Source: Lineus longissimus (lineage: Eukaryota > Nemertea > Pilidiophora > Heteronemertea > Lineidae). Taken from it: a stretch of 64,000 nucleotides of DNA. Where the stretch lies: contig NC_088325.1 in the NCBI RefSeq assembly GCF_910592395.1, positions 13,642,109 through 13,706,108 on the forward strand. The letters are read 5' to 3'. The first letter of the stretch is position 1. Each line of letters opens with the position of its first letter. Both the position numbers and the translations under genes were made by a program. The notes below the pieces were generated by a model. It saw nothing but the letters and a program-made list of their open reading frames with translations, was not told where the DNA came from and did not search any database. Below, in pieces: positions 1 to 64,000 of this stretch.

Positions 1-840
1 AAAGATTTAAAGCTATAATTTAAGCCCCAAATCACCATACAGGGACATTGAACATATTGAATAAAGAATAAACATCACCTTCATGAACAATTCGTCAATA
101 TTCAATGGATAACTTTTTCCAACTTGAATTTCACTGCATTTTTTTAACCCTTGGAGACCACAAAAGACGACGTTTGGCTCGGGACCATTGTTGCATTGAT
201 TTGCCAAGTTGAATTGTCATGAGATATCAGATGATGAAAAGTGGATAAATCCATTATGAAATAGACATATTTATCAATAAATTGCTAAAATGTTTACAAA
301 CAGATATCACAAGAATACAAACATGAACCATGAAATACAACAAAACAACGAAAGTCATGAAAATTTGAACCAGACTCACTGACTGAATGGTAATTTTGAT
401 TCAATACTGTCTGGTTCCATGTACGGTGAATGATCACCATACGTTCCATCCGGTGACGGGCTGAAGTGAAGAAAGCCATGCACGTTTTGAATATTATTTG
501 ACGTTAATTTTGACCACGACTGTAGCTTTTCAGGTCAAGCAATGTGAAATGTTTGAAACAGCCACGAGGTATTAAAACACAGCCTTGGATGACGAAAAAT
601 AGTTGAATACTCTACCCATAATCACCACCTCTGGAAAATTTACAATATTTGTAAGGTTGGTAGGAAGACTGGTCATCAAAATTGTCATAGTCCTTAAACG
701 GAAGAGGCATTTTTCCAAGACAGTCACCCACTACAGTTAAATGTACTTCCAACACAGATACAAATGCACAAATGATAGATGCCTGGCATATTAGGCCTTT
801 GAAGACTAGTGTAATACAACAATAGAATTAATAAAAAGAT
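1..840. other. AT-rich stretch, no gene seen
   Basis: Only short random open frames occur here, none with a recognisable domain or with splice borders that connect to anything downstream. It may be intergenic sequence or the 3' flank of a gene outside the window. Confidence 0.5.
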
Positions 841-873
841 AATTAGCAAAGGCCAAGTAATTAGAATACTGGG

Positions 874-1300
874 CAACTCGGCCTATTCCCAACTCGGCCT
901 ACCAACTCGGCCTGATAATAAATTATTGGTTTATTGGCATAGGTTTTCCATATATTGTTTTTTTTTGTTGCTGTATATATAGGCATACTATTTATTCATT
1001 CCTGGTGGAAATTTGAAGAGAATTCATCAAGATTTGGAGGAGAAATCCATGAAAGTACATTTGGAGTGCTACCGCGACTTTTCCACACTCGCCGCCGTTA
1101 TTTCATGGATTTCTCCTTCAAATCCCAATGAATTTTCTTCAAATTTCCAACAGGAATGAATACATAGTAGGCCTATATATACCAACAAAAAACAAAAAAA
1201 TATAAGAAAAACTTATGCCAATAAACCAATGATTTATAAACCAGGCCGAGTTGGTAGGCCTAGTTGGTAATAGGCCTAGTTGGTAATAGGCCGAGTTGGT
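874..1300. repeat. Long imperfect fold-back (inverted repeat) element
   Basis: Two arms of roughly 180 bp (about 874-1055 and 1085-1300) are reverse complements of each other with scattered mismatches. They share the block around 'attggtttattggcat', the block around 'attcattcctg.tggaaatttgaag' and the block 'ggagaaatccatga'. Both outer ends carry short direct repeats of 'caactcggccta', three on the left and four on the right. No coding sequence lies inside. The structure suggests a non-autonomous fold-back transposon or a snapback MITE; the family is not identified. Confidence 0.75.
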
Positions 1301-2850
1301 CATACACCAGTCATTAGCCTAGATACCTGATAACCTAATATCAGGACTCTCAAATGTAGGTTATTCTGAAAGGCCCAAACAATCAACCTTGAGAATCAGT
1401 AACCCGGATTTTTATCATATCTTCATCTTGTGTGTTTAAGGCAGGCATTCAAAACTATTATCTTTTCAAGGCCAGTACGCAGGATTTTCAATTACATGGA
1501 GACCTCTACACCCTGTATTTTTTAGCCTATTTTGGGGACATATTTTTTTTCTTTTTAGCTTAATTTGGGGACGTTTCGTTGTGCCAATTTGCCTGAACAT
1601 CGATGTCCTTATTGACTGACATTGTCACATGCACCTGAAAACTCATAATTTTAGGATGAAAAGTATCAAATTAGGCCATTTAGGATGAGATTTGGTCATT
1701 TAAGGTGTCAAAAAACGCTTCAGGGGGTCAAATTACCCCTTAAAAAAAAAAAAAATTTTTTTTTTTTTTCAGGGCCTAATTTGGGGACATGCCAAATTTC
1801 CTACACCGTATAGCGGTGTGAAAATGATGTAATCAAAAGGCCTGGTACGGCATGTTGGAATGCCTGGTTGAGTCTCAGCAAGCTGGGGGATTGATTCTCC
1901 AGAGTTTCTTCAATGGGACAACCTCAATTCAATCCTTTGAACGAAATGACACTGAAGACATCACAATTAGGGAAAATTATTGATTCGAGATACTCCATCA
2001 TAATTGTATAGAAACTTGCTGGCAAATAAAGATGGTTTTGACACAGGCTGAACATTACACAACATTTCATGCACAGACCAAACATGGGGTTCACAAAAAT
2101 ACAAAATAGTCCGCAGTTCAGCGTGAAGGCAGGACAAGCCTTGGCTATTTGACATTGACCATGGTACTCAGACATGACATAAAACCCATTTGTTCCACGA
2201 AGCCTTTAGTTGGTAGCAACATAGACTCGAATGTGCCATCTATGTTTTAGAGACTCAATTTTTTCTAATCTATCTGTTTTACCACTATCAAACTCTTTTA
2301 AATCCAAATATTTGCTTCTAACTCAAGTGCCTTGGAGCATGCTTAGCTTGTACAAGGCACTATAATATCCGGTAAAAAAAAATTAAAAAAAATATATATA
2401 TGGGCAGAGACATGTATTCATCCACGACCGGAAGTGTGGCACACATAGAGCTTATCAAAATGTGAAGTTGTGGTAAATACATGGCTGGGATGGACCAAAG
2501 TGGAATTAATTCTCAATCTGTGGTTGATTCTTAATCTACAGAGTCAGGCCATCACAGAAATATGCTTTTTGATAATATATTTCATGTATTTAAGAAAATG
2601 TGGTCTCACTGGTCAGTTTAGAACTTGTACTTTGACAGGGCCATATCAATGCGCCAGTGACGTTTTGATGGATATGGTGTACGGAAATCTTTTTTTCTCA
2701 GGCAATCGGTATTGGAATTTTTTAAAACTTTATTATGCTATTGGCAAAGGGTTTTTCTTGACATATATAAAATTTTGTGCAGATTGATTGGTCCAAGGTG
2801 TACTTTTTTTACCAAAACATATGCACAACAATGTACATGTAATGTACACA
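1301..2850. other. Intergenic stretch with a homopolymer palindrome
   Basis: No convincing coding exon. It holds an A14T14 tract at 1742-1769 and AT-rich DNA near 2380-2400. The 105-codon frame near 2470-2787 has no compositional or domain support. Confidence 0.5.
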
Positions 2851-2853
2851 AGT

Positions 2854-2859
2854 TTTAAT
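2854..2859 (-). other. Possible poly(A) signal (ATTAAA) of the 3.1-5.2 kb gene
   Basis: The forward strand reads TTTAAT, which is ATTAAA on the minus strand, about 285 nt after the stop codon at 3142. A canonical AATAAA follows at 2734-2729. Confidence 0.4.
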
Positions 2860-3141
2860 AGAGGACTCTGGCCATATACAGATATCAAATCATTTGCTTG
2901 CTGATAGCTCACCGAATAAGACCTAAGACAATGAATGTTGACAAGGTCTTGGACAATTGTAACAGCATTGAAACGAAAGGGTTAGTCCATCACTTTCCGA
3001 CAACTTACCAAAATACCACATCAGTGGAACCACAAAGTGCATTTCTAACATTGTTACTTCTGTAATGCTAGAAATTACGCTGGTAAAGTTATATATATTT
3101 TGCAAAGGACCCAATCATTGTATATATTTGTCATAATAGAT

Positions 3142-5171
3142 TTAGGAAAAATATCCACACCTTTTTTCTGGCGATCTGTGAGTTGCTTGATCAACGTGAA
3201 TTTCTGCATCAGCTGGGGTGTGACTGCCGGCAGGGGTAGTGCCAGTGGAGCCAGAGTGACCACGCTGAAAGGCAGCCACCGCGACGGCTTTGTCTCTGAT
3301 AGCTCGCCACTGCTGGTAGGGGACGCCGCTAGAACAGGTAAACAACAAGCACACTATAAGCAACTCCAAGCAAATACGTGAAAAGAAGTGAAACTTTACC
3401 GGACACTTTGAACAATAAGAATGCATACACAGTCAAGAGGAATAATAAGGACAAAGTGCAGGCCTGACAAGCAGTGTTCTCCACAGGGTTTTCTCAAGGT
3501 AGGGTGATACCCTTTCATGACGTTTTACCAGTGTGCAACACGAGGTAGAGTGGCCAGCAATTTCAGATAGGGTGGCCCTATAGGAACCCTCTGCAAAGTT
3601 CTAGAGCAAGGTAGGGTGGCTCTTCCAAGTTAGGGTGGTAAGCTGCCAAGGTTGGGTTGGTCACCCTGACAAATAGCCTTGTGGAGAACACTGGACTAGA
3701 AGCCCCCTAACTTCTTCCATAAACTGGGTCCACTGTACTCAATCGGCAGTAGCATCTTTAAAAGTTAGCTACATTTTTTTGTAGCTAGCACTGTAAAGCC
3801 GACTGAGCAACTGGGAAGTGTAAATAGGAATAATGAGGATATGACAATGAAGCTGATTTAATCTAGATTCTACCCAGCATAAGTGGTCAAGCAGGCCATT
3901 GGCCAGGTGCTGGACTTGCAAGGTGTAAATTTTCGTCCTTGGGGTAGTGCCTAACAGAAAACTTCCTTTCAAATTAACGCGCTACATGCACAAAGGGTGT
4001 CCTAGATGAAGATTATCGCTCCACATGGTGTGAACTATAATTCTCACACAGTCACAGCTTTCTTTAGTGATCACTCTGCGGACAGCTGTCATCAAATTCT
4101 TTAAATCACCACATAATATCATCAGATTTTTAAGCAATCAATTTCCACTAAATTCTTCCCACCAGGATGTCTGGTCAAAAATCCACAAAATGAGATCTTG
4201 TATTCAAACATGAGGGGCAGTAGAAACCTATTTTAAATTCAGTACCAGCACACACACGTCAAGCACAGATGCACTATACAAACATAACAGTCAAGCCAAG
4301 CTTTTTCATCACTAAAGACAAATGACAAACACAAATGCATACACATGCAGGGTTTTAAAAAACATGCATGCAACGAAAACCATGATGATACCCCTATCAG
4401 ACTGGTAATGTAGAAACTTCGACCACATTTTAACTCAATCTGGCCCAAATGGTTCTGACATCAAGTCACCCTTTAAAACAGTGAATTGAAAACACCTCCT
4501 ACACAATTTTAGAATGCAGCAAAAAATGCTAGAGTATACCTATGACTGATCTGCCTCTCGATCAGAGCCCTTGTCTGCTCACGTTCTTCAATGGGATATT
4601 CCGGCATCTCACAGGGGTCGGACACCTGGTGTTCATTGCTGACGACACGTTTTCTGTAATGTTCGGTCAGCTCCGAAAACTTTTCATCCACCTCTGCTAC
4701 TATCTTCTTTGAAAATCGTATATGATCTGGCTTAAATGGTCGACATTGTGGTCCAGGGGTGCCATCAGGAGTGCAGTTGTCTGAAATGGGACGAAGAGAT
4801 ATCATTCATACGGAGCACATTTTTTCGTTCGTTTGATGGTGGGAAAAGTGCTCGCCTAGCAAGCCAAGATTGAAGAGAAAATTTGAAAATTAAAGTCAGC
4901 ACGAAAATTTTAAGGACAAGGACTGCGTCCACAGGCTCAATGATTTCTGGGATCACACCGATTGACTGAAAGCGACATATATCGAATATATCTAACCGGC
5001 ACAAACAAAGACACAACAATTACCGGATGCCGCTCCAGACCCATCAACATTCATGCCTGAAGTGTCATTCAAGTCCAGGGGTTGTGCTCCTCCAGCAGCA
5101 AACTTTTTGTTCAAGTTAGACGGAACTGCAGCCCCGTTTTCACCACCATTCGGTGCTTCTCGCTTGGACAT
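3142..5171 (-). CDS. Three-exon gene for an unrecognised 191-aa hydrophilic protein
   Basis: I do not recognise this protein. Exons are 5171-5024, 4780-4540 and 3328-3142. All borders are GT/AG and the phases match (1, then 2), giving one open frame of 191 residues. The start is the ATG at 5171; the frame upstream of it has no ATG. The N-terminus (about 1-50) is Gly/Asn/Ala-rich and low in complexity. The middle exon is charged and probably helical, with the stretches RPFKPDHIRFSKKI and EEREQTRALIERQISH. The C-terminal exon continues GVPYQQWRAIRDKAV and ends in a Ser/Thr/His-rich tail. There is no signal peptide or membrane segment, so a soluble, perhaps nuclear, protein is likely. It is divergent from the 18-finger gene, with start codons about 1.3 kb apart, so the two may share a promoter region. 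The last exon could instead use a weak donor near 3157. Confidence 0.65.
3472..3693. mobile_element. MITE-like element with 14-bp terminal inverted repeats
   Basis: The ends CAGTGTTCTCCACA (3472-3485) and TGTGGAGAACACTG (3680-3693) are perfect inverted repeats. The interior repeats 'agggtgg'-type words several times and has no coding capacity. The CAGTG ends recall hAT-type termini, but I cannot see a clean 8-bp target duplication. The element sits in the second intron of the 3.1-5.2 kb gene. Confidence 0.65.
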
Positions 5172-5316
5172 TTTTGATCGCCTTTTGATCAATATGATCT
5201 TCAAATATCAGTGTTCAAAACAGACACAACTTTACAAAGGATCGCTTGTGGAATTTTGGAGAAATATCAAGAAACGTTCGGACTGATTGCAGAAAAATAT
5301 TCTTTTACGTCGTCCA

Positions 5317-5357
5317 GGTAACCTCGACCCTAACCGCAGCGGAGGGTCGAGGTTACC
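5317..5357. repeat. 14-bp perfect hairpin in the 5' flank of the 3.1-5.2 kb gene
   Basis: GGTAACCTCGACCC at 5317-5330 pairs with GGGTCGAGGTTACC at 5344-5357 across a 13-nt loop. It lies about 150 bp upstream of the ATG at 5171, in the promoter or 5'UTR. Confidence 0.6.
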
Positions 5358-5404
5358 TCGGAGGCTCGAGGTTGCACTACACAGTGCGGAGGACGGTGTC
5401 CAAT

Positions 5405-5428
5405 CTTGACACTAGAGGCGCTGATTTC
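5405..5428. promoter_or_regulatory. 24-bp element shared with the 15.8 kb site (CTCF-like core)
   Basis: The 24 bases here, with core ACACTAGAGGCGCTGA, are identical to 15830-15853. Both copies lie 0.2-0.9 kb upstream of a minus-strand start codon (5171 and 14962). The core resembles the general CTCF consensus but is one G short. A dispersed-repeat fragment is the alternative. Confidence 0.4.
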
Positions 5429-6495
5429 TCGAATATAGACCACCAGACCTCATAAACCGAGCTTTTTATTGTTCTCGTGGTTTACGGAAAAGTAGGCCCA
5501 AAATTTAATAGTGTCTTAAAAACAATATTCAGTTAATGGAAATACACTTTTTCCATAACTGTATGCTTGATATTGCCCTACTGCCTTTTTCATGAATCAA
5601 TTTTGAGCATTATGTTTACAACGTAGTTATTATAGCACGAAATATGACTCTAAAATGCTAATTACTCGTCCATCGCTGAAATTTTAGTGTGAGAATTGCT
5701 CGCTATAAGCTAGGTGATTGCGCCCCTAAACGACCCCCTAAACCGACAACTTCCCCGGAACTCGAACTTTAACGTGAGTTAACTGTAATCTTACTCTCTA
5801 CATACCAAAGTGATTTATCTAGGAATACAGTTGAACTTGAATGAAAACTAATGATGTGTTGATGAGTTCAATGAATCCTTCAATTCCTTTGGTTTTCTTG
5901 GCGAAATGACGACGTCCGACAATGACCCGTCGACGTACAACTGCAATGCAGAGCCATTTTTGTTTAAACAGTTATCTATTTTCGGACGAAACTCAGTCCC
6001 TCACAAACTTTGGTCGATTTCGGAGAGAGCATCTCGTCTCATTTAGCCAATTGTTCATATGTTTCTTCATCATGTATATTCCTCTTCTTGATGATCATGA
6101 TTGATGGCTAGGCCCCTATAATAAATAAGCTAAGGGGCCGTGTAGTAGATAAGATAGATATAGATTTGCTTGCCTCGTGGCTTCTTCTCATTGTCTGCGA
6201 GAATGATAATTCCGAGTGTATAATATGATTGGCGTCTCAGGTCCTGTGAGGAGGAGGGGGCAGCCAGTAAAATCACGGGCTGTGGGAATTGCGAGCCGGT
6301 GGTGTACACATAGAGTATCGCCACAACAACGTTGATATGATTACTCGTCGTTTCAGCGGGCATGACTTGGGACATCCAGTGACGCAGCAAAAAGTAGCGA
6401 CGGTACAACCAGAAGTAGCAACAACTCGCAATACGGGATCCTTGCCTGACTGGTGCCTGGACCACTTATAGTTGGTCACCAAGACTGTCTTCAAG

Positions 6496-8631
6496 ATGTC
6501 AGAAAATCATCCAAGAATTGATAACATAGAAAATGAAATGTGTAATGACTGTGCCAGTCCATATCCAGTAATTTTGACTGTAAATTGTACTGATTTACAT
6601 GATAGTGACAGTTGCAGTCGCCCTGACATGCCTGAGCTAGGGATTCTTAAAGCCGTACAAGTTGAACCTGTACCATTAGATCTTCGGCAAGTTGGGGGAG
6701 CTGCTGCTTTGTTAAAGATTCAGGCGAATGATCCGATTCATCCTGTTCCTAGTGAACCAGTGGACTCTTTAGTGGCTCCACCATTGGATGATCACCTCAC
6801 CATTACAAGTCTTCATACCAAATCAACCTATCCTCCAGCACAACTCGCAATACCTGATCATCAGAATCCCTCTGGTTCCAGTTTAGCATTTGCTGTCTCT
6901 CGGGGTCTGGTGCACAAAGAACGTCTCCATTCTAATGAAAAGAAATTCAAATGTAACGAATGTGGTCAAGCTTTTCTGGAAAAGTTTTGCCTAATCAAGC
7001 ACAGGCTGGTTCATGTTGTCAGAAAACAATTCAGGTGTGACAAGTGTCATAGAACATTCACTCAAAAGAAAAAGTTGATGCAACATAAGGGTATTCATGT
7101 TGGTGATATTTCATATGGTTGCAACCGGTGTGATTTAACTTTCAGACGAATTGAAAGTCGAATCATTCATAAACAGGTTCATACTGATGAGAGAAGGTTT
7201 TTATGTCATCAGTGTGGTGAGGCATTCATGCTGTATGGCAGCCTCGTCAAACATCAGTGTTATCATGGAGAACTAGCCTTTCCATTCAGATGTGACCTCT
7301 GTAATAGCACATTCAAGAGGAGTTTGCAACTGAAACGCCATAGGCGAACATGTGTTGTCCACAACCCTGACCCAGAGTCTGAATTTCCATTCACATCAGA
7401 GCCAACCGATGACGCAGTTTTATCCAACACTAAGCGAATAAAACATACCGCGAAAGGTAACGCAAAGAAGGGTATTCATACAATAGAAAAGTTCAAATGT
7501 GAAAAGTGTATTAAAACGTTTACAAACACTTCAAAGTTTCTTCGACATCAACGAGTTCACACCAACGACACGCCGTTTAAGTGTGACTTTTGTCAAGAAG
7601 CATTCCGTGACTTTGATACCTTGACCCAACACAGGCTTACTCATATAGGAGAAAAGGTTTTCTGTTGTGAATACTGTGAAAAAACATTCTCAGATAAGAA
7701 ACGTCTTTTAGTCCATAAGCGTGCATGCAGCCATAATAAAGCGACACCACGTTTTGTTTGTGATCATTGCGGGCAGGTATTCGTACAACCATCATCGCTC
7801 AAGGCGCATAAGCGCTCTCATACTGGTGAAAAGCCTTTTAAATGCACACAGTGTACGAGGTCGTTTGCTGCAAGGCGCTATCTCACGGATCATGTAAGGT
7901 TGGTTCATTCTGGAGAAAAACGGTGCATGTGTGATATTTGTGGTAAAATCTTTCCGAAGCGAGATAATCTTGTTCAGCATAAAAACATCCACACAGGAGA
8001 AAAACCTTATAAGTGTGACCTATGTGATAGCTCTTGGGCGGCGAGGAGCAATCTCTCGAAGCATAAAATGAAAATGCATTCCACCAAACCGATGAAACCT
8101 AAGAAGAAACCTTATACATGTGACCAGTGTGATAAAGCATTTGTCAGTACACGTAATCTTATCAGCCATCAACGTGTTCATACAGGGGAAAGACCATTTA
8201 GATGTGACATGTGTGAGAAATCATTCCCCCACAAAAGTACCTTGAAATCACACATGCTCCGCATCCATATCAAGGAAAAACCATTCGAGTGTGATGAGTG
8301 CGATAAGAAATACGCCTACCAGAAAGATCTCAAAAAACATAAAATTCTCCACTCGGGTCATAGATTTAAGTGTGATCTGTGTGTAAAGGAATTTACCACA
8401 AGCGCTGGTCTCTCGAGACATCGGCAGCTCCATTCAGGCCTGAAGCCCCATCCATGTAGTGTTTGTGGGAAGGCTTTTACGAGGAAAGCGGGCCTGCTTG
8501 AGCATCAGAGACTTCACGAAGGGAAGAGACTATTTGGATGTGACGAATGTGGCAAGACTTTCACTCAGGCTGGTGGGCTGAGGCAACATAAACGAACCCA
8601 TTCAGCTCAGAAGACCTTCATGCCCATCTAA
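6496..8631 (+). CDS. 18-finger C2H2 zinc-finger protein, single-exon CDS, 711 aa
   Basis: Probably a nuclear DNA-binding transcription regulator. The ATG at 6496 is chosen because the open frame upstream has no other ATG. Residues 1-150 are finger-free and mostly polar. Residues 57-84 hold a motif (EPVPLDLRQVGGAAALLKI, then NDPIHPV) that resembles the motif in the two N-terminal exons at 57.9 and 62.0 kb. Eighteen C2H2 fingers run from about residue 151 to the C-terminus. Most are joined by TGEKP-like linkers, but several linkers are degenerate, and fingers 5 and 8 have altered final zinc ligands (HRRTC, and a stretched HKRACSH). Fingers 5 and 6 are separated by a spacer of about 55 residues rich in basic residues. 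Unlike its relatives in the 48-62 kb cluster it has no intron inside the CDS. A 5' non-coding exon is possible. AATAAA follows at 8911. Confidence 0.85.
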   Translation: MSENHPRIDNIENEMCNDCASPYPVILTVNCTDLHDSDSCSRPDMPELGILKAVQVEPVPLDLRQVGGAAALLKIQANDPIHPVPSEPVDSLVAPPLDDHLTITSLHTKSTYPPAQLAIPDHQNPSGSSLAFAVSRGLVHKERLHSNEKKFKCNECGQAFLEKFCLIKHRLVHVVRKQFRCDKCHRTFTQKKKLMQHKGIHVGDISYGCNRCDLTFRRIESRIIHKQVHTDERRFLCHQCGEAFMLYGSLVKHQCYHGELAFPFRCDLCNSTFKRSLQLKRHRRTCVVHNPDPESEFPFTSEPTDDAVLSNTKRIKHTAKGNAKKGIHTIEKFKCEKCIKTFTNTSKFLRHQRVHTNDTPFKCDFCQEAFRDFDTLTQHRLTHIGEKVFCCEYCEKTFSDKKRLLVHKRACSHNKATPRFVCDHCGQVFVQPSSLKAHKRSHTGEKPFKCTQCTRSFAARRYLTDHVRLVHSGEKRCMCDICGKIFPKRDNLVQHKNIHTGEKPYKCDLCDSSWAARSNLSKHKMKMHSTKPMKPKKKPYTCDQCDKAFVSTRNLISHQRVHTGERPFRCDMCEKSFPHKSTLKSHMLRIHIKEKPFECDECDKKYAYQKDLKKHKILHSGHRFKCDLCVKEFTTSAGLSRHRQLHSGLKPHPCSVCGKAFTRKAGLLEHQRLHEGKRLFGCDECGKTFTQAGGLRQHKRTHSAQKTFMPI

Positions 8632-8910
8632 AATGCTTGATATATCTGTGGGGGGTTAGGTGCCGGTTCGTCCTGTAGCATACGGTTATCAGTAGTTGTA
8701 GAGAGGCCAATTGTATTGCAAGCGTTGTTGCTGAAAACAAGGCAGTGTTTGTAAGTTTTAGGGGTATTCTGCTGCCTGAACTTTAAAAAGTGCCTGTTGA
8801 AAATGCTGTTGATTTTGATCTTAATGGGGAGTGTAATGTGCACAGACATTTGTGTAATACTAATACATTCAGGAGCAATGTACATGTTCATGTAATTGAG
8901 AGAAAAAAGA

Positions 8911-8916
8911 AATAAA
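8911..8916 (+). other. Poly(A) signal AATAAA of the 18-finger gene
   Basis: A canonical hexamer 280 nt after the stop codon, followed by T/G-rich sequence. Confidence 0.6.
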
Positions 8917-9374
8917 AGATTTTGTCAACAGGTATTTATTAAAAATTGCTGTTGTCTTCCATTTTATTCCTGTTGCACACAGTCACACGATAAGTTGGAT
9001 GTACCTTAATTACATGTATTGCCATTCCTCAATTACCTGACTCGGAGAGACGACATTTGCGACACAACCAGTCACATCAATCAGAAATGCTGCTGCAACC
9101 CGGGGATGCATTGAGAAGGACTAACTACTAGTGTTCTCTTGATTTATGATAATCACTGACACAACCTTTTGATAACAGAGCTGTGGCTCAGACTGCTCCA
9201 TGCAATAAACTAACCAATCAGGCAAATTTGTTCTTGCTTCCATTATGTACGTCTTACATCATTGGGCTGTAGTCGAGGACAATCCTGGCTGGTGTCACAA
9301 CCAAAGACCAGATAAGCAATGTAGCAGACACACGACCACAACCATACACACAAAAACACAGCTACCCTATCAAC

Positions 9375-9740
9375 TCCAGTGACTGATAAAGCAAGACTGC
9401 TGTCGATATTTTGGGCAGGTCTTCAACACAATTGGGCCTGCCCATCCACATATTATGGCTCCTTACTGAGTTTGCAGTAGATGCTCTTCAATTCAACTGA
9501 CCACATTACATATAGTGAGACTGCAGACACTTCGGATCAGTCCAAGATACAACTGGGACTAGCTAGGCACCACACAGGACAGCTCCTGACTGAGTTGCCA
9601 GTAGATGATCTGCACTCCAAGTGACCATATCACACACATGTAGTGAGACTGCAGACACTTCGGATCAGTCCTGGACACAACTGGAACTGGCCAGGACACA
9701 TGACAGCACCTGACTGTGTTGACAGCAGATGATCTTCATG
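9375..9740. repeat. About 128-bp tandem repeat, nearly three diverged copies
   Basis: The words 'gtgagactgcagacacttcg' at 9515 and 9643 lie 128 bp apart. 'cagtagatgctctt', 'cagtagatgatctg' and 'cagcagatgatctt' recur near 9476, 9599 and 9723. It lies in the gap between the 3' ends of the converging 18-finger and GPS2 genes. The rest of 8920-10165 shows nothing else. Confidence 0.6.
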
Positions 9741-10168
9741 AAAAATGAAGGAGCACAAAGAGAGACAAAAATCAATTTCCTCTTTTTCATAAATAAAACC
9801 AGTTTTATTACACCAATTAACAATGACAAACTGTTACCAGTACAGTTTAAGGAAGTACATGTACATGTATTTGACAAGCTACATGCAGAATGTAGAAGAG
9901 GGTCCTCACAGGTGAGAGTTCAAAGTTCTATTACATGTATTCATGAAAATTTAGCCGAGATACATGTATCTTCATTTAATAGCATAAGAGGGTTGCACAT
10001 TTATACATCTGTTGTCCTATTATTGGTGGACACAATGACTACATAATCTGAATGTTGCACAAACACAAATTTACAACTTTAAATAATCGGAGGTGAAGTG
10101 ACTTGCCAGCACATCTTAAACCAACTACAGCACATCTTAAATAACATTGAATGTCAAGTAAACTTTAC

Positions 10169-10174
10169 TTTATT
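10169..10174 (-). other. Poly(A) signal AATAAA of GPS2
   Basis: The forward strand reads TTTATT, about 335 nt beyond the GPS2 stop codon at 10507. Confidence 0.55.
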
Positions 10175-10506
10175 AGTGTATATCACTAGACACACCGACA
10201 TATTCCAACTCTAGCCCTATTGGACTTGCAAAGTAAATCCCAACCCAACTCACCAAACAGCGATGCTGAACAGCTGAGAGCAGATCAAATCGGTCATCAC
10301 TCAGTCTTCCGAGTCTTATTTCCATTGAACTATCGCTGACCAATTAGTTCCCTATCACTGTCTTCGATACTAAACTACTAGCCTTTTCAGCACCGGGTTA
10401 CAAAAATCAGTCAAACAGATTTCCTGGCAATCTTCAGGTTACCATAGCAACTCGTACTATGCCCAGAGTCCCCCATCATGATCCCCATCATGTCACGTTA
10501 AGTGCT

Positions 10507-13500
10507 CTAATAATATCGTCCTTGATGTCCAGGGGGCTGTCCACTGCCATGATATGGCCGGCGCTGTGCTCCATTTTGTTGATTGTAACCACTCTGAAAA
10601 GATTTGTAATGAAGATGTTACTGGTATTGCTGAAAACCTACACTTACAAGTTGGAGCACAAGCTTGTAGATGTCCCTTACCAGTACGCATGTTAAATATG
10701 TGTTGTGTTATAGGTCATTGTGACTACATGTATGCCAGTTGCTTGCAAGGCGAGCATCATTAGTCAGGGAGGGAAGCAAATCGAACAACAGCTCACAAGA
10801 TTAACACAGCAGTTACTGAAATTGGACTGACTCGCGTCCAGTTTAAAAACTCTGACCGCAGAAGAAGAAGATATGCAGGACCTGTCTGATCAATAACAAA
10901 CTCACCTGGGAGCCCTGATAACTTGATGAATGAGAGCTCTGTGCCTGAGTCCTGACTGGATAACCTGTTACAATACTACCCTTATTCTGTGGCTGCTGTT
11001 GCAACTGGACCTGTTGTGGCATCATCTGCTGTTGCTGTGAGGACATAGGGGCCATACCCCGCATCGCTGGCTGCTGAAACCGCACGATAAATTTATAGAA
11101 ATTTGAATAAGGTGAAACTCCAACAGTTAACTTATTTGAACAACCAGTAGGTGGTGTGAGGGGGTCAAGTAAGGGGAAACAAGTTAGGGCCTTAGAGATT
11201 GCCGACCTATATAAAACAATGGGTGATATGAATAAAGACTAGCAAATGCTTTTATCTAAAACTCCATGTACATTTACACTAGGCCTTTCTGTACAAAATT
11301 GAAGTAAAAGCATTTGCTAGTCTTTATTCATATCACCCATGGTCTCACCTGCTGCATCTTGTACTTTTCCTCTGAGAATCCTGACTTCTGACTCGCATGC
11401 TCAAGCTGCTGCTGCAGGGGTATTGAAGCACTGTGAGGGGGATGGTAGCCTGGATGACAAAAACGATTTTTATGTCAATTTGCAAAAGTAGTTGCAAATT
11501 ACGCTGATACTGGACTGATGTCATCAAGAGCTGATGGCTTACTTTGTAAAGAACAGCTTCTGATTTACACATATGAAAACCGCAAGTATAAACAACAAAT
11601 AAAGCTCCTTATGTCCCACATTAATGCGAAACTTTTGGCAAATGATTATGTTCACCTTCGTCGAGTAATCTAGAAGATCTGTGTGAATGTCAATAGGCTA
11701 TAAATGGCACAGGCTAGTTGGATGCATAGAGTGATGTGATTTTCTGAAATCATAACAAAATCTTACCAGACTGTGCCGGCATCCTCTGAACAGCGTACCC
11801 AGGCGGATAGTGGTCTGTTATTTGTTTCTGTTGATGAGCATAATGGCTTGGGTACGAGGTAAACGCCGACTGATTTGCTTGATATTTGCTAGCATTTGAT
11901 TGGGTGGGATAATTCGACTGTTGTTGCTGTTGCTGCACAGCAGCTTGTTGTTGTTGCTGTTGTTGTTGTTGTTGTTGTGCAGCAGCTGCTTGTTGTGCCT
12001 GCTGTTGCTGCTGCTGTGCCTGTTGTTGTTGTTGTTGATGGTAGCCTTGAGATTGAGTCACATAAGTCACGTGTCCAGCCTGGGCCGTCTGATAGTGGCT
12101 GTGCTCTGGAGTAGAAAATGTATTCTTTCAACACATTAGGCCACATGTTTTTTATTTCTTGGTTTACAGGAAGAGCTTTTAAAAATGTATGGTCGGGTGG
12201 TCGAAATAAAATTTAAAATAAAAATAACCCAAATAGCTATGTATGATCGGAAGAAATAAAATTACCCAAATACTGCTGGAATCAAAGTTCACTTTTTTTC
12301 AGAACAAGGCTCAATGTCTACTCTTAGTTGGGGCTATTTCCCTCATCTAGATGGCTGATAAGTTGTGAAGGTGCACAAACATTGGTTATCACACTGCTCT
12401 ATACAGTGGATTTTATTTTATTTCTCATTATTTTATCTAATTATGATGGGTCGGGCAGAAAATAAAATAAAAAATCGATTATTTTTAGATTTTATTTTTT
12501 TCCAAAATCCAAAAAAAAGCAAGTCGGTCGGTCCCGTAAACCAAGAAATAAAAAACACGTGGCCTTAGCATACAAGTGCTCACCAAAGTCACGAATTCTG
12601 TACAACACGACAGAACTCCAATCAGTTGACTTGCAGCGTAAGCAATAGCACTGCGACAAAAACCAATCTCACTGCAACACTTGACTTGACGTAGAAGGAC
12701 AAGGTGACTGCAGGACATCCAAGATGTAAAGCCACAAGGCACATTGCAATACGAGACGTACACCCTTTCCATCATACATTGCCTATTATCTGCTTGGCCT
12801 ACTGACTGCTGGGCCCAAATTTCAGGAAAAGAAGTAAGACTGACTTACTCTGCGCAGGTGTATAAGCCTTGCTCTGTGAGTACGTTGCAGGGGGATATTT
12901 AGTCTCCGGGTAGTGCTGGTAGATCGTAGCAGGCGGTGGTGATGGACTTCGTGGTCGCTTCATACCTTGTAGAACCAGATAATTCCTGTTCTGGAGCTGC
13001 AAATTGATAATAATAGCTCTAATGTTTATTTTATATTCACTTGATTTCAATTCAACAGTCTCTGAATGAATATATTTGAAATGCAAATTGACTAAACCAG
13101 ATTTGCACATCAAGTTTGTCAAGACATTCTAAATGTAGTCAAGATGTGGAAAATGACTCACCCCAGCCATTTGATGCATTTGTGATTGTGCATGGCCCGG
13201 TTTATACAACTGATGGCGGTTGGGAACCGGCATACCAGTAGTGATCCCAGGTGTATTAGCAGGCAGGAACATCGGGTGTGAGGAAACCGAAACCGGAATG
13301 CCGGTCGTTTGATTATAGTGTTGACTCATGCTCAGCAGTTCGCTGTAATAAGAAGTTGATCATTAAAGAACTAGCGAATACAACTGCCTCAACAAAGGTT
13401 GGGCCCAAATTTGGAATATTCAGCCAAGGAGTCCATCTCAACCTCATGTCAGTTTTGATGGATACTTTTGCTTGCCATAGCCCAGGTATAGGCACCAGAT

Positions 13501-14962
13501 GCAAGGGACTTTGGATTTACTCAACATAACATGCCAAGGACGAAGCAATGACGAGTTAAGTGCCTTGCTAAAGGACGCAGAGACGACAAAGAATGCTGTT
13601 TCCTTTCGAGAACAGAGCCCACGGCCTCATATTCACGACTCCTGCTGTGATAATCTTAAACTCTACGACATCTTACTTACTTCTGCTCCTTGACTTGTGC
13701 CCGACGTCTCGTCTCATCCTCCTGATGTAACACTTTCTTCAACTGTGAGAACAACTCATGTTTTTCTTTCTTCAGAGAATCGAGTTTAGTTTCTTGTTGT
13801 CTGATCTGAAAACAAATCAGATCATAAGGCAGGTTTCCCAATTGCTACTGTTGGTCTAGGCACAACACCCAGACAAAATACTTTTTCGAAAACAGCACCA
13901 GATAGTCATGAATTGCTAATGGTTTTATTACAGAGATCATCCAGGATCAAGAATGATGATAATAATAATAATAATAATAATAATAATTTATTATATTAAA
14001 AGTGCTTTTGAATGAAAATCATTTGCAAAGCACTGTACAATTTAAAAAACAACACATAGTAAAAGAGAAAAATTGTACATAGAGATTAAAACATTTTCAT
14101 AGAGATTAAAACATTTAGGTGCTGGTGTCGAAGTGTTCAATAAAAAGGTGAGTTTTAAGATGTTTTTTGAAGGCGCTGGTGCCAATGGGATCACGTATCC
14201 AGGCCGGAAGTGAGTTCCACAGCCTGGGTGCCAAGTTCCCCAGGCAACGGTCTCCGAAGACGCCCCTTGTCCATTGGTCCTCGGAAGACCGAAGCCTGCG
14301 GTCCGGGGCACGAAGACTGAGGAACTCCTTGAGGTACTCCGGGCTTTGGTCATTATGTAAGACTTGATGGGAAGGGTCCAAACAAGTTTTAAAGTACAGA
14401 TTTGATTCCAAACATTGAAAAAAACATATTTACATTCGATGTGACCTGTTCTTTGGTTTGTTCCAGGGTCATTGAATCTTCCTGTTCTTTTTTCTTGCGC
14501 TGCTCTCTTTCTTTCTTCATTCTTTCCTGCGCCTCATCCTGTTCTTGTTCTGGAGTCAAAACAGAGGACTGTTACAATATTGGCTTTCCTAGTTGTTCAA
14601 AGGTTTACTTGATGATTCTGTCCTCAACAATTTGGTCTTTTGAGTGTAGTGCATCCCAAATGATAGCGTCAGGTTACTTTTTTACAGAAAGGTGTTTTGC
14701 TAGTTTTAGGTGCTTAGACATTATCATATTTTGGCTCTTTTATATACTGTTAGTGATCAACAAAGACTTTTCACAGATTTTGACGACTAACAAGTTCTTG
14801 CTGACTGTCTTTGTGGAGGATAAAGAACACTGCCTGGGCTTGTAAATGTCGCCTGGATAGTTCTGTACCTTGTTTTTTCTTCTCTCTCTCCTTCATGATG
14901 TGCCTCTTCAATGCCTGGTACATTGTCTTCGTCATCTTTGGACGTTCAATCAGTGCAGGCAT
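10507..14962 (-). CDS. GPS2: G protein pathway suppressor 2, nine coding exons, 448 aa
   Basis: GPS2 is a nuclear subunit of the NCoR/SMRT-HDAC3 corepressor complex and a modulator of JNK and ubiquitin signalling (family knowledge). Exons: 14962-14869, 14549-14446, 13805-13681, 13342-13162, 12996-12849, 12105-11767, 11449-11349, 11073-10906, 10593-10507. All join in frame. The N-terminus MPALIERPKMTKTMYQALKR and the KEREKKK, MTLEQTKEQ and FSQLKKVLHQED segments (residues 1 to about 105) match the family's coiled-coil corepressor-binding region. LEQTKEQ is a particularly diagnostic match. Later come KRPRSPSPPP, a long Gln/Ala tract (exon 6), the conserved LEHASQKSGFSEE segment (exon 7) and a C-terminus ending GRYY. 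It is longer than the roughly 330-aa vertebrate protein, mainly because of the poly-Gln region. The exon 2 donor (GTCACA) is weak, and exon 5 could start six bases later. GTG/GTA donors elsewhere are normal. Confidence 0.93.
11219..11340. repeat. Perfect 36-bp inverted repeat with a 50-nt loop
   Basis: Bases 11219-11254 (starting ATGGGTGATATGAATAAAGA) and 11305-11340 are exact reverse complements. The element lies in the intron between GPS2 exons 7 and 8 and ends 8 bp before the exon 7 donor. It could be a young MITE or a transcribed hairpin; no coding capacity. Confidence 0.85.
13950..14411 (-). mobile_element. 5'-truncated non-LTR retrotransposon tail with AAT microsatellite
   Basis: The minus strand at 14411-14115 encodes 98 residues typical of the extreme C-terminus of a LINE reverse-transcriptase ORF: SPEYLKEFL, RRLRSSEDQ, NLAPRLWNSLPAWIRD and FKKHLKTHLF, then a stop. 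Downstream on the same strand it ends in an (AAT)n tract at about 13955-13990, the usual microsatellite tail of such elements. It lies in the GPS2 intron between exons 2 and 3, in gene orientation. Confidence 0.8.
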
Positions 14963-16480
14963 TTTGGAAGATTTTTGTATGTCCCTCCGTCACGCTTTGA
15001 CAGTCAATAATAGAATAACAGAGAAAGTTGGTCTTCACTTTTTATCAAAATATGTTTCTGGAAAAGAATACCATTAAGATTAGACACTAGTCTAACTTGA
15101 TTTTGAGCTTAGCAGGGCTAGGACAGCAAAACTAGCAAAATAACCGTCTTTTTCACTGTATTTGCATTTTTACTGAGACACCCTGTGTCTGCAAACAGAA
15201 TTTTAGAAACCAAAATGCAGTTACAAATACACCGCAAATATTGTTTTTACGATAGACAATCAATTTGCTGCTTACGTATTGTTGATCTGTGTTAATCAGG
15301 GTAGCCGCTTGCTAAATGAGAAACCAGTGAATAATTTGGAAAATGTTACATGGATGTTTTTTCAGCAAATTTTCCAAGCAAAATTAGGAAAATGTCCGCC
15401 CAATCATCAGCGCCACCTATTAATTATGGTTCCTGATTTTACGAAACGATGCGCACTTTTCAACATCAACATCAGAAACATGTTGTTCTGGTAAAAACAA
15501 TTCAAATACAGTGGCCATAAATGTTCCTGTTTATTTAGAATCTAACCAGTCTCTTATTCCCTTATCTTCTGTTTTACTGTACCGCAGGCTACATTCCGAT
15601 AGCTACACCCATTCTCCAAGCGTCGTCGAAAGGTGATGATCGTTGACGAGGCTCACTCGACCTACTGACTCTGCCACAGTTGGCTCACCAATGAGAACAA
15701 TCATGGATGACCAACAGTTGTCACAGTGGGACGTATCTAAGATTGAACATTTCGACATTACGGACCATAGACCGGAAGATTGTGCCACACCCACTCGTCC
15801 CTCTTTTCATTTCAAAGGTCCTTAGGCTTCTTGACACTAGAGGCGCTGATTTCGTTCTGAAATTTGTAAATTTCGGCACTGGGCGAGTTTGAGGCCTATG
15901 CTGAAATAAATTATCAAATTTGAACCCACAGAACCGATTGAGCCCAGTATGCAATGAAACTGATGCGTATTCATTCGTGTCGCTGGAGAAAGACAATCGT
16001 CACTGCTGGAACTGGGTTGACTCCCTGCAGCCCATTGCGTCATCCAATTTGGTCTCCAGGACTGGGGGTCTGGACCGAGACTGAGGGAGTCGGAACGCAA
16101 TCACGATCAAATCCACTAGCGCCTTTTCCTGTGTGTCTCTTAGCTGGTCTCTCACACCACTTTCTACTTTCTACGAATGCAGGGTTTCTTGAGACCCTCA
16201 CCCAGTCGATGCCTGTGCAGCACAGACCCCCTGGGTAACCCATTGCGTCATCATAATTGGGTCTCCTTATGGACTGCCTCAAATAGCGGGTACGACAATA
16301 CTTCGTCCCCTAAAGGGACGAAGTGCGAGGTGCCTATTGCGAAAATGATTGGTTGGCGAAACAATGGGCTGATTGGTTGGCTAGCCTTGTGAGGTCAAAC
16401 TATTTTTACACCAAGGGGTTTTCCTGTGTCCACTGGATACCATTTCTTTTGCCATTGGTCGCCCGTCGCGTGATCCAATA
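14963..16480. other. Intergenic region upstream of GPS2
   Basis: No coding exon is supported. It includes the GPS2 promoter region, the shared 24-bp element at 15830, a dispersed word 'tctccaagcgtcgtc' at about 15612 (also twice at 63.3 kb) and a loose direct repeat 'cccattgcgtcat' at 16031 and 16239. Confidence 0.5.
15830..15853. promoter_or_regulatory. Second copy of the 24-bp shared element
   Basis: Identical over 24 bases to 5405-5428 and placed about 870 bp upstream of the GPS2 start codon. A weaker relative (ACTAGAAGCGCTGA) occurs near 37551. It may be a CTCF-like or other factor site, or a piece of a dispersed repeat. Confidence 0.4.
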
Positions 16481-16521
16481 CAGGAATGGAGAGAGGAGAC
16501 ATCCCTGTCTAACTCCTGTCT

Positions 16522-16735
16522 TTACATCGAAGGGGTTGCTTTATTTGCTTCCATGCCTCCGTACGTCTCCAGGCGATACCTGGGGATCCTCAGGAGACAG
16601 TTGTCTTCAGACCTCAAGAATCGCCGGGGGTCGAAGGATTGGAGGAGCTCAGATATGTAAGCAGGGGCAACTCCGTTTCTTGCTTTGTATATGAGTAGCA
16701 TTGAACTCTATACGTTCACGGATTGGTATTTGTGA
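16522..16735 (-). mobile_element. Decayed LINE reverse-transcriptase C-terminal fragment
   Basis: Read on the minus strand, RERIEF is followed, after a frame break, by LLIYKARNGVAPAYISELL, then RRFLRSEDNCLLRIPRYR and a premature stop. These are standard words of the region just upstream of the C-terminus of non-LTR reverse transcriptases. It is broken by a frameshift and a stop and is not functional. It lies between GPS2 and the last calponin terminal exon. Confidence 0.7.
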
Positions 16736-16897
16736 CTTTTCAGCACGGGGGTAATATCATTCGCGTTTTCCCAGTTAAAGCCAACGAAACTGCCAAGGAA
16801 ATCGATGCTACGCATTTGCTGAAATAATGCTGCTGCACCTGTTTTCTGAAATCGCCAAAACAAAACCAAAAATATGTGTTTTTTTCTGGTACATTGA

Positions 16898-16903
16898 TTT
16901 ATT
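16898..16903 (-). other. Poly(A) signal AATAAA after calponin terminal exon 5
   Basis: TTTATT on the forward strand, about 670 nt past the stop at 17575. Confidence 0.45.
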
Positions 16904-17574
16904 TCACTGTGTCCAACTAATGGGCCCAAAATTCAAATGGGCGCCCTACATTTAGCAAATTTTACATAAATACAATACAGTGAGGCTCGTCTAAGAAGGA
17001 AAGCGATCCCTGCCTAAACAAATAGCATGATTTGCCAGGATACTAGTTAAAACCAGAGGTACATGGGCCTTGACCTCAGCTGATTAGTTGTTGAATCTGA
17101 TCTTTTTATCAGAAAGAAATTTCTTTCACGAACTGTTCAATATGCTAATAATACAACCATTAGAAAGAATTTGAAAGACGGGCGCTGCGTTCTCTAATGG
17201 GAGCCCAGTGATTGCCTGCTAAGAACCACTCTTGCCGGAAATGTCTTCACTGAGAGCAGTGGCATGACAAGAGGGACGTTGAAAGACTTCGAGCAACGTG
17301 CGTCCATTTCTAAGGAGTCTCGCCGTCCACTGCCGTTCCTATTAATCGGACATTCCATTTTCACCAAAGCCTCTTCTTTGCTAAAAGTTCTAAAAAGCTG
17401 CACGGTATGCATTTTTTAATTGTTTCATAGTTATATGCTATCATCAAAATTGTCATCTTGTCGCATTCTTTGTTTCATATACAGAACGTCCTTGGCATCA
17501 GAACATGTGCCTGAATACTGCGTGGTGCATTTTAGAGCAAACCATGGCTGTTGAGTGTCATACAGGTGTATATT

Positions 17575-17844
<270 letters not shown>

Positions 17845-17879
17845 CTACCATCTTTGCTGGGACTTGAAATCCTAAAGTA

Positions 17880-19440
17880 ATTAGAACACTTTCAAAGAAA
17901 GTGAATGCCAATTTCAAGAGTTGGACTGGAGTCCGTTCTTTGGTTTCCATATTTTATGAATCCGAACAAACTAATCGTCGATAAGTTCGTTCCAATACTT
18001 CGTACTTCGTTGTTCGTAGCTCTTCGTAAAGGTTGCGAAACCTGCACAGTGCAGTCATGCGCAAGTTTGTCCATGAACGGTTTGGTTGTTGCAGTTCGGG
18101 TCGAGAATTGTGAGTAGATTTTGGTCCACACGGGTAGGTATCGGAAACGTGGTTTTCATGAGTGTGAAAAAATGGTGTGGTGTAGGATGCATGGATGATA
18201 TGGGAATGGTTTGGAAATGGATGGTTTGACGCATCAAGGGAAACACACGATTCGATCTATTGACATGCTAACTACTGTGTACACGTACCAGCAACAGGGG
18301 TAGCACAGTCATGTCATAAAAGAAAAGAGAGGTAAAGACTAGAAGGTGTTGGCGTATCATTGCGCAGGAAATGCGCGAACAGGAGATGTGCACAGGGTCT
18401 TCACGCAAGATGGCTGGGTTTAAGAAAACAGTAAACAACAGTTAAGTGAAGGTATAGTAGCGAGTAACATCAAGGATGATGAGCCATAGTGAAGATGCTG
18501 AAAGAGAGAGCTAAAATAGGTTAGCACACGTGGGTTTCAATCGGCAAACGCATTATGTCACACAAAAACTTATCTTTCATGACTTTTGGATTGTCAACTT
18601 TACGTATCACTGGTGTCTCCTCAGATTGTCTTCGAGATGTCACCGGCTCCAGGCAGAACACAGATATCAGCAGGCGTGTGCGAGCAATCACTTGTATCAC
18701 AGAAGGGAGGTATTTCGTGTGGGTAAATATCACATTGGTTTTAATTGGCATTTTATCCTTCTTTTAATTTGTCCAGTGGTGGGAAGTGTGTAAATCGGGG
18801 GGATATCCGGTGATGGGTATTCTGGGTTTCCCAAGCACCTGAGTGTGCCGTTTTTTCCCTCCCGGTAGTATGACGTCGTATATCAGTCACCACTGGTATA
18901 TGAAGCCATCAAACCATGAGTAAGAACTGAAGGAAATTGATAACAAAACCAGCCAAAAAATAACCAAAAGAATCCGATGAAAATATTACATCAATGTTTA
19001 ATAAACAATATTGATCATGCATGGGCTTCTGTGAAGTACAGTTGTACGTGTATATCGAGACAGCGACACATACAGTTTTTACCGTTTTAGTTTACGCATA
19101 TGAATGAAACAATATAAATTATCAATTTTTTTTAGTTTTTGAATCTTTTAAAAATTCGTTGTCCCCGGAATAAGCTACACAACGACGTAACTCTTCTCCA
19201 TTTATGAAAAACTTTCTTTACTTGTGGCAATGCTACTTTCACATGTCACAATACGACCCTGTTTTCCTTATCAACGACCTCCATTCATGGACCAACCTCT
19301 TTGGTCGAATAGGTCATTGTTTCACCAAGCTCTTGGCAGAAATACCAAAGGAGTAACAGTGGCTTATAAACCGGGCAAGCAAAATCTGTCAAGCTTAGGT
19401 TGAAACAATTAATCACCAACGAAGGACCAGTCTACAAGTG
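17880..19440. other. Intron/3'UTR stretch between calponin terminal exons T4 and T5
   Basis: No coding signal seen. An ATTAAA poly(A) signal for T4 lies at 19002-18997 on the minus strand. Confidence 0.4.
18997..19002 (-). other. Possible poly(A) signal (ATTAAA) after terminal exon T4
   Basis: TTTAAT on the forward strand, about 455 nt past the T4 stop at 19457. Confidence 0.4.
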
Positions 19441-19456
19441 TCTCGGCTCCTACCAG

Positions 19457-20362
19457 TTAGTAGTCAGTATAATGTTGATTGTTTGTGATATTCCGACCAG
19501 TGCCCATGGACATTCCTGATTGGCTTGCCCCGCCCGTGTAACCCGCCTGTAAACCAATGGTCCCCTTTCCCTCTGAAGACATGTCTTCGTAGGCCGAGTT
19601 GGAATTATTCCGAGTGGCACCAAAGGACATACCCGACTGTGTAGCAAACTGGTTTGTGCCTGCTTGCAGACTGATAACGCCCTGCCCCTCCCGGGACATA
19701 CTCTGGACGTTTGGATTGGAGATATTACGCGTGGCCCCCATGGACATCCCACTCTGACTCGCACCTTGGTTGGTACCCGCCTGTAAGCCTATGACACTCT
19801 GCCCCTCTCGAGACATGTTGCCAATCTTCGAATTCGATATATTACGCGTTGCCCCCATGGACATGCCACTCTGACTCGCACCTTGGTTGGTACCCGCCTG
19901 TAAACCTATGACACTCTGCCCCTCTCGAGACATGTTGCCAATCTTCGAATTCGATATATTACGCGTGGCACCCATGGCCATTCCACTCTGGCTTGCCCCT
20001 TGATTGGTACCCGCCTGTAAGCCTATGACGCTTTGACCTTCTTTGGACATTTCACCGTATTTTTCATTGGAGATATTGCGTACGGCGCCCATGGACATAC
20101 CAGCCTGGCTGGCTCCTTTCGCGAAGCCTGCCTGCTGACCAATCATGCCATGGCTCTCACTTGACATCTCATCAACTTTGATATCGGCGATATGGCGAGC
20201 CCCGCCCATGGACATGCCAGACTGTGAGGCGCACTTGTTGGTCCCCGCCTGGAGACCGATGATCGAGTTGCCAGCCCTCATCTGTTCCTCTGTGAACTCT
20301 CGGACATTCTTCGTTGTCGGCCTGGCTCCGATTGTCATCCCGGGGAAGTCGTTACGCTGTGT
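19457..20362 (-). CDS. Calponin locus, alternative terminal exon T4: seven repeats
   Basis: A phase-0 acceptor (TTTGCAG at 20363) opens 301 codons and a TAA. It begins TQRNDFPGMTIGARPTTKN, then VREFTEEQMRAGN, then seven calponin-like repeats with a 39-residue period (26-residue core plus 13-residue linker). Repeats 3-5 (about 19690-20030) are nearly identical in DNA over 117-bp units, including the linker SKIGNMSREGQSVI, so this block was duplicated or converted recently. Repeats 2-7 replace the usual RHI.DI end by RNISN. With the constitutive exons it gives a 444-aa protein. The role would be side-binding and stabilising actin filaments, as in UNC-87-type multi-repeat proteins. Confidence 0.87.
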   Translation of the reverse strand, partial: TQRNDFPGMTIGARPTTKNVREFTEEQMRAGNSIIGLQAGTNKCASQSGMSMGGARHIADIKVDEMSSESHGMIGQQAGFAKGASQAGMSMGAVRNISNEKYGEMSKEGQSVIGLQAGTNQGASQSGMAMGATRNISNSKIGNMSREGQSVIGLQAGTNQGASQSGMSMGATRNISNSKIGNMSREGQSVIGLQAGTNQGASQSGMSMGATRNISNPNVQSMSREGQGVISLQAGTNQFATQSGMSFGATRNNSNSAYEDMSSEGKGTIGLQAGYTGGASQSGMSMGTGRNITNNQHYTDY

Positions 20363-20479
20363 CTGCAAAGATGAAAAACGTCAATCTGCGAGAAATGAAA
20401 GAAAGGAAGTCTGGTCTCCAACCGGGACTACCATGGTGGCCAAAGCCCAACGGACAAAGTGTATCTAAGCAAATGTAGC

Positions 20480-22260
20480 CAAAACAGCCAGATGCCGTAG
20501 CAAAAACGAACTATTGGTGATGGTATTCAGTGGGATAAAGGATAGAGTAGAGTACTAAGACCGGCCAGGCCCTTCCCACAGCGTAGCGGATCTATACCTG
20601 TATTAATGGGCTAATGAGTACAGTGCCAACGTCTGGTGGCCTCGAAACTGTGCAGATTTATGAATGAGAACCTCTTCCCGCCTTGGATTTTTACCGGGCC
20701 GTCCAAAACTCCCCCTTTTATAAGCGTTTCGCTACAAGTTTCTGCTAGTTAGATTGCTGGAAAGGCCAATCTCAGCATCAGCGTTTATAGTTAACGGCGA
20801 TAAACGCTTACCAGAGGATGTGCCTTCATCGGCAAGTAAAACTAATAGAACTAAATGTGCTGTGTTCATTTTCTTATGATATTAGTGTAAAAGCATGTTG
20901 CATGTTACATTTACAAACTCATCAAATTTATAGCAATAAATCATAGCATAACAAATTTTGATAAAGCGAACTAGGGATGTGGTTTGGATTGGTTCTATGG
21001 GCGTCTATTGCTGCAACTAAAGCAGAACATGGTATCAGCAAAACAATGCAAAAAAAGCTTTAAGTCTTAGCAAATAAACAAGGAATGAACAAAGAATGAA
21101 CATTGACGTCTGAAATAAAAAGTACATTTATTGTAGTTGCTTTATCTAAGTGTTGCCTGCAAAAGTAGTTGGTGTTACGTGTAGTGCAATACAATCAATG
21201 GGTGGATGCAATTGAATAAAGCTGCAAAAAAGTTAGACATCTCTGCAAGCAAAACAGGGGATAACAGCTAACTGATGTAAAGCAACAACCAATAACCTAG
21301 AAAGGCAAATGAATGAGTGCAAAGCAGTTGGCTACATAACGAGTGCGAGAGAGAGGAAAGAATAACCTTGGTGTTTCGTCGGTTTGGTGCAAATGTCTTC
21401 ATCCACCAACGCCAAGGACAATCAACTTTCGATGTGCTCCAATCTCCAAGCATCCCTAGTGGTGACTGTTGCTGGTGTTGTAATAGACTTGCTCAGTTTC
21501 ATCGCGCGTACCGTTCCCAGATCCGCGTAGCGCTCTCATTGAAGACAGAATCGTTTGAGATGGCCATCCTAATTCTGATGAGTCAGACTTATCCCAGAAA
21601 TGCATGTTTTGACTCTGCTGACCAGTCATCGACTTCGTTCAACGGGCCCTGTGTTCAGTATGTCCCAAAAAACAATCTAACCGAGACTTGCCTAGATTCT
21701 CCCTTTAAGTAGTAGTTCACAGTCCCCTGGCATCATTTGCTCACGTTACAAGAGATCCCCTCCCGTTTCAGTTTTGAGTCAAATTTCAACAAACCAGGAC
21801 AAAGGCTGATTAACTTTAATAACATGATTTTATTCAACAGATGACTTCCAAATGAAATGAAAAATGATTACATTACAGCTGCATTGCGTGGACGGTCTGA
21901 AGGTAACCTTGACCTTATGACGTCACACTTTGATAATGCAGTTGATATCTTGTGTGTTTCGACTCTCTAAGAGCGTTTTATAGTCTAACCAAATAGATGT
22001 AAGCTTGGATCTGCAAACTAGTCAATTGTGTTGGCAGAACACAATGATTTATTAATATATCTTGGTGAATAATGCATAGCAGTGATTATTTGTCTTTCTC
22101 AAGTTTATCCTTGCCATGACAATATTCCATCTTTTCATTGAACAAATTCCATCATTCCTAAAAGGCTAAAGTTACAATTGAAGGATGTTTGCCAGAAGCT
22201 TTGAATTTCGATTTGCAATCATCATAAGTCCAATATTGGTGCCGAATGTTCAAGTGTCAG
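20480..22260. other. Intron/3'UTR stretch between T3 and T4
   Basis: No exon supported. Two AATAAA signals on the minus strand (22053-22048 and 21834-21829) can serve T3. Confidence 0.4.
21829..21834 (-). other. Poly(A) signal AATAAA after terminal exon T3
   Basis: TTTATT on the forward strand, about 440 nt past the T3 stop at 22270; another copy is at 22048-22053. Confidence 0.45.
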
Positions 22261-22269
22261 TCTTAAAGT

Positions 22270-22962
22270 TCAGAGCATGCCCTGGGTGTCCTGAGACATG
22301 TCCGCAATTTTCATGTCGTTGATATGACGCGGAGCACCAAACGACATCCCTGACTGGGAATCCCCGCCAGTGTAGCCTGCTTGCATACCAAGCACAGCCT
22401 GACCTTCTGCACACATGTCGGTAACCTTGATGTCGTTGATGTGCCGAGGGGCACCGAAGGACATCCCCTTCTGTGAGGCACCACCGGTGTATCCAGCCTG
22501 CATACCGAGGACGCCTTGGCCATCTACACACATGTCGGCAACCTTAATATCGTTGATATGACGATTGGCACCAAACGACATTCCAGACTGAGACGCGCCG
22601 CCGGTGAAGCCAGCCTGTCCGCCAAGAACTCCCTGGCCATCGCGGCACATGTCGTCAACTTTGATATCGGCGCAATGGCGCCCGCCGCCAAACGACATCC
22701 CGGACTGCGAGGCACCTTTGTTGTAACCAGCTTGCATCCCAAGGACACCTTGACCGTCTTTGCACATATCTTCAACCTTGATATCAGCGATGTGCCTACC
22801 CGCTCCAATAGACATGCCGGACTGGGAAGCGCATTTGTTCGTCCCCGCCTGGAGACCGATCATAGTCTGTCCCGCCCTCATCTGCTCGTCTGTGAATTCT
22901 CTTACGTTCTTCGTGGTGGGCCTGGCTCCGATTGTCATTCCTGGGAACTGGTTCCTCTGACA
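22270..22962 (-). CDS. Calponin locus, alternative terminal exon T3: five repeats
   Basis: A phase-0 acceptor (CTTCTTCAG at 22963) opens 230 codons and a TGA. It begins CQRNQFPGMTIGARPTTKN and [13 protein letters not shown], then has five repeats of the type GMQAGYTGGASQ.GMSFG..RHINDI, evenly spaced at 39 residues. The acidic linkers contain Cys in place of the Ser or Ala seen elsewhere (VEDMCKDGQ, VDDMCRDGQ, VADMCVDGQ). With the constitutive exons it gives a 373-aa protein. From memory, bivalve smooth muscle contains roughly 40-kDa calponin-like proteins with about five such repeats, so this isoform is the best candidate counterpart. Confidence 0.87.
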   Translation of the reverse strand, partial: CQRNQFPGMTIGARPTTKNVREFTDEQMRAGQTMIGLQAGTNKCASQSGMSIGAGRHIADIKVEDMCKDGQGVLGMQAGYNKGASQSGMSFGGGRHCADIKVDDMCRDGQGVLGGQAGFTGGASQSGMSFGANRHINDIKVADMCVDGQGVLGMQAGYTGGASQKGMSFGAPRHINDIKVTDMCAEGQAVLGMQAGYTGGDSQSGMSFGAPRHINDMKIADMSQDTQGML

Positions 22963-23049
22963 CTGAAGAAGGATTAATGGTAATAGCGTATACAAGAGAA
23001 AGAATTGATAGAACAGAAAAAGTAGAGATCGTCAGGATTAAAAGCAAGG

Positions 23050-25460
23050 GAGACCTTTTTATTGAATTTGTGGAGAAAATAGAATAATGACCAACGTTTT
23101 TAAGGAAATGTTCTGAAGAGTTGAAAATGAGAAATGTTTCGTTTTTCGTAGTGATAGTGATAGTCTAAGTGATAGACACGACAATGTAGATACTGTGAAC
23201 TTCATTCATGTAAGTGACTTGTTACTGAAAAACAATCAAAGGACATTGTGGATTTTCATTTAGCAACATGCATAAAAACCCCGAATATAACTATCAACAA
23301 CAACAAAACTAACCCTGTTACCAAGCCAACAGCAAGATAACAAAGACATACATGTATATTCACAAAGCATACGATTCATTTCGCTATGGAGGAGGAATAC
23401 TCCCTGGAGAAAATCAACTCCAAGCGCTCAACGAACGCTGAAGAAGAACAAAGCATAGTTCCCGACTCTTAACCATACTTATTGCACCTGTAAAAAGAAA
23501 AGTTAGGTTAATCGAATTAGATAACGTATTGAACTCGGAACTTATTATCATTGCAAACTGCTGAAGAGGAAAGGTTTAGGGCGTGTGGTTCGGGGGACAG
23601 GCGGGCCATGTGATATGTACAGTCTTGCATGAATGTCAGGGAACGTGAACGTGAACGAGGATATTGAATTCTGAAGCAGGGGCGGCCACACGTTCATGTG
23701 CTGCTGTGGATTGTAGAATTGTTTATCTCGCCAAAATGATTCGGATTGTTTGGCAATGAAACGGTCGGTATGGGGTAAAACTGGAAAGTGCTGTGCAGTA
23801 AAAGAGGCGCGCAAAATTGTCATTTTAAGGAAAAAGTTGTAAAAACGGAATGGTGCATAGACTTAGATCTAAAATATCCATTTGAATTTCTTATATCAAT
23901 TAACAGCGCTGTGTTTGCATAAGGGAATGAAGATTAAACCTTTTGTGAAGTGTGGTGTATACAACTATAAGGAGATTATTTTGCCAATTTACTTGTATAT
24001 GTAAGCGAATGTTTGTTACCATTGGTTACAAGGCACTGCTTAGTACTTTCCTGGTTGCTAGGTGTTACTATGGCTACCGAAGCATAAACACAAGCAGGTG
24101 GGGAAAGGTGGAAAAAATGCACTACCAAAGGACATCAAGAGGCTGATATGGCTTTTCTGATAACCTCGTGCCCATGGTAACAATACCACGTGATCATCAT
24201 CCGCAACTTGTGCCTGCATTTCTTTTTGTGTCAAAGATGAAAGTAATTATGTCGTTCTCAAGTAGGTCAATTCAAACACCATATATCAACTAGTCACAGA
24301 TGAAATGAACTTCTGAAAGAAAGCAGGTCCTCAGCTCAGAGTTTAAAGAACACAAGATTCTTATGTGATCCGTAGTGTCATCAAGTCAAAAGGTACAGTT
24401 AGCTAATCAAGCAATCAAAGACTATCGTCGACAATACATTTAACAAAGCAGCCAGGGAATGGTTATTAGCAATAACAAATGGCAACACGAATTTATTTAT
24501 ATATCAGTTTTCAACACACGCATTCAGGGGATGCATATTAGATGTGTTTTAACTGGCATGGATGCTTATGAAGTATATGCTAATAACCTGCGTTTCATCC
24601 AAGACATGAAGATAGCTCCTAAAAATGTTCGTTGTTCATTAAAGAGCGACAGATGTCCACCACAGACGTTCCTTATCCAAGTCCCAGGCATCATCCTATG
24701 CTATTTCTGGTTCCGTTTTCGAGTCAAGTGTAGGCTATTCGGCAGCCAGTTTGGATTGATTTGGCAAAATTGATTTTGAGGCAAATGAGGGGTTGCCCCA
24801 AAGCCTATTTTGAAGGGTATGGTCCCAGAATTACAAAACCATTCACGAATCCGTCACACACATTGGAGAGGTATCACCATCTTATGTGTTTGTATCCTTC
24901 ATATAACAATCAAACAATATCTTACGCAAATGAAGGTGAATTTTATTTCATACGTTTTGTCTTAACAGTTAGCTGTAATTCATAACATGAGTAAAATGTA
25001 GACGTTTTGATGCACAGAGCGTTTGTTTATATAAGCTTTTTCTGAGAGGGACATTTTAAAAGAACAATTTGGAGATAAGACGTTGGTGTAAAGACTTCCA
25101 TTTGTATAAACTTTATGTTTAAGGTATACAGTTTGAGGTAAAATCGCTGTTTGGAAAATCATCTAATAATTTGCCTTTCCAAATCGATCTAATCGTTTTT
25201 CATCAATCTTTTGACCGTTAATGCGCAAGTCCAACTGCCCAGAACATCTTTGTGCGAGTCTCCTTGGGCTTCGACAAGGTGAATTTGAATAGAAAATGTA
25301 TGGACAAGTCCAAGGGGACGTGTACATCTGAGTCCATGATATGTACAACTAAAATTAACAGATTATAAAGATTTCAATCAGAATGAAAATCTTCAAATCT
25401 AACAGAACTGATAGAATTAAACAGAATGTGAAAGAAGTGTTGAGTTCCTCCTTGTAGTGA
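23050..25460. other. Intron/3'UTR stretch between T2 and T3
   Basis: Only short random frames. AATAAA signals on the minus strand at 24947-24942 and 24497-24492 follow T2. Confidence 0.4.
24942..24947 (-). other. Poly(A) signal AATAAA after terminal exon T2
   Basis: TTTATT on the forward strand, about 530 nt past the T2 stop at 25474. Confidence 0.45.
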
Positions 25461-25473
25461 AGCACTTCCACCT

Positions 25474-25935
25474 CTACATCATGCCTTGTGACTCCTTCGA
25501 CATGTCAGTGACTTTGATGTCGGAGATGTGACGGGCGCCTCCACTGGACATCCCCTTCTGTGACGCCCCACCGGTGAAACCAGCTTGCTTGCTGAGGACG
25601 CTCTGGCCCTCTTTCGACATTTCCGCGTCAACCTTGGTGTCGCAGATATGGCGACCTGCTCCGAAGGACATGCCGGACTGAGAAGCTCCACCGGTGAAGC
25701 CTGCCTGCTGACTGAGCATGCTCTGGCCATCTTTTGACATGGCATCCACCTTAATATCAGCAATATGGCGGCCAGCACCCATGGACATGCCCGATTGGGA
25801 GGCTCCGCCAGTGAAGCCTGCCTGCATGCCTAGGATGTTCTGACCAGCCTTCATCTGCTCGTCGCTGAACTCCCTGACGTTCTTTGTGGTTGGCGCCGCA
25901 CCGATGGTCATGCCCGGGAATACGTTTCTTTGAGC
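25474..25935 (-). CDS. Calponin locus, alternative terminal exon T2: three repeats
   Basis: A phase-0 acceptor (CATCTTCAG at 25936) opens 153 codons and a TAG. It begins AQRNVFPGMTIGAAPTTKN and VREFSDEQMKAGQ, then has three repeats of the form [18 protein letters not shown] and RHIADI. The third has QKGMSSGGA. With the constitutive exons it gives a 296-aa protein, close to vertebrate calponins, which also have three repeats. The resemblance in number may be convergent, because these repeats are closest to those of T3. Confidence 0.87.
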   Translation of the reverse strand, partial: AQRNVFPGMTIGAAPTTKNVREFSDEQMKAGQNILGMQAGFTGGASQSGMSMGAGRHIADIKVDAMSKDGQSMLSQQAGFTGGASQSGMSFGAGRHICDTKVDAEMSKEGQSVLSKQAGFTGGASQKGMSSGGARHISDIKVTDMSKESQGMM

Positions 25936-25999
25936 CTGAAGATGGAAGGTGGGTTAAGTAAACATGCTCTTCTAAAGGTTCCTGGTGATACTAGTTGCA

Positions 26000-28480
26000 T
26001 TTTTTTCAAGCCCCAGTAATGTAGCCATCTAGAATATTAAGGGTTTTGACAGAAGACTCACATTTATGATAATGTTATGCGCCATCCCACTACAGATGTG
26101 TCAATACATTGATGAACCTGATACCCATACATATGTTTCGAGCTTTTGTACGAGTCCCAGTGAAGTTTAAGGCTGGGGAAACTAAACTGAACACAAAACA
26201 AATGTGAAGTAAGAAAAATGATGGACAGAGACAGAATGATAACGCAAAAAATGAACAGAAAAACGCGGCGCGATTTAAGGGAGGTAGTAGATGAACTCAG
26301 CATTTTCTTGAACGTTGTTGCTGCAAGATGTGATAAATCAATTAGGGATCGATTACACTTTTCAGCTTGCTTCGTCGCGTGAGTACATTAAGTACGCGGG
26401 GGGAGGGGACGCGACCAACCATGCCAATTGGTGTCATTGCTTCGTAGCCTTAGAAGTATTGAAATTACGATTTGCTGCCAAATGTTAACAGAAAGATGAG
26501 GCCTCAGAGACATACACGTTTTCTTCAAAGTTTTTTTCTTGGGAGACGTCGTTTATGCTGCAAAGTTGCAATGTGTTTCACACAAAAATGCAAGGTGTTC
26601 ACTGCAGAATATATCGCGCTAGAGCAGTACATCTACCGAACAATTCAATCTTTAAGACGATTTTCAATCAACCTGCAGCTAAGCTATGTGTTGTGACAAA
26701 AATATATAAAACTAGCTTTTTGGTTATAAACGTATGACAGGTATACAATCAGAACAAAGTTGCCAGTGGCAAAATGCATTTATTTTATAAAATATTCGGG
26801 TATATTCGACGGACAGTCAGTGCCTCTCCACTTCCCCTGACTCTCTGGCCGAAGCGGCGTTGAATTCTTAACAATATTCTTTACCAACATATAGACAATA
26901 CTTGCGTGAAGCCCTGGTGAATGAAAGATTCTTAGGTCTCGGTGCTGAGGGAAGGCGGTAGTCCGCTATGAGCTTTTGACCATCTCAAAAGTTTCACCAC
27001 AAAAGTCGTTCATTCACCAGCAGCGACTAATAATAAATTGCTTGAGATTATTTACCTACGCCATATACAATATATTAATGACTAAAGTAAACAGAAGTGT
27101 CTAACAATTGAAGCTTCATGCAGCCTATATTAACCTTTAACCATCACAGAACCTTAGATTCTTATCAAAAGCACGTATCTACAACATGAGTTGAACCTTT
27201 GCAAGTTTGAAGAATTTCTTAACCAACAGGAGTGCGAAATCATTCATCTGACTTTCAAACTTCTACATCGGTTTCACTCTTCCAGTTTTGATATTTTTCA
27301 TCTTTGAAAAGGCCAATTCGAGACGAGACGTTCATATTTCCAGCGTTCATGCATCCTTACAGCAAGTGCTACAGTCTCGAGATGTGATTCCTCGTAACCT
27401 AGTGTTCTCTTCGTGTACTACAATGTTCTACCTCGACACGCTACTGTCCAATTCGTATCCTATGTACACATTGATCACAACAGTTCTGTATATTTAGGTG
27501 AGATTGGGCTTGCAGTAGTCATATTATGATGACGTAGATACCACAGACTTAAGACGTCATCAGAATTGTTAAAATGGATGCTGTAAAAGTTAAAATACAT
27601 CTACTTTGGAAGGAATATAATTTCCTTTCGTTTCATTTGAGTTTGACATAAAATGAATATCGATGATGTTCCTGCAAGCCCATCCCACCAGAGTATGGTG
27701 TCAAGACCGGAAGTAGGTTTTTGACATGCGCGAACTCATCAAATAATAGTCCGTTCAGATACTTCTGGATGACTGCAGACACTTCGCCCACAAATTCCGC
27801 CTCGTGTGTCCTGTTATGCACGTCAAAACGATACTTCTAGTTTGACAAGACCTCATAAATCTTATCTCTTGAACAATATTTTCATTGTCTAATACAAAAT
27901 ATGAAAAATCTGCGAAGTTTTTCTACCAGTGCTTACGAAAGTATCTTTTGAATCAGTCAACCGACGAAAAGTCGACTCTGACTGACAGATCGAAAATCCA
28001 ATCAGCGCCCTTCGTCATGTTCGAATCCAAAATCTAATATTTAAAATAACCTATCACTGTCAAGTGATATGTATCGACATTCCTGATTGCCCGATTTTGA
28101 ATTTCAATATCGAACCAGGTCCTTCCAATCAATTGTCCTTCGACGCCTGATTTCAAATGTGACAATTTCTAAATTGAAACGCATGGTCCTTGACAATGTC
28201 AACAAGAACACTCGAAAATAAAATGCTGCTTACTAAATACTAGCACTGGTGATGTCTTGCAAACGTGGTGTCGGAAACGAATATCAAAGTCACAGTGCAC
28301 AATATAGGCCTGATATTAATAGTATGGCGCCATTTAACAGTATCCGTAAATGAAAAGGTTTGCAGATGCTCTGGTTTTCACTTGCGTTGATTGAATCCAT
28401 CAGTACGTTAGAAATAATAGAAATATAAACAATGTTCTTTGTTGATGGTGAAGAAAAAAGTGTCTTCAATGTCAGTCCAG
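26000..28480. other. Intron/3'UTR stretch between T1 and T2
   Basis: No coding exon seen. A minus-strand AATAAA lies at 26784-26779; no closer canonical signal to the T1 stop was found. Confidence 0.4.
26779..26784 (-). other. Possible poly(A) signal AATAAA after terminal exon T1
   Basis: TTTATT on the forward strand, about 1.7 kb past the T1 stop, so less certain than the others. Confidence 0.3.
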
Positions 28481-28494
28481 TTAGTCATAGTTCC

Positions 28495-30345
28495 TTAGAA
28501 ATCTGAAACATCCGCAATTTGCCTTTGCGCGCCGAAATGCATTCCCTGTTGGTTAGCGCCTCGGTTGGTTCCCATTTGCAGTGGTATCATTCCCGCGCTG
28601 TCTTGGGCGTAGGGATCCGACTTGATGTCTCCAACGTGCCTCTGGTTGCTGAAATTCATGCCTGCTTGGGAGGCGCCCTTGTTGTAACCGTATTGCGAGC
28701 CGATGATGCCAGCTCCCTCTTGCGAGTACTCGTCTGCTCTGACGTCTGCGCCGTGCCTCGTTCCGCCCATGACCATTCCAGACTGTGTGGCACCTCTGTT
28801 GGAACCCGATTGTAATCCGATGACACCTTGGCCTTCCATTGACCCGGGGTCGAGTTTCATGTCGCCAGCATGTCGGACACCGCCCATGACCATTCCGGAT
28901 TGTGACGCCCCCGTGTTTGAGCCTGATTGCAAACCAATAACGCCTTGCCCCTCCATGGACATGGGGTCGACTTTCATATCTCCTGCATGACGGACTCCAC
29001 CCATGACAAGACCCGCCTGGGATGCGCCTCTATTCGAGCCTGATTGGAGACCGATAATGCCTTGGCCTTCGGTAGTCATTTGGTCAACTTTCATGTCGCC
29101 ACCATGTCGGACACCGCCCATGACCATTCCAGATTGTGATGCCCCCATGTTAGAGCCTGACTGGAGACCAATAATGCCTTGCCCATCCTTCGACATGGGG
29201 TCGACTCTCATATCCCCGCCATGACGCACGCCTCCAAACGACATGCCCATCTGTGAAGCGCCCTTGTTGGAGCCGGACTGTAGACCAATGATTCCCTGAC
29301 CTTCTGCTGAGATCTCATCGCACCGAATGTCACCAGCGTGACGCACTCCTCCAAAGGACATTCCTGATTGGCTGGCGCCTTGGTTGGAACCGGCCTGTAG
29401 ACCAATCACGCCCATTCCTTCCAGTGCCATGTCGTCTGTTCTGATATCACCGCAGTGGCGGATAGAACCGAACCCAATCATTCCCTTCTGCGAATCGAAT
29501 TTATTTGTTCCGCACTGTAGGCCGATTACTCCCTTGCCTTCCTCCGACATATCATCGCAAGTGAGATCCGCGCAATGCCTCACGCCGCCAAAGGTCATTC
29601 CTTTCTGAGATGCTAATTTATTCGTGCCATATTGCAGACCAATGATCGCAGAGCCCTCGTTTGACATATCATCAATCTTGATATCACCGCAATGGCGGAC
29701 GCCACCCATGGGCGCCATTCCAGCCTGGGAAGCGAGTTTGTTCGTGCCGTATTGTAATCCAATGACCATGTCACCGTCGGTTGACGCTTTGCCACAGTCG
29801 ATATCTCCTCCGTGTCTGACGGAGCCGAACCCAGACATACCCTTCTGCGAAGCGAACTTATTCGTGCCCGACTGCAACCCGATAACATTATGTCCCTCTT
29901 TCACCGATTGGTCGCACCTGATATCGGAGACGTGCCTCACCCCTCCCATTGCACACATGCCTTTCTGCGACGCGAACTGATTCGTCCCCGACTGCAGCGA
30001 TAGGTAGTTTTCGCCCTCCTTTGATTGTAAACCGTCGTGTTTTGTATCTCCTGCGTGCCGTACCGCTCCCATGCTCGTCATGCCCTTCTGGGACGCGAAC
30101 TGATTCGTACCAGACTGCAAACTGATCACGGATTCTCCTTCCTTTGACCCAGGACCACAGCTAATATCACCGACGTGCCTAACTCCTCCAATAGTCATAC
30201 CCTTCTGTGAGGCCAGTTTGTTTGTGCCGGACTGGAGCCCAATGATCGTATGTCCCTGCCGCAGCTGATCACGGGTGAATTGGCGACGGTTGTTGTTGAG
30301 AGGACCAGGTCCGATTGTCATGCCCCTGAACCCGCATCGCTGAGC
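28495..30345 (-). CDS. Calponin locus, alternative terminal exon T1: fifteen repeats
   Basis: A phase-0 acceptor (TTGTCTAG at 30346) opens 616 codons and a stop. After AQRCGFRGMTIGPGPLNNN and RRQFTRDQLRQGH it carries fifteen calponin-like repeats at a 39-41 residue period in one uninterrupted exon. Two classes are visible. Repeats 1-7 have GTN(K/Q)(F/L)ASQKGM and often Cys in or near RHCGDI. Repeats 8-13 have GSN.GASQSGM and RHAGDM. The last two are divergent (GSQYGYNKGASQAGM, PLQMGTNRGANQQGM). With the constitutive exons it gives a 759-aa protein, the longest isoform and the one nearest the shared exons. The probable role is multivalent binding along actin filaments. Confidence 0.9.
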   Translation of the reverse strand, partial: AQRCGFRGMTIGPGPLNNNRRQFTRDQLRQGHTIIGLQSGTNKLASQKGMTIGGVRHVGDISCGPGSKEGESVISLQSGTNQFASQKGMTSMGAVRHAGDTKHDGLQSKEGENYLSLQSGTNQFASQKGMCAMGGVRHVSDIRCDQSVKEGHNVIGLQSGTNKFASQKGMSGFGSVRHGGDIDCGKASTDGDMVIGLQYGTNKLASQAGMAPMGGVRHCGDIKIDDMSNEGSAIIGLQYGTNKLASQKGMTFGGVRHCADLTCDDMSEEGKGVIGLQCGTNKFDSQKGMIGFGSIRHCGDIRTDDMALEGMGVIGLQAGSNQGASQSGMSFGGVRHAGDIRCDEISAEGQGIIGLQSGSNKGASQMGMSFGGVRHGGDMRVDPMSKDGQGIIGLQSGSNMGASQSGMVMGGVRHGGDMKVDQMTTEGQGIIGLQSGSNRGASQAGLVMGGVRHAGDMKVDPMSMEGQGVIGLQSGSNTGASQSGMVMGGVRHAGDMKLDPGSMEGQGVIGLQSGSNRGATQSGMVMGGTRHGADVRADEYSQEGAGIIGSQYGYNKGASQAGMNFSNQRHVGDIKSDPYAQDSAGMIPLQMGTNRGANQQGMHFGAQRQIADVSDF

Positions 30346-30889
30346 CTAGACAACGAAGAAGGGGAGAAGAGGGATGTAAGGATTTTGAAGTATTTGGTTG
30401 ATACAGTTAGCTGACAGAACAAGACAGGAGAGAGGACTTGGCAGAATTTTTTAAGATGAAGATAAAACACCACTCGTTATAAAAGTTTGAGAACAGAGAA
30501 GAGGAGGGTGTGTAGCGTGTAGCCGTTGGAAAGACAGATGATAAGTGGCCTAGAAGGGCGAAAGAGAGTTCATGTTGTCTGAGCGCACTCTACTTTCTTG
30601 GGGAAGATTCTACGGATGAAGCTACATAGATTACTTTCGTTACTTGTTCCAGAAGGAGTTCACAGATGGAAAGGGAGACACACAAAACTAAAAAGAAGAT
30701 TTCCGCCTAGCGGAAGCTCTTACCCACCTGTCTCCTGTTCCGGTTCCAGAGTCTTATCCATGGAAACATCCGCCATCCTTGTCACGTGATCGACGAGCGA
30801 GAACGGAAGGGTTGAATGAACAAATACAAGACATAATGAAAATGGAAACATATGGGAAATGGGGATTGGGGAAAACTGTTTGTGCCTAC

Positions 30890-31027
30890 CTCGGTTCCAA
30901 GAGCCATAATGCAGTTGAGAACCTGCGGCATGTTGCGTCCCTCGTACAGATCGACTGTCTGGAAGGTACAGGTTTTGGGTACACCGTAGGCTTCGCAACC
31001 GACGACGAAGTTTTGGATGTTCTCCAT
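30890..31027 (-). CDS. Calponin locus, constitutive exon 4 (end of calponin-homology domain)
   Basis: Flanked by CTCCACAG and a GTAGGC donor; phase 0 on both sides; 46 codons. It encodes MENIQNFVVGCEAYGVP, TFQTVDLYEG and MPQVLNCIMALGTE, the last helices of a single type-3 calponin-homology domain. Its phase-0 donor is the branch point: all five terminal exons (T1-T5) accept phase 0 and begin with the natural continuation xQR. The domain is a signalling/filament-associated module rather than a strong actin binder by itself (family knowledge). Confidence 0.9.
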
Positions 31028-31207
31028 CTGTGGAGGAGAGAAAGCGTGAGATTAGGCACGGAATGCAATTTCCAAAATCATAATGACAACTCATAGATTA
31101 TAATGACGAGTTGAACTTCGTTACAGTTGATGAACTGAGTCATTAATATTCATATTCAATGACACACAGAAACAAGAATAAACACATTGATGAAGTACAG
31201 TACTTAC

Positions 31208-31313
31208 ATGGGCGAAAGCCATTTTTCCCTTGTTAAGCTTGATTTGTTTCTTTTTTGCTGCTGGTCCAGGCATGTTTTCTGCTGGGGTACCCTTGAACAC
31301 TGCGTTAATCAAT
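31208..31313 (-). CDS. Calponin locus, constitutive exon 3
   Basis: Acceptor TTTTCAG and donor GTAAGT; enters phase 2 and leaves phase 0; 106 nt. It encodes LINAVFKG, a Pro/Lys insert (PGPAAKKKQIKLNKG) and KMAFAH, matching the LCKLIN and KFKMAF.MENI parts of calponin-homology domains. Confidence 0.88.
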
Positions 31314-31503
31314 CTGAAAACAAGCATTTTGTTATTGAATTGATGTTCAAAGATTTTGATAACGAAAACACTTGGTGTCCATGTGTTTGAAATTCGTTGT
31401 AAGAAAGGATAGACCTCGGCTCTTTAGGATCAAAGATGGTGGCCTGTTTTGACGGACAACGAAGGCGTCCACGGCTGCGCAAGACTCTATCTACGGTACT
31501 TAC

Positions 31504-31646
31504 TGGATTAGAAGGTGTCCATCGGAGAGCTGCTCCTTCACTTCCTTCATGCCTGGCTTCAGCTCTTGTGCTGAGGCATCACTGCAGAGTTCTTTAATCC
31601 ACCTAATGACCTGCGCCTCGTGTTCACTGTCATATTTGGACGCCAC
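31504..31646 (-). CDS. Calponin locus, constitutive exon 2
   Basis: Acceptor CTTACAG, donor GTAAGT; enters phase 0 and leaves phase 2; 143 nt. It encodes VASKYDSEHEAQVIRWIKEL and later LSDGHLLIQ, the first helix and the DG.LL motif of the calponin-homology domain. The SKYD start is the typical second-exon opening in transgelin-like proteins. A short first exon with the initiator ATG is therefore required upstream. Confidence 0.88.
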
Positions 31647-34600
31647 CTGTAAGTATATAGAAGAACTCGGTGAATATCATGGCGAGATCTGGACTCGTGT
31701 GTCAAAATGTTTGGCCGATGATGGCTTCGGGTTGAACGTGGCAGTGTCGAAGAACGAGTAACTGTACCAATTTGATAAGACCAGACATTAAAAGATTTTG
31801 GTATATAACATCCCCTGCCAGCCTTAAAACAATATTCTGTAAGTTTTTTTTGGGGATAAGAAAGTCTGAGGTGGTTCAGGACAATCTTTTCAGTTTATCA
31901 GCTAATAAACACGTAATATCGTATGAATATGACGTACTTGTTGAACTTCAAAATCATAATTGGTAGATTCCATTATTAAAAGATGAAAAACAACTGCTGT
32001 CACAGCAATATTTTTGGTTTCTATCACTTACTTAGCTAAAATGGTTCTTAAAATGTTATTATCTCATGGGATTATCAGCTAATGTTAGACGTAAATATTT
32101 CAATTTGAACAAAATCTCGGTTGTCAGACAAAATTCACCAAAAAAGGGAAACTTTATAAAGTAAGACACTACTTTCCAACTCAGTGAATACCCATGATGT
32201 TTCTACGCTCGTTCAACAGAAACCAACACCAACCAAAAGCAAAATCTGCATATTCAAATTAATCCGTGACGTCAGACATAAACTTGACCAATGGGAATGA
32301 GACTGACTCTGTTTAAAAGACGTGACGGGCTCCACTCACCTGTATCCATCAACCCTTCCTTTATACTAGATACAATAAATAACAGAAGCTGGTAAAATCA
32401 CTCATTTAAGCTTGGGTTTTATTGTTTCTTGATTTTTATCTTGAAAAGAGGCAATAAACGAATCGCAATTGGTTGTGAAATACATCATTTGGATGATTTT
32501 GAGACACTGCTTGTGAGTAAAACTCAAGTTATTCAAGTGATTTTACCTTGGTGTGTTTCTGCCAGGTCAGCCCGCAGAATCAAGCAGTGTTTGACCTGAT
32601 ACCGCTGAAGAACCTTAGCAAAACATACCGAAAAGACTTACTCTATATAGAGAGGGAAGGCGGGCATGGCTATTAGAGAACGCTTTCACCAACATGATAT
32701 CAGTTAACGTTTCAATAACCACGCCCTATACACTGGGAACTGGTTGGGGATAGCTATCAAAATTTGAAGATGATATAGAACAGGATAATATAGAGTGAGA
32801 TTTCATAGACTGGTAACATATTATAACTGGAGTTTAACACTATATTTTCAAGGTTGGACAAGCCGGGTGGACGCACGCCAGTTTGAATAGACCAAAACAA
32901 GTTTTACTAAGATTGATCGCCATCTTCTAGTGTCATTTAGGAAGAGTTTAATAGAAGGCCGGAAAGTCTGGACCTCGCAAGACGAGTTGGCGAGAGAGAA
33001 AAGTCACCGGGTAGAGTGACAGAGTGGTGGCAGAAGTAGGAATACTAGGGTAGTAAAAACCATGAGGTCAATCCAGAAATAAGCTGTAATTGATTCCTAC
33101 AAGATTATCAAATTATCTACCAAATTCGACTGATCAAATCAACCTAACGATATTCTTGGTTTTTAGTTTGATTTTGACGAAAACAAACCGCGAACTGGCC
33201 AAAATGTATTGATATTTTACGATTGTTACCGACATTTACCGATAAACATCGAAATGTACCCATTTTTTCCGACATTTTCCGTTGTAACCGATATTTACCA
33301 ATGTTTACCGAATTTTCGATTTTTTGAAAACTCTTCGACAACTATACTTGAATAGGAGCCTATCTAATTCTGTTTCTTTATCACACTACATTTTGATAGC
33401 TTTCCCAGGTGACCTCGAACTTTGATATCCTCACATTGAAAGAAAGATACAACTTACCTACATGTCATGACGTCACAGATACATTAAATATCGATATAAT
33501 ATATGCAGTTTTTTGTATTTTGACACGCAAGTAGTTCGGTAGTGGCGAAAGTACGAACAAACATTCATAAACATGTAAATGGTGATAAACTTAAGGAAGA
33601 TACGTTTTTTCAACATAGATATAGGTATTACTAAATGATCACTGCGTAGTATAAATGTAGCTTAATTTCAAGGAACTTCAGATCAAACAACAGTCCTTGA
33701 ATTTGAAATGTTCGACATTACATCTTTAGTACCTTCAACTTCAACACATGTACAAATACTTAATTGTTAAAATCTCTATAAGTGGTCTCTCTGTCTTTTA
33801 ATAACAGACGCTGGGTATTATTTTCAATGGCGTGTGTGGTGCAAATAACTCAATCTCATAAGTCTTCAATAACTAATTTAAAAAATTATGATTTACACAA
33901 TAACTTGAGATCGTCTAAATTATAGGTAATTTTTTAATGCAACCCAATGCAAACGATTAGTTTAATTATTTATAGAAAGGATGAACACTTATAGTCTGTG
34001 TATTGCTTTGATGTGATGAAAAATACAGGCATTTGTACGGACGGGAATGGTCTGCAGATTACATTAATTATTTATTTAAAAAAATGTCTGCAGATGCTTC
34101 TTATCGTCTGCAGCGATACCCACGGGAAAGTTCATTAGATTTGTGCAATTTTTCGTCAGAATGTTTTGATTCATTTCTTGGCCAAAGATGGACCATTCTG
34201 TCTCTTTTATCACATTACATTTTGAATTCATCAGACCATCCGAAGTCACGTAGAAATGGACGTGTTTTATATGAATGATGATGATATCTGGGTTAGATTT
34301 TGAATTCAGAATTCAGCAAACATCACCTAAGAAACGTTTCGGTGTTGATGGGACAACTTGGGCGATGGATATGGGTGGTCAGGAGGAAAATTGCCCTGCT
34401 CGCCGCTCTTTGCCAGCACATGTAGCATTACACTAAAGGTGAGCTCTAAGAAATGATTTTGGAAGTGTTGCGAGGTGGTTTTGGACATGGCTGGCAAATT
34501 TCAGAATCCATGTAATGGTAACATTATCTTCTTGTGCATTGTTCATTCAGTGTAGTTGAGTGATTTTTCATGATACTGTTAAGGAAGTCGCCGACTAGCT

Positions 34601-35610
34601 TGGGGCCATTTTCGAAAACCAACTATCTCATGCCCAAGTTGTTCCTTTAATGTTGAAGCAGGTCTTCTAGGAACAAAGGACATGCGCAGTTTTCGGTATC
34701 TTAAAAGTCATTTGCAACCTGTGATGTTGTAAAAAATGGACATTTGCAGAAAACGTGTATCCGTATTCTTTGCGCCATAACTCAATCAAAAATTGACAGT
34801 TATGGGAGTCGACAATGAACGTAAATATGTTGTGACCTATAAGCTTTGACCTAAACTAAAATTCCTAGAGTCAACAGAAATCCCCCCTCGAAATTCCAAT
34901 TATAGATACTGATTGCTTGCTTACAAAGTGAACTAAATTTGTAAATTGAAAATTGTGAGAAATTAACTTAGAACTATGATCGACGATTGACGAGTTTTAA
35001 CAGCATTTCGACATGTTTTTAACATTGGGACAGTCTTCTCCTGTAAATGCTCTTTTGAAAACGTCACATAAAGAAAATTGAAATTGGGGGCTAGGCGTTG
35101 CATAAAGTACTTTAAGACAGAAGAAGGGGCTTTGGATATAGAACATAAAGAGGAGGTATTGCCAACCATTCGTTGGTAGAGTTGGGTAACACCAACTCAA
35201 CCTCGAGTGCGCATGCGTATCCATACAGAAACTGAAAACATCTTAATCCTGAACATCAACAACATCAACAACATCAACACCCACAATTACGAAATGTAAT
35301 ATTTTTTTCTCTGGTATGTGTTGGTTTTATCCGTGGGTTGTAAATAGTTTCTTTTCTAACACTGATATGTATTCATATCAATTGATGATGAGATATTATT
35401 TGTGAGTATCAACGGCTAGTGAAACCAACAGAATCAAAATTTAGCGTATACATACAAAAGAAATGCATTTGAAATGACATGCCGAAAGTAAATCATGCTC
35501 AAACGTAACATGGTGCAAAACTGTGCATGTCATGCCAAACGAGAGAAAGCAAAACTAAACAGTCCTGAAATCATCGTTATTCTACATGTAATGCCCTACA
35601 CTAGTACTAG

Positions 35611-35760
35611 ATGACCTTCCAAGGTCATATAGAAACCGAATGGCCAAATTCAAGGCCACATGACCAATGTCAAGGCGTTACTACTTGGATCATGAGATCC
35701 AAGTTCAAGGTCATCCAGGAACTATATGACCAAGGTGAAGGTCATGCGTTGTGTGTTACC
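35611..35760. promoter_or_regulatory. Cluster of nuclear-receptor half-sites (AAGGTCA/TGACC)
   Basis: Within 150 bp the words CCAAGGTCA, TGACCA, TCAAGG, TTCAAGGTCA, TGACCAAGG and GAAGGTCA occur in both orientations, several in the extended TCAAGGTCA form bound by monomeric receptors (NR5A/ERR type, family knowledge). Similar TGACCTTGACC words recur near 36.2 and 40.9 kb, so a dispersed simple repeat is an alternative. Confidence 0.3.
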
Positions 35761-37869
35761 ACTGTGAGGGCCCAGGGGACGGTAGCATCGGCATTGTGGA
35801 AGCGCTAGGTGACGTGAATAGAAATAGAAACGATTAAAGATAGGAAAAGGATTCTGATCAGGTAAGTGAGCCCAGCTCACTTATTGTAATGTTGGTTGAA
35901 GGCCTAGCCTTCTTAATTTGTGCTGGGAAGAGCACCGAGGTTTGAAGGAGAGAGGATAGGTCAAACATGGTATGTGGGCGTCAAAGGGAGGGGGCACGTT
36001 TTGAAAGGACGCTTCCGAAAATCACGCGCTTGGCCCAATTGCAAAGGTATCCGTCCCTTCAAAGAACGACAGACAAAGGCGGATAAACGACGCTTTTTAT
36101 CCAAGGAGTCTCTGCAGCTCGTAACACTGCACACTGCACACGTAAGCAGGCCAGAGGGAATTGTGCCAGTCAGCAATGTACCTGACCTTGAAACAGGGGT
36201 CACAGTCACTTTACCTCTGACCTTGACCCCTGCCTTGTGGTCGTTTCGTGAGAGCGAGCGTATGCAATTCACACCTGGAGCTTGGAGTTCACGCCAATTC
36301 CTACACGCTCATACGCATACGTACAAACACACGGGGGTAGATACTACGGAGACGACACTTTTGAAAACAAGGGAGCCTCTCACTTTTTTTATTAATATTT
36401 TCAGTTACATTTACAATCATGACTCCTAGTTAAACGATTCGGCAGCAAGGTCACAAGCATGGTCGTAACTCTAGTGTGAGAGACTCCCTCTATAAATCCC
36501 AGGAGTTTTGTGTATTTGAATCAAATGCCAATTCAGAAAATGAGAACCGAGTTATCATGATGTGTAGTCAGTACAATGTGTACAAATTACTTGAGTAAAA
36601 CATTCCAGTTAGAATTTTAGAATTTGTAATGCACCGCAGCCATTTTGCAACCTCGTATACTAATTTGAATACCCAGGAACGAGGATGCATCTCAACTTAT
36701 TGGCTTAGCTGCACGGCATGACTTTCGGTGCGTGTTATCATACAATAACAGTTGGAACAAGCAACAAGAAAATAACGAAAGCTGTTTTTGAAGTTTGAAC
36801 AAAATAAAGAAAAGATGTTTATGCGATGGCAGTTGCGAGATTTTTACAGTCAAATTTGCATCAGTGTGCTTTGGGATCTTTCAAACAGACTGGTGCCCTA
36901 AATCGACGTATGCCATGATATGCCATTGGCACGATAGTCATCACAGGATCTTGCCATAGTTTGTCAACAAAATATGACATTTGAGGCACAAACCAATCAC
37001 GTTTGTAGAAATTTGAAAGCGGAGAAAACTTTACATATTTCAGCTGTGCCGGGAGTGAATTTCTACGGTTTGAGGATGATGATATTATTACATGAATGCA
37101 CACCAAGTCAGTGTCAAACCGTTCGCCCACGTTTCGAAAAGTAAAACGTCTTTTGCAACTTATTTGCCAGGTTTTCGGTTAATTCACAAAACTAAATATT
37201 TTATTTGACTGAATTTTCAAATTTCACAGATAAGGAGGAAATTATTTCCCGTATTTTCATTTGTTCATTGAACATCACAGGTGCGGTAATTCTGGATTCT
37301 CAACTTCTGATTGGACAATGCGACCGGATGTTTTTAATGCAATTTCAATTTAGATAAAAAGAGTGGATTCTTTTCCAAAAAACGGGCAGATAGTTTAGAC
37401 ACAGACTAGCATAGAAAGGCAAGGTTGTGAGCGCTTTCGTCAGGGGAGGCATGAACGCAGGGCCAGACCGCAAACCTCGGACACAACGCCAAGCAGGCAA
37501 CAGCAATCCAAAATGGTTGATTTTCGCGGGCTAAAAGGTGCAGACACCGAAACTAGAAGCGCTGACGTCAGCGAAATAAAAAATTAAAAAAATGATTTTT
37601 ACAAAGGTTTTTTCTCAGTTCAATTTCAGATGCGATTTAAAAATAATTACTTAAATTCCGTAGGTTTCGTGAAGCTAATTTGCATATCACGTGACGTAGT
37701 TGCATGACGTAATTCTAGAATCGACATCTGCTTGGTGACGAAATGTCATACTTACATTCCTCGGTGGTATGCCTTACTCTTTGTACAGGCCTACCACATA
37801 ACCAGAAATATGCCAAAATTTCAAGAAATTGGACCCGGTCTTTTTGAAAATATGTAAAGTCAGTCTTAC

Positions 37870-37893
37870 CGCTTTTATCAAACCCAATGCACA
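37870..37893 (-). other. Candidate 24-nt micro-exon in calponin intron 1
   Basis: A pyrimidine tract ending CTCTTCATTTCAG is followed by 24 nt and a strong donor G|GTAAGA. It reads eight codons without a stop (CALGLIKA) and is phase 0 on both sides, so it could be inserted between exons 1 and 2 without a frame change. No other support. Confidence 0.2.
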
Positions 37894-38061
37894 CTGAAAT
37901 GAAGAGATTAACAGAAATTAACAAGGGTAACTGGGTGATGCAGATACCTCTGACAAATTATCCCTGTTTTCTCATCATGGTCTTTTTTGTAAAAGTTTAC
38001 GGAAAATGTTTCTTCATAAATGTTCTTTCCAAAATAAGTTTGAGACAAAGGAGTGACACTG

Positions 38062-38088
38062 CCGCCATCTTGGATTGCAAGATGGCGG
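38062..38088. promoter_or_regulatory. Palindromic pair of YY1/Pho-type words
   Basis: CCGCCATCTTG and CAAGATGGCGG are perfect inverted copies separated by 5 bp, with a further CAAGATGGCG at about 38119. AAGATGGCGGC is the known YY1/Pho core. It lies in calponin intron 1, far from a known start. Confidence 0.35.
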
Positions 38089-41041
38089 TAAAGTTCTTTT
38101 TTCTGCCATCATGAATACAAGATGGCGTAAAAGTTTTCTGCCAACTTAAAAACAGTAGGGTGATAAAGTTCGTTTCCTGCCAAGCTCAGTTGCAAACAAA
38201 GGTATGAGTTTTTCCCCATTGAAATGTGACGACCGTGTTGTCTTTAAAGTGTTTAAGAATTATTTGTTATCCATTGAGTCATAGCGTTAATATTCAAGAT
38301 TCATGGAGACTGTCAGACAAGATCTGCTAAAAGTGCGGGAAAGCATGCGCGTGCGCGTCTCACCTTACCCAGCTAGCCTGTAATACCAAGCGCTTCTCAG
38401 TCGCCCCCAACCCCATGCAGCTTTACTGAGAGAGGGTCAACTTCAATCTCTAGTGTTCCAAAATGATTGGCAATTTCATGTGACTCGTAATGATTGGGTA
38501 AATAATTCCACAATCAGTATTTTTGATTAAGCTTTTGATACACTCTTGTCTTCGGCAAATTTGATTATTCAATGAAAGCAACACTTCTTTTTTAACAACA
38601 AAATGCTCCTGTACCTCGGTTCTCATTATTCGAATGGGCATGATAACATAAATGACAACTTGACGACAATGTTACATAAAGATGGGGAGTTACTTGGAGT
38701 CACACCTCGACCAAGAGTATCGCGAGAGCCTCAGAGTGAAACTACGTAAAAAGTTCAGATCCGAAAATTTCGATAATTCCGAATTTTTCTCGGCGTCTTC
38801 CGATTTTTTAATTTCCTTCCTTTCATATTTTCGAATTTTTTTTCTCGATATTTTCCGAGTTTAAATTTTCTTTCTCTACATCTTCAGTGAATGTATATTT
38901 CGTTCAAAACCAAATATTTTGTTTGCTTTTAATGCACATAAATATAATTTCGTATTCCAGGTTCGTGCCTCGGAAATTGTCCGAGATGTTATAGGAACAA
39001 CACGGATATTTCACACATAACTCCGGAAAATTTCGATTTGGACTCTTTTGAAATATTTTTCGTAGTTTCTTTTTCTTGTCAGGCAGGGCCACACGGGACA
39101 GTCTCACCCACACTCGGAAAATGTAATACCAACCTCCGGAGAAACATGGAGGCAAGCTAGCTTCCGGTTCCTGTTTCCATAGCAACATGTTTAGGACCTG
39201 TGATGGCGGAAGTGTACATGTGAATAATCAAAATTAGTACGAAAGAAACAAGAAATAAAAGACTTAGTGCCAACCTCGTCGCCATGGTCCATTTTTACAC
39301 TGGCATCGTATACAAACACATAGTTTACAGATGTAAAGGTAGACCCTGAGGACGAAATTGATTTAGTCTTTAAATTGTAATTCAGCAAAGGAAAAAGTGC
39401 AAGAGGCAGACGGTTCATGCATCAGAGGTCTTCCCTGGTTTGGAATTGGATCGTCGTTGCTTCTCTACCCCACCACAGAACACTTCGCTGAAGCTAGGAA
39501 CCCACATGTTACTGTCTCTGCTTTCACGTCGCATGGGTATTGAAAATCCGATATTCTAATAGCGAAACAACTTGTTTGGACTGAGGGCCATTGTGTCGTC
39601 TGAGGCCAAAAGTACAAAGCGCACCATACCAGGGAAGTTCTGAATCCTACCGAATGATATTGCACGTGAAAATGAGCATGCTTTAGTTAATAGCTGGGTA
39701 GGTTTTGCATTAGATTATTTAGAAGGCGATTAGTGAAAATTGAAATGCTGTCCACCGGAAATCCACGCTTAAAAGGTTTCATAATTAACTTAAATATCTG
39801 AAATCATGGTGTGTTGAGTTTGGGACCCACGTTTGATGCAATATTTCTACTCAGAGAGATGTTCAACTTCGGAGATGTTTAACTTGACTTTGTCATACAA
39901 AGAAACAACATTGGTCGTTTTAGATCTCTGATTGAAACTCCGTAAAGATAAAGATACTTCCAAATACTCTTAACTACTCCCATTAAACGTGCTGTTACAT
40001 GCAAAGTTTAGTATATGCATGCACTGTGTCAAGGATATGGTGAAAAGATTAATTATTGTACTGCTTTAGAATCGGATGCTAAATCCACAATATATCTTCT
40101 TTATGCCATGGCGGGGTTAGATTTCTAACATATTGCGGTTTCGTATTTCATTATTAGAAGTCGTTTTGAATGAATCCCACTCAGTACCCGGATGAAACAT
40201 GGCCGCCAACGATAACGAGGCAAGGCCTGGTTGGATGATACTGCAGTGGCATCCCTGGGCCGGTACCTCAAGTGCAACAAGCCAGACAACGAGTTACCGG
40301 CAAAAAACAGTTATCTCGTCGAACTATTATCAGCAAAACGCCAATACTGAGTTTTATCGTGTTTATGAGTGGTGAGAAGCCTCTACTGACGTGCTGGTTT
40401 ACCTGCAACACTGAAAGCCATGAAGGCAGTGTTACCCCTGTAGGTTATTAATAGCACAGAGGCTAAGCTAGGTGCAGCCATCAAGCTGATTCTTTCGCCA
40501 TAAATAGGCAGCTATTCCATTCCCCGAAGTTGAAGAGGTGGAGTGATTGCTACAAGTTGTACAGCCATCTTGCATTGAACTAGAATTTGCTCTTAAAGGC
40601 GGCTGGCACCGTGTACTACTACTACGCCAAAAACTGATTTGAATTGACAAGTCGAAAGCTAAAGGAATCGCTGGTGCAAAAAGTAAGCTGTGTTCGTTTC
40701 TTTAATGTTTTCAACATATCAGATACCGTCACTTGCCTGTTCGTGGCTAGTATCTTGACCCCTTATATGAACAAAAACGTCAACAACATTCTTGTTACAC
40801 ACTACTCTACCAGTAACAGAAACTGCAAGACAGCAATCTGCAGCATCAACCTTGACCCTGGCAGGACGAAACCAAATGACCTTGACCTAGCCTCTCAATT
40901 GGAATCGGTACAAACCAAATTTCACTTTACAAGAGTATTTATTGAAAGATTCTGAAAAATGTTTCGATTCGCATCAGACTGGACTTTGCACTACCATGCT
41001 AAGAATAACTTCACCAGACAGAAAAAAAACACCGCACCAAA

Positions 41042-41443
41042 TCAATCCAGTTTGCCTGACTGGAAAGGTTTAGGGAGATATTCCTCGAGTGTTGTTTCAG
41101 TTTGAGTTGATTCGATACGTGCTTGATGTTGATGGTTTTGATTATGCTTCGGTAAATTTGAAATTTTGCTTTCTGGAACAAGGGCAATGCCTTTAGTCAC
41201 GCTGCAAACAAACTCTTGGCAACTCCTCAGATCGCACGTTCGTTTATTTTGACGAAGTAAAGCTCGAGATTTCTGGTCGACGTATCGAATAAAATCATCA
41301 ATTGCTGTAATCTTGACGAGACCTTGGTGGGACCACCTGCAGGTTGGATCGACCTGTCTTCTAAGGTAAGATGTGTCATCACGAGAGTTAAAAACCAAAC
41401 TAATTGCTACAGCGATTGTTACCGTTATTCGGGCAAACTCCAT
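41042..41443 (-). CDS. Possible small secreted protein, 133 aa, inside calponin intron 1
   Basis: Not recognised. A single-exon ATG-initiated frame whose first residues (MEFARITVTIAVAISLVF) look like a signal peptide. The remainder is hydrophilic with Cys at about 34, 69, 74 and 79 (RTCDLRSCQEFVC) and a His/Gln/Thr-rich tail. A minus-strand AATAAA lies about 100 nt after the stop (40943-40938). No clear TATA box or upstream exon is visible. It could be an intron-nested gene or chance. The signal-like N-terminus plus the nearby poly(A) signal are the only support. Confidence 0.35.
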   Translation of the reverse strand: MEFARITVTIAVAISLVFNSRDDTSYLRRQVDPTCRWSHQGLVKITAIDDFIRYVDQKSRALLRQNKRTCDLRSCQEFVCSVTKGIALVPESKISNLPKHNQNHQHQARIESTQTETTLEEYLPKPFQSGKLD

Positions 41444-42205
41444 AAAAAGTTAGAGGGGTTTGATGTTGAGCATACGGGGTTAAAGCCAACCAAGTGATCA
41501 GAGATACCTACACCAACGAACATAACTTCTTAGTTGCACAGGTGATGGGTAACCCTAGCTTTAGTTTAGAGAGGATAGGCCTACCTGAGTAGGCATAGAC
41601 ATTATACAAGCATATTCTGTTTGTTTATACGTCTACCTAGGTATATACTTTGCAATGAATCCCACCTGTAAATGCATTGATTTAGGCCTGCACCTTTATT
41701 CCAAAGGCAAGATGTGCCAAAGATAAACTAGAAAGCTTTTGCGCAGGCCTGCATCTAACATTGCTTTGCAGATAAAGATGCGCTCTCAGCATTCCTTCTT
41801 CTAGAAACATACAAAGAATGTACACGCCCCTGCAACTTAAAGGCATACGATGTTCGAGCATATTGTTTTTCTTTGCCCCGCAGATAAATAGAATACATTC
41901 ATTGCCGCTGTATATGTCACCGTGAAGCAGTTTGATTCGCGTATTAAGCACATCATCAATGGTCGGGGTTCAAGATGAGTAAAATTGTAAGTATCGTTCC
42001 TGAATCTGGACTAACAATTTTTACAAGGGCAAAAGCAGCATTAAGCATTAGCAGGGATTTATTTCGAGGGAGCGGCAATGCAGAGCATTTTCTTGTTATT
42101 AAACAACGGTTGTTTAAACACACTGGATCGGTTCACTTGTTGATGGATGCCAGCAAATCCATGCAACTTTGAACAACACGAAGCACTATACTCAAACGTT
42201 TGAAA

Positions 42206-42625
42206 TTGTGACGCAGGTAATTTAGTTGTCTTCAATTGTCTTCGGGGGTTGATTGTGACTCTGCGCCGTGGGTGTGCCCCGGCCAGAGTGGAACCTGTTG
42301 TGTTCATCTCGTGTTGATGAAGAGACAGTTTGTAAAAGTAGAGTGAATAAAACGACAAGAGAAAGTGGTAAGATTATACATCATTCTCGGAGTTAGTTAA
42401 TCGTTTGTGACAAGAGCTAGCCGGACAATGTCACAGTGTGTCACAGTGGCGCCCAACGTGGGGCGCCACTGTGAGATACGATGTCGTTTTATTCATTCGA
42501 CTTTTACAAACTGTCTCTTCATCAACACGAGATGAACACAACAGGTTCCACTCCGGCCGGAACACACCCACGGCGCAGAGGCACAATCAACCCCCGAAGA
42601 CAAGTAAATTACCTGCGTCACAAAA
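42206..42625. mobile_element. Inverted pair of LTR-like sequences around a primer-binding-site-like word
   Basis: Arms 42206-42357 and 42483-42625 are reverse complements with few mismatches and one 10-bp indel; the left arm ends in AATAAAACGACA. The 125-bp spacer contains TGGCGCCCAACGTGGGGC, which resembles the tRNA primer-binding site that follows the 5' LTR of Ty3/gypsy-type elements, itself within a hairpin (CACAGTGGCGCCC / GGGGCGCCACTGTG). A related GGTGGCGCCCCAC word occurs at about 43480. No gag-pol coding sequence remains. Probably a rearranged retrotransposon relic. Confidence 0.55.
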
Positions 42626-44675
42626 TGTTTGCTGGTCGTCCTCCTTCAGAATTAAGCTTTGGTTTAAGAATATTTAATTTAGCTTTTGCTTTTACGGACA
42701 TCGATGGATTACATCAAATTTGGAAAGTGATGCAAGCGTTTAAAGCATGCACACCCTTCTTTCTCTAAACCTATGGTGTTGCAGTCTGGTAGCAGGATCG
42801 CACACACTGGATACTAGACAAGCCACATGGCACACAATGAAGAGATTGCGTAAGCGGGTGCAAGTGTTCACCCAAGCTGATGGTGACGGGATGGGTAATT
42901 CCAAAGCAGTTCTAATTCTCTTACGTTATGTCTTTCTCAGGAACGATACTTACAACTTACTTTCGCTTCCTTCTGTAAGGTAAGGTCAGACATTGTTAAT
43001 CCCAGCAGTGTACGACCTGTTACCCACAGACAATCAGTATGATATTCCCCCTTTCTATAGTTCAATTGTAGGAGCGTTACTGTTGCAAATCTAAAACTGA
43101 TAAACCTGTATTACATGTATTGCCACCAGAAGGCGTCCTACTACAAGATCCAAGCATGTTCGATATAATGTACATGTATATTGTGTAATTGCGGTTATAG
43201 CGAAAGAGGGGGCATTTTCCCCACTTCATCTTTCATCTGACATTTAACTGGTTATATAGACTGGAATGCATTACTTGAATCCGGCGTGGGTGGACCGCAA
43301 GAATTTGAACATTTCAAAGGTAGTGTTTACCTTCAGAAGAAAAGAATTGTGACGCGTACGTGATTACTTTAACAGGAGATGTTGTATTGCCTACTGAGTA
43401 TAACTATATTTTATCATGACTGATGTACTGTATCACCCAGCATGCCATTGCCCTTTAAGAGGTTAGAGAGACCGGCCGGTGGCGCCCCACTTTGTAATGG
43501 TTTTGCCATTGTGGCGTTTTGTAGAACTACTTGTTCTGTTACGTGCATTGTACGAATTTCGACATGTTTTGATTCCGATGATTAAAACCAGTTTAACAAC
43601 ATCCTGCGATTCGATCTTGTCTTCAATCAGATCACGAGGCCGTTGACCAGGAGGTCAATACAACTGACCGCTATATTATTTCTTCCCTATCATGGAACTG
43701 AATCAAAGAGATTGATTGCACAAACATCGGATTTGTGATACGTACACATTTTGCACAATATGTATACTGGCATGCACCCCCGCGGCATATATACCAACTA
43801 AGATATACGATATTCGATACGACGACCATACGAGTTAATACGATGCGATAGCGGTAAAATCAAATATCATGACTGGAAATACTTGACTCCGTAATGTATT
43901 AATGAATTTGCCCTACATCAGTTTTTGAGTGAATTTCACTACGCACCCACGTTGACGTTCTTTTTCTCGTGGTATATATGTGTGAACTATGATAAATTGA
44001 GTAACAATATCAAAATATGTCGACGTTTAGTTTTCAACCTTAACCGTATTAGTTATTACTTGATTAATGAGTGGGGTGTGTACATACTATTTGGTGCGAA
44101 GTGCAATTTGTCCAAAAAAGCATGAAGCGATGACGACGTTGTGTGAAGTTAGATAAAACTTGACATCTCGTGAGAATTGGCGAGTCTGAGACATGTATCA
44201 TTCTGAGCTTACTCGGCGAAATATGCGAGAGAATGAAAGTCGAGGTTGGACCTCTAAGGAAGCGTTCTTGACGGCTTAAGTGACAGCTGTCATTGTTCAG
44301 GAGTAGATGTCACTTTCAATTAGCACTCTTCAAATCACTAAGATAGGAGATACCAAAATATGTCAACCCGCCGGCGTCCCAAGGGTGGTCGGAAGCTACC
44401 GGCGTCTGTTGCCAACATGAACTTCAGCAAGTCAAATGGTTAGAAGGGATGCAGAAAACTTCGGCTAATTAAACTTAACGAATTTGATAAAAACTAAAAT
44501 CATCAACAGCATTCAACTTAATTTAAATTGTTAGTACATTGAATGTAGAAAGTCAATGAATGTTCATAAGCAATACGCAGACTACACATAAATCGATAAC
44601 GTCACAACTTTAAGTTATATATTTCATTACTGACAGACGATATTATTCAATTTGCATACACAGACTATAACAACA

Positions 44676-44716
44676 AACCGGTTCCAGATGGCTGGAACCG
44701 GTTTCTAGAACCGGTT
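44676..44716. promoter_or_regulatory. Three AACCGGTT sites, two in a perfect 13-bp hairpin
   Basis: AACCGGTT occurs at 44676-44683, 44696-44703 and 44709-44716. AAACCGGTTCCAG (44675-44687) and CTGGAACCGGTTT (44692-44704) form a perfect inverted repeat with a 4-nt loop. AACCGGTT is the consensus of Grainyhead/CP2-type factors (established). The cluster lies about 440 bp inside intron 1 from the proposed first calponin exon, a plausible enhancer position. Confidence 0.45.
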
Positions 44717-45153
44717 TTGCATCTGTCCAGATTTTTTTACATACCAACATTTGCGCACCGAGGTATCGCGAAATGCCACACCTTTAAAACATTTTACTAA
44801 GATTTATTTTTATTTCGTATAATGTAATTTTCCTGCTTAATTAATGTCATTGAATACATGGTGTATTTTATACACGTAACTTGATTTATGGTTTTAATTG
44901 AAGACAAATTTGTGATGCGCAGTCGGAGAACTTCAGTGATTGTTGTTACAAGGAATTGATAGTTTGGAAAGTTTTGAATTTCGATATTTGGGGAAATAAG
45001 GGCGTTGATTTTGTGGACTTGAATTCACACTACAGGAGGTCGATTCAAAATGGCGGAAGGGCTCGTTTCAACCCGGGGGGTCACGGAGGCCTATAAAACT
45101 GGTTGAAGCATAGGAATTTCGGGGAAAACAAACGAACAAACAGACGACATTAC

Positions 45154-45195
45154 CTTGCTGGTGATAGCTCTCTGATCTCCAATGGGTGCAGCCAT
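45154..45195 (-). CDS. Calponin locus, inferred first coding exon
   Basis: The ATG at 45195 in a GCAATGG context opens 14 codons (MAAPIGDQRAITSK) and ends at a GTAATG donor in phase 0, exactly the phase needed by exon 2 (VASKYD). The joined sequence matches the usual start of transgelin/calponin proteins: a short Ala/basic N-terminus, then a lysine before SKYD. The pairing is inferred across a 13.5-kb intron. A weaker alternative start (MDHGDE, donor GTTGGC) exists near 39289. Confidence 0.55.
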
Positions 45196-45199
45196 TGCG

Positions 45200-48100
45200 T
45201 TGATGAGGGTATCCGAAACGGGCTAAAAGGGCGAGGGACACGGTGTGAGTTATCCGGCGTGCGAGAAGCTAGTGGTGAAACGGGCAGGCAGACAACAGGT
45301 TGGGCTCCTAAACTTCGCCTACCCACTTTTCTAGAATGAGGGTAGAGAAGGGGGACTGCACCTTGCAATGTTGATTGGTTTCATTCCATGTTCGGTTTGC
45401 CTGAAACTATTCCACATTTTACACGATAGATTGTATACGCGGTATCAGCAAACTCGTAGGTGGATTGAACAGTTACCTGTAGCTTAGCAGACGATGGAGT
45501 GGAAACAACAAACCTCGTCCAATCTTAGCAAATACCTGAACGTTGAGTGCACACAGCAACGTAAGTTGCCTACCTGGGGTGATGTTTATTATTTCCGGTA
45601 CACATGCGCATTGTTTGAAAACCCCTTCAGGGACCCCATCGGAAAGCGGAGGCTGAAGACGTGATAGTTTCCTCCCGAACTCGGATCATATTCAGATGCC
45701 TTGGATGCCTTGCCCAAATATGCGGCAAGGTTTACCTGGATGGTCTGCAGGTGGACTCGCGTATTTTTAGGCCTACAGGCAGAGATGTAAAGCACAGTCA
45801 TTGCCAATTCCACCTTAGGTATAATGTAACTGTAGAGTATAAACGTACAGTCGTGCACAGACCGCTTCGGTCGAGTTAGGGTGAGGATTAATTCTGGTTG
45901 TGTCCCACCTTGAAACCGCTGTAGTCAACGGTAGTTTTTGAGCATCGAAGCAAAGTTTTTATGATCATGTTTATGATGACATCAACTGAGAAGCAGTAAA
46001 GATGTAGAGCGGGTGTTTAGATGCTTCTGATAGTGTCTGCAAGGCGCGTGGATGGATTGTGTAGGAAAGGAAGAGGCCAAACATCTAAGATAATGGTGAA
46101 CACCGGAGAAGAATGATTCAAATATGTAACAAATGTGAGACGTACATGTAATGGAAGTCAGATTTGAACAAAGAATACTCAAAAAATAGTAAAAATACAA
46201 CACACTCTTTTAAAGTCGAAGAGCATTCAGACTATCTTTCAGAACCTAATGAAATCCTGGTACGATATCACCCTGAGCGCACAATTCATTCATAGATAGT
46301 TTAATGACTCTGTCGCCGAAAGGCTTGGAACGTGTGTCGCCGCAAGGCTTGTTTACACCTTGACCCACCTGTATCAGTATTACAACATGGCGTCATACAA
46401 TCACCAGCTTTGTGGGGGGGGGGGGGGGCAGCACAAAGGGTGTTTTGCCCCCCCCCCCGAACACAAGCTAGCTATGCCCCTGATATTGCATTGTCTTCAA
46501 CTGGCATCCCAACTACTAGGCATCCTTTTAAAGTCAACTAATTTCTTTCGGACTAACATTGATTACGGTTGCTCAGTTAGAGTACCTAACTCGATAAAGG
46601 GACTTGGCGATCTCGAAGCTTGAATATTATGCATTCCATTTCCGTCATCCAGATCATTTTTCCTTCCTCACTGGGCGACAGGACGAGGCCAGTCCACTGC
46701 GCCCGGAGTGTTTGTGGGTGAAAATGCCGACACTATGCAGCCAGGAAAAGACCAACAGTACGCAGCCACCGGTGATGTTGAGGATAGGTTCGGGAGATAT
46801 TCCATTAACAACAGGATTAGTTCAGATTCCACAGCTCGAGGCAATGATTAATAAACAAACAAGTTATGTTTTTACAAACATTACCAGCTTCAGCATCGAA
46901 CCTGGTGAGGATCTTTCTAAAATTATTTCAGAAATGAGAAATACTTAAAGGCTTACGCCGCTCGTGTACCTTGTTTTTGTGTGTGCCACAAGTAAAAAGA
47001 GTAAATATCCACACGTACTGGCACCAATCATGTCAGTTCTGACAAAACCCACTGCTTGGAATACCTGCAGGGGAATTTTTGCGGCCACTCTCGGCATATT
47101 AAGATGGTGATGTAGGCAAACTTTAAAACAAGGCTTGGAGTAACCATTGGCTGGTACTCTAAGACCATACTGAACTTCTAGCGGTATTGCCTCCGTAGCA
47201 TCCGCCCATAGGCCTACCCGTTGTCTGGAAGCAGAGTAATGTCAATACATTGAGGGCCAGTATGAACTCTGAGGGCTAACACATCTCTTGCCCGTGGATT
47301 CATCACCGGGAGCCATCTGTTCATTAAGGATGTTTTATCATCTTACCGAGCTATCATCAGGTGAGATTTATTGGTGTTCAGTAATCGATCATGAGAAGGA
47401 TAGGAATGTTCGTGCGAATAGGTTGGTGTAGGCGCGGGAATTGGTACCGTACCTTCGCACGCATGACGCAGATATTCGCAAAGCCACCGACATGACCGGC
47501 CCTTGTTCATCCTCCTTAACTTTAGAACGTTGCTTTATATTAGCTTTGATCAGTACCCCTGCCCCAGCTCTGCCAGTGGTCCCCCTTTTAAACTAGACTG
47601 TAGACAGCAGCCAGGTGGGCCAGACTTAGTCACGATTAGAAGGGAGAAAATCACGCAACAAACCGAAAGGAGTTTCCAATGAACTTTGTGCCGAGGTCGC
47701 ACTCACGTCAAAGTCACCGGGATTGGCAGCCTGGTGGGCGTATTGGGCCGAACAGCGTGTCGACAAGATAACGCATGATGAGCGCTGTTCAGTGGGAGCA
47801 TGGCTTCATGCTTGTTTAAGGATGCCTCACCTGGGAGAACCTGGGTTGGAATGTAGGTAAAACAGATAGCAGACGATCCGTGTGATTCCATGAGAATGGC
47901 AATGCATGTCGGTGTAGAAGTTTGAAATGTCCAAGGATAGAATGTCCCAGATATGATTTTTTCTCTCTGAGGTATTGACAGTGACTTTATCATGGTCAGT
48001 CTTTGTAAAAAAAGTCACAAACTAGAGGATCAATGACGGTTTACGACACTTCGTCTGCCTGCTGTGCGCAACACTGTCAACAGTGCATAGTTTGTGACTC

Positions 48101-48260
48101 TGTCGCATCATTGCCAAATTTCGTCACTATGACGACGTGACCGATTCTCTTGTCTCTTCTAGGACGACCACTTGCTTGGTGTATGTCCCAGAATTTTAGT
48201 GGTTTTGGAATGTAGAGGATGGTTTTTGTGGTGGATCCCCTATGGTTGTGACTGCCTTCA
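45200..48260. other. Intergenic region between the calponin and zinc-finger loci
   Basis: No supported exon. A G15 and a C11 tract (46414-46428, 46448-46458) form a short palindrome-like pair. The 114-codon plus-strand frame near 46604-46948 lacks an ATG at its start and any recognisable domain. Confidence 0.45.
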
Positions 48261-48382
48261 GATTTATTCATGATAAAAGGACCTTGCACGCCGTCACCAG
48301 CCTCGGTATTCAGGTGCTGTTTTGCGGGACGCAGCACATGTATAATAATCAAATAACCAGTCCTATATTTGAAGTTATGATG

Positions 48383-48388
48383 TTTATT
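48383..48388 (-). other. Poly(A) signal AATAAA after zinc-finger exon F
   Basis: TTTATT on the forward strand, about 120 nt past the stop at 48505; another copy is at 48263-48268. Confidence 0.5.
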
Positions 48389-48504
48389 ATTTGTGATGAG
48401 AACAAACAAAATATATTGAAATGTCACAGTCTCTGTTTAAATGCCTACGCCTTTCGTGTACAGTGTTTTCGGGTGTTCCTTGGGCCTATCGATTTACGTA
48501 CAGT

Positions 48505-49328
48505 TCAATGTTTTTTTTCAGTGTGGATACGTTTATGACTGAGCAAATTACTGCTATTTTTAAATGCTTTATCACACTGGTCACACTCATATGGTCTCTC
48601 TTCCGAGTGAACCAAATAGTGCGACTTCAACCCGCTTCTTCTGTGGAATGTCTTGTCACACATGTCACACCGAAATGGTTTCTCTCCAGTATGAATACGT
48701 TTATGCATTATCAATTTACTACTGTGTATGAATGCTTTATCACACTGATCACAAACAAATGGTCTTTCTCCTGTATGAATACGCTTATGCTGAATGAGCG
48801 AGCTACTCTGTGTGAATGTTTTATCACACTGGTCACAGCGAAATGGTCTTTCTCCTGTATGGATACGTATGTGCTGGCTAAGTGAACTACTGTCTCCAAA
48901 ACATTGGTCACAGTAATCACAATTAAAAGGTTTTTCACCAGTGTGAATACGCTCATGTCTGACCAAAGATTCCCTTTGAGTAAAAGATTTGTCACACTGG
49001 TCACATCTGAATGTTTTTTCTCCAGTATGAATAAGCTGATGTCTGACGAGAGAACTTTTCTGGGCGAATGCTTTATTACAAAACGCACAAATATACTGTT
49101 TCAATCCTGTGTGGAGGATTTTATGTCTGTTGAGGTTGCCCATAGTTTGAAATATTTGGTTGCACTCGTCACAAACGTAAATCTGAGTGGAACTCGGGAG
49201 CGGATGTTTGGTCGTTCCAGATGTTCGTTTCTCAGAAGCAGACGCTTGCTTGGGCAACCCAGATGTCTCCTGATTGGAAGATCGTGATGATATCCAGATG
49301 TCATCGTGTTGGAGGTCGTCAGATGACA
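48505..49328 (-). CDS. Zinc-finger locus, alternative terminal exon F: eight C2H2 fingers
   Basis: An acceptor AATTGCAG at 49329 is entered in phase 1. Its first two bases complete a Val codon, followed by SSDDLQHDDIW. A finger-free lead of about 45 residues is followed by eight C2H2 fingers with TGEK/RP linkers and a stop after EKKH. No ATG or N-terminal module lies between this exon and the stop of exon E, 1135 bp away. The simplest reading is that exon F is spliced to the shared N-terminal exons at 57.5-58.6 kb. It could alternatively have an upstream exon I cannot see. Poly(A) signals follow. Confidence 0.82.
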
Positions 49329-50083
49329 CTGCAATTAGAAGAAGAAAAGAAAGGTTGAAACAGGTGTGGACCGCATTTGGTACGGTTGCCTAGAGATGGC
49401 ACCTCAGGGAAAAGAAGCAGGGCTGAACCATGGACAAACTAGCAACGTCCCACAAAGGCTCTTCATGTCACTGCTCTGGAACTCGAGTGCAGCGACCAGT
49501 CCGACCTGGAGAATTGGCCATAGACGGACAAAACTTGAAGCGACTCGTGGGCGCCCAGTGCTCCAGTCGGAGGGAAGAGGTGCAAACGGGTTTCGCACCT
49601 GCAAATCTCGAGTCGGGTAGTTCTCCACTGAATTACTAGAGGCCGTTCAGGAGAATTCAGAAAACAATTCGGGGACAACCAGGGCATTTTCGGAGGGGAG
49701 TTAGCCACCAACAACATGGAGAATATGTACATGACTTGTGGCTGATCTATATGTTCGTTGTATATGCTGCCAATGCAGACATTGCTATGCACCAGCCAAA
49801 TACCAGATTGACTGGCTGTACCCCCCCTCTTAGAGAATAGGCAAGGCCGCATTTCGTAAGTGTCCCAGACTATTCGTTAGGCACACTGAAAAAGCCAAGG
49901 GTCCAGAAGCCAGCAGTCGATCTTATTTTTCATGTGATTTGTGCTTTGTTGACTAGGAGACTTTGACATGTCTGAAGACCTGATTAGTGGTACATCAGTC
50001 AGATAAGAGGAATATCCTGTTGACTCCAACTCAGATGTTTCTGGGATCACAATAAAAAGAAGACAATTGTATTCTTACATATG

Positions 50084-50089
50084 TTTATT
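50084..50089 (-). other. Poly(A) signal AATAAA after zinc-finger exon E
   Basis: TTTATT on the forward strand, about 375 nt past the stop at 50464 and upstream of exon F. Confidence 0.5.
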
Positions 50090-50463
50090 CTTATAATTGT
50101 TATGTCACAACACAGAATACAACCTTATGCAGTTATAATAGAATGGGATGTAATAGACTACTAGTACGTACATTGAGAATGAACATTCGAGAGCGGATGT
50201 TGGACTTTGGTGATGTTTCATCATAGTTTTGTGCTCCCCAAACTAGTATACAAGGGCTGGCTTTGTATCCTGCAAGGGCTGGACGATTGTAAGGCCTGGA
50301 GATAGCTGATGATACGTGATCTGGTTAAACAGGTGGTCTCTAAGTGAAAGAGCTGAGGGCAGTGCCAGCAGGTGATACAGAGGTTAGACGAATGGGGTGA
50401 TTCAGAGCACAGGGGAAGGGGTGGTTCAGAGCAAAGGGAAAGGGGTGGTACAGCGCCTGGGTG

Positions 50464-52013
50464 CTATGGATTCTTGTGGGACAGCATATGACGCGCCAGA
50501 CCAGTGGCTTGTCGAAAATCTTGACCACATTCAAAGCAGATGAATGGTCTTTCTCCTGTATGAATACGCTGATGTTCGGCAAGATTCCCTTTCTGTGTGA
50601 ACGTCTTGTCACACTGGTCACACTTGAATGGTCTCTCTCCCGAATGAATACGGATATGCTGAACAAGGTGACTCTGCCTCGCAAATGTTTTTTCACAGAA
50701 ATCACAACGAAATGATTTTTCTCCTGAATGAGACAACATGTGACGTGTCAGTGCAGATGCTTGAGTGAATGCTTTACCACACTGGACACATTCAAATGGT
50801 TTCTCACCTGTATGAATACGTTTATGGGCCACAAGGTTTGCCTTCTGTATAAAAGCCTGATCACACTGGTCACATTTATATGGTTTTTCTCCAGTATGAA
50901 TACGTTTGTGTTCAACAAGATGACTCTGACTAGACAACGCTTTATCACAAAGATCACATTTGAACAACTTTTCTCCTGTGTGTGACACCATGTGACGAGT
51001 AAGACCATGTGCTTGACGAAATGCTTTTCCACACTGGCGACATTCGAATGGTTTTTCACCAGTATGAATGCGCTGATGCTCAATGAGTTTACCGTGGAAC
51101 TGGAACATGCTATCACACTGGTCACAAGCAAATGGCTTCTCTGCAATCAGCCCAGCATGACTTTTCAAATGCTGAACCAGATTGCGTTTATTCTTGAATG
51201 CTTTATCACACTGGTCACAAGGAAATGGCCTTTCTACTGAATGAGTGCTCTGGTGTTTGTTCAGCTCGCTTCTACGTATAAAAGCTTTATCACACTGGTC
51301 ACATGCAAATGGTCTTTCACCAGTGTGAATACGTCTATGCCAGGTGAGCTCATTGCGCCATCGAAAAACTTTCTTACACAAGTCACATTCAAAACGTTTT
51401 TCTCCAGTATGAATAAGTTTGTGGTCATGTAACTGGTCCCGATTTGGAAATTTTCGACTACACTGGTCACAAGCAAATGGCGTCACACAAATGGTGTTAC
51501 ACACACGACTGTTCTTCAAATGCTGACCCAAATTGCGCTCACTCTTGAAAGTTTTCTCACACTGCCCACAGGCAAACGGCCGTTCTTCCGAATGAACAAT
51601 CCAATGTCTTTTTAGTTCGTTTTTCCGTTTGAACGTCTGATTACACTGGTCACATGTAAAGGGTCTATCTCCACTATGAATGTGTCTATGTTCTTCAAAG
51701 TCCTTATCATTGGTTAACACCTTATCACAAAAGTTACATTTTAACTCATGGACTTGCTTATGCCAGATAAGTTCAGTGAACCACTTGAATTCTTTGTTAC
51801 ATATCGAACAACAGTAAGGTGTTTCTTCGGAATAAGTAGTCTCAGATTCTCCAGTATCTGTCGACTTTGCCACTGCGGTTCCGACATGCTCAATGATAAG
51901 TGTCTTAGAAGTCGTCACTTGTTGACCACTTTTGTTCGAAGGATTGTCCAATGTCTGTATCATCTCAGCAGCACTGTCACATTTCATCAGACCCTCATAG
52001 ACTCCCGATGAAA
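50464..52013 (-). CDS. Zinc-finger locus, alternative terminal exon E: sixteen C2H2 fingers
   Basis: Acceptor CTACTTGCAG at 52014, phase 1, completing Val then SSGVYEGLMKCDS. After about 65 polar residues come sixteen C2H2 fingers to residue 515, ending HMLSHKNP. Finger 4 is non-canonical (HLKNSRVC as last ligands) and is followed by an insert (NTICVT); finger 2 has Leu for the core Phe. Fingers 10, 13 and 16 share a HM(V/L)SH ending and their neighbours alternate with a HKRIH/HIRIH type, suggesting growth by duplication of multi-finger blocks. The exon lies 436 bp after the stop of exon D, with no room for a separate N-terminal module. Confidence 0.85.
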
Positions 52014-52449
52014 CTGCAAGTAGAACAAGGCAGAGGTGAACTTGAGAAAACTAGTGTGATCTCTATTAGGACTGAGATGGTTAGCAGAGACACCTATCAG
52101 GCAATTTTCAAACATCAATCCAGCCCACCTCATTTCTGCCTGTAATGCCCCTTTAAAAAGATTAATCCTGAAGGAAATGTATTTTCCCAAAGAATATCAC
52201 TTTCGACAGACCTTATGGGGGTTGCCAAGTTCTTTTGACCACAACATGTTTTATCAAGATGGCAAACACACCCAGTATAAACATTACAAGGCTAAGGTTG
52301 GTTATATGTGACCGCCTGGTACCACCCAATGATGTTGTAGTTCCCAGACTCCCCACTGGTACATCAGACACTTGGACCCATTGGCATGGTGGCCAGCAGT
52401 GTTACCCAATAGTCTATGTGGCTCCTCAAATGATTTTCCTGTCTTGTGT

Positions 52450-53366
52450 CTACTGCTTTTCCCCATCATCGAGATTTATCGTCACCGAGTAACCCTCGTA
52501 TCGATGCACTATTTCTTTATGCCGATTGAGAGCATCCTTTCGCACGAATGTTTTATCACACTGGTCACAGGCAAATGGCCTTTCTGCAGTATGAATAAGT
52601 CTATGGCGCTCAAGAGCACTCGCCCAAATGAATGATTTATCACACTGGTCACATTTACATGGTCTTTCTCCTCTATGACAACGTAAGTGATGATTCAGCG
52701 TATTTTTCAATTTGAATGTTTTATTACACTGATCACAAGCAAATGGTCTTTCACCAGTATGGATGGATTTATGCTGAGAAAGGGTACTCTCGTGATCAAA
52801 TATTCTACCACACACGTCACATGCAAGTGGGACTTCTCTATGAATGCGTCTATGCTGATTAAGATTACCCTTCTGCTTGAATGTCTTATCACACTGGTCA
52901 CAAGCATGTGGTCTATCTCCATGAGTCAATTTATGCTGACACAGCGCATAATCGTCTTCGAATATTTCATCACACTTGTCACATTCAAGAGGTTGCGAGT
53001 CTGAATGTTTGATATGAATACGTTCGTGCCGGGACAGATTACTCATATTTGCGAATGATTTGTCACACTGGCCACACACAAATCGCTGTTCTCCAGTAAT
53101 ATGAGTCAATCTATGCTTAGAAAGAATCGTCTTATCACTGAACCTTTTGATACACTGGTCACACGCAAATGGCTTTTCTCCTGTATGAATACGCTCATGT
53201 CGTTTCAGATAACGTTTTTCTGTAAATTCCCGGCCACAATCCAAACACTTGTGAGACTTGTTTTTCTCCGTGGTATTCCGATGTTCCCTTGAATGTTCAG
53301 AGGACTGGCGATGGCCTATTTTGGAACTCTCTGACTTAAATCCACCCCTATTATCAACTGATGAAA
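52450..53366 (-). CDS. Zinc-finger locus, alternative terminal exon D: nine C2H2 fingers
   Basis: Acceptor CTATTTGCAG at 53367, phase 1, completing Val then SSVDNRGGFKSES. About 40 residues of polar lead precede nine C2H2 fingers, ending with a longer HKEIVH spacing and the tail YEGYSVTINLDDGEKQ. The open frame extends upstream of the acceptor (to about 53475), but that part reads through intron. The exon lies 412 bp past the stop of exon C. I see no AATAAA or ATTAAA between its stop and exon E, so its transcripts may use the signal at 50084. Confidence 0.85.
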
Positions 53367-53623
53367 CTGCAAATAGAATAAGAGCTAATCTAAGAAGGCT
53401 TGCTACGACTCGGTGACATTTCATGTTTGTATTGGCCAACAGAACCTCCCAAGGACATCCATATTTCTGAGACAATGGACCTGGGTGGAGCGGTAGGGAA
53501 CCAGTCGGGAAACTGAGTAGGGATTAAGCCCGGGCTCCACAGAACACTTTCTGGGGCTTCAAAAAGTGGCCACAAAGTGAGAATTGAACTCATAAAAAAC
53601 ATAACTAACTTTTAGTCCCAAAC

Positions 53624-53629
53624 TTTATT
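53624..53629 (-). other. Poly(A) signal AATAAA after zinc-finger exon C
   Basis: TTTATT on the forward strand, 150 nt past the stop at 53779. It is also the first usable signal after exon B. Confidence 0.5.
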
Positions 53630-53778
53630 CGCTGCTTCATCTTATACATGTAATACATTTACATTATCTAAATAACAGTTCGTTTCTGTCTCAAAAGATC
53701 GCCACTCCCCATGAAGGTCTTTCTGGAGCTTGTAAGTGTCAATTCAAGGCCCTACTCTTTTTGAGTCAACACTGGTCT

Positions 53779-54548
53779 TTATCTTGTGTGTTGATACTTA
53801 TGCTTATTGAGTGCACTACTCTGTGTGAATGCTTTATCACACCGGTCACATTTATATGGTCTTTCCCCTGTATGAATACGCCTATGTCTGGTCCGATCAC
53901 TATTGGATATAAAAGTTTTATCACACAAGTCACAAGCATATGGTCTTTCTCCTGTGTGAATCATTTTATGTTTGGTAAAATAAGTTCCGTCTGAAAATGC
54001 TTCATTACACTGGTCACATCTGAATGGTTTTTCTCCCGTATGAATACGCTGATGCACTGTGAGATGAGATTTATAAGCAAAGTCTTTGTCGCACTGGTCG
54101 CACTTAAATGGTCTTTCTCCTGTGTGAATACGATTATGTCTGGCCCGATCACTACTAGTGATGAAGGTTTTATCACACTGATCACAAGGATATGGTCTTT
54201 CTCCTGTGTGAGTTGTTTTGTGTCGTGAAAGATTAGTTCTGTGTGTAAAATCCCGGTCACACTCGTCACATTTGAATGGCCTTTCACCAGTGTGGCTTCG
54301 CTTATGATATCTTAAGTTATTACTATGGTTGAATGACTTATCACACAGGTCACATTTGAAAGGCTTCACTCCGCACTTATGAGATTCAAGCAATCCTTTC
54401 CACGGGAACGTCGCGTTACATCTTTCACATTTGTGACCTTTTTTCTTGTCCTTTTTGACTAAGGTGTTTCCTGTTTTGACTGAAGACAGGTGGGACTTGA
54501 TTGTAGCATGCGTACAATTGGTCTCGACACGCAAACCAGAAGATGAAA
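53779..54548 (-). CDS. Zinc-finger locus, alternative terminal exon C: seven fingers plus a degenerate one
   Basis: Acceptor TATTTTGCAG at 54549, phase 1, completing Val then SSSGLRVETN. It begins with a basic lead and a half finger (HKCERCNATFPWKG, then SHKCG with no second His), followed by seven normal C2H2 fingers. It is a tandem duplicate of exon B: acceptor, lead and first two fingers are nearly the same. It stops in a linker (KYQHTR then TAA), where exon B reads TGERP. The TAA replaces GAA, and about 10 nt of homology continue past the stop. The acceptor lies only 113 bp after the exon B stop. Confidence 0.85.
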
Positions 54549-54661
54549 CTGCAAAATATAACAGAGAATGTGTGTTATACAGTCATCTGGGAAGTCTAGT
54601 ACAGTCGACTTTTCAAAAGCGTTTTTGATCTGGAAATCCAAATTTACAGTTACACCCCCAG

Positions 54662-55980
54662 TTACCCGTACTCATTTGGGGGTGATTCTTTCACCACTTT
54701 GCCCTCTCTGTCATGGACACTTTTATGATAAATCAGACTACTTTTTAGCGCAAACACTTTATCACACCGGTCACATTTGAATGGTTTTTCTCCAGTATGA
54801 ATACGCTGATGTTCGAGAAGACCCCAGCTTCGTGTGTAAGACTTATCACACTGGTCACACTGGAATGGTCTTTCGCCAGTATGAGAGCGTTTATGTTGAT
54901 ATAGTGTACTCATCTGCTTGAACGTTTTATCACATTCGCTACAAGCAAATGGTCTTTCGATAGAATGAATATTACGTTTATGCTGAGAAACTTCACTACT
55001 CCATGCAAACGTTTTGTCACACTGGTCACAGGCAAATGGTCTCTGACCAGTATGAGTAAATCTATGCTGATACAAAGTACTACTTTGCTTGAATGTTTTA
55101 TCACACTGATCACACGCATACGGCCTTTCCTCAGAATGAATTCGTCGATGTCTGCCAAGATCGCCACTGCAGACAAAGATCTTATCACACTGGTCACAGG
55201 CATAAGGTCTTTCTCCAGTATGAACCCGTTTGTGTTTTGTCAAATCATTACTGTACGCGAATGTTTTACCGCACTGGTCACAGGCGAATGGTTTTTCTCC
55301 TGTATGGATTTGTAAGTGCCGGCTCAGGTTGCTACTCTTTTTGAATGCCTTGCCACATACATCGCACTTGTAGCCAGGTATTCCTCCTGAATGGACATTG
55401 CGTTGATGCTGATAGAGCGCGCTACTCTGCGTGAAGGTTTTATCACACAGGTCACAGCGAAACACTGGTCTTTCTCCTGTGTGTTGATACTTATGCTTAG
55501 AGAGTGCACTACTCTGTGTGAATGCTTTATCACACTGGTCACATTTAAATGGTCTTTCCCCTGTATGAATACGCCTATGTCTGGTCCGATCACTATTGGA
55601 TATAAAAGTTTTATCGCACTGGTCACAGGTGTATGGTCTTTCTCCTGTGTGAACCATTTTATGTCGTGTAAGATAAGTTCGGTGCGAAAATACTTCATCA
55701 CACTGGTCACATGTGAAAGGTTTTTCCCCTGTGTGGCTTCGTCTGTGATATTTCAAGTTATTACTATGGTTGAATGACTTATCACACTGGTCACATTTGA
55801 AAGGTTTCACTCCGCACTTATGAGATTCAAGCAATCCTTTCCATGGGAATGTTGTGTTACATCTTTTGCACTTATGTGCTTTATTCTTGTCCTGTTTGTT
55901 CCCTGTTTCAACCGAAGACAGTTGGGACCGGGTTACAGAATGCGGATAATTGGCCTCGACACGCCAACCAGAAGATGAAA
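54662..55980 (-). CDS. Zinc-finger locus, alternative terminal exon B: thirteen fingers plus a degenerate one
   Basis: Acceptor TATTTTGCAG at 55981, phase 1, completing Val then SSSGWRVEANYPHS. A degenerate finger (HKCKRCNTTFPWKG, SHKCG) is followed by thirteen C2H2 fingers with mostly TGE(R/K)P linkers and the tail KVVKESPPNEYG. Two fingers have one extra residue between the His ligands (HQRNVH, HKRNIH). Being nearest to the linker exon at 57492-57534, whose phase-1 donor fits, it gives a 680-aa protein with N-terminal exon 58567-57887 (227+14+1+438 residues). No poly(A) signal lies between its stop and exon C, so its 3'UTR probably runs through exon C. Confidence 0.87.
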
Positions 55981-57179
55981 CTGCAAAATATAACGGAGAA
56001 CGCCTAAATAGCAGTTGTTATTGAGGTCTCAGTCTAGTGCCTTCGCAACAGGGGCAGTCATAAACTCATGATGGTCCCCGTAACTGGTAAAATCCTTTGT
56101 TGATCCGTCCCTAGGTTGATTTTCTAGGGCACACTTCCTCTTTTCCTGTGTATCAGTGTATCACTGTCAGGGTGAGACAACATAACTCAATTCAGTGATG
56201 GAAATCCGGTGCCCCATGCATGCATTCCTTGATGGCTGCTGAGAATGGAATCCGACTGGCATCTAACTGGTGTGCAGCTGTGCATTCATTGTAGAAGGTC
56301 AAGCTACCTCATAGTATCTTCGTGTAGGCCGGGATTGAACTCGACGACTGGTTTTTCTCATGCTTTGCTCTTGGTCACAATTGGTTGGTGTCAGATTCTA
56401 CTCCCTCAGATCTGTTACTGCAATAGTGTGGACCTCATGTGTCCGAAAAATGCTGCAACACAGAACAAGACCAAGGTTTCCCAGTCTGCTTTGCCAGGCC
56501 GCCCTTCAGCACCGAAAAAAATGTCATGAACTTTGAGCATCATCAAATGCTTCCTGACGGAGAGACAAGAACAATACGTCTTCCAAATTCAATTTATGTA
56601 TCCTCAAGGAAGTACTATATGTTGTTTGTCACTGGTGACAACATAGTCATGTAAACTGAACTAAAGGATCATCACAAATTTTACCCGGTGCCAAAAAAAT
56701 GGGGGACATGGATATATTGCAGTGCAAGTCAACAATGAATCACACAGGTGCGTATTTGATCCCTTTACACATTACTTAAAACCCGATTCTTACTGGCATC
56801 AAGCAAATTTTAGGAAGGAACCTTTCAACATTAGAATTGACTAGTATTTGCACTCCTTTGAAGACTTTGAAGAATCAGTTTTGCCATGGCAGAAATTTGG
56901 ACAGAATTGTCCAACAACTTTTCTGACAAGGCTGTGTGGCTTTCATAATATGCACAACTAAAGTACATGAAGGACATGTAGATATTCTTACAGTAATCTA
57001 TGCACCTGGTATACACTTCTTGAATAGCTTGTGCCAATTCCTGCCAATCAGGGTGCTTCACTGTTCTCAAAGGAGTATTTGAACTTGAATGAGAATTTGG
57101 TTCCTAAACATGCATAAAAATTCAAAGTGCAAAGACTATAGATCACTAAGCCTGAGCCATTTGCAGCAAAATACATGTA

Positions 57180-57357
57180 CAGTGGAACCTCCCTTAGCGG
57201 ACACCTCTGAATTAAGGACAACCTCTCTATCAAGGACACTAGTTATGGTCCCAAATTGGTTGTTTTAATTCAATTTGACCTCTGTAATCAGGACACCTCT
57301 CTATTAAGGACAGCACTTGTCAGTCCCGAGGGTGTCCTTGATGGAGAGGTTCTGCTG
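57180..57357. mobile_element. Pogo/Tigger-like MITE, 178 bp
   Basis: The ends CAGTGGAACCTC and GAGGTTCTGCTG are imperfect inverted repeats flanked by TA on both sides, as expected for Tc1/mariner-superfamily insertion. Inside are repeats of the 'ggacacctctctat.aaggaca' type. The family is widespread in marine invertebrates (from memory). It lies in the intron between the linker exon and exon B. Confidence 0.7.
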
Positions 57358-57491
57358 TACTAACAAAATTTCCCAGCCATGGTAGGCTCTTTTGTGCAGT
57401 GCTCTTTTCTCATGAAATGGACTATACATGTTGTTCTGGAATCATACTCTTTATTCTTGATACAGTCATTGAGTTTGAAGAAGCAACTTAC

Positions 57492-57534
57492 CAGTGTCAT
57501 CTCCAGCTTGATTGTCTTGGTTCAAACACATCTG
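57492..57534 (-). CDS. Zinc-finger locus, 43-nt linker exon
   Basis: Acceptor ACATTTCAG at 57535, donor G|GTAAGT; enters phase 0 and leaves phase 1. It encodes QMCLNQDNQAGDDT plus the first base of the next codon. It is the counterpart of the 37-nt exon at 61577-61613 (QDVYLSPPGNDA), and its phase shift 0 to 1 is what allows the N-terminal exon to join any of exons B-F. Confidence 0.75.
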
Positions 57535-57886
57535 CTGAAATGTTTTTGAGAAACCATTTTACACTCAACTATATTCATAAAAACCCTGGAATAGGGAGCT
57601 TTCAAACTTCATTTGTGATAAAGTATCTTTAATGCAGAAGCTGTTTATCTTTGAACATGTTGATGAAATTCTAAGTCCACATTCAAAACGATGCATTGAA
57701 ATCTATACAAGGAAGTCTCAAAAACTGAACTGAGACTATTTGGCAATCAAATCTGACCCAGAGATCAGTTTAGTCTTTGATTTGATTCCTGGATGTGTTT
57801 CTAGAAAGATGAGACGTACATTGTATTTTTGTTCTTAGGCCAAATGTGCAAAAGATGCTTTTGACAGTCAGGCCAAACGAACTTAC

Positions 57887-58567
57887 ATCATCATCAGCCA
57901 CGCTGGCATCGTTACTACTCCCGTCTATGTCTTCCTCTGCAGGCTCCTCTTTCACGACTCCACTCTGCACAGGATGGAGCGGGTCTTCAACATCGATTCT
58001 CAACAGACCCCGGTTCCCAGCTGCTGGTATGAGGCACACAGGAACAGGCCCTGCTGAAGGTAGCAACTCATTTCCTTCTCCCTGCCACTCACCAGCTGGT
58101 GCCCCGTAAGGATAAGAGCTTGCTGATGAACTTGGCTCATCATAGTAGTCATCAGCAGGTTCCGTTTTGATTGTAACATTATCCTGAGCACTAGACTCCT
58201 CAAACTCAGACTCTGAGCTTGGAGTCTCTGTTTTAGTCAACTCAGTTCCGTAGTCATTGAAATCATCTGATGCACCCTCTGTGCAGTAAAAAGTCTTACT
58301 AATGTCACTCACTGTGTCAACATCTGGTTCTGCCTTTATGCGAATGTTTGAACTGAACGTATCACCAGAGTCAAATTCAGATTCGAAGTTTGAACTGAAC
58401 TGGTTACTAGATGGACCAAGAGACTGATCTTGCTCAGATGAATCATCCAATTTGTGGGCAAGTTCTTCCGGTTCGTTCTTGACCACACATCCCTGGCCCT
58501 GCTCAAGCTCCCTGACCTCATACAGTCCATGATGTTGATCATCAAGTTCAGAGCTAACAACATCCAT
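57887..58567 (-). CDS. Zinc-finger locus, shared N-terminal exon (227 aa, acidic)
   Basis: ATG at 58567, donor GAT|GTAAGT, phase 0. The region is acidic and Ser-rich, likely a transcription-regulatory segment. It has four SUMO-acceptor-type sites (VKNEP K30, IKAEP K78, IKTEP K134, VKEEP K206). Residues about 173-203 (PVPVCLIPAAGNRGLLRI, then EDPLHPVQSG) match the paralogue at 62 kb closely and the 18-finger protein loosely. It is not a BTB, ZAD, KRAB or SCAN domain that I can recognise. No zinc finger is present; fingers come from the downstream exons. A further 5' non-coding exon is likely, since a CTTTTTGCAG acceptor lies near 58613. Confidence 0.85.
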
Positions 58568-58697
58568 ACCAAAGCTCTACCTGGGCTTCGTTAGATATCC
58601 AACCAGGGTTCAAGACGTCTGCAAAAAGAAATCTTGAATCAAAACATTGTCACTACTACACTCCAAGAAGTGAAAATAGTCGAATAGACCCTTTAAC

Positions 58698-58749
58698 ACC
58701 AGGCGGAGGAAGCCTCTGAGGGCCCAAACAGTGGCTTCCTCCGCCTGGT
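58698..58749. repeat. Perfect 17-bp hairpin in the 5' flank of the zinc-finger locus
   Basis: ACCAGGCGGAGGAAGCC (58698-58714) and GGCTTCCTCCGCCTGGT (58733-58749) are exact inverted copies with an 18-nt loop, 130 bp upstream of the start codon. It may be a 5'UTR/intron hairpin or a MITE remnant. Confidence 0.65.
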
Positions 58750-58898
58750 ATGTACGTCTGATTCTGAATTGGGTGAATAAAATCAAGAAAGAACTTCAGC
58801 ACGTCATGGGCATTACTTCTAACGGTGGAATATATTTCCACATTCCAACTGCATAAGTTTCCGAGGTACCTGGCTTTTATTTAACACTAAAATCCAAT

Positions 58899-58982
58899 GT
58901 TTACCGAACGAAAATCATCCAAAAAATGAACAAAGAAAAAAAGACGCCATTTAATTATTTGATTTGAGTGAGTCATAAAAAG
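58899..58982 (-). promoter_or_regulatory. 5'-flank block conserved with the paralogous gene
   Basis: This block aligns with 63008-63090: 'gtttacc..acgaaaatca.cc', then 'gccatt', then 'ttgagtgag.cataaaa'. Each copy lies 0.3-0.5 kb upstream of the start codon of a minus-strand zinc-finger gene. Probably a duplicated promoter or 5'UTR; function inferred only from position and conservation. Confidence 0.5.
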
Positions 58983-58989
58983 AAGCCCA

Positions 58990-59685
58990 ACAATAAAAAC
59001 TAATCTCCCTTATCTTATGATAATAAAACCAAATCTTGACCAAATCAATATCATGATATACAAAATACAATTTTTATCAATAAAGATGCATTCATTAAAC
59101 TAAACAATAAATTTTGATAAATATAATCAATAATTATTTGCAACGTAGCATTCATGTTGGGATCGTCGTTAAATGCAATAGCTCAGCCGTGATCCACCCG
59201 GCGGTTGTCTATGGTGTATGACAAGTGCACAAAAACTGTCCCTAGCCACGGGCATTGCTCTTCCTAAGAAATCCCTTGAACAAGACAGATTGTACGCCCG
59301 TAACACAGCATGACTTTGCTTAGATTAAAAGAGAGCATGGACCACTAGAATATTGTATTCCCCAGACAATTCTATCCTTGGCTAAATAAGGAGGACAGAG
59401 GAGCAGGAAGAAAAAGGATGTCACAACTGGCCACAACCAGGGAGGTTGTTCAACCCAATTAGAAGACACTCCCACATGAGAACTTTCGTTCCTATTTGCC
59501 CGTCCTCAGAACTGGACCAGAGTCAAGTCCACATTGCTCACACTGTCCATTTCCACATTGCCATCATGGGGAGTTTTGTTGATTTGCTACACAGGTGCTT
59601 CACCAGACTGGAAACCAGCCTCTCGAGAATTGAAAGGACAGTTCACATCGGAAATAGGAAGCAAAATAACATGTAATCTTTAAGG
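58990..59685. other. Gap between the two zinc-finger genes
   Basis: AT-rich DNA without a coding signal, between the conserved 5' block of the multi-exon locus and the 3' end of the 14-finger gene. Confidence 0.45.
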
Positions 59686-59689
59686 TCAT

Positions 59690-59695
59690 TTTATT
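59690..59695 (-). other. Poly(A) signal AATAAA of the 14-finger gene
   Basis: TTTATT on the forward strand, about 255 nt past the stop at 59948; a copy also lies 10 nt after the stop (59933-59938). Confidence 0.5.
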
Positions 59696-59947
59696 GTCAT
59701 AATTGGACATACTCCGATAGATTTGATTCAAATTAAGTTTTGGACTTAAAGGAGTTTGTAGACAGGAGTTTGGTAGGTCACATTCAGTTACATGACGTCA
59801 TTGATAGGGGTTTCTCCTATCTCACAGTACTTTGAAACTCATCATAGTTGTTCCGCTCAATCAAATTAAGCTAAGTTCCCAACCTGATCACCAATTTTAC
59901 CACCTAGCTCCTGACTATAGACCCCCTTTAAATTTATTTTACACTGG

Positions 59948-62583
59948 TTACAGCCAAATTTCTCCTGCATGAGTAGCTTCATGGTCAGTAAGTTCCAGCT
60001 TGCTTTTGAATACTTCCTCACACAAGTCACACTTGAGTGCGTGTAATTGTCCTCTACCAGTACATGTTAGTTGTTGGTGTCTTGTAAGAGCTGTTATGTG
60101 TCTAAACAATACATCACACTGGTCACATCGAAATGGTTTTTCACCAGTATGAATACGCTGATGCACTCCGAGATACCTCTTTGTAGCAAATGCTTTATCG
60201 CACTGGTCACATGCGAAAGGTTTTTCGTGACCTCCTGTATGAGCATGTTTATGGTAATTAAGTGCCTGTCCAGTTGTAAATGCTTTATCACACTCGTCAC
60301 ATTGATAACGTCTTTCTCCCGAATGAGTACGCTTATGTAAGGTAAGATGGAAATTCCGCATGTATGCCTTATCGCACTGGTCGCATTTGAATGGTCTTTC
60401 TCCAGTATGAATACGCTGATGCTCAATGAGTTTATGTCTCACTAGAAATGCCTTATCACAATATTCACAGGCAAATGGTCTTTCACTAGAATGCCAACGT
60501 TTATGTGACGACAGACAGGCTGATGTGGTGAATTTTTTATCGCATTGGTGACAGACATATGGTTTTACTCCTGAATGAAAATGCTTATGATGCGCCAGTT
60601 CACTTGGAAAGGTAAATGTTTTATCGCACTGGTCACAGGCAAATGGTTTGTCCTTGGTGTGAACTTTACGCTGATGTATAATCAGGCCAAATTTCCGCTT
60701 AAATGTTTTACCACACTGATTACAGGCAAATGGCTTTTCTCCTGTATGGATATGTTTATGTTCAGTGAGGTCACTCTCATTTGGGAATATTTCGTAACAA
60801 AAGTCACATTTAAACGTTGTTTCTCCTGCATGTAATGCAACATGCCTGGTGAGTTCATTCCAATAAACAAAAGCTTTATCACACCTGTCACACTTGAATG
60901 CCTTTTCGGTTGAGTGAATACTTTGATGGCCAAGGAGTTCACTTTTCAATCTACATGCATGACCACAGTGACTACACACGAAAGGTTTTTCTCCTGTATG
61001 AATATGTCGTTTATGAGATCTAAGGCGACTCTTGGTTTTGCATGCTATGTCACACTGGTCACACTTAAATGGTATTTCTTCGACATGAACTAGTTTGTGT
61101 CGGACAAGATCACCATTTTTTACATAGGTTTTATCACACTGGTCACAGGTAAATGGCCTTCCTCCACTGAGAGTAGAAAGCTCGTCCTGGCCTCTTGTTG
61201 AAGAGCTGTTCATGGCATCAAGACCCTCAAAGACATCACGCTTGCCCAATGATTGATCTGCAGTGAGAAAGAAAGAAATATGATCGTAAAGGGATCAGAA
61301 TCCCGCATAAACTAGACCCAAGCAGACGATACCAAAACAAAACACTACAGGTCATGCACTCATCAAACCATCTGTAACTTAGATGAATGCAGGCTTATCA
61401 GACTCAATTCATTTTCAATTTCACGGGAAAATACTTCTATGAACAAAAAGGAAGTCCGGGCTGCACATATAAAAGGGTCAACAGTTCATTAACATGCAGT
61501 AACAAACGTCTTCTTAGGACAAACATGCGATTCAGTGCTGCTTCAGTTTTTGAAATTAAGATGTAAAGCGACTTACCAGCATCATTACCAGGTGGGCTCA
61601 AGTACACATCCTGCTGTGATAAGAGAAAGAGAGGTATCAGCCCAGCAGTGGCAACCAAGTAGAAATTGCTCAAGCAGAATTACAGCCAAGGAGGTCAGGA
61701 CAGAAATACAAGAAATCAGAAAGTTCAATTTTGTTTACAATTTTCATTGCTCCTCTATAGACTGACTGGATCACTTCATCTGTATTTCATTCAATACTTC
61801 TTCTTTATTCAATCATACACAGTTATCTACGATGACCAGGACAATGATTGAATGCCTCAGTATTCGGCCCGAGTCCATCCCAGGCTTTAAACAAAGTAAC
61901 AAGTTGATAGATCCAGTTAACAAACTTACCTTGTCTGTGACAATATCGAAACCACAGGGATTCCCCTCCATCTCTTCCTCTGTTGGTTCATCTTTCACGA
62001 TTCCACTCTGCACAGGGTGGAGTGGATCCTCAATGTGGATTCTCAACAGACCCCGACTCCCAGGTGCAGGTATCAGATTTACTGGAACAGGCCCTGATGG
62101 CGCCTCATCTGGAGGTATGAATGAATCAGCGCTTGTTGATGAACTTGGATGCCCAACAGAGCCAGCAGCAGGTTCTGTTTTGATCTTCGTGTCACCGTGC
62201 AAAGCCCAACCAACTTCGCTATCCCCAGTCTTTATTTTCAACTCTGTTTCACTACTGCAATCCGTTGCATGATTCTGCATCTGAGTCTCATGAATCTCAC
62301 TTGCTGTGTGATCAGCCGGCTCCATTTTATGAATGTTTGAACCGAACTGAGCACCATAGTCCAGCCCTGTTTTAATGTTTGAACTGAACTTATCACAAGA
62401 ATCCAGCTCTGACTCTGTTTCAATCTTTGGATGGAAATGATCACCAGAATCCACAGAAAGATGTTGTTGTGATGGCTCAACCTTTACAGGAGTCAGTTCT
62501 TTGGGATCTGACTTGACACCACCTGGGGACAAATTCAGATCCCCGACCTCAAACACGTCATGACTAACGGGTTTGTTACTCAT
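59948..62583 (-). CDS. 14-finger C2H2 protein with acidic N-terminus, three coding exons, 666 aa
   Basis: Exons 62583-61930 (218 codons, phase 0 donor AAG|GTAAGT), 61613-61577 (37 nt, QDVYLSPPGNDA, phase 0 to 1) and 61257-59948 (phase 1, completing Asp, then QSLGKRDVFEG). The N-terminal part is acidic with SUMO-acceptor-type sites VKSD K24, VKVE K34, IKTE K135 and VKDE K197. The motif PVPVNLIPAPGSRGLLRI and EDPLHPVQSG lies at residues 164-194. Fourteen C2H2 fingers follow. Fingers 2 and 3 have Cys in place of the core Phe (DIACKTK, GHACRLK), and finger 13 ends in HQQLTC. It is a paralogue of the locus at 48.5-58.6 kb, but with a single finger exon. Probable nuclear DNA-binding regulator. The ATG at 62583 has a GGAGATGA context. 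Confidence 0.9.
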
Positions 62584-63007
62584 CTCCTCAGCTCATTCCT
62601 GGCTGGCTTCTGTCTGAATCTTCCACAGGCACAAGCGTGTTGTCACTAAAGGGTCCAAGAAGGATGTCTCAGGTCTCCAAAAGAAGACAACAAATAAGTG
62701 AATCATGCATCAATCATTGCCCATTCCTCCCTAGGAAGCCTTCAGTTCCTCCAATCCTTCTGGGGAGGGCCTAAAAACACATCCTCCTGTTGTGGTCACT
62801 GTCATCAATGATCACGATGATTGAACGTCATGTATTGCAAGTGATGTCATCGTTATGATGACAACTAAATTTTGATTTGATGGCGATATGATGATTTTGA
62901 AGGGGCGCATAAGCATGGGTAAGAGTATCTGCAAATGAAAGATTTTTCTTTCTTTTAACCGGGTAATTTTCAGCGGCATTGGAGAACGATTGCACACAAA
63001 AATCGTG

Positions 63008-63090
63008 TGTTTACCAACGAAAAATCAGCCAAAATAAAGAAAGAAAAGCCATACGCCATTTTCTTTTGCGAATTGAGTGAGACATAAAAT
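63008..63090 (-). promoter_or_regulatory. 5'-flank block of the 14-finger gene, paralogous to 58899-58982
   Basis: Same arrangement of words as the block at 58.9 kb, 0.4-0.5 kb upstream of the ATG at 62583. This shows that the duplication that produced the two genes included the promoter or 5'UTR. Confidence 0.5.
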
Positions 63091-63259
63091 GAAAGTGTAG
63101 AAAATAAAACTTTTTTCTATTATGATAAAAACTATTTAGCTTGACTTTTAAAAATATGTGATATGTTATATGTTCTTGATTGATTGAAAAGGCTATAAAG
63201 CCTTAAGTGCGAAATTGGACATTATTTAATATAAACCACACAATAATTTGCTAAATAAA

Positions 63260-63330
63260 ATATTCCAATCTCCAAGCGTCGTCGGTCGTTGCCAAGTCCC
63301 ACTCGACCTACTCAGTCTCCAAGCGTCGTC
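63260..63330. repeat. Dispersed repeat with two copies of TCTCCAAGCGTCGTC
   Basis: The word occurs at about 63270 and 63311 here and at about 15612, each time near 'actcgacctact'. It is a fragment of a family I cannot name. Confidence 0.45.
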
Positions 63331-63844
63331 AATGGTGATCGTCGTTTCAACGGTTGTATGTAAAATTCACATGGCCCGGCGGCCCGGCGACCGGGAGATT
63401 GAAAATATTCGTCGTGGTCGTCTTTGATCAATTCCAGCTGAGCCGTTTGCCATCCAACAGAATGTCTTCGGCCCCTTCGAGGTATTCGTCATGGATGTCC
63501 CTGCTGAAATTTAGCGAGGTTTTTGGCGCAAATTGTAAATGTCCTCAATAGCTGTGTATATGGAGGGACGATGTTCACCCTGTGGAATCAGCAACAACCC
63601 CTCTCTTAGAATCTCTGAGTCGCAGCCAATTACCTCTCCGAGCGAATTTACTAGGACAGGTTGTCGGCCTCAACTCAGGAGAACATAATCAGCGAGGTTG
63701 TCGAAGCAGTTTAAAGAATTATCTCCCTCTCACAACACAGATTTCTATTACATTGTATCGTCAAAGGCATGTGAAGAAATTCAAATTCAAACTATCGGCA
63801 ATTTATTCACAAGATCACATCAAATATACAACACGATTGCGTTT

Positions 63845-64000
63845 CTAATGATGAATGTTACGTCTGTGAGTGTAAAGGTTACTCTTCTGTGTGAATGTTT
63901 TGTCACACTGGTCACAGGAAAATGGTCTTTCTCCTGTATGAATACGTTTATGCTGATTCAAATGAATATTCTGCGTGAATGTTTTATCACACTGGTCACA
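63845..64000 (-). CDS. 3' end of a further C2H2 zinc-finger gene (partial)
   Basis: Read from the window edge, the minus strand encodes [20 protein letters not shown] then H, the linker TGERP, a second finger [20 protein letters not shown] then IHH, and a TAG stop at 63847-63845. Two complete fingers are visible and the rest lies outside the window. The style ([13 protein letters not shown]) is that of exons B-F, so the cluster continues upstream. It lies 1.26 kb before the start codon of the 14-finger gene. Confidence 0.85.

Follow-up and report, generated by a model that had tools for sequence, protein, structure and literature searches.

The window analysed here, a stretch of 64,000 nucleotides from the nemertean Lineus longissimus (NCBI RefSeq assembly GCF_910592395.1, contig NC_088325.1, positions 13,642,109 to 13,706,108), contains a zinc-finger locus lying wholly on the minus strand, in which one N-terminal exon (the N-module) and one linker microexon precede five finger exons, A to E (Table 1). 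The finger exons are several 3' exons, each with its own acceptor in the same phase and its own stop. All exon coordinates of an initial annotation of this DNA were reproduced, as were its Val-Ser-Ser codons, its stops, and the gaps of 113, 412, 436, and 1135 bp between successive finger exons. All five spliced models read through, giving 680, 497, 546, 757, and 515 amino acids with A, B, C, D, and E, respectively, each with one terminal stop. The same annotation let both the N exon and the linker end in phase 1; this is right for the linker, where the joint frame is in phase 1, whereas the N exon (CDS 58567-57887, 681 nt, ending at a GT donor) has a donor in phase 0. In a Pfam scan, the five finger exons are tandem C2H2 arrays (PF00096, E 6.3e-36 to 4.3e-76); each has an unbroken frame, 255-515 codons long, and an intact acceptor. 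No Met precedes the fingers in exons A, B, C, and E, and exon D has in-frame Met codons in that stretch. Neither AATAAA nor ATTAAA was found between A and B or between C and D, the latter gap having the rarer variants GATAAA, AATACA, and AATAGA. An Rfam scan of positions 48000-64000 gave no match at the gathering score.

Table 1. Features of the locus and of its upstream neighbours, in window positions
Feature	Position	Strand	Remarks
Promoter-like block	58943..58979	-	conserved ahead of family N-modules (TGACTCA ... AAATGGCG)
N-module exon	57887..58618	-	likely acceptor before 58618, ATG at 58567, donor GAT/gtaagt after 57887, phase 0
Linker microexon	57492..57534	-	43 nt (40 nt with second AG of CAGCAG), donor ACTG/gtaagt, brings frame to phase 1
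Finger terminal exon A	54662..55980	-	13 canonical C2H2 fingers
Finger terminal exon B	53779..54548	-	7 fingers; nearest relative A (71% identity, dS 1.0, dN/dS 0.17)
AATAAA after exon B	53624..53629	-	
Finger terminal exon C	52450..53366	-	9 fingers
Finger terminal exon D	50464..52013	-	15 fingers
AATAAA after exon D	50084..50089	-	
Finger terminal exon E	48505..49328	-	8 fingers; last of the array
AATAAA after exon E	48383..48388	-	
g1 N-module CDS	61930..62583	-	phase-0 donor
g1 linker microexon	61577..61613	-	37 nt
g1 sole finger exon	59948..61257	-	13 fingers, phase-1 acceptor
g3 last finger exon, end portion	63845..64000	-	g3 has six finger exons

The constant part had been described as acidic, rich in SUMO sites, and not of the BTB type, and this description holds. 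The N-module has a net charge of -43 over 227 amino acids and four [VIL]KxE sites, a count reached in 0 of 5000 shuffles and, with a looser motif, in 3 of 5000. A Pfam scan of the N-module found no BTB domain, no KRAB, SCAN, or ZAD domain ahead of the fingers, and no family above the cut-off, the only matches, CTF_NFI (E 0.028) and RPC5_C (E 0.079), both lying below it. An AlphaFold model made without an alignment has a mean pLDDT of 35 and no fold, which is weak evidence of disorder; the N-module is probably disordered, and is perhaps a SUMO-modified or cofactor-binding effector segment.

Searching the genome with the N-module gave 13 matches, its own locus included, which puts the family at about 13 genes. 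Across the 12 loci examined, every N-module is accompanied by one microexon and by one to six finger exons, 25 in total, five loci having 5, 6, 3, 2, and 2 and the other seven, one of them incompletely covered, having one each. Locus c1350 (C19:13508xxx) was left out of these downstream counts, and the downstream view extended over 3.3 kb at c1351 and 20 kb at C12. A related microexon is present in 10 loci, and c1351 and C12 have microexon candidates of other sequence. The spacers ahead of the fingers are 20 to 99 amino acids long across the family, and 16 of the 25 exons have no Met. Three members, g3, g1, and the present locus (g2), stand in tandem, with g1 directly upstream within the window (spliced model of 666 amino acids, one terminal stop) and g3 adjoining g1, its N-module at C19:13717736-13718386 lying outside the window. 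A literature search over titles and abstract openings, covering few subscription journals, returned no paper on the locus or the family, which is weak evidence of novelty.

The acceptors of the finger exons are alike. GCAG precedes each of the five starts here, and Val-Ser-Ser is completed by TTTCATC in four exons and by TGTCATC in one. The 25 finger exons of the 12 loci have phase 1 and a related acceptor in common, which is more than chance. Among finger frames with an assignable site, 26 of 27 are in phase 1, the exception being an intronless gene at 6472-8631 on the plus strand. Before the count of 25, this gene was dropped together with a broken g3 fragment (site C19:13716130) and, at C19:13517149, a cut frame of four fingers; the exon filter also demanded phase 1, a criterion that taken alone excluded just the intronless gene. 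Genome-wide, a 19-nt acceptor pattern of the family has eight sites at no more than one mismatch, all eight at family finger exons, the pattern being derived from the family itself and matched within two mismatches by 11 of the 25 exons. Mean pairwise identity of the acceptors is 0.79 at -10 to -1, compared with 0.24-0.28 beyond -40, and A and B have the same base at 16 of 17 positions before the exon but at 15 of 40 from -60 to -20. Judged by these identities, the acceptor sequence is conserved and the intron upstream of it is not. When acceptors were ranked with a generic matrix alone, the right one did not come first in several exons; the family motif placed it first, but leans on the family. 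The linker acceptor is weak in the generic matrix (-1.0 and 1.5 bits, versus 5.4 to 7.2 for the finger-exon acceptors).

From the sequence, we think it likely that the locus is a single gene whose 5' part is constant and whose 3' terminal exon is chosen from five alternatives, a lola-like arrangement without BTB. One shared N-terminal part, as initially proposed, is favoured by the composition of the loci (a single N-module and microexon, but one to six finger exons), by the kept phase and acceptor, and by the lack of Met in four of the five exons here. The constant part would comprise a promoter, a 5' non-coding exon, the N-module exon, and the linker microexon, and each 3' terminal exon would supply a full C2H2 array closed by its own stop. 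The phase-1 microexon donor would be joined to one of five phase-1 acceptors, B to E being made by skipping the earlier finger exons. The 3' end of the pre-mRNA would lie at a poly(A) site behind B, D, or E, and within a single transcript A would therefore compete with B and C would compete with D. Since A and C are each without a poly(A) signal, regulation would have to act through acceptor choice besides poly(A) choice. The products would have a common acidic, KxEP-rich N-terminal part and differing finger arrays, and finger exons would have grown in number mainly via copying of the terminal exon alone.

The putative promoter rests on a matrix built from six sites, the block in Table 1 among them. 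In 300 kb, each of the nine top-scoring sites, of which six had gone into the matrix, has an N-module downstream of it on its own strand. Within the arrays of the five multi-exon loci, the block reaches at most 10.2, versus 21.6 for the weakest of the nine, and the microexon at most 8.0, versus 22.2. The block was not found at four loci, including the six-exon g3 (6 kb searched), two of the four having less than 1.2 kb of upstream DNA. In the present array, matrix scoring found neither block nor microexon, and tblastn with the N-module gave no match better than E 5, in line with the earlier observation that no second N-module lies between the finger exons.

These results bear on whether B to E instead terminate separate genes, each with a promoter of its own and with short 5' exons that escaped recognition, which we regard as improbable. 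In favour of this reading, each of the gaps C-D and D-E has a single good donor (8.6 bits), the latter gap spans 1135 bp, and exon D has its in-frame Met codons; the A-B gap, however, is 113 bp long, the array is without promoter block or microexon, and in four of the five exons no Met precedes the fingers. In addition, in none of the four gaps does an ATG connect through an open phase-1 frame to a donor scoring at least 6 bits, a result that we give little weight because shuffled gaps average only 0.02 to 0.44 such exons. Separate promoters or 5' exons for the later finger exons, which the initial annotation took to be contrary to its proposal, were not found by the sequence scan, its 5'-exon part being weak.

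Some downstream finger exons might also be unused, decaying copies, with only A, or a few exons, being spliced. Finger-exon copies do die, as a broken g3 finger fragment (C19:13715799-13716344) without the family acceptor indicates, and exon C has no AATAAA or ATTAAA of its own. However, the five intact frames and acceptors argue against decay, as does, for the pair A/B only, a low dN/dS (0.17 at dS 1.0), and we consider this reading quite improbable. No close copies of C, D, and E were found for a selection estimate.

The initial suggestion of different DNA specificities is borne out in part, as contact residues differ between most exons, so that DNA targets may differ too, whereas A and B have three finger contact sets in common and are not less alike at contact positions. 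Over five exon pairs, the sequence comparison gives a mixed picture of faster change at DNA-contact positions. Identical residues in A/B number 15/24 at contact and 19/39 at other positions, the reverse of the expected faster contact change, and 27/40 and 41/60 in C19:14427919/C1:4141967 (equal). They number 15/40 and 33/60 in g3 13710094/13711888, 11/32 and 20/52 in the C3 exon pair, and 10/52 and 22/78 in g3 13713695/13715676. Finger-exon identity within loci (0.489, 30 pairs) is hardly above that between loci (0.469, 270 pairs). A finger-exon tree, in which exons were not grouped by locus, was set aside as unreliable because it split A from B despite their 71% identity, probably through repeat misalignment.

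Large C2H2 repertoires are usually explained by whole-gene copying. In tetrapod KRAB zinc-finger clusters, for example, C2H2 genes have expanded in tandem, a separate effector exon lies ahead of one long finger exon, and as a rule whole genes are copied. In Lineus, by contrast, copying behind a single N-module seems to have involved the finger exon alone. A closer likeness is Drosophila lola, in which, according to PMC1947980, a common N-terminal region is joined to one of 20 or more sets of unique C-terminal exons, the majority of them with zinc fingers. Both have one N-terminal part and alternative zinc-finger C-terminal exons, those of Lineus being joined by prediction. Unlike in lola, the Lineus N-module has no BTB and no Pfam family above cut-off, the exons carry 7-15 fingers each, and several paralogous loci repeat the design. 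Insect mod(mdg4) likewise has a shared 5' exon and many alternative 3' exons (PMC4667647); it encodes BTB and FLYWCH domains, and its 3' exons come from independent transcripts and lie in part on the opposite strand, whereas the Lineus locus lies on one strand and has C2H2 arrays.

Both fly genes use trans-splicing (PMC1947980 and PMC4667647), and products here might arise from it, or from read-through between tandem g3, g1, and g2. The 12 finger exons of these loci accept phase 1 and their three microexons end in phase 1, all on one strand, so that any join would be in frame. However, no sequence feature calls for trans-splicing, and ordinary cis-splicing is enough for exons on one strand, in order behind their own N-module; we therefore hold this origin to be very improbable. 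It is similarly doubtful, if slightly less so, that g3, g1, and g2 form one combinatorial cluster, three N-modules by twelve finger exons, mixed by read-through or trans-splicing. Such a cluster would let the animal choose both effector part and finger array, and would be a mirror image of the clustered protocadherins, with variable 3' ends and shared 5' starts here. Under the favoured reading of one gene with alternative 3' ends, real joins would mean a lola-like solution outside insects with an unrelated N-terminal part. The family seems to expand through duplication of the DNA-binding terminal exon alone, with the N-terminal part ahead of it staying fixed, and its paralogous loci with 1, 2, 3, 5, and 6 finger exons form a natural series.

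The locus under study (g2) was rebuilt from the minus strand of window positions 59500-48000, and comprises an acidic N-terminal coding exon (the N-module), a microexon linker and, downstream of it, five 3′ terminal finger exons, A to E (Table). The initial annotation had both leading exons ending in phase 1; this holds for the linker and fails for the N exon, which ends in phase 0. Rebuilding did reproduce a phase-1 acceptor, Val-Ser-Ser and a separate stop in all five finger exons, as well as the gaps of 113, 412, 436 and 1135 bp between them. Pfam places C2H2 fingers in 5/5 finger exons; for the N part no family passes the cut-off, in line with the earlier statement that the constant module is not BTB. 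Against a generic matrix, the finger acceptors score 5.4 to 7.2 bits, and the linker acceptor is weak (-1.0 or 1.5). The intron 3′ of the linker carries repeated GTCCTTRATAGAGAGGT-like stretches (recognized by eye), perhaps a small mobile-element remnant.

Table. Coordinates of g2, family loci and neighbouring features (plain numbers, window positions)
Feature	Position	Strand	Remark
g2	48505..58567	-	5 finger exons
g2 N exon CDS	58567-57887	-	ends in phase 0
g2 linker	57534-57492	-	43 nt; shifts frame to phase 1
g2 finger exons A-E	starts 55980, 54548, 53366, 52013, 49328	-	
GTCCTTRATAGAGAGGT-like repeats	57185-57350	-	
g1, upstream neighbour of g2			1 finger exon
g3, upstream neighbour of g2			6 finger exons
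C1 locus			3 finger exons
C19 locus	14.43 Mb		2 finger exons
C19 locus	12.38 Mb		2 finger exons
Three C3 loci			1 finger exon each
C19 locus	8.40 Mb		1 finger exon
C12 locus			1 finger exon
C19 locus	13.52 Mb		at least 1 finger exon; 3.3 kb covered
GC donor, N-module exon	C3:16990528		AAG/gcaagt
Divergent gene pair	C3:9221925-9224468		head-to-head
Three-finger frame	C19:13715799-13716344		head of g3 array
Intronless gene	6472-8631	+	719 codons, 17 C2H2 fingers
Calponin-like repeats	19457-30345	-	four long frames

The window spans C19:13642109-13706108. Searching the genome (391 Mb, 30 contigs) with the g2 N-module gave 13 matches including itself (E up to 1); with a more central N-module the search returned 14 rows, of which two represent a single C3 gene and one, on C10, is doubtful. 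The best-conserved stretch reads about GPVPVxLIPAAGxxGLLRIDVEDPLHPVxSGxVKEEP (13 rows). A candidate phase-0 donor could be assigned to 13 N-module exons, GT in 12 and GC in one. At the 12 loci readable downstream of the N-module, at least in part, we found 25 finger exons in total and one microexon of 3n+1 nt per locus (12/12), ten of a single sequence type and two candidates of different sequence. With a matrix built from those ten, each of the ten reaches at least 22 bits and no other site in the fetched loci exceeds 15.4. The N-modules of the divergent C3 pair, two family genes, lie about 1.4 kb apart and may be shortened or decaying, because the matches to both cross an in-frame TAA. The three-finger frame at the head of the g3 array lacks the family acceptor and is probably a dying finger exon.

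The finger exons look as though they are spliced to a single shared start, joins that we infer from sequence. Conservation at the acceptor extends past the AG: between pairs of the 25, identity averages 0.79 at -10..-1, drops to 0.52 at -20..-11 and reaches 0.24-0.28 beyond -40; likewise, A and B agree at 16/17 bases just before the exon and 15/40 at -60..-20, at a dS of about 1.0. A 19-nt acceptor pattern matches the genome 8 times when no more than one mismatch is allowed, 8/8 at family finger exons, and a further 20 times at two mismatches, 3/20 in the family (11/25 finger exons covered in all); its reversed control has 7 sites in all. Where a site could be assigned, 26/27 finger frames are in phase 1; only the intronless gene departs from this. 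Its N-module motif is degenerate (48% over 29 aa, E 0.004), and the gene is possibly a retrocopy or an old single-exon relative of the family. The spacer before the first finger runs from 20 to 99 aa and lacks Met in 16/25 finger exons, including A, B, C and E of g2, so that a start codon is needed from upstream.

Independent 5′ exons or promoters for the later exons would tell against such joins, and searches of the sequence found none. A 37-bp block upstream of N-modules is a putative promoter. With a matrix built from 6 sites, the top of 300 kb searched on both strands comprises the 6 training and 3 new sites, all upstream of N-modules on the same strand (weakest of the nine, 21.6 vs 16.3 for the next site); in leave-one-out, 5/6 training sites outscore every non-training site. 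With up to 3 mismatches allowed, one version of the block matches the genome at two places, the query itself and one other, each preceding an N-module. Searches of 6 kb for g3 and C3a, and of the 0.5 and 1.1 kb of upstream DNA available for C12 and c1350, recovered no block. Within the five multi-exon arrays its best score is 10.2. The g2 array yielded no second N-module, as annotated earlier, and no further microexon, the best microexon score within the arrays being 8.0 bits. In none of the four g2 gaps does an open phase-1 path lead from an ATG to a donor scoring at least 6 bits, a weak point because shuffled gaps yield few too (means 0.02, 0.20, 0.19 and 0.44).

AATAAA lies 150, 375 and 117 nt beyond the stop in B, D and E, respectively; the gaps that follow A and C contain no copy of either AATAAA or ATTAAA. 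The A-B gap holds 0/13 hexamer variants tried, the C-D gap GATAAA, AATACA and AATAGA. If C leaves these unused, A and B would have a common transcript end, likewise C and D, and the choice within each pair would have to be made at the acceptors.

This plan is shared with fly lola, described in PMC1947980 as a BTB common region with some 20 alternative C-terminal exon sets joined by cis- and trans-splicing, and with mod(mdg4), where PMC4667647 describes a similar joining to alternative FLYWCH exons, some of them on the other strand. In its working g2 is probably like lola. Its N-module may have an effector role. However, g2 has no BTB (Pfam) and is outside the lola gene family, its exons are all on one strand, unlike those of mod(mdg4), and five loci of a single family repeat the plan.

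The different DNA specificities proposed initially are partly supported: A/B, C, D and E likely bind different targets, with possible overlap between A and B, because most fingers of A to E have contact residues (-1, 2, 3, 6) of their own while three sets (HNNY, SSDR, QSAK) are common to A and B. In the A/B pair, contact positions are more alike (15/24 same) than other positions (19/39); over 252 codons dS is 1.01, dN 0.17 and dN/dS 0.17, estimates that are rough owing to repeats. Reciprocal best pairs among the finger exons are A/B, g3 exons 3/4, C1 exon 3 with C19:14.43 exon 2 (65%, dS 1.21), g3 exon 2 with C19:14.43 exon 1, and those of two C3 genes. Mean identity hardly differs between same (0.489) and different (0.469) loci. 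This fits some local terminal-exon copying, together with either older copies or inter-locus exchange. A whole-exon tree was set aside as not reliable.

Elsewhere in the window, four long frames consist of calponin-like repeats of the CLIK/UNC-87 type, GLQxGTNxxASQxGMxxGxxRH. Of 3918 PF00096 candidates, 150 matches were scored; these include many short zinc-finger frames (about 100-160 aa) on C5, near 5.7, 7.0, 11.4-11.6 and 22.4-22.6 Mb, which perhaps represent a different, multi-exon finger family.
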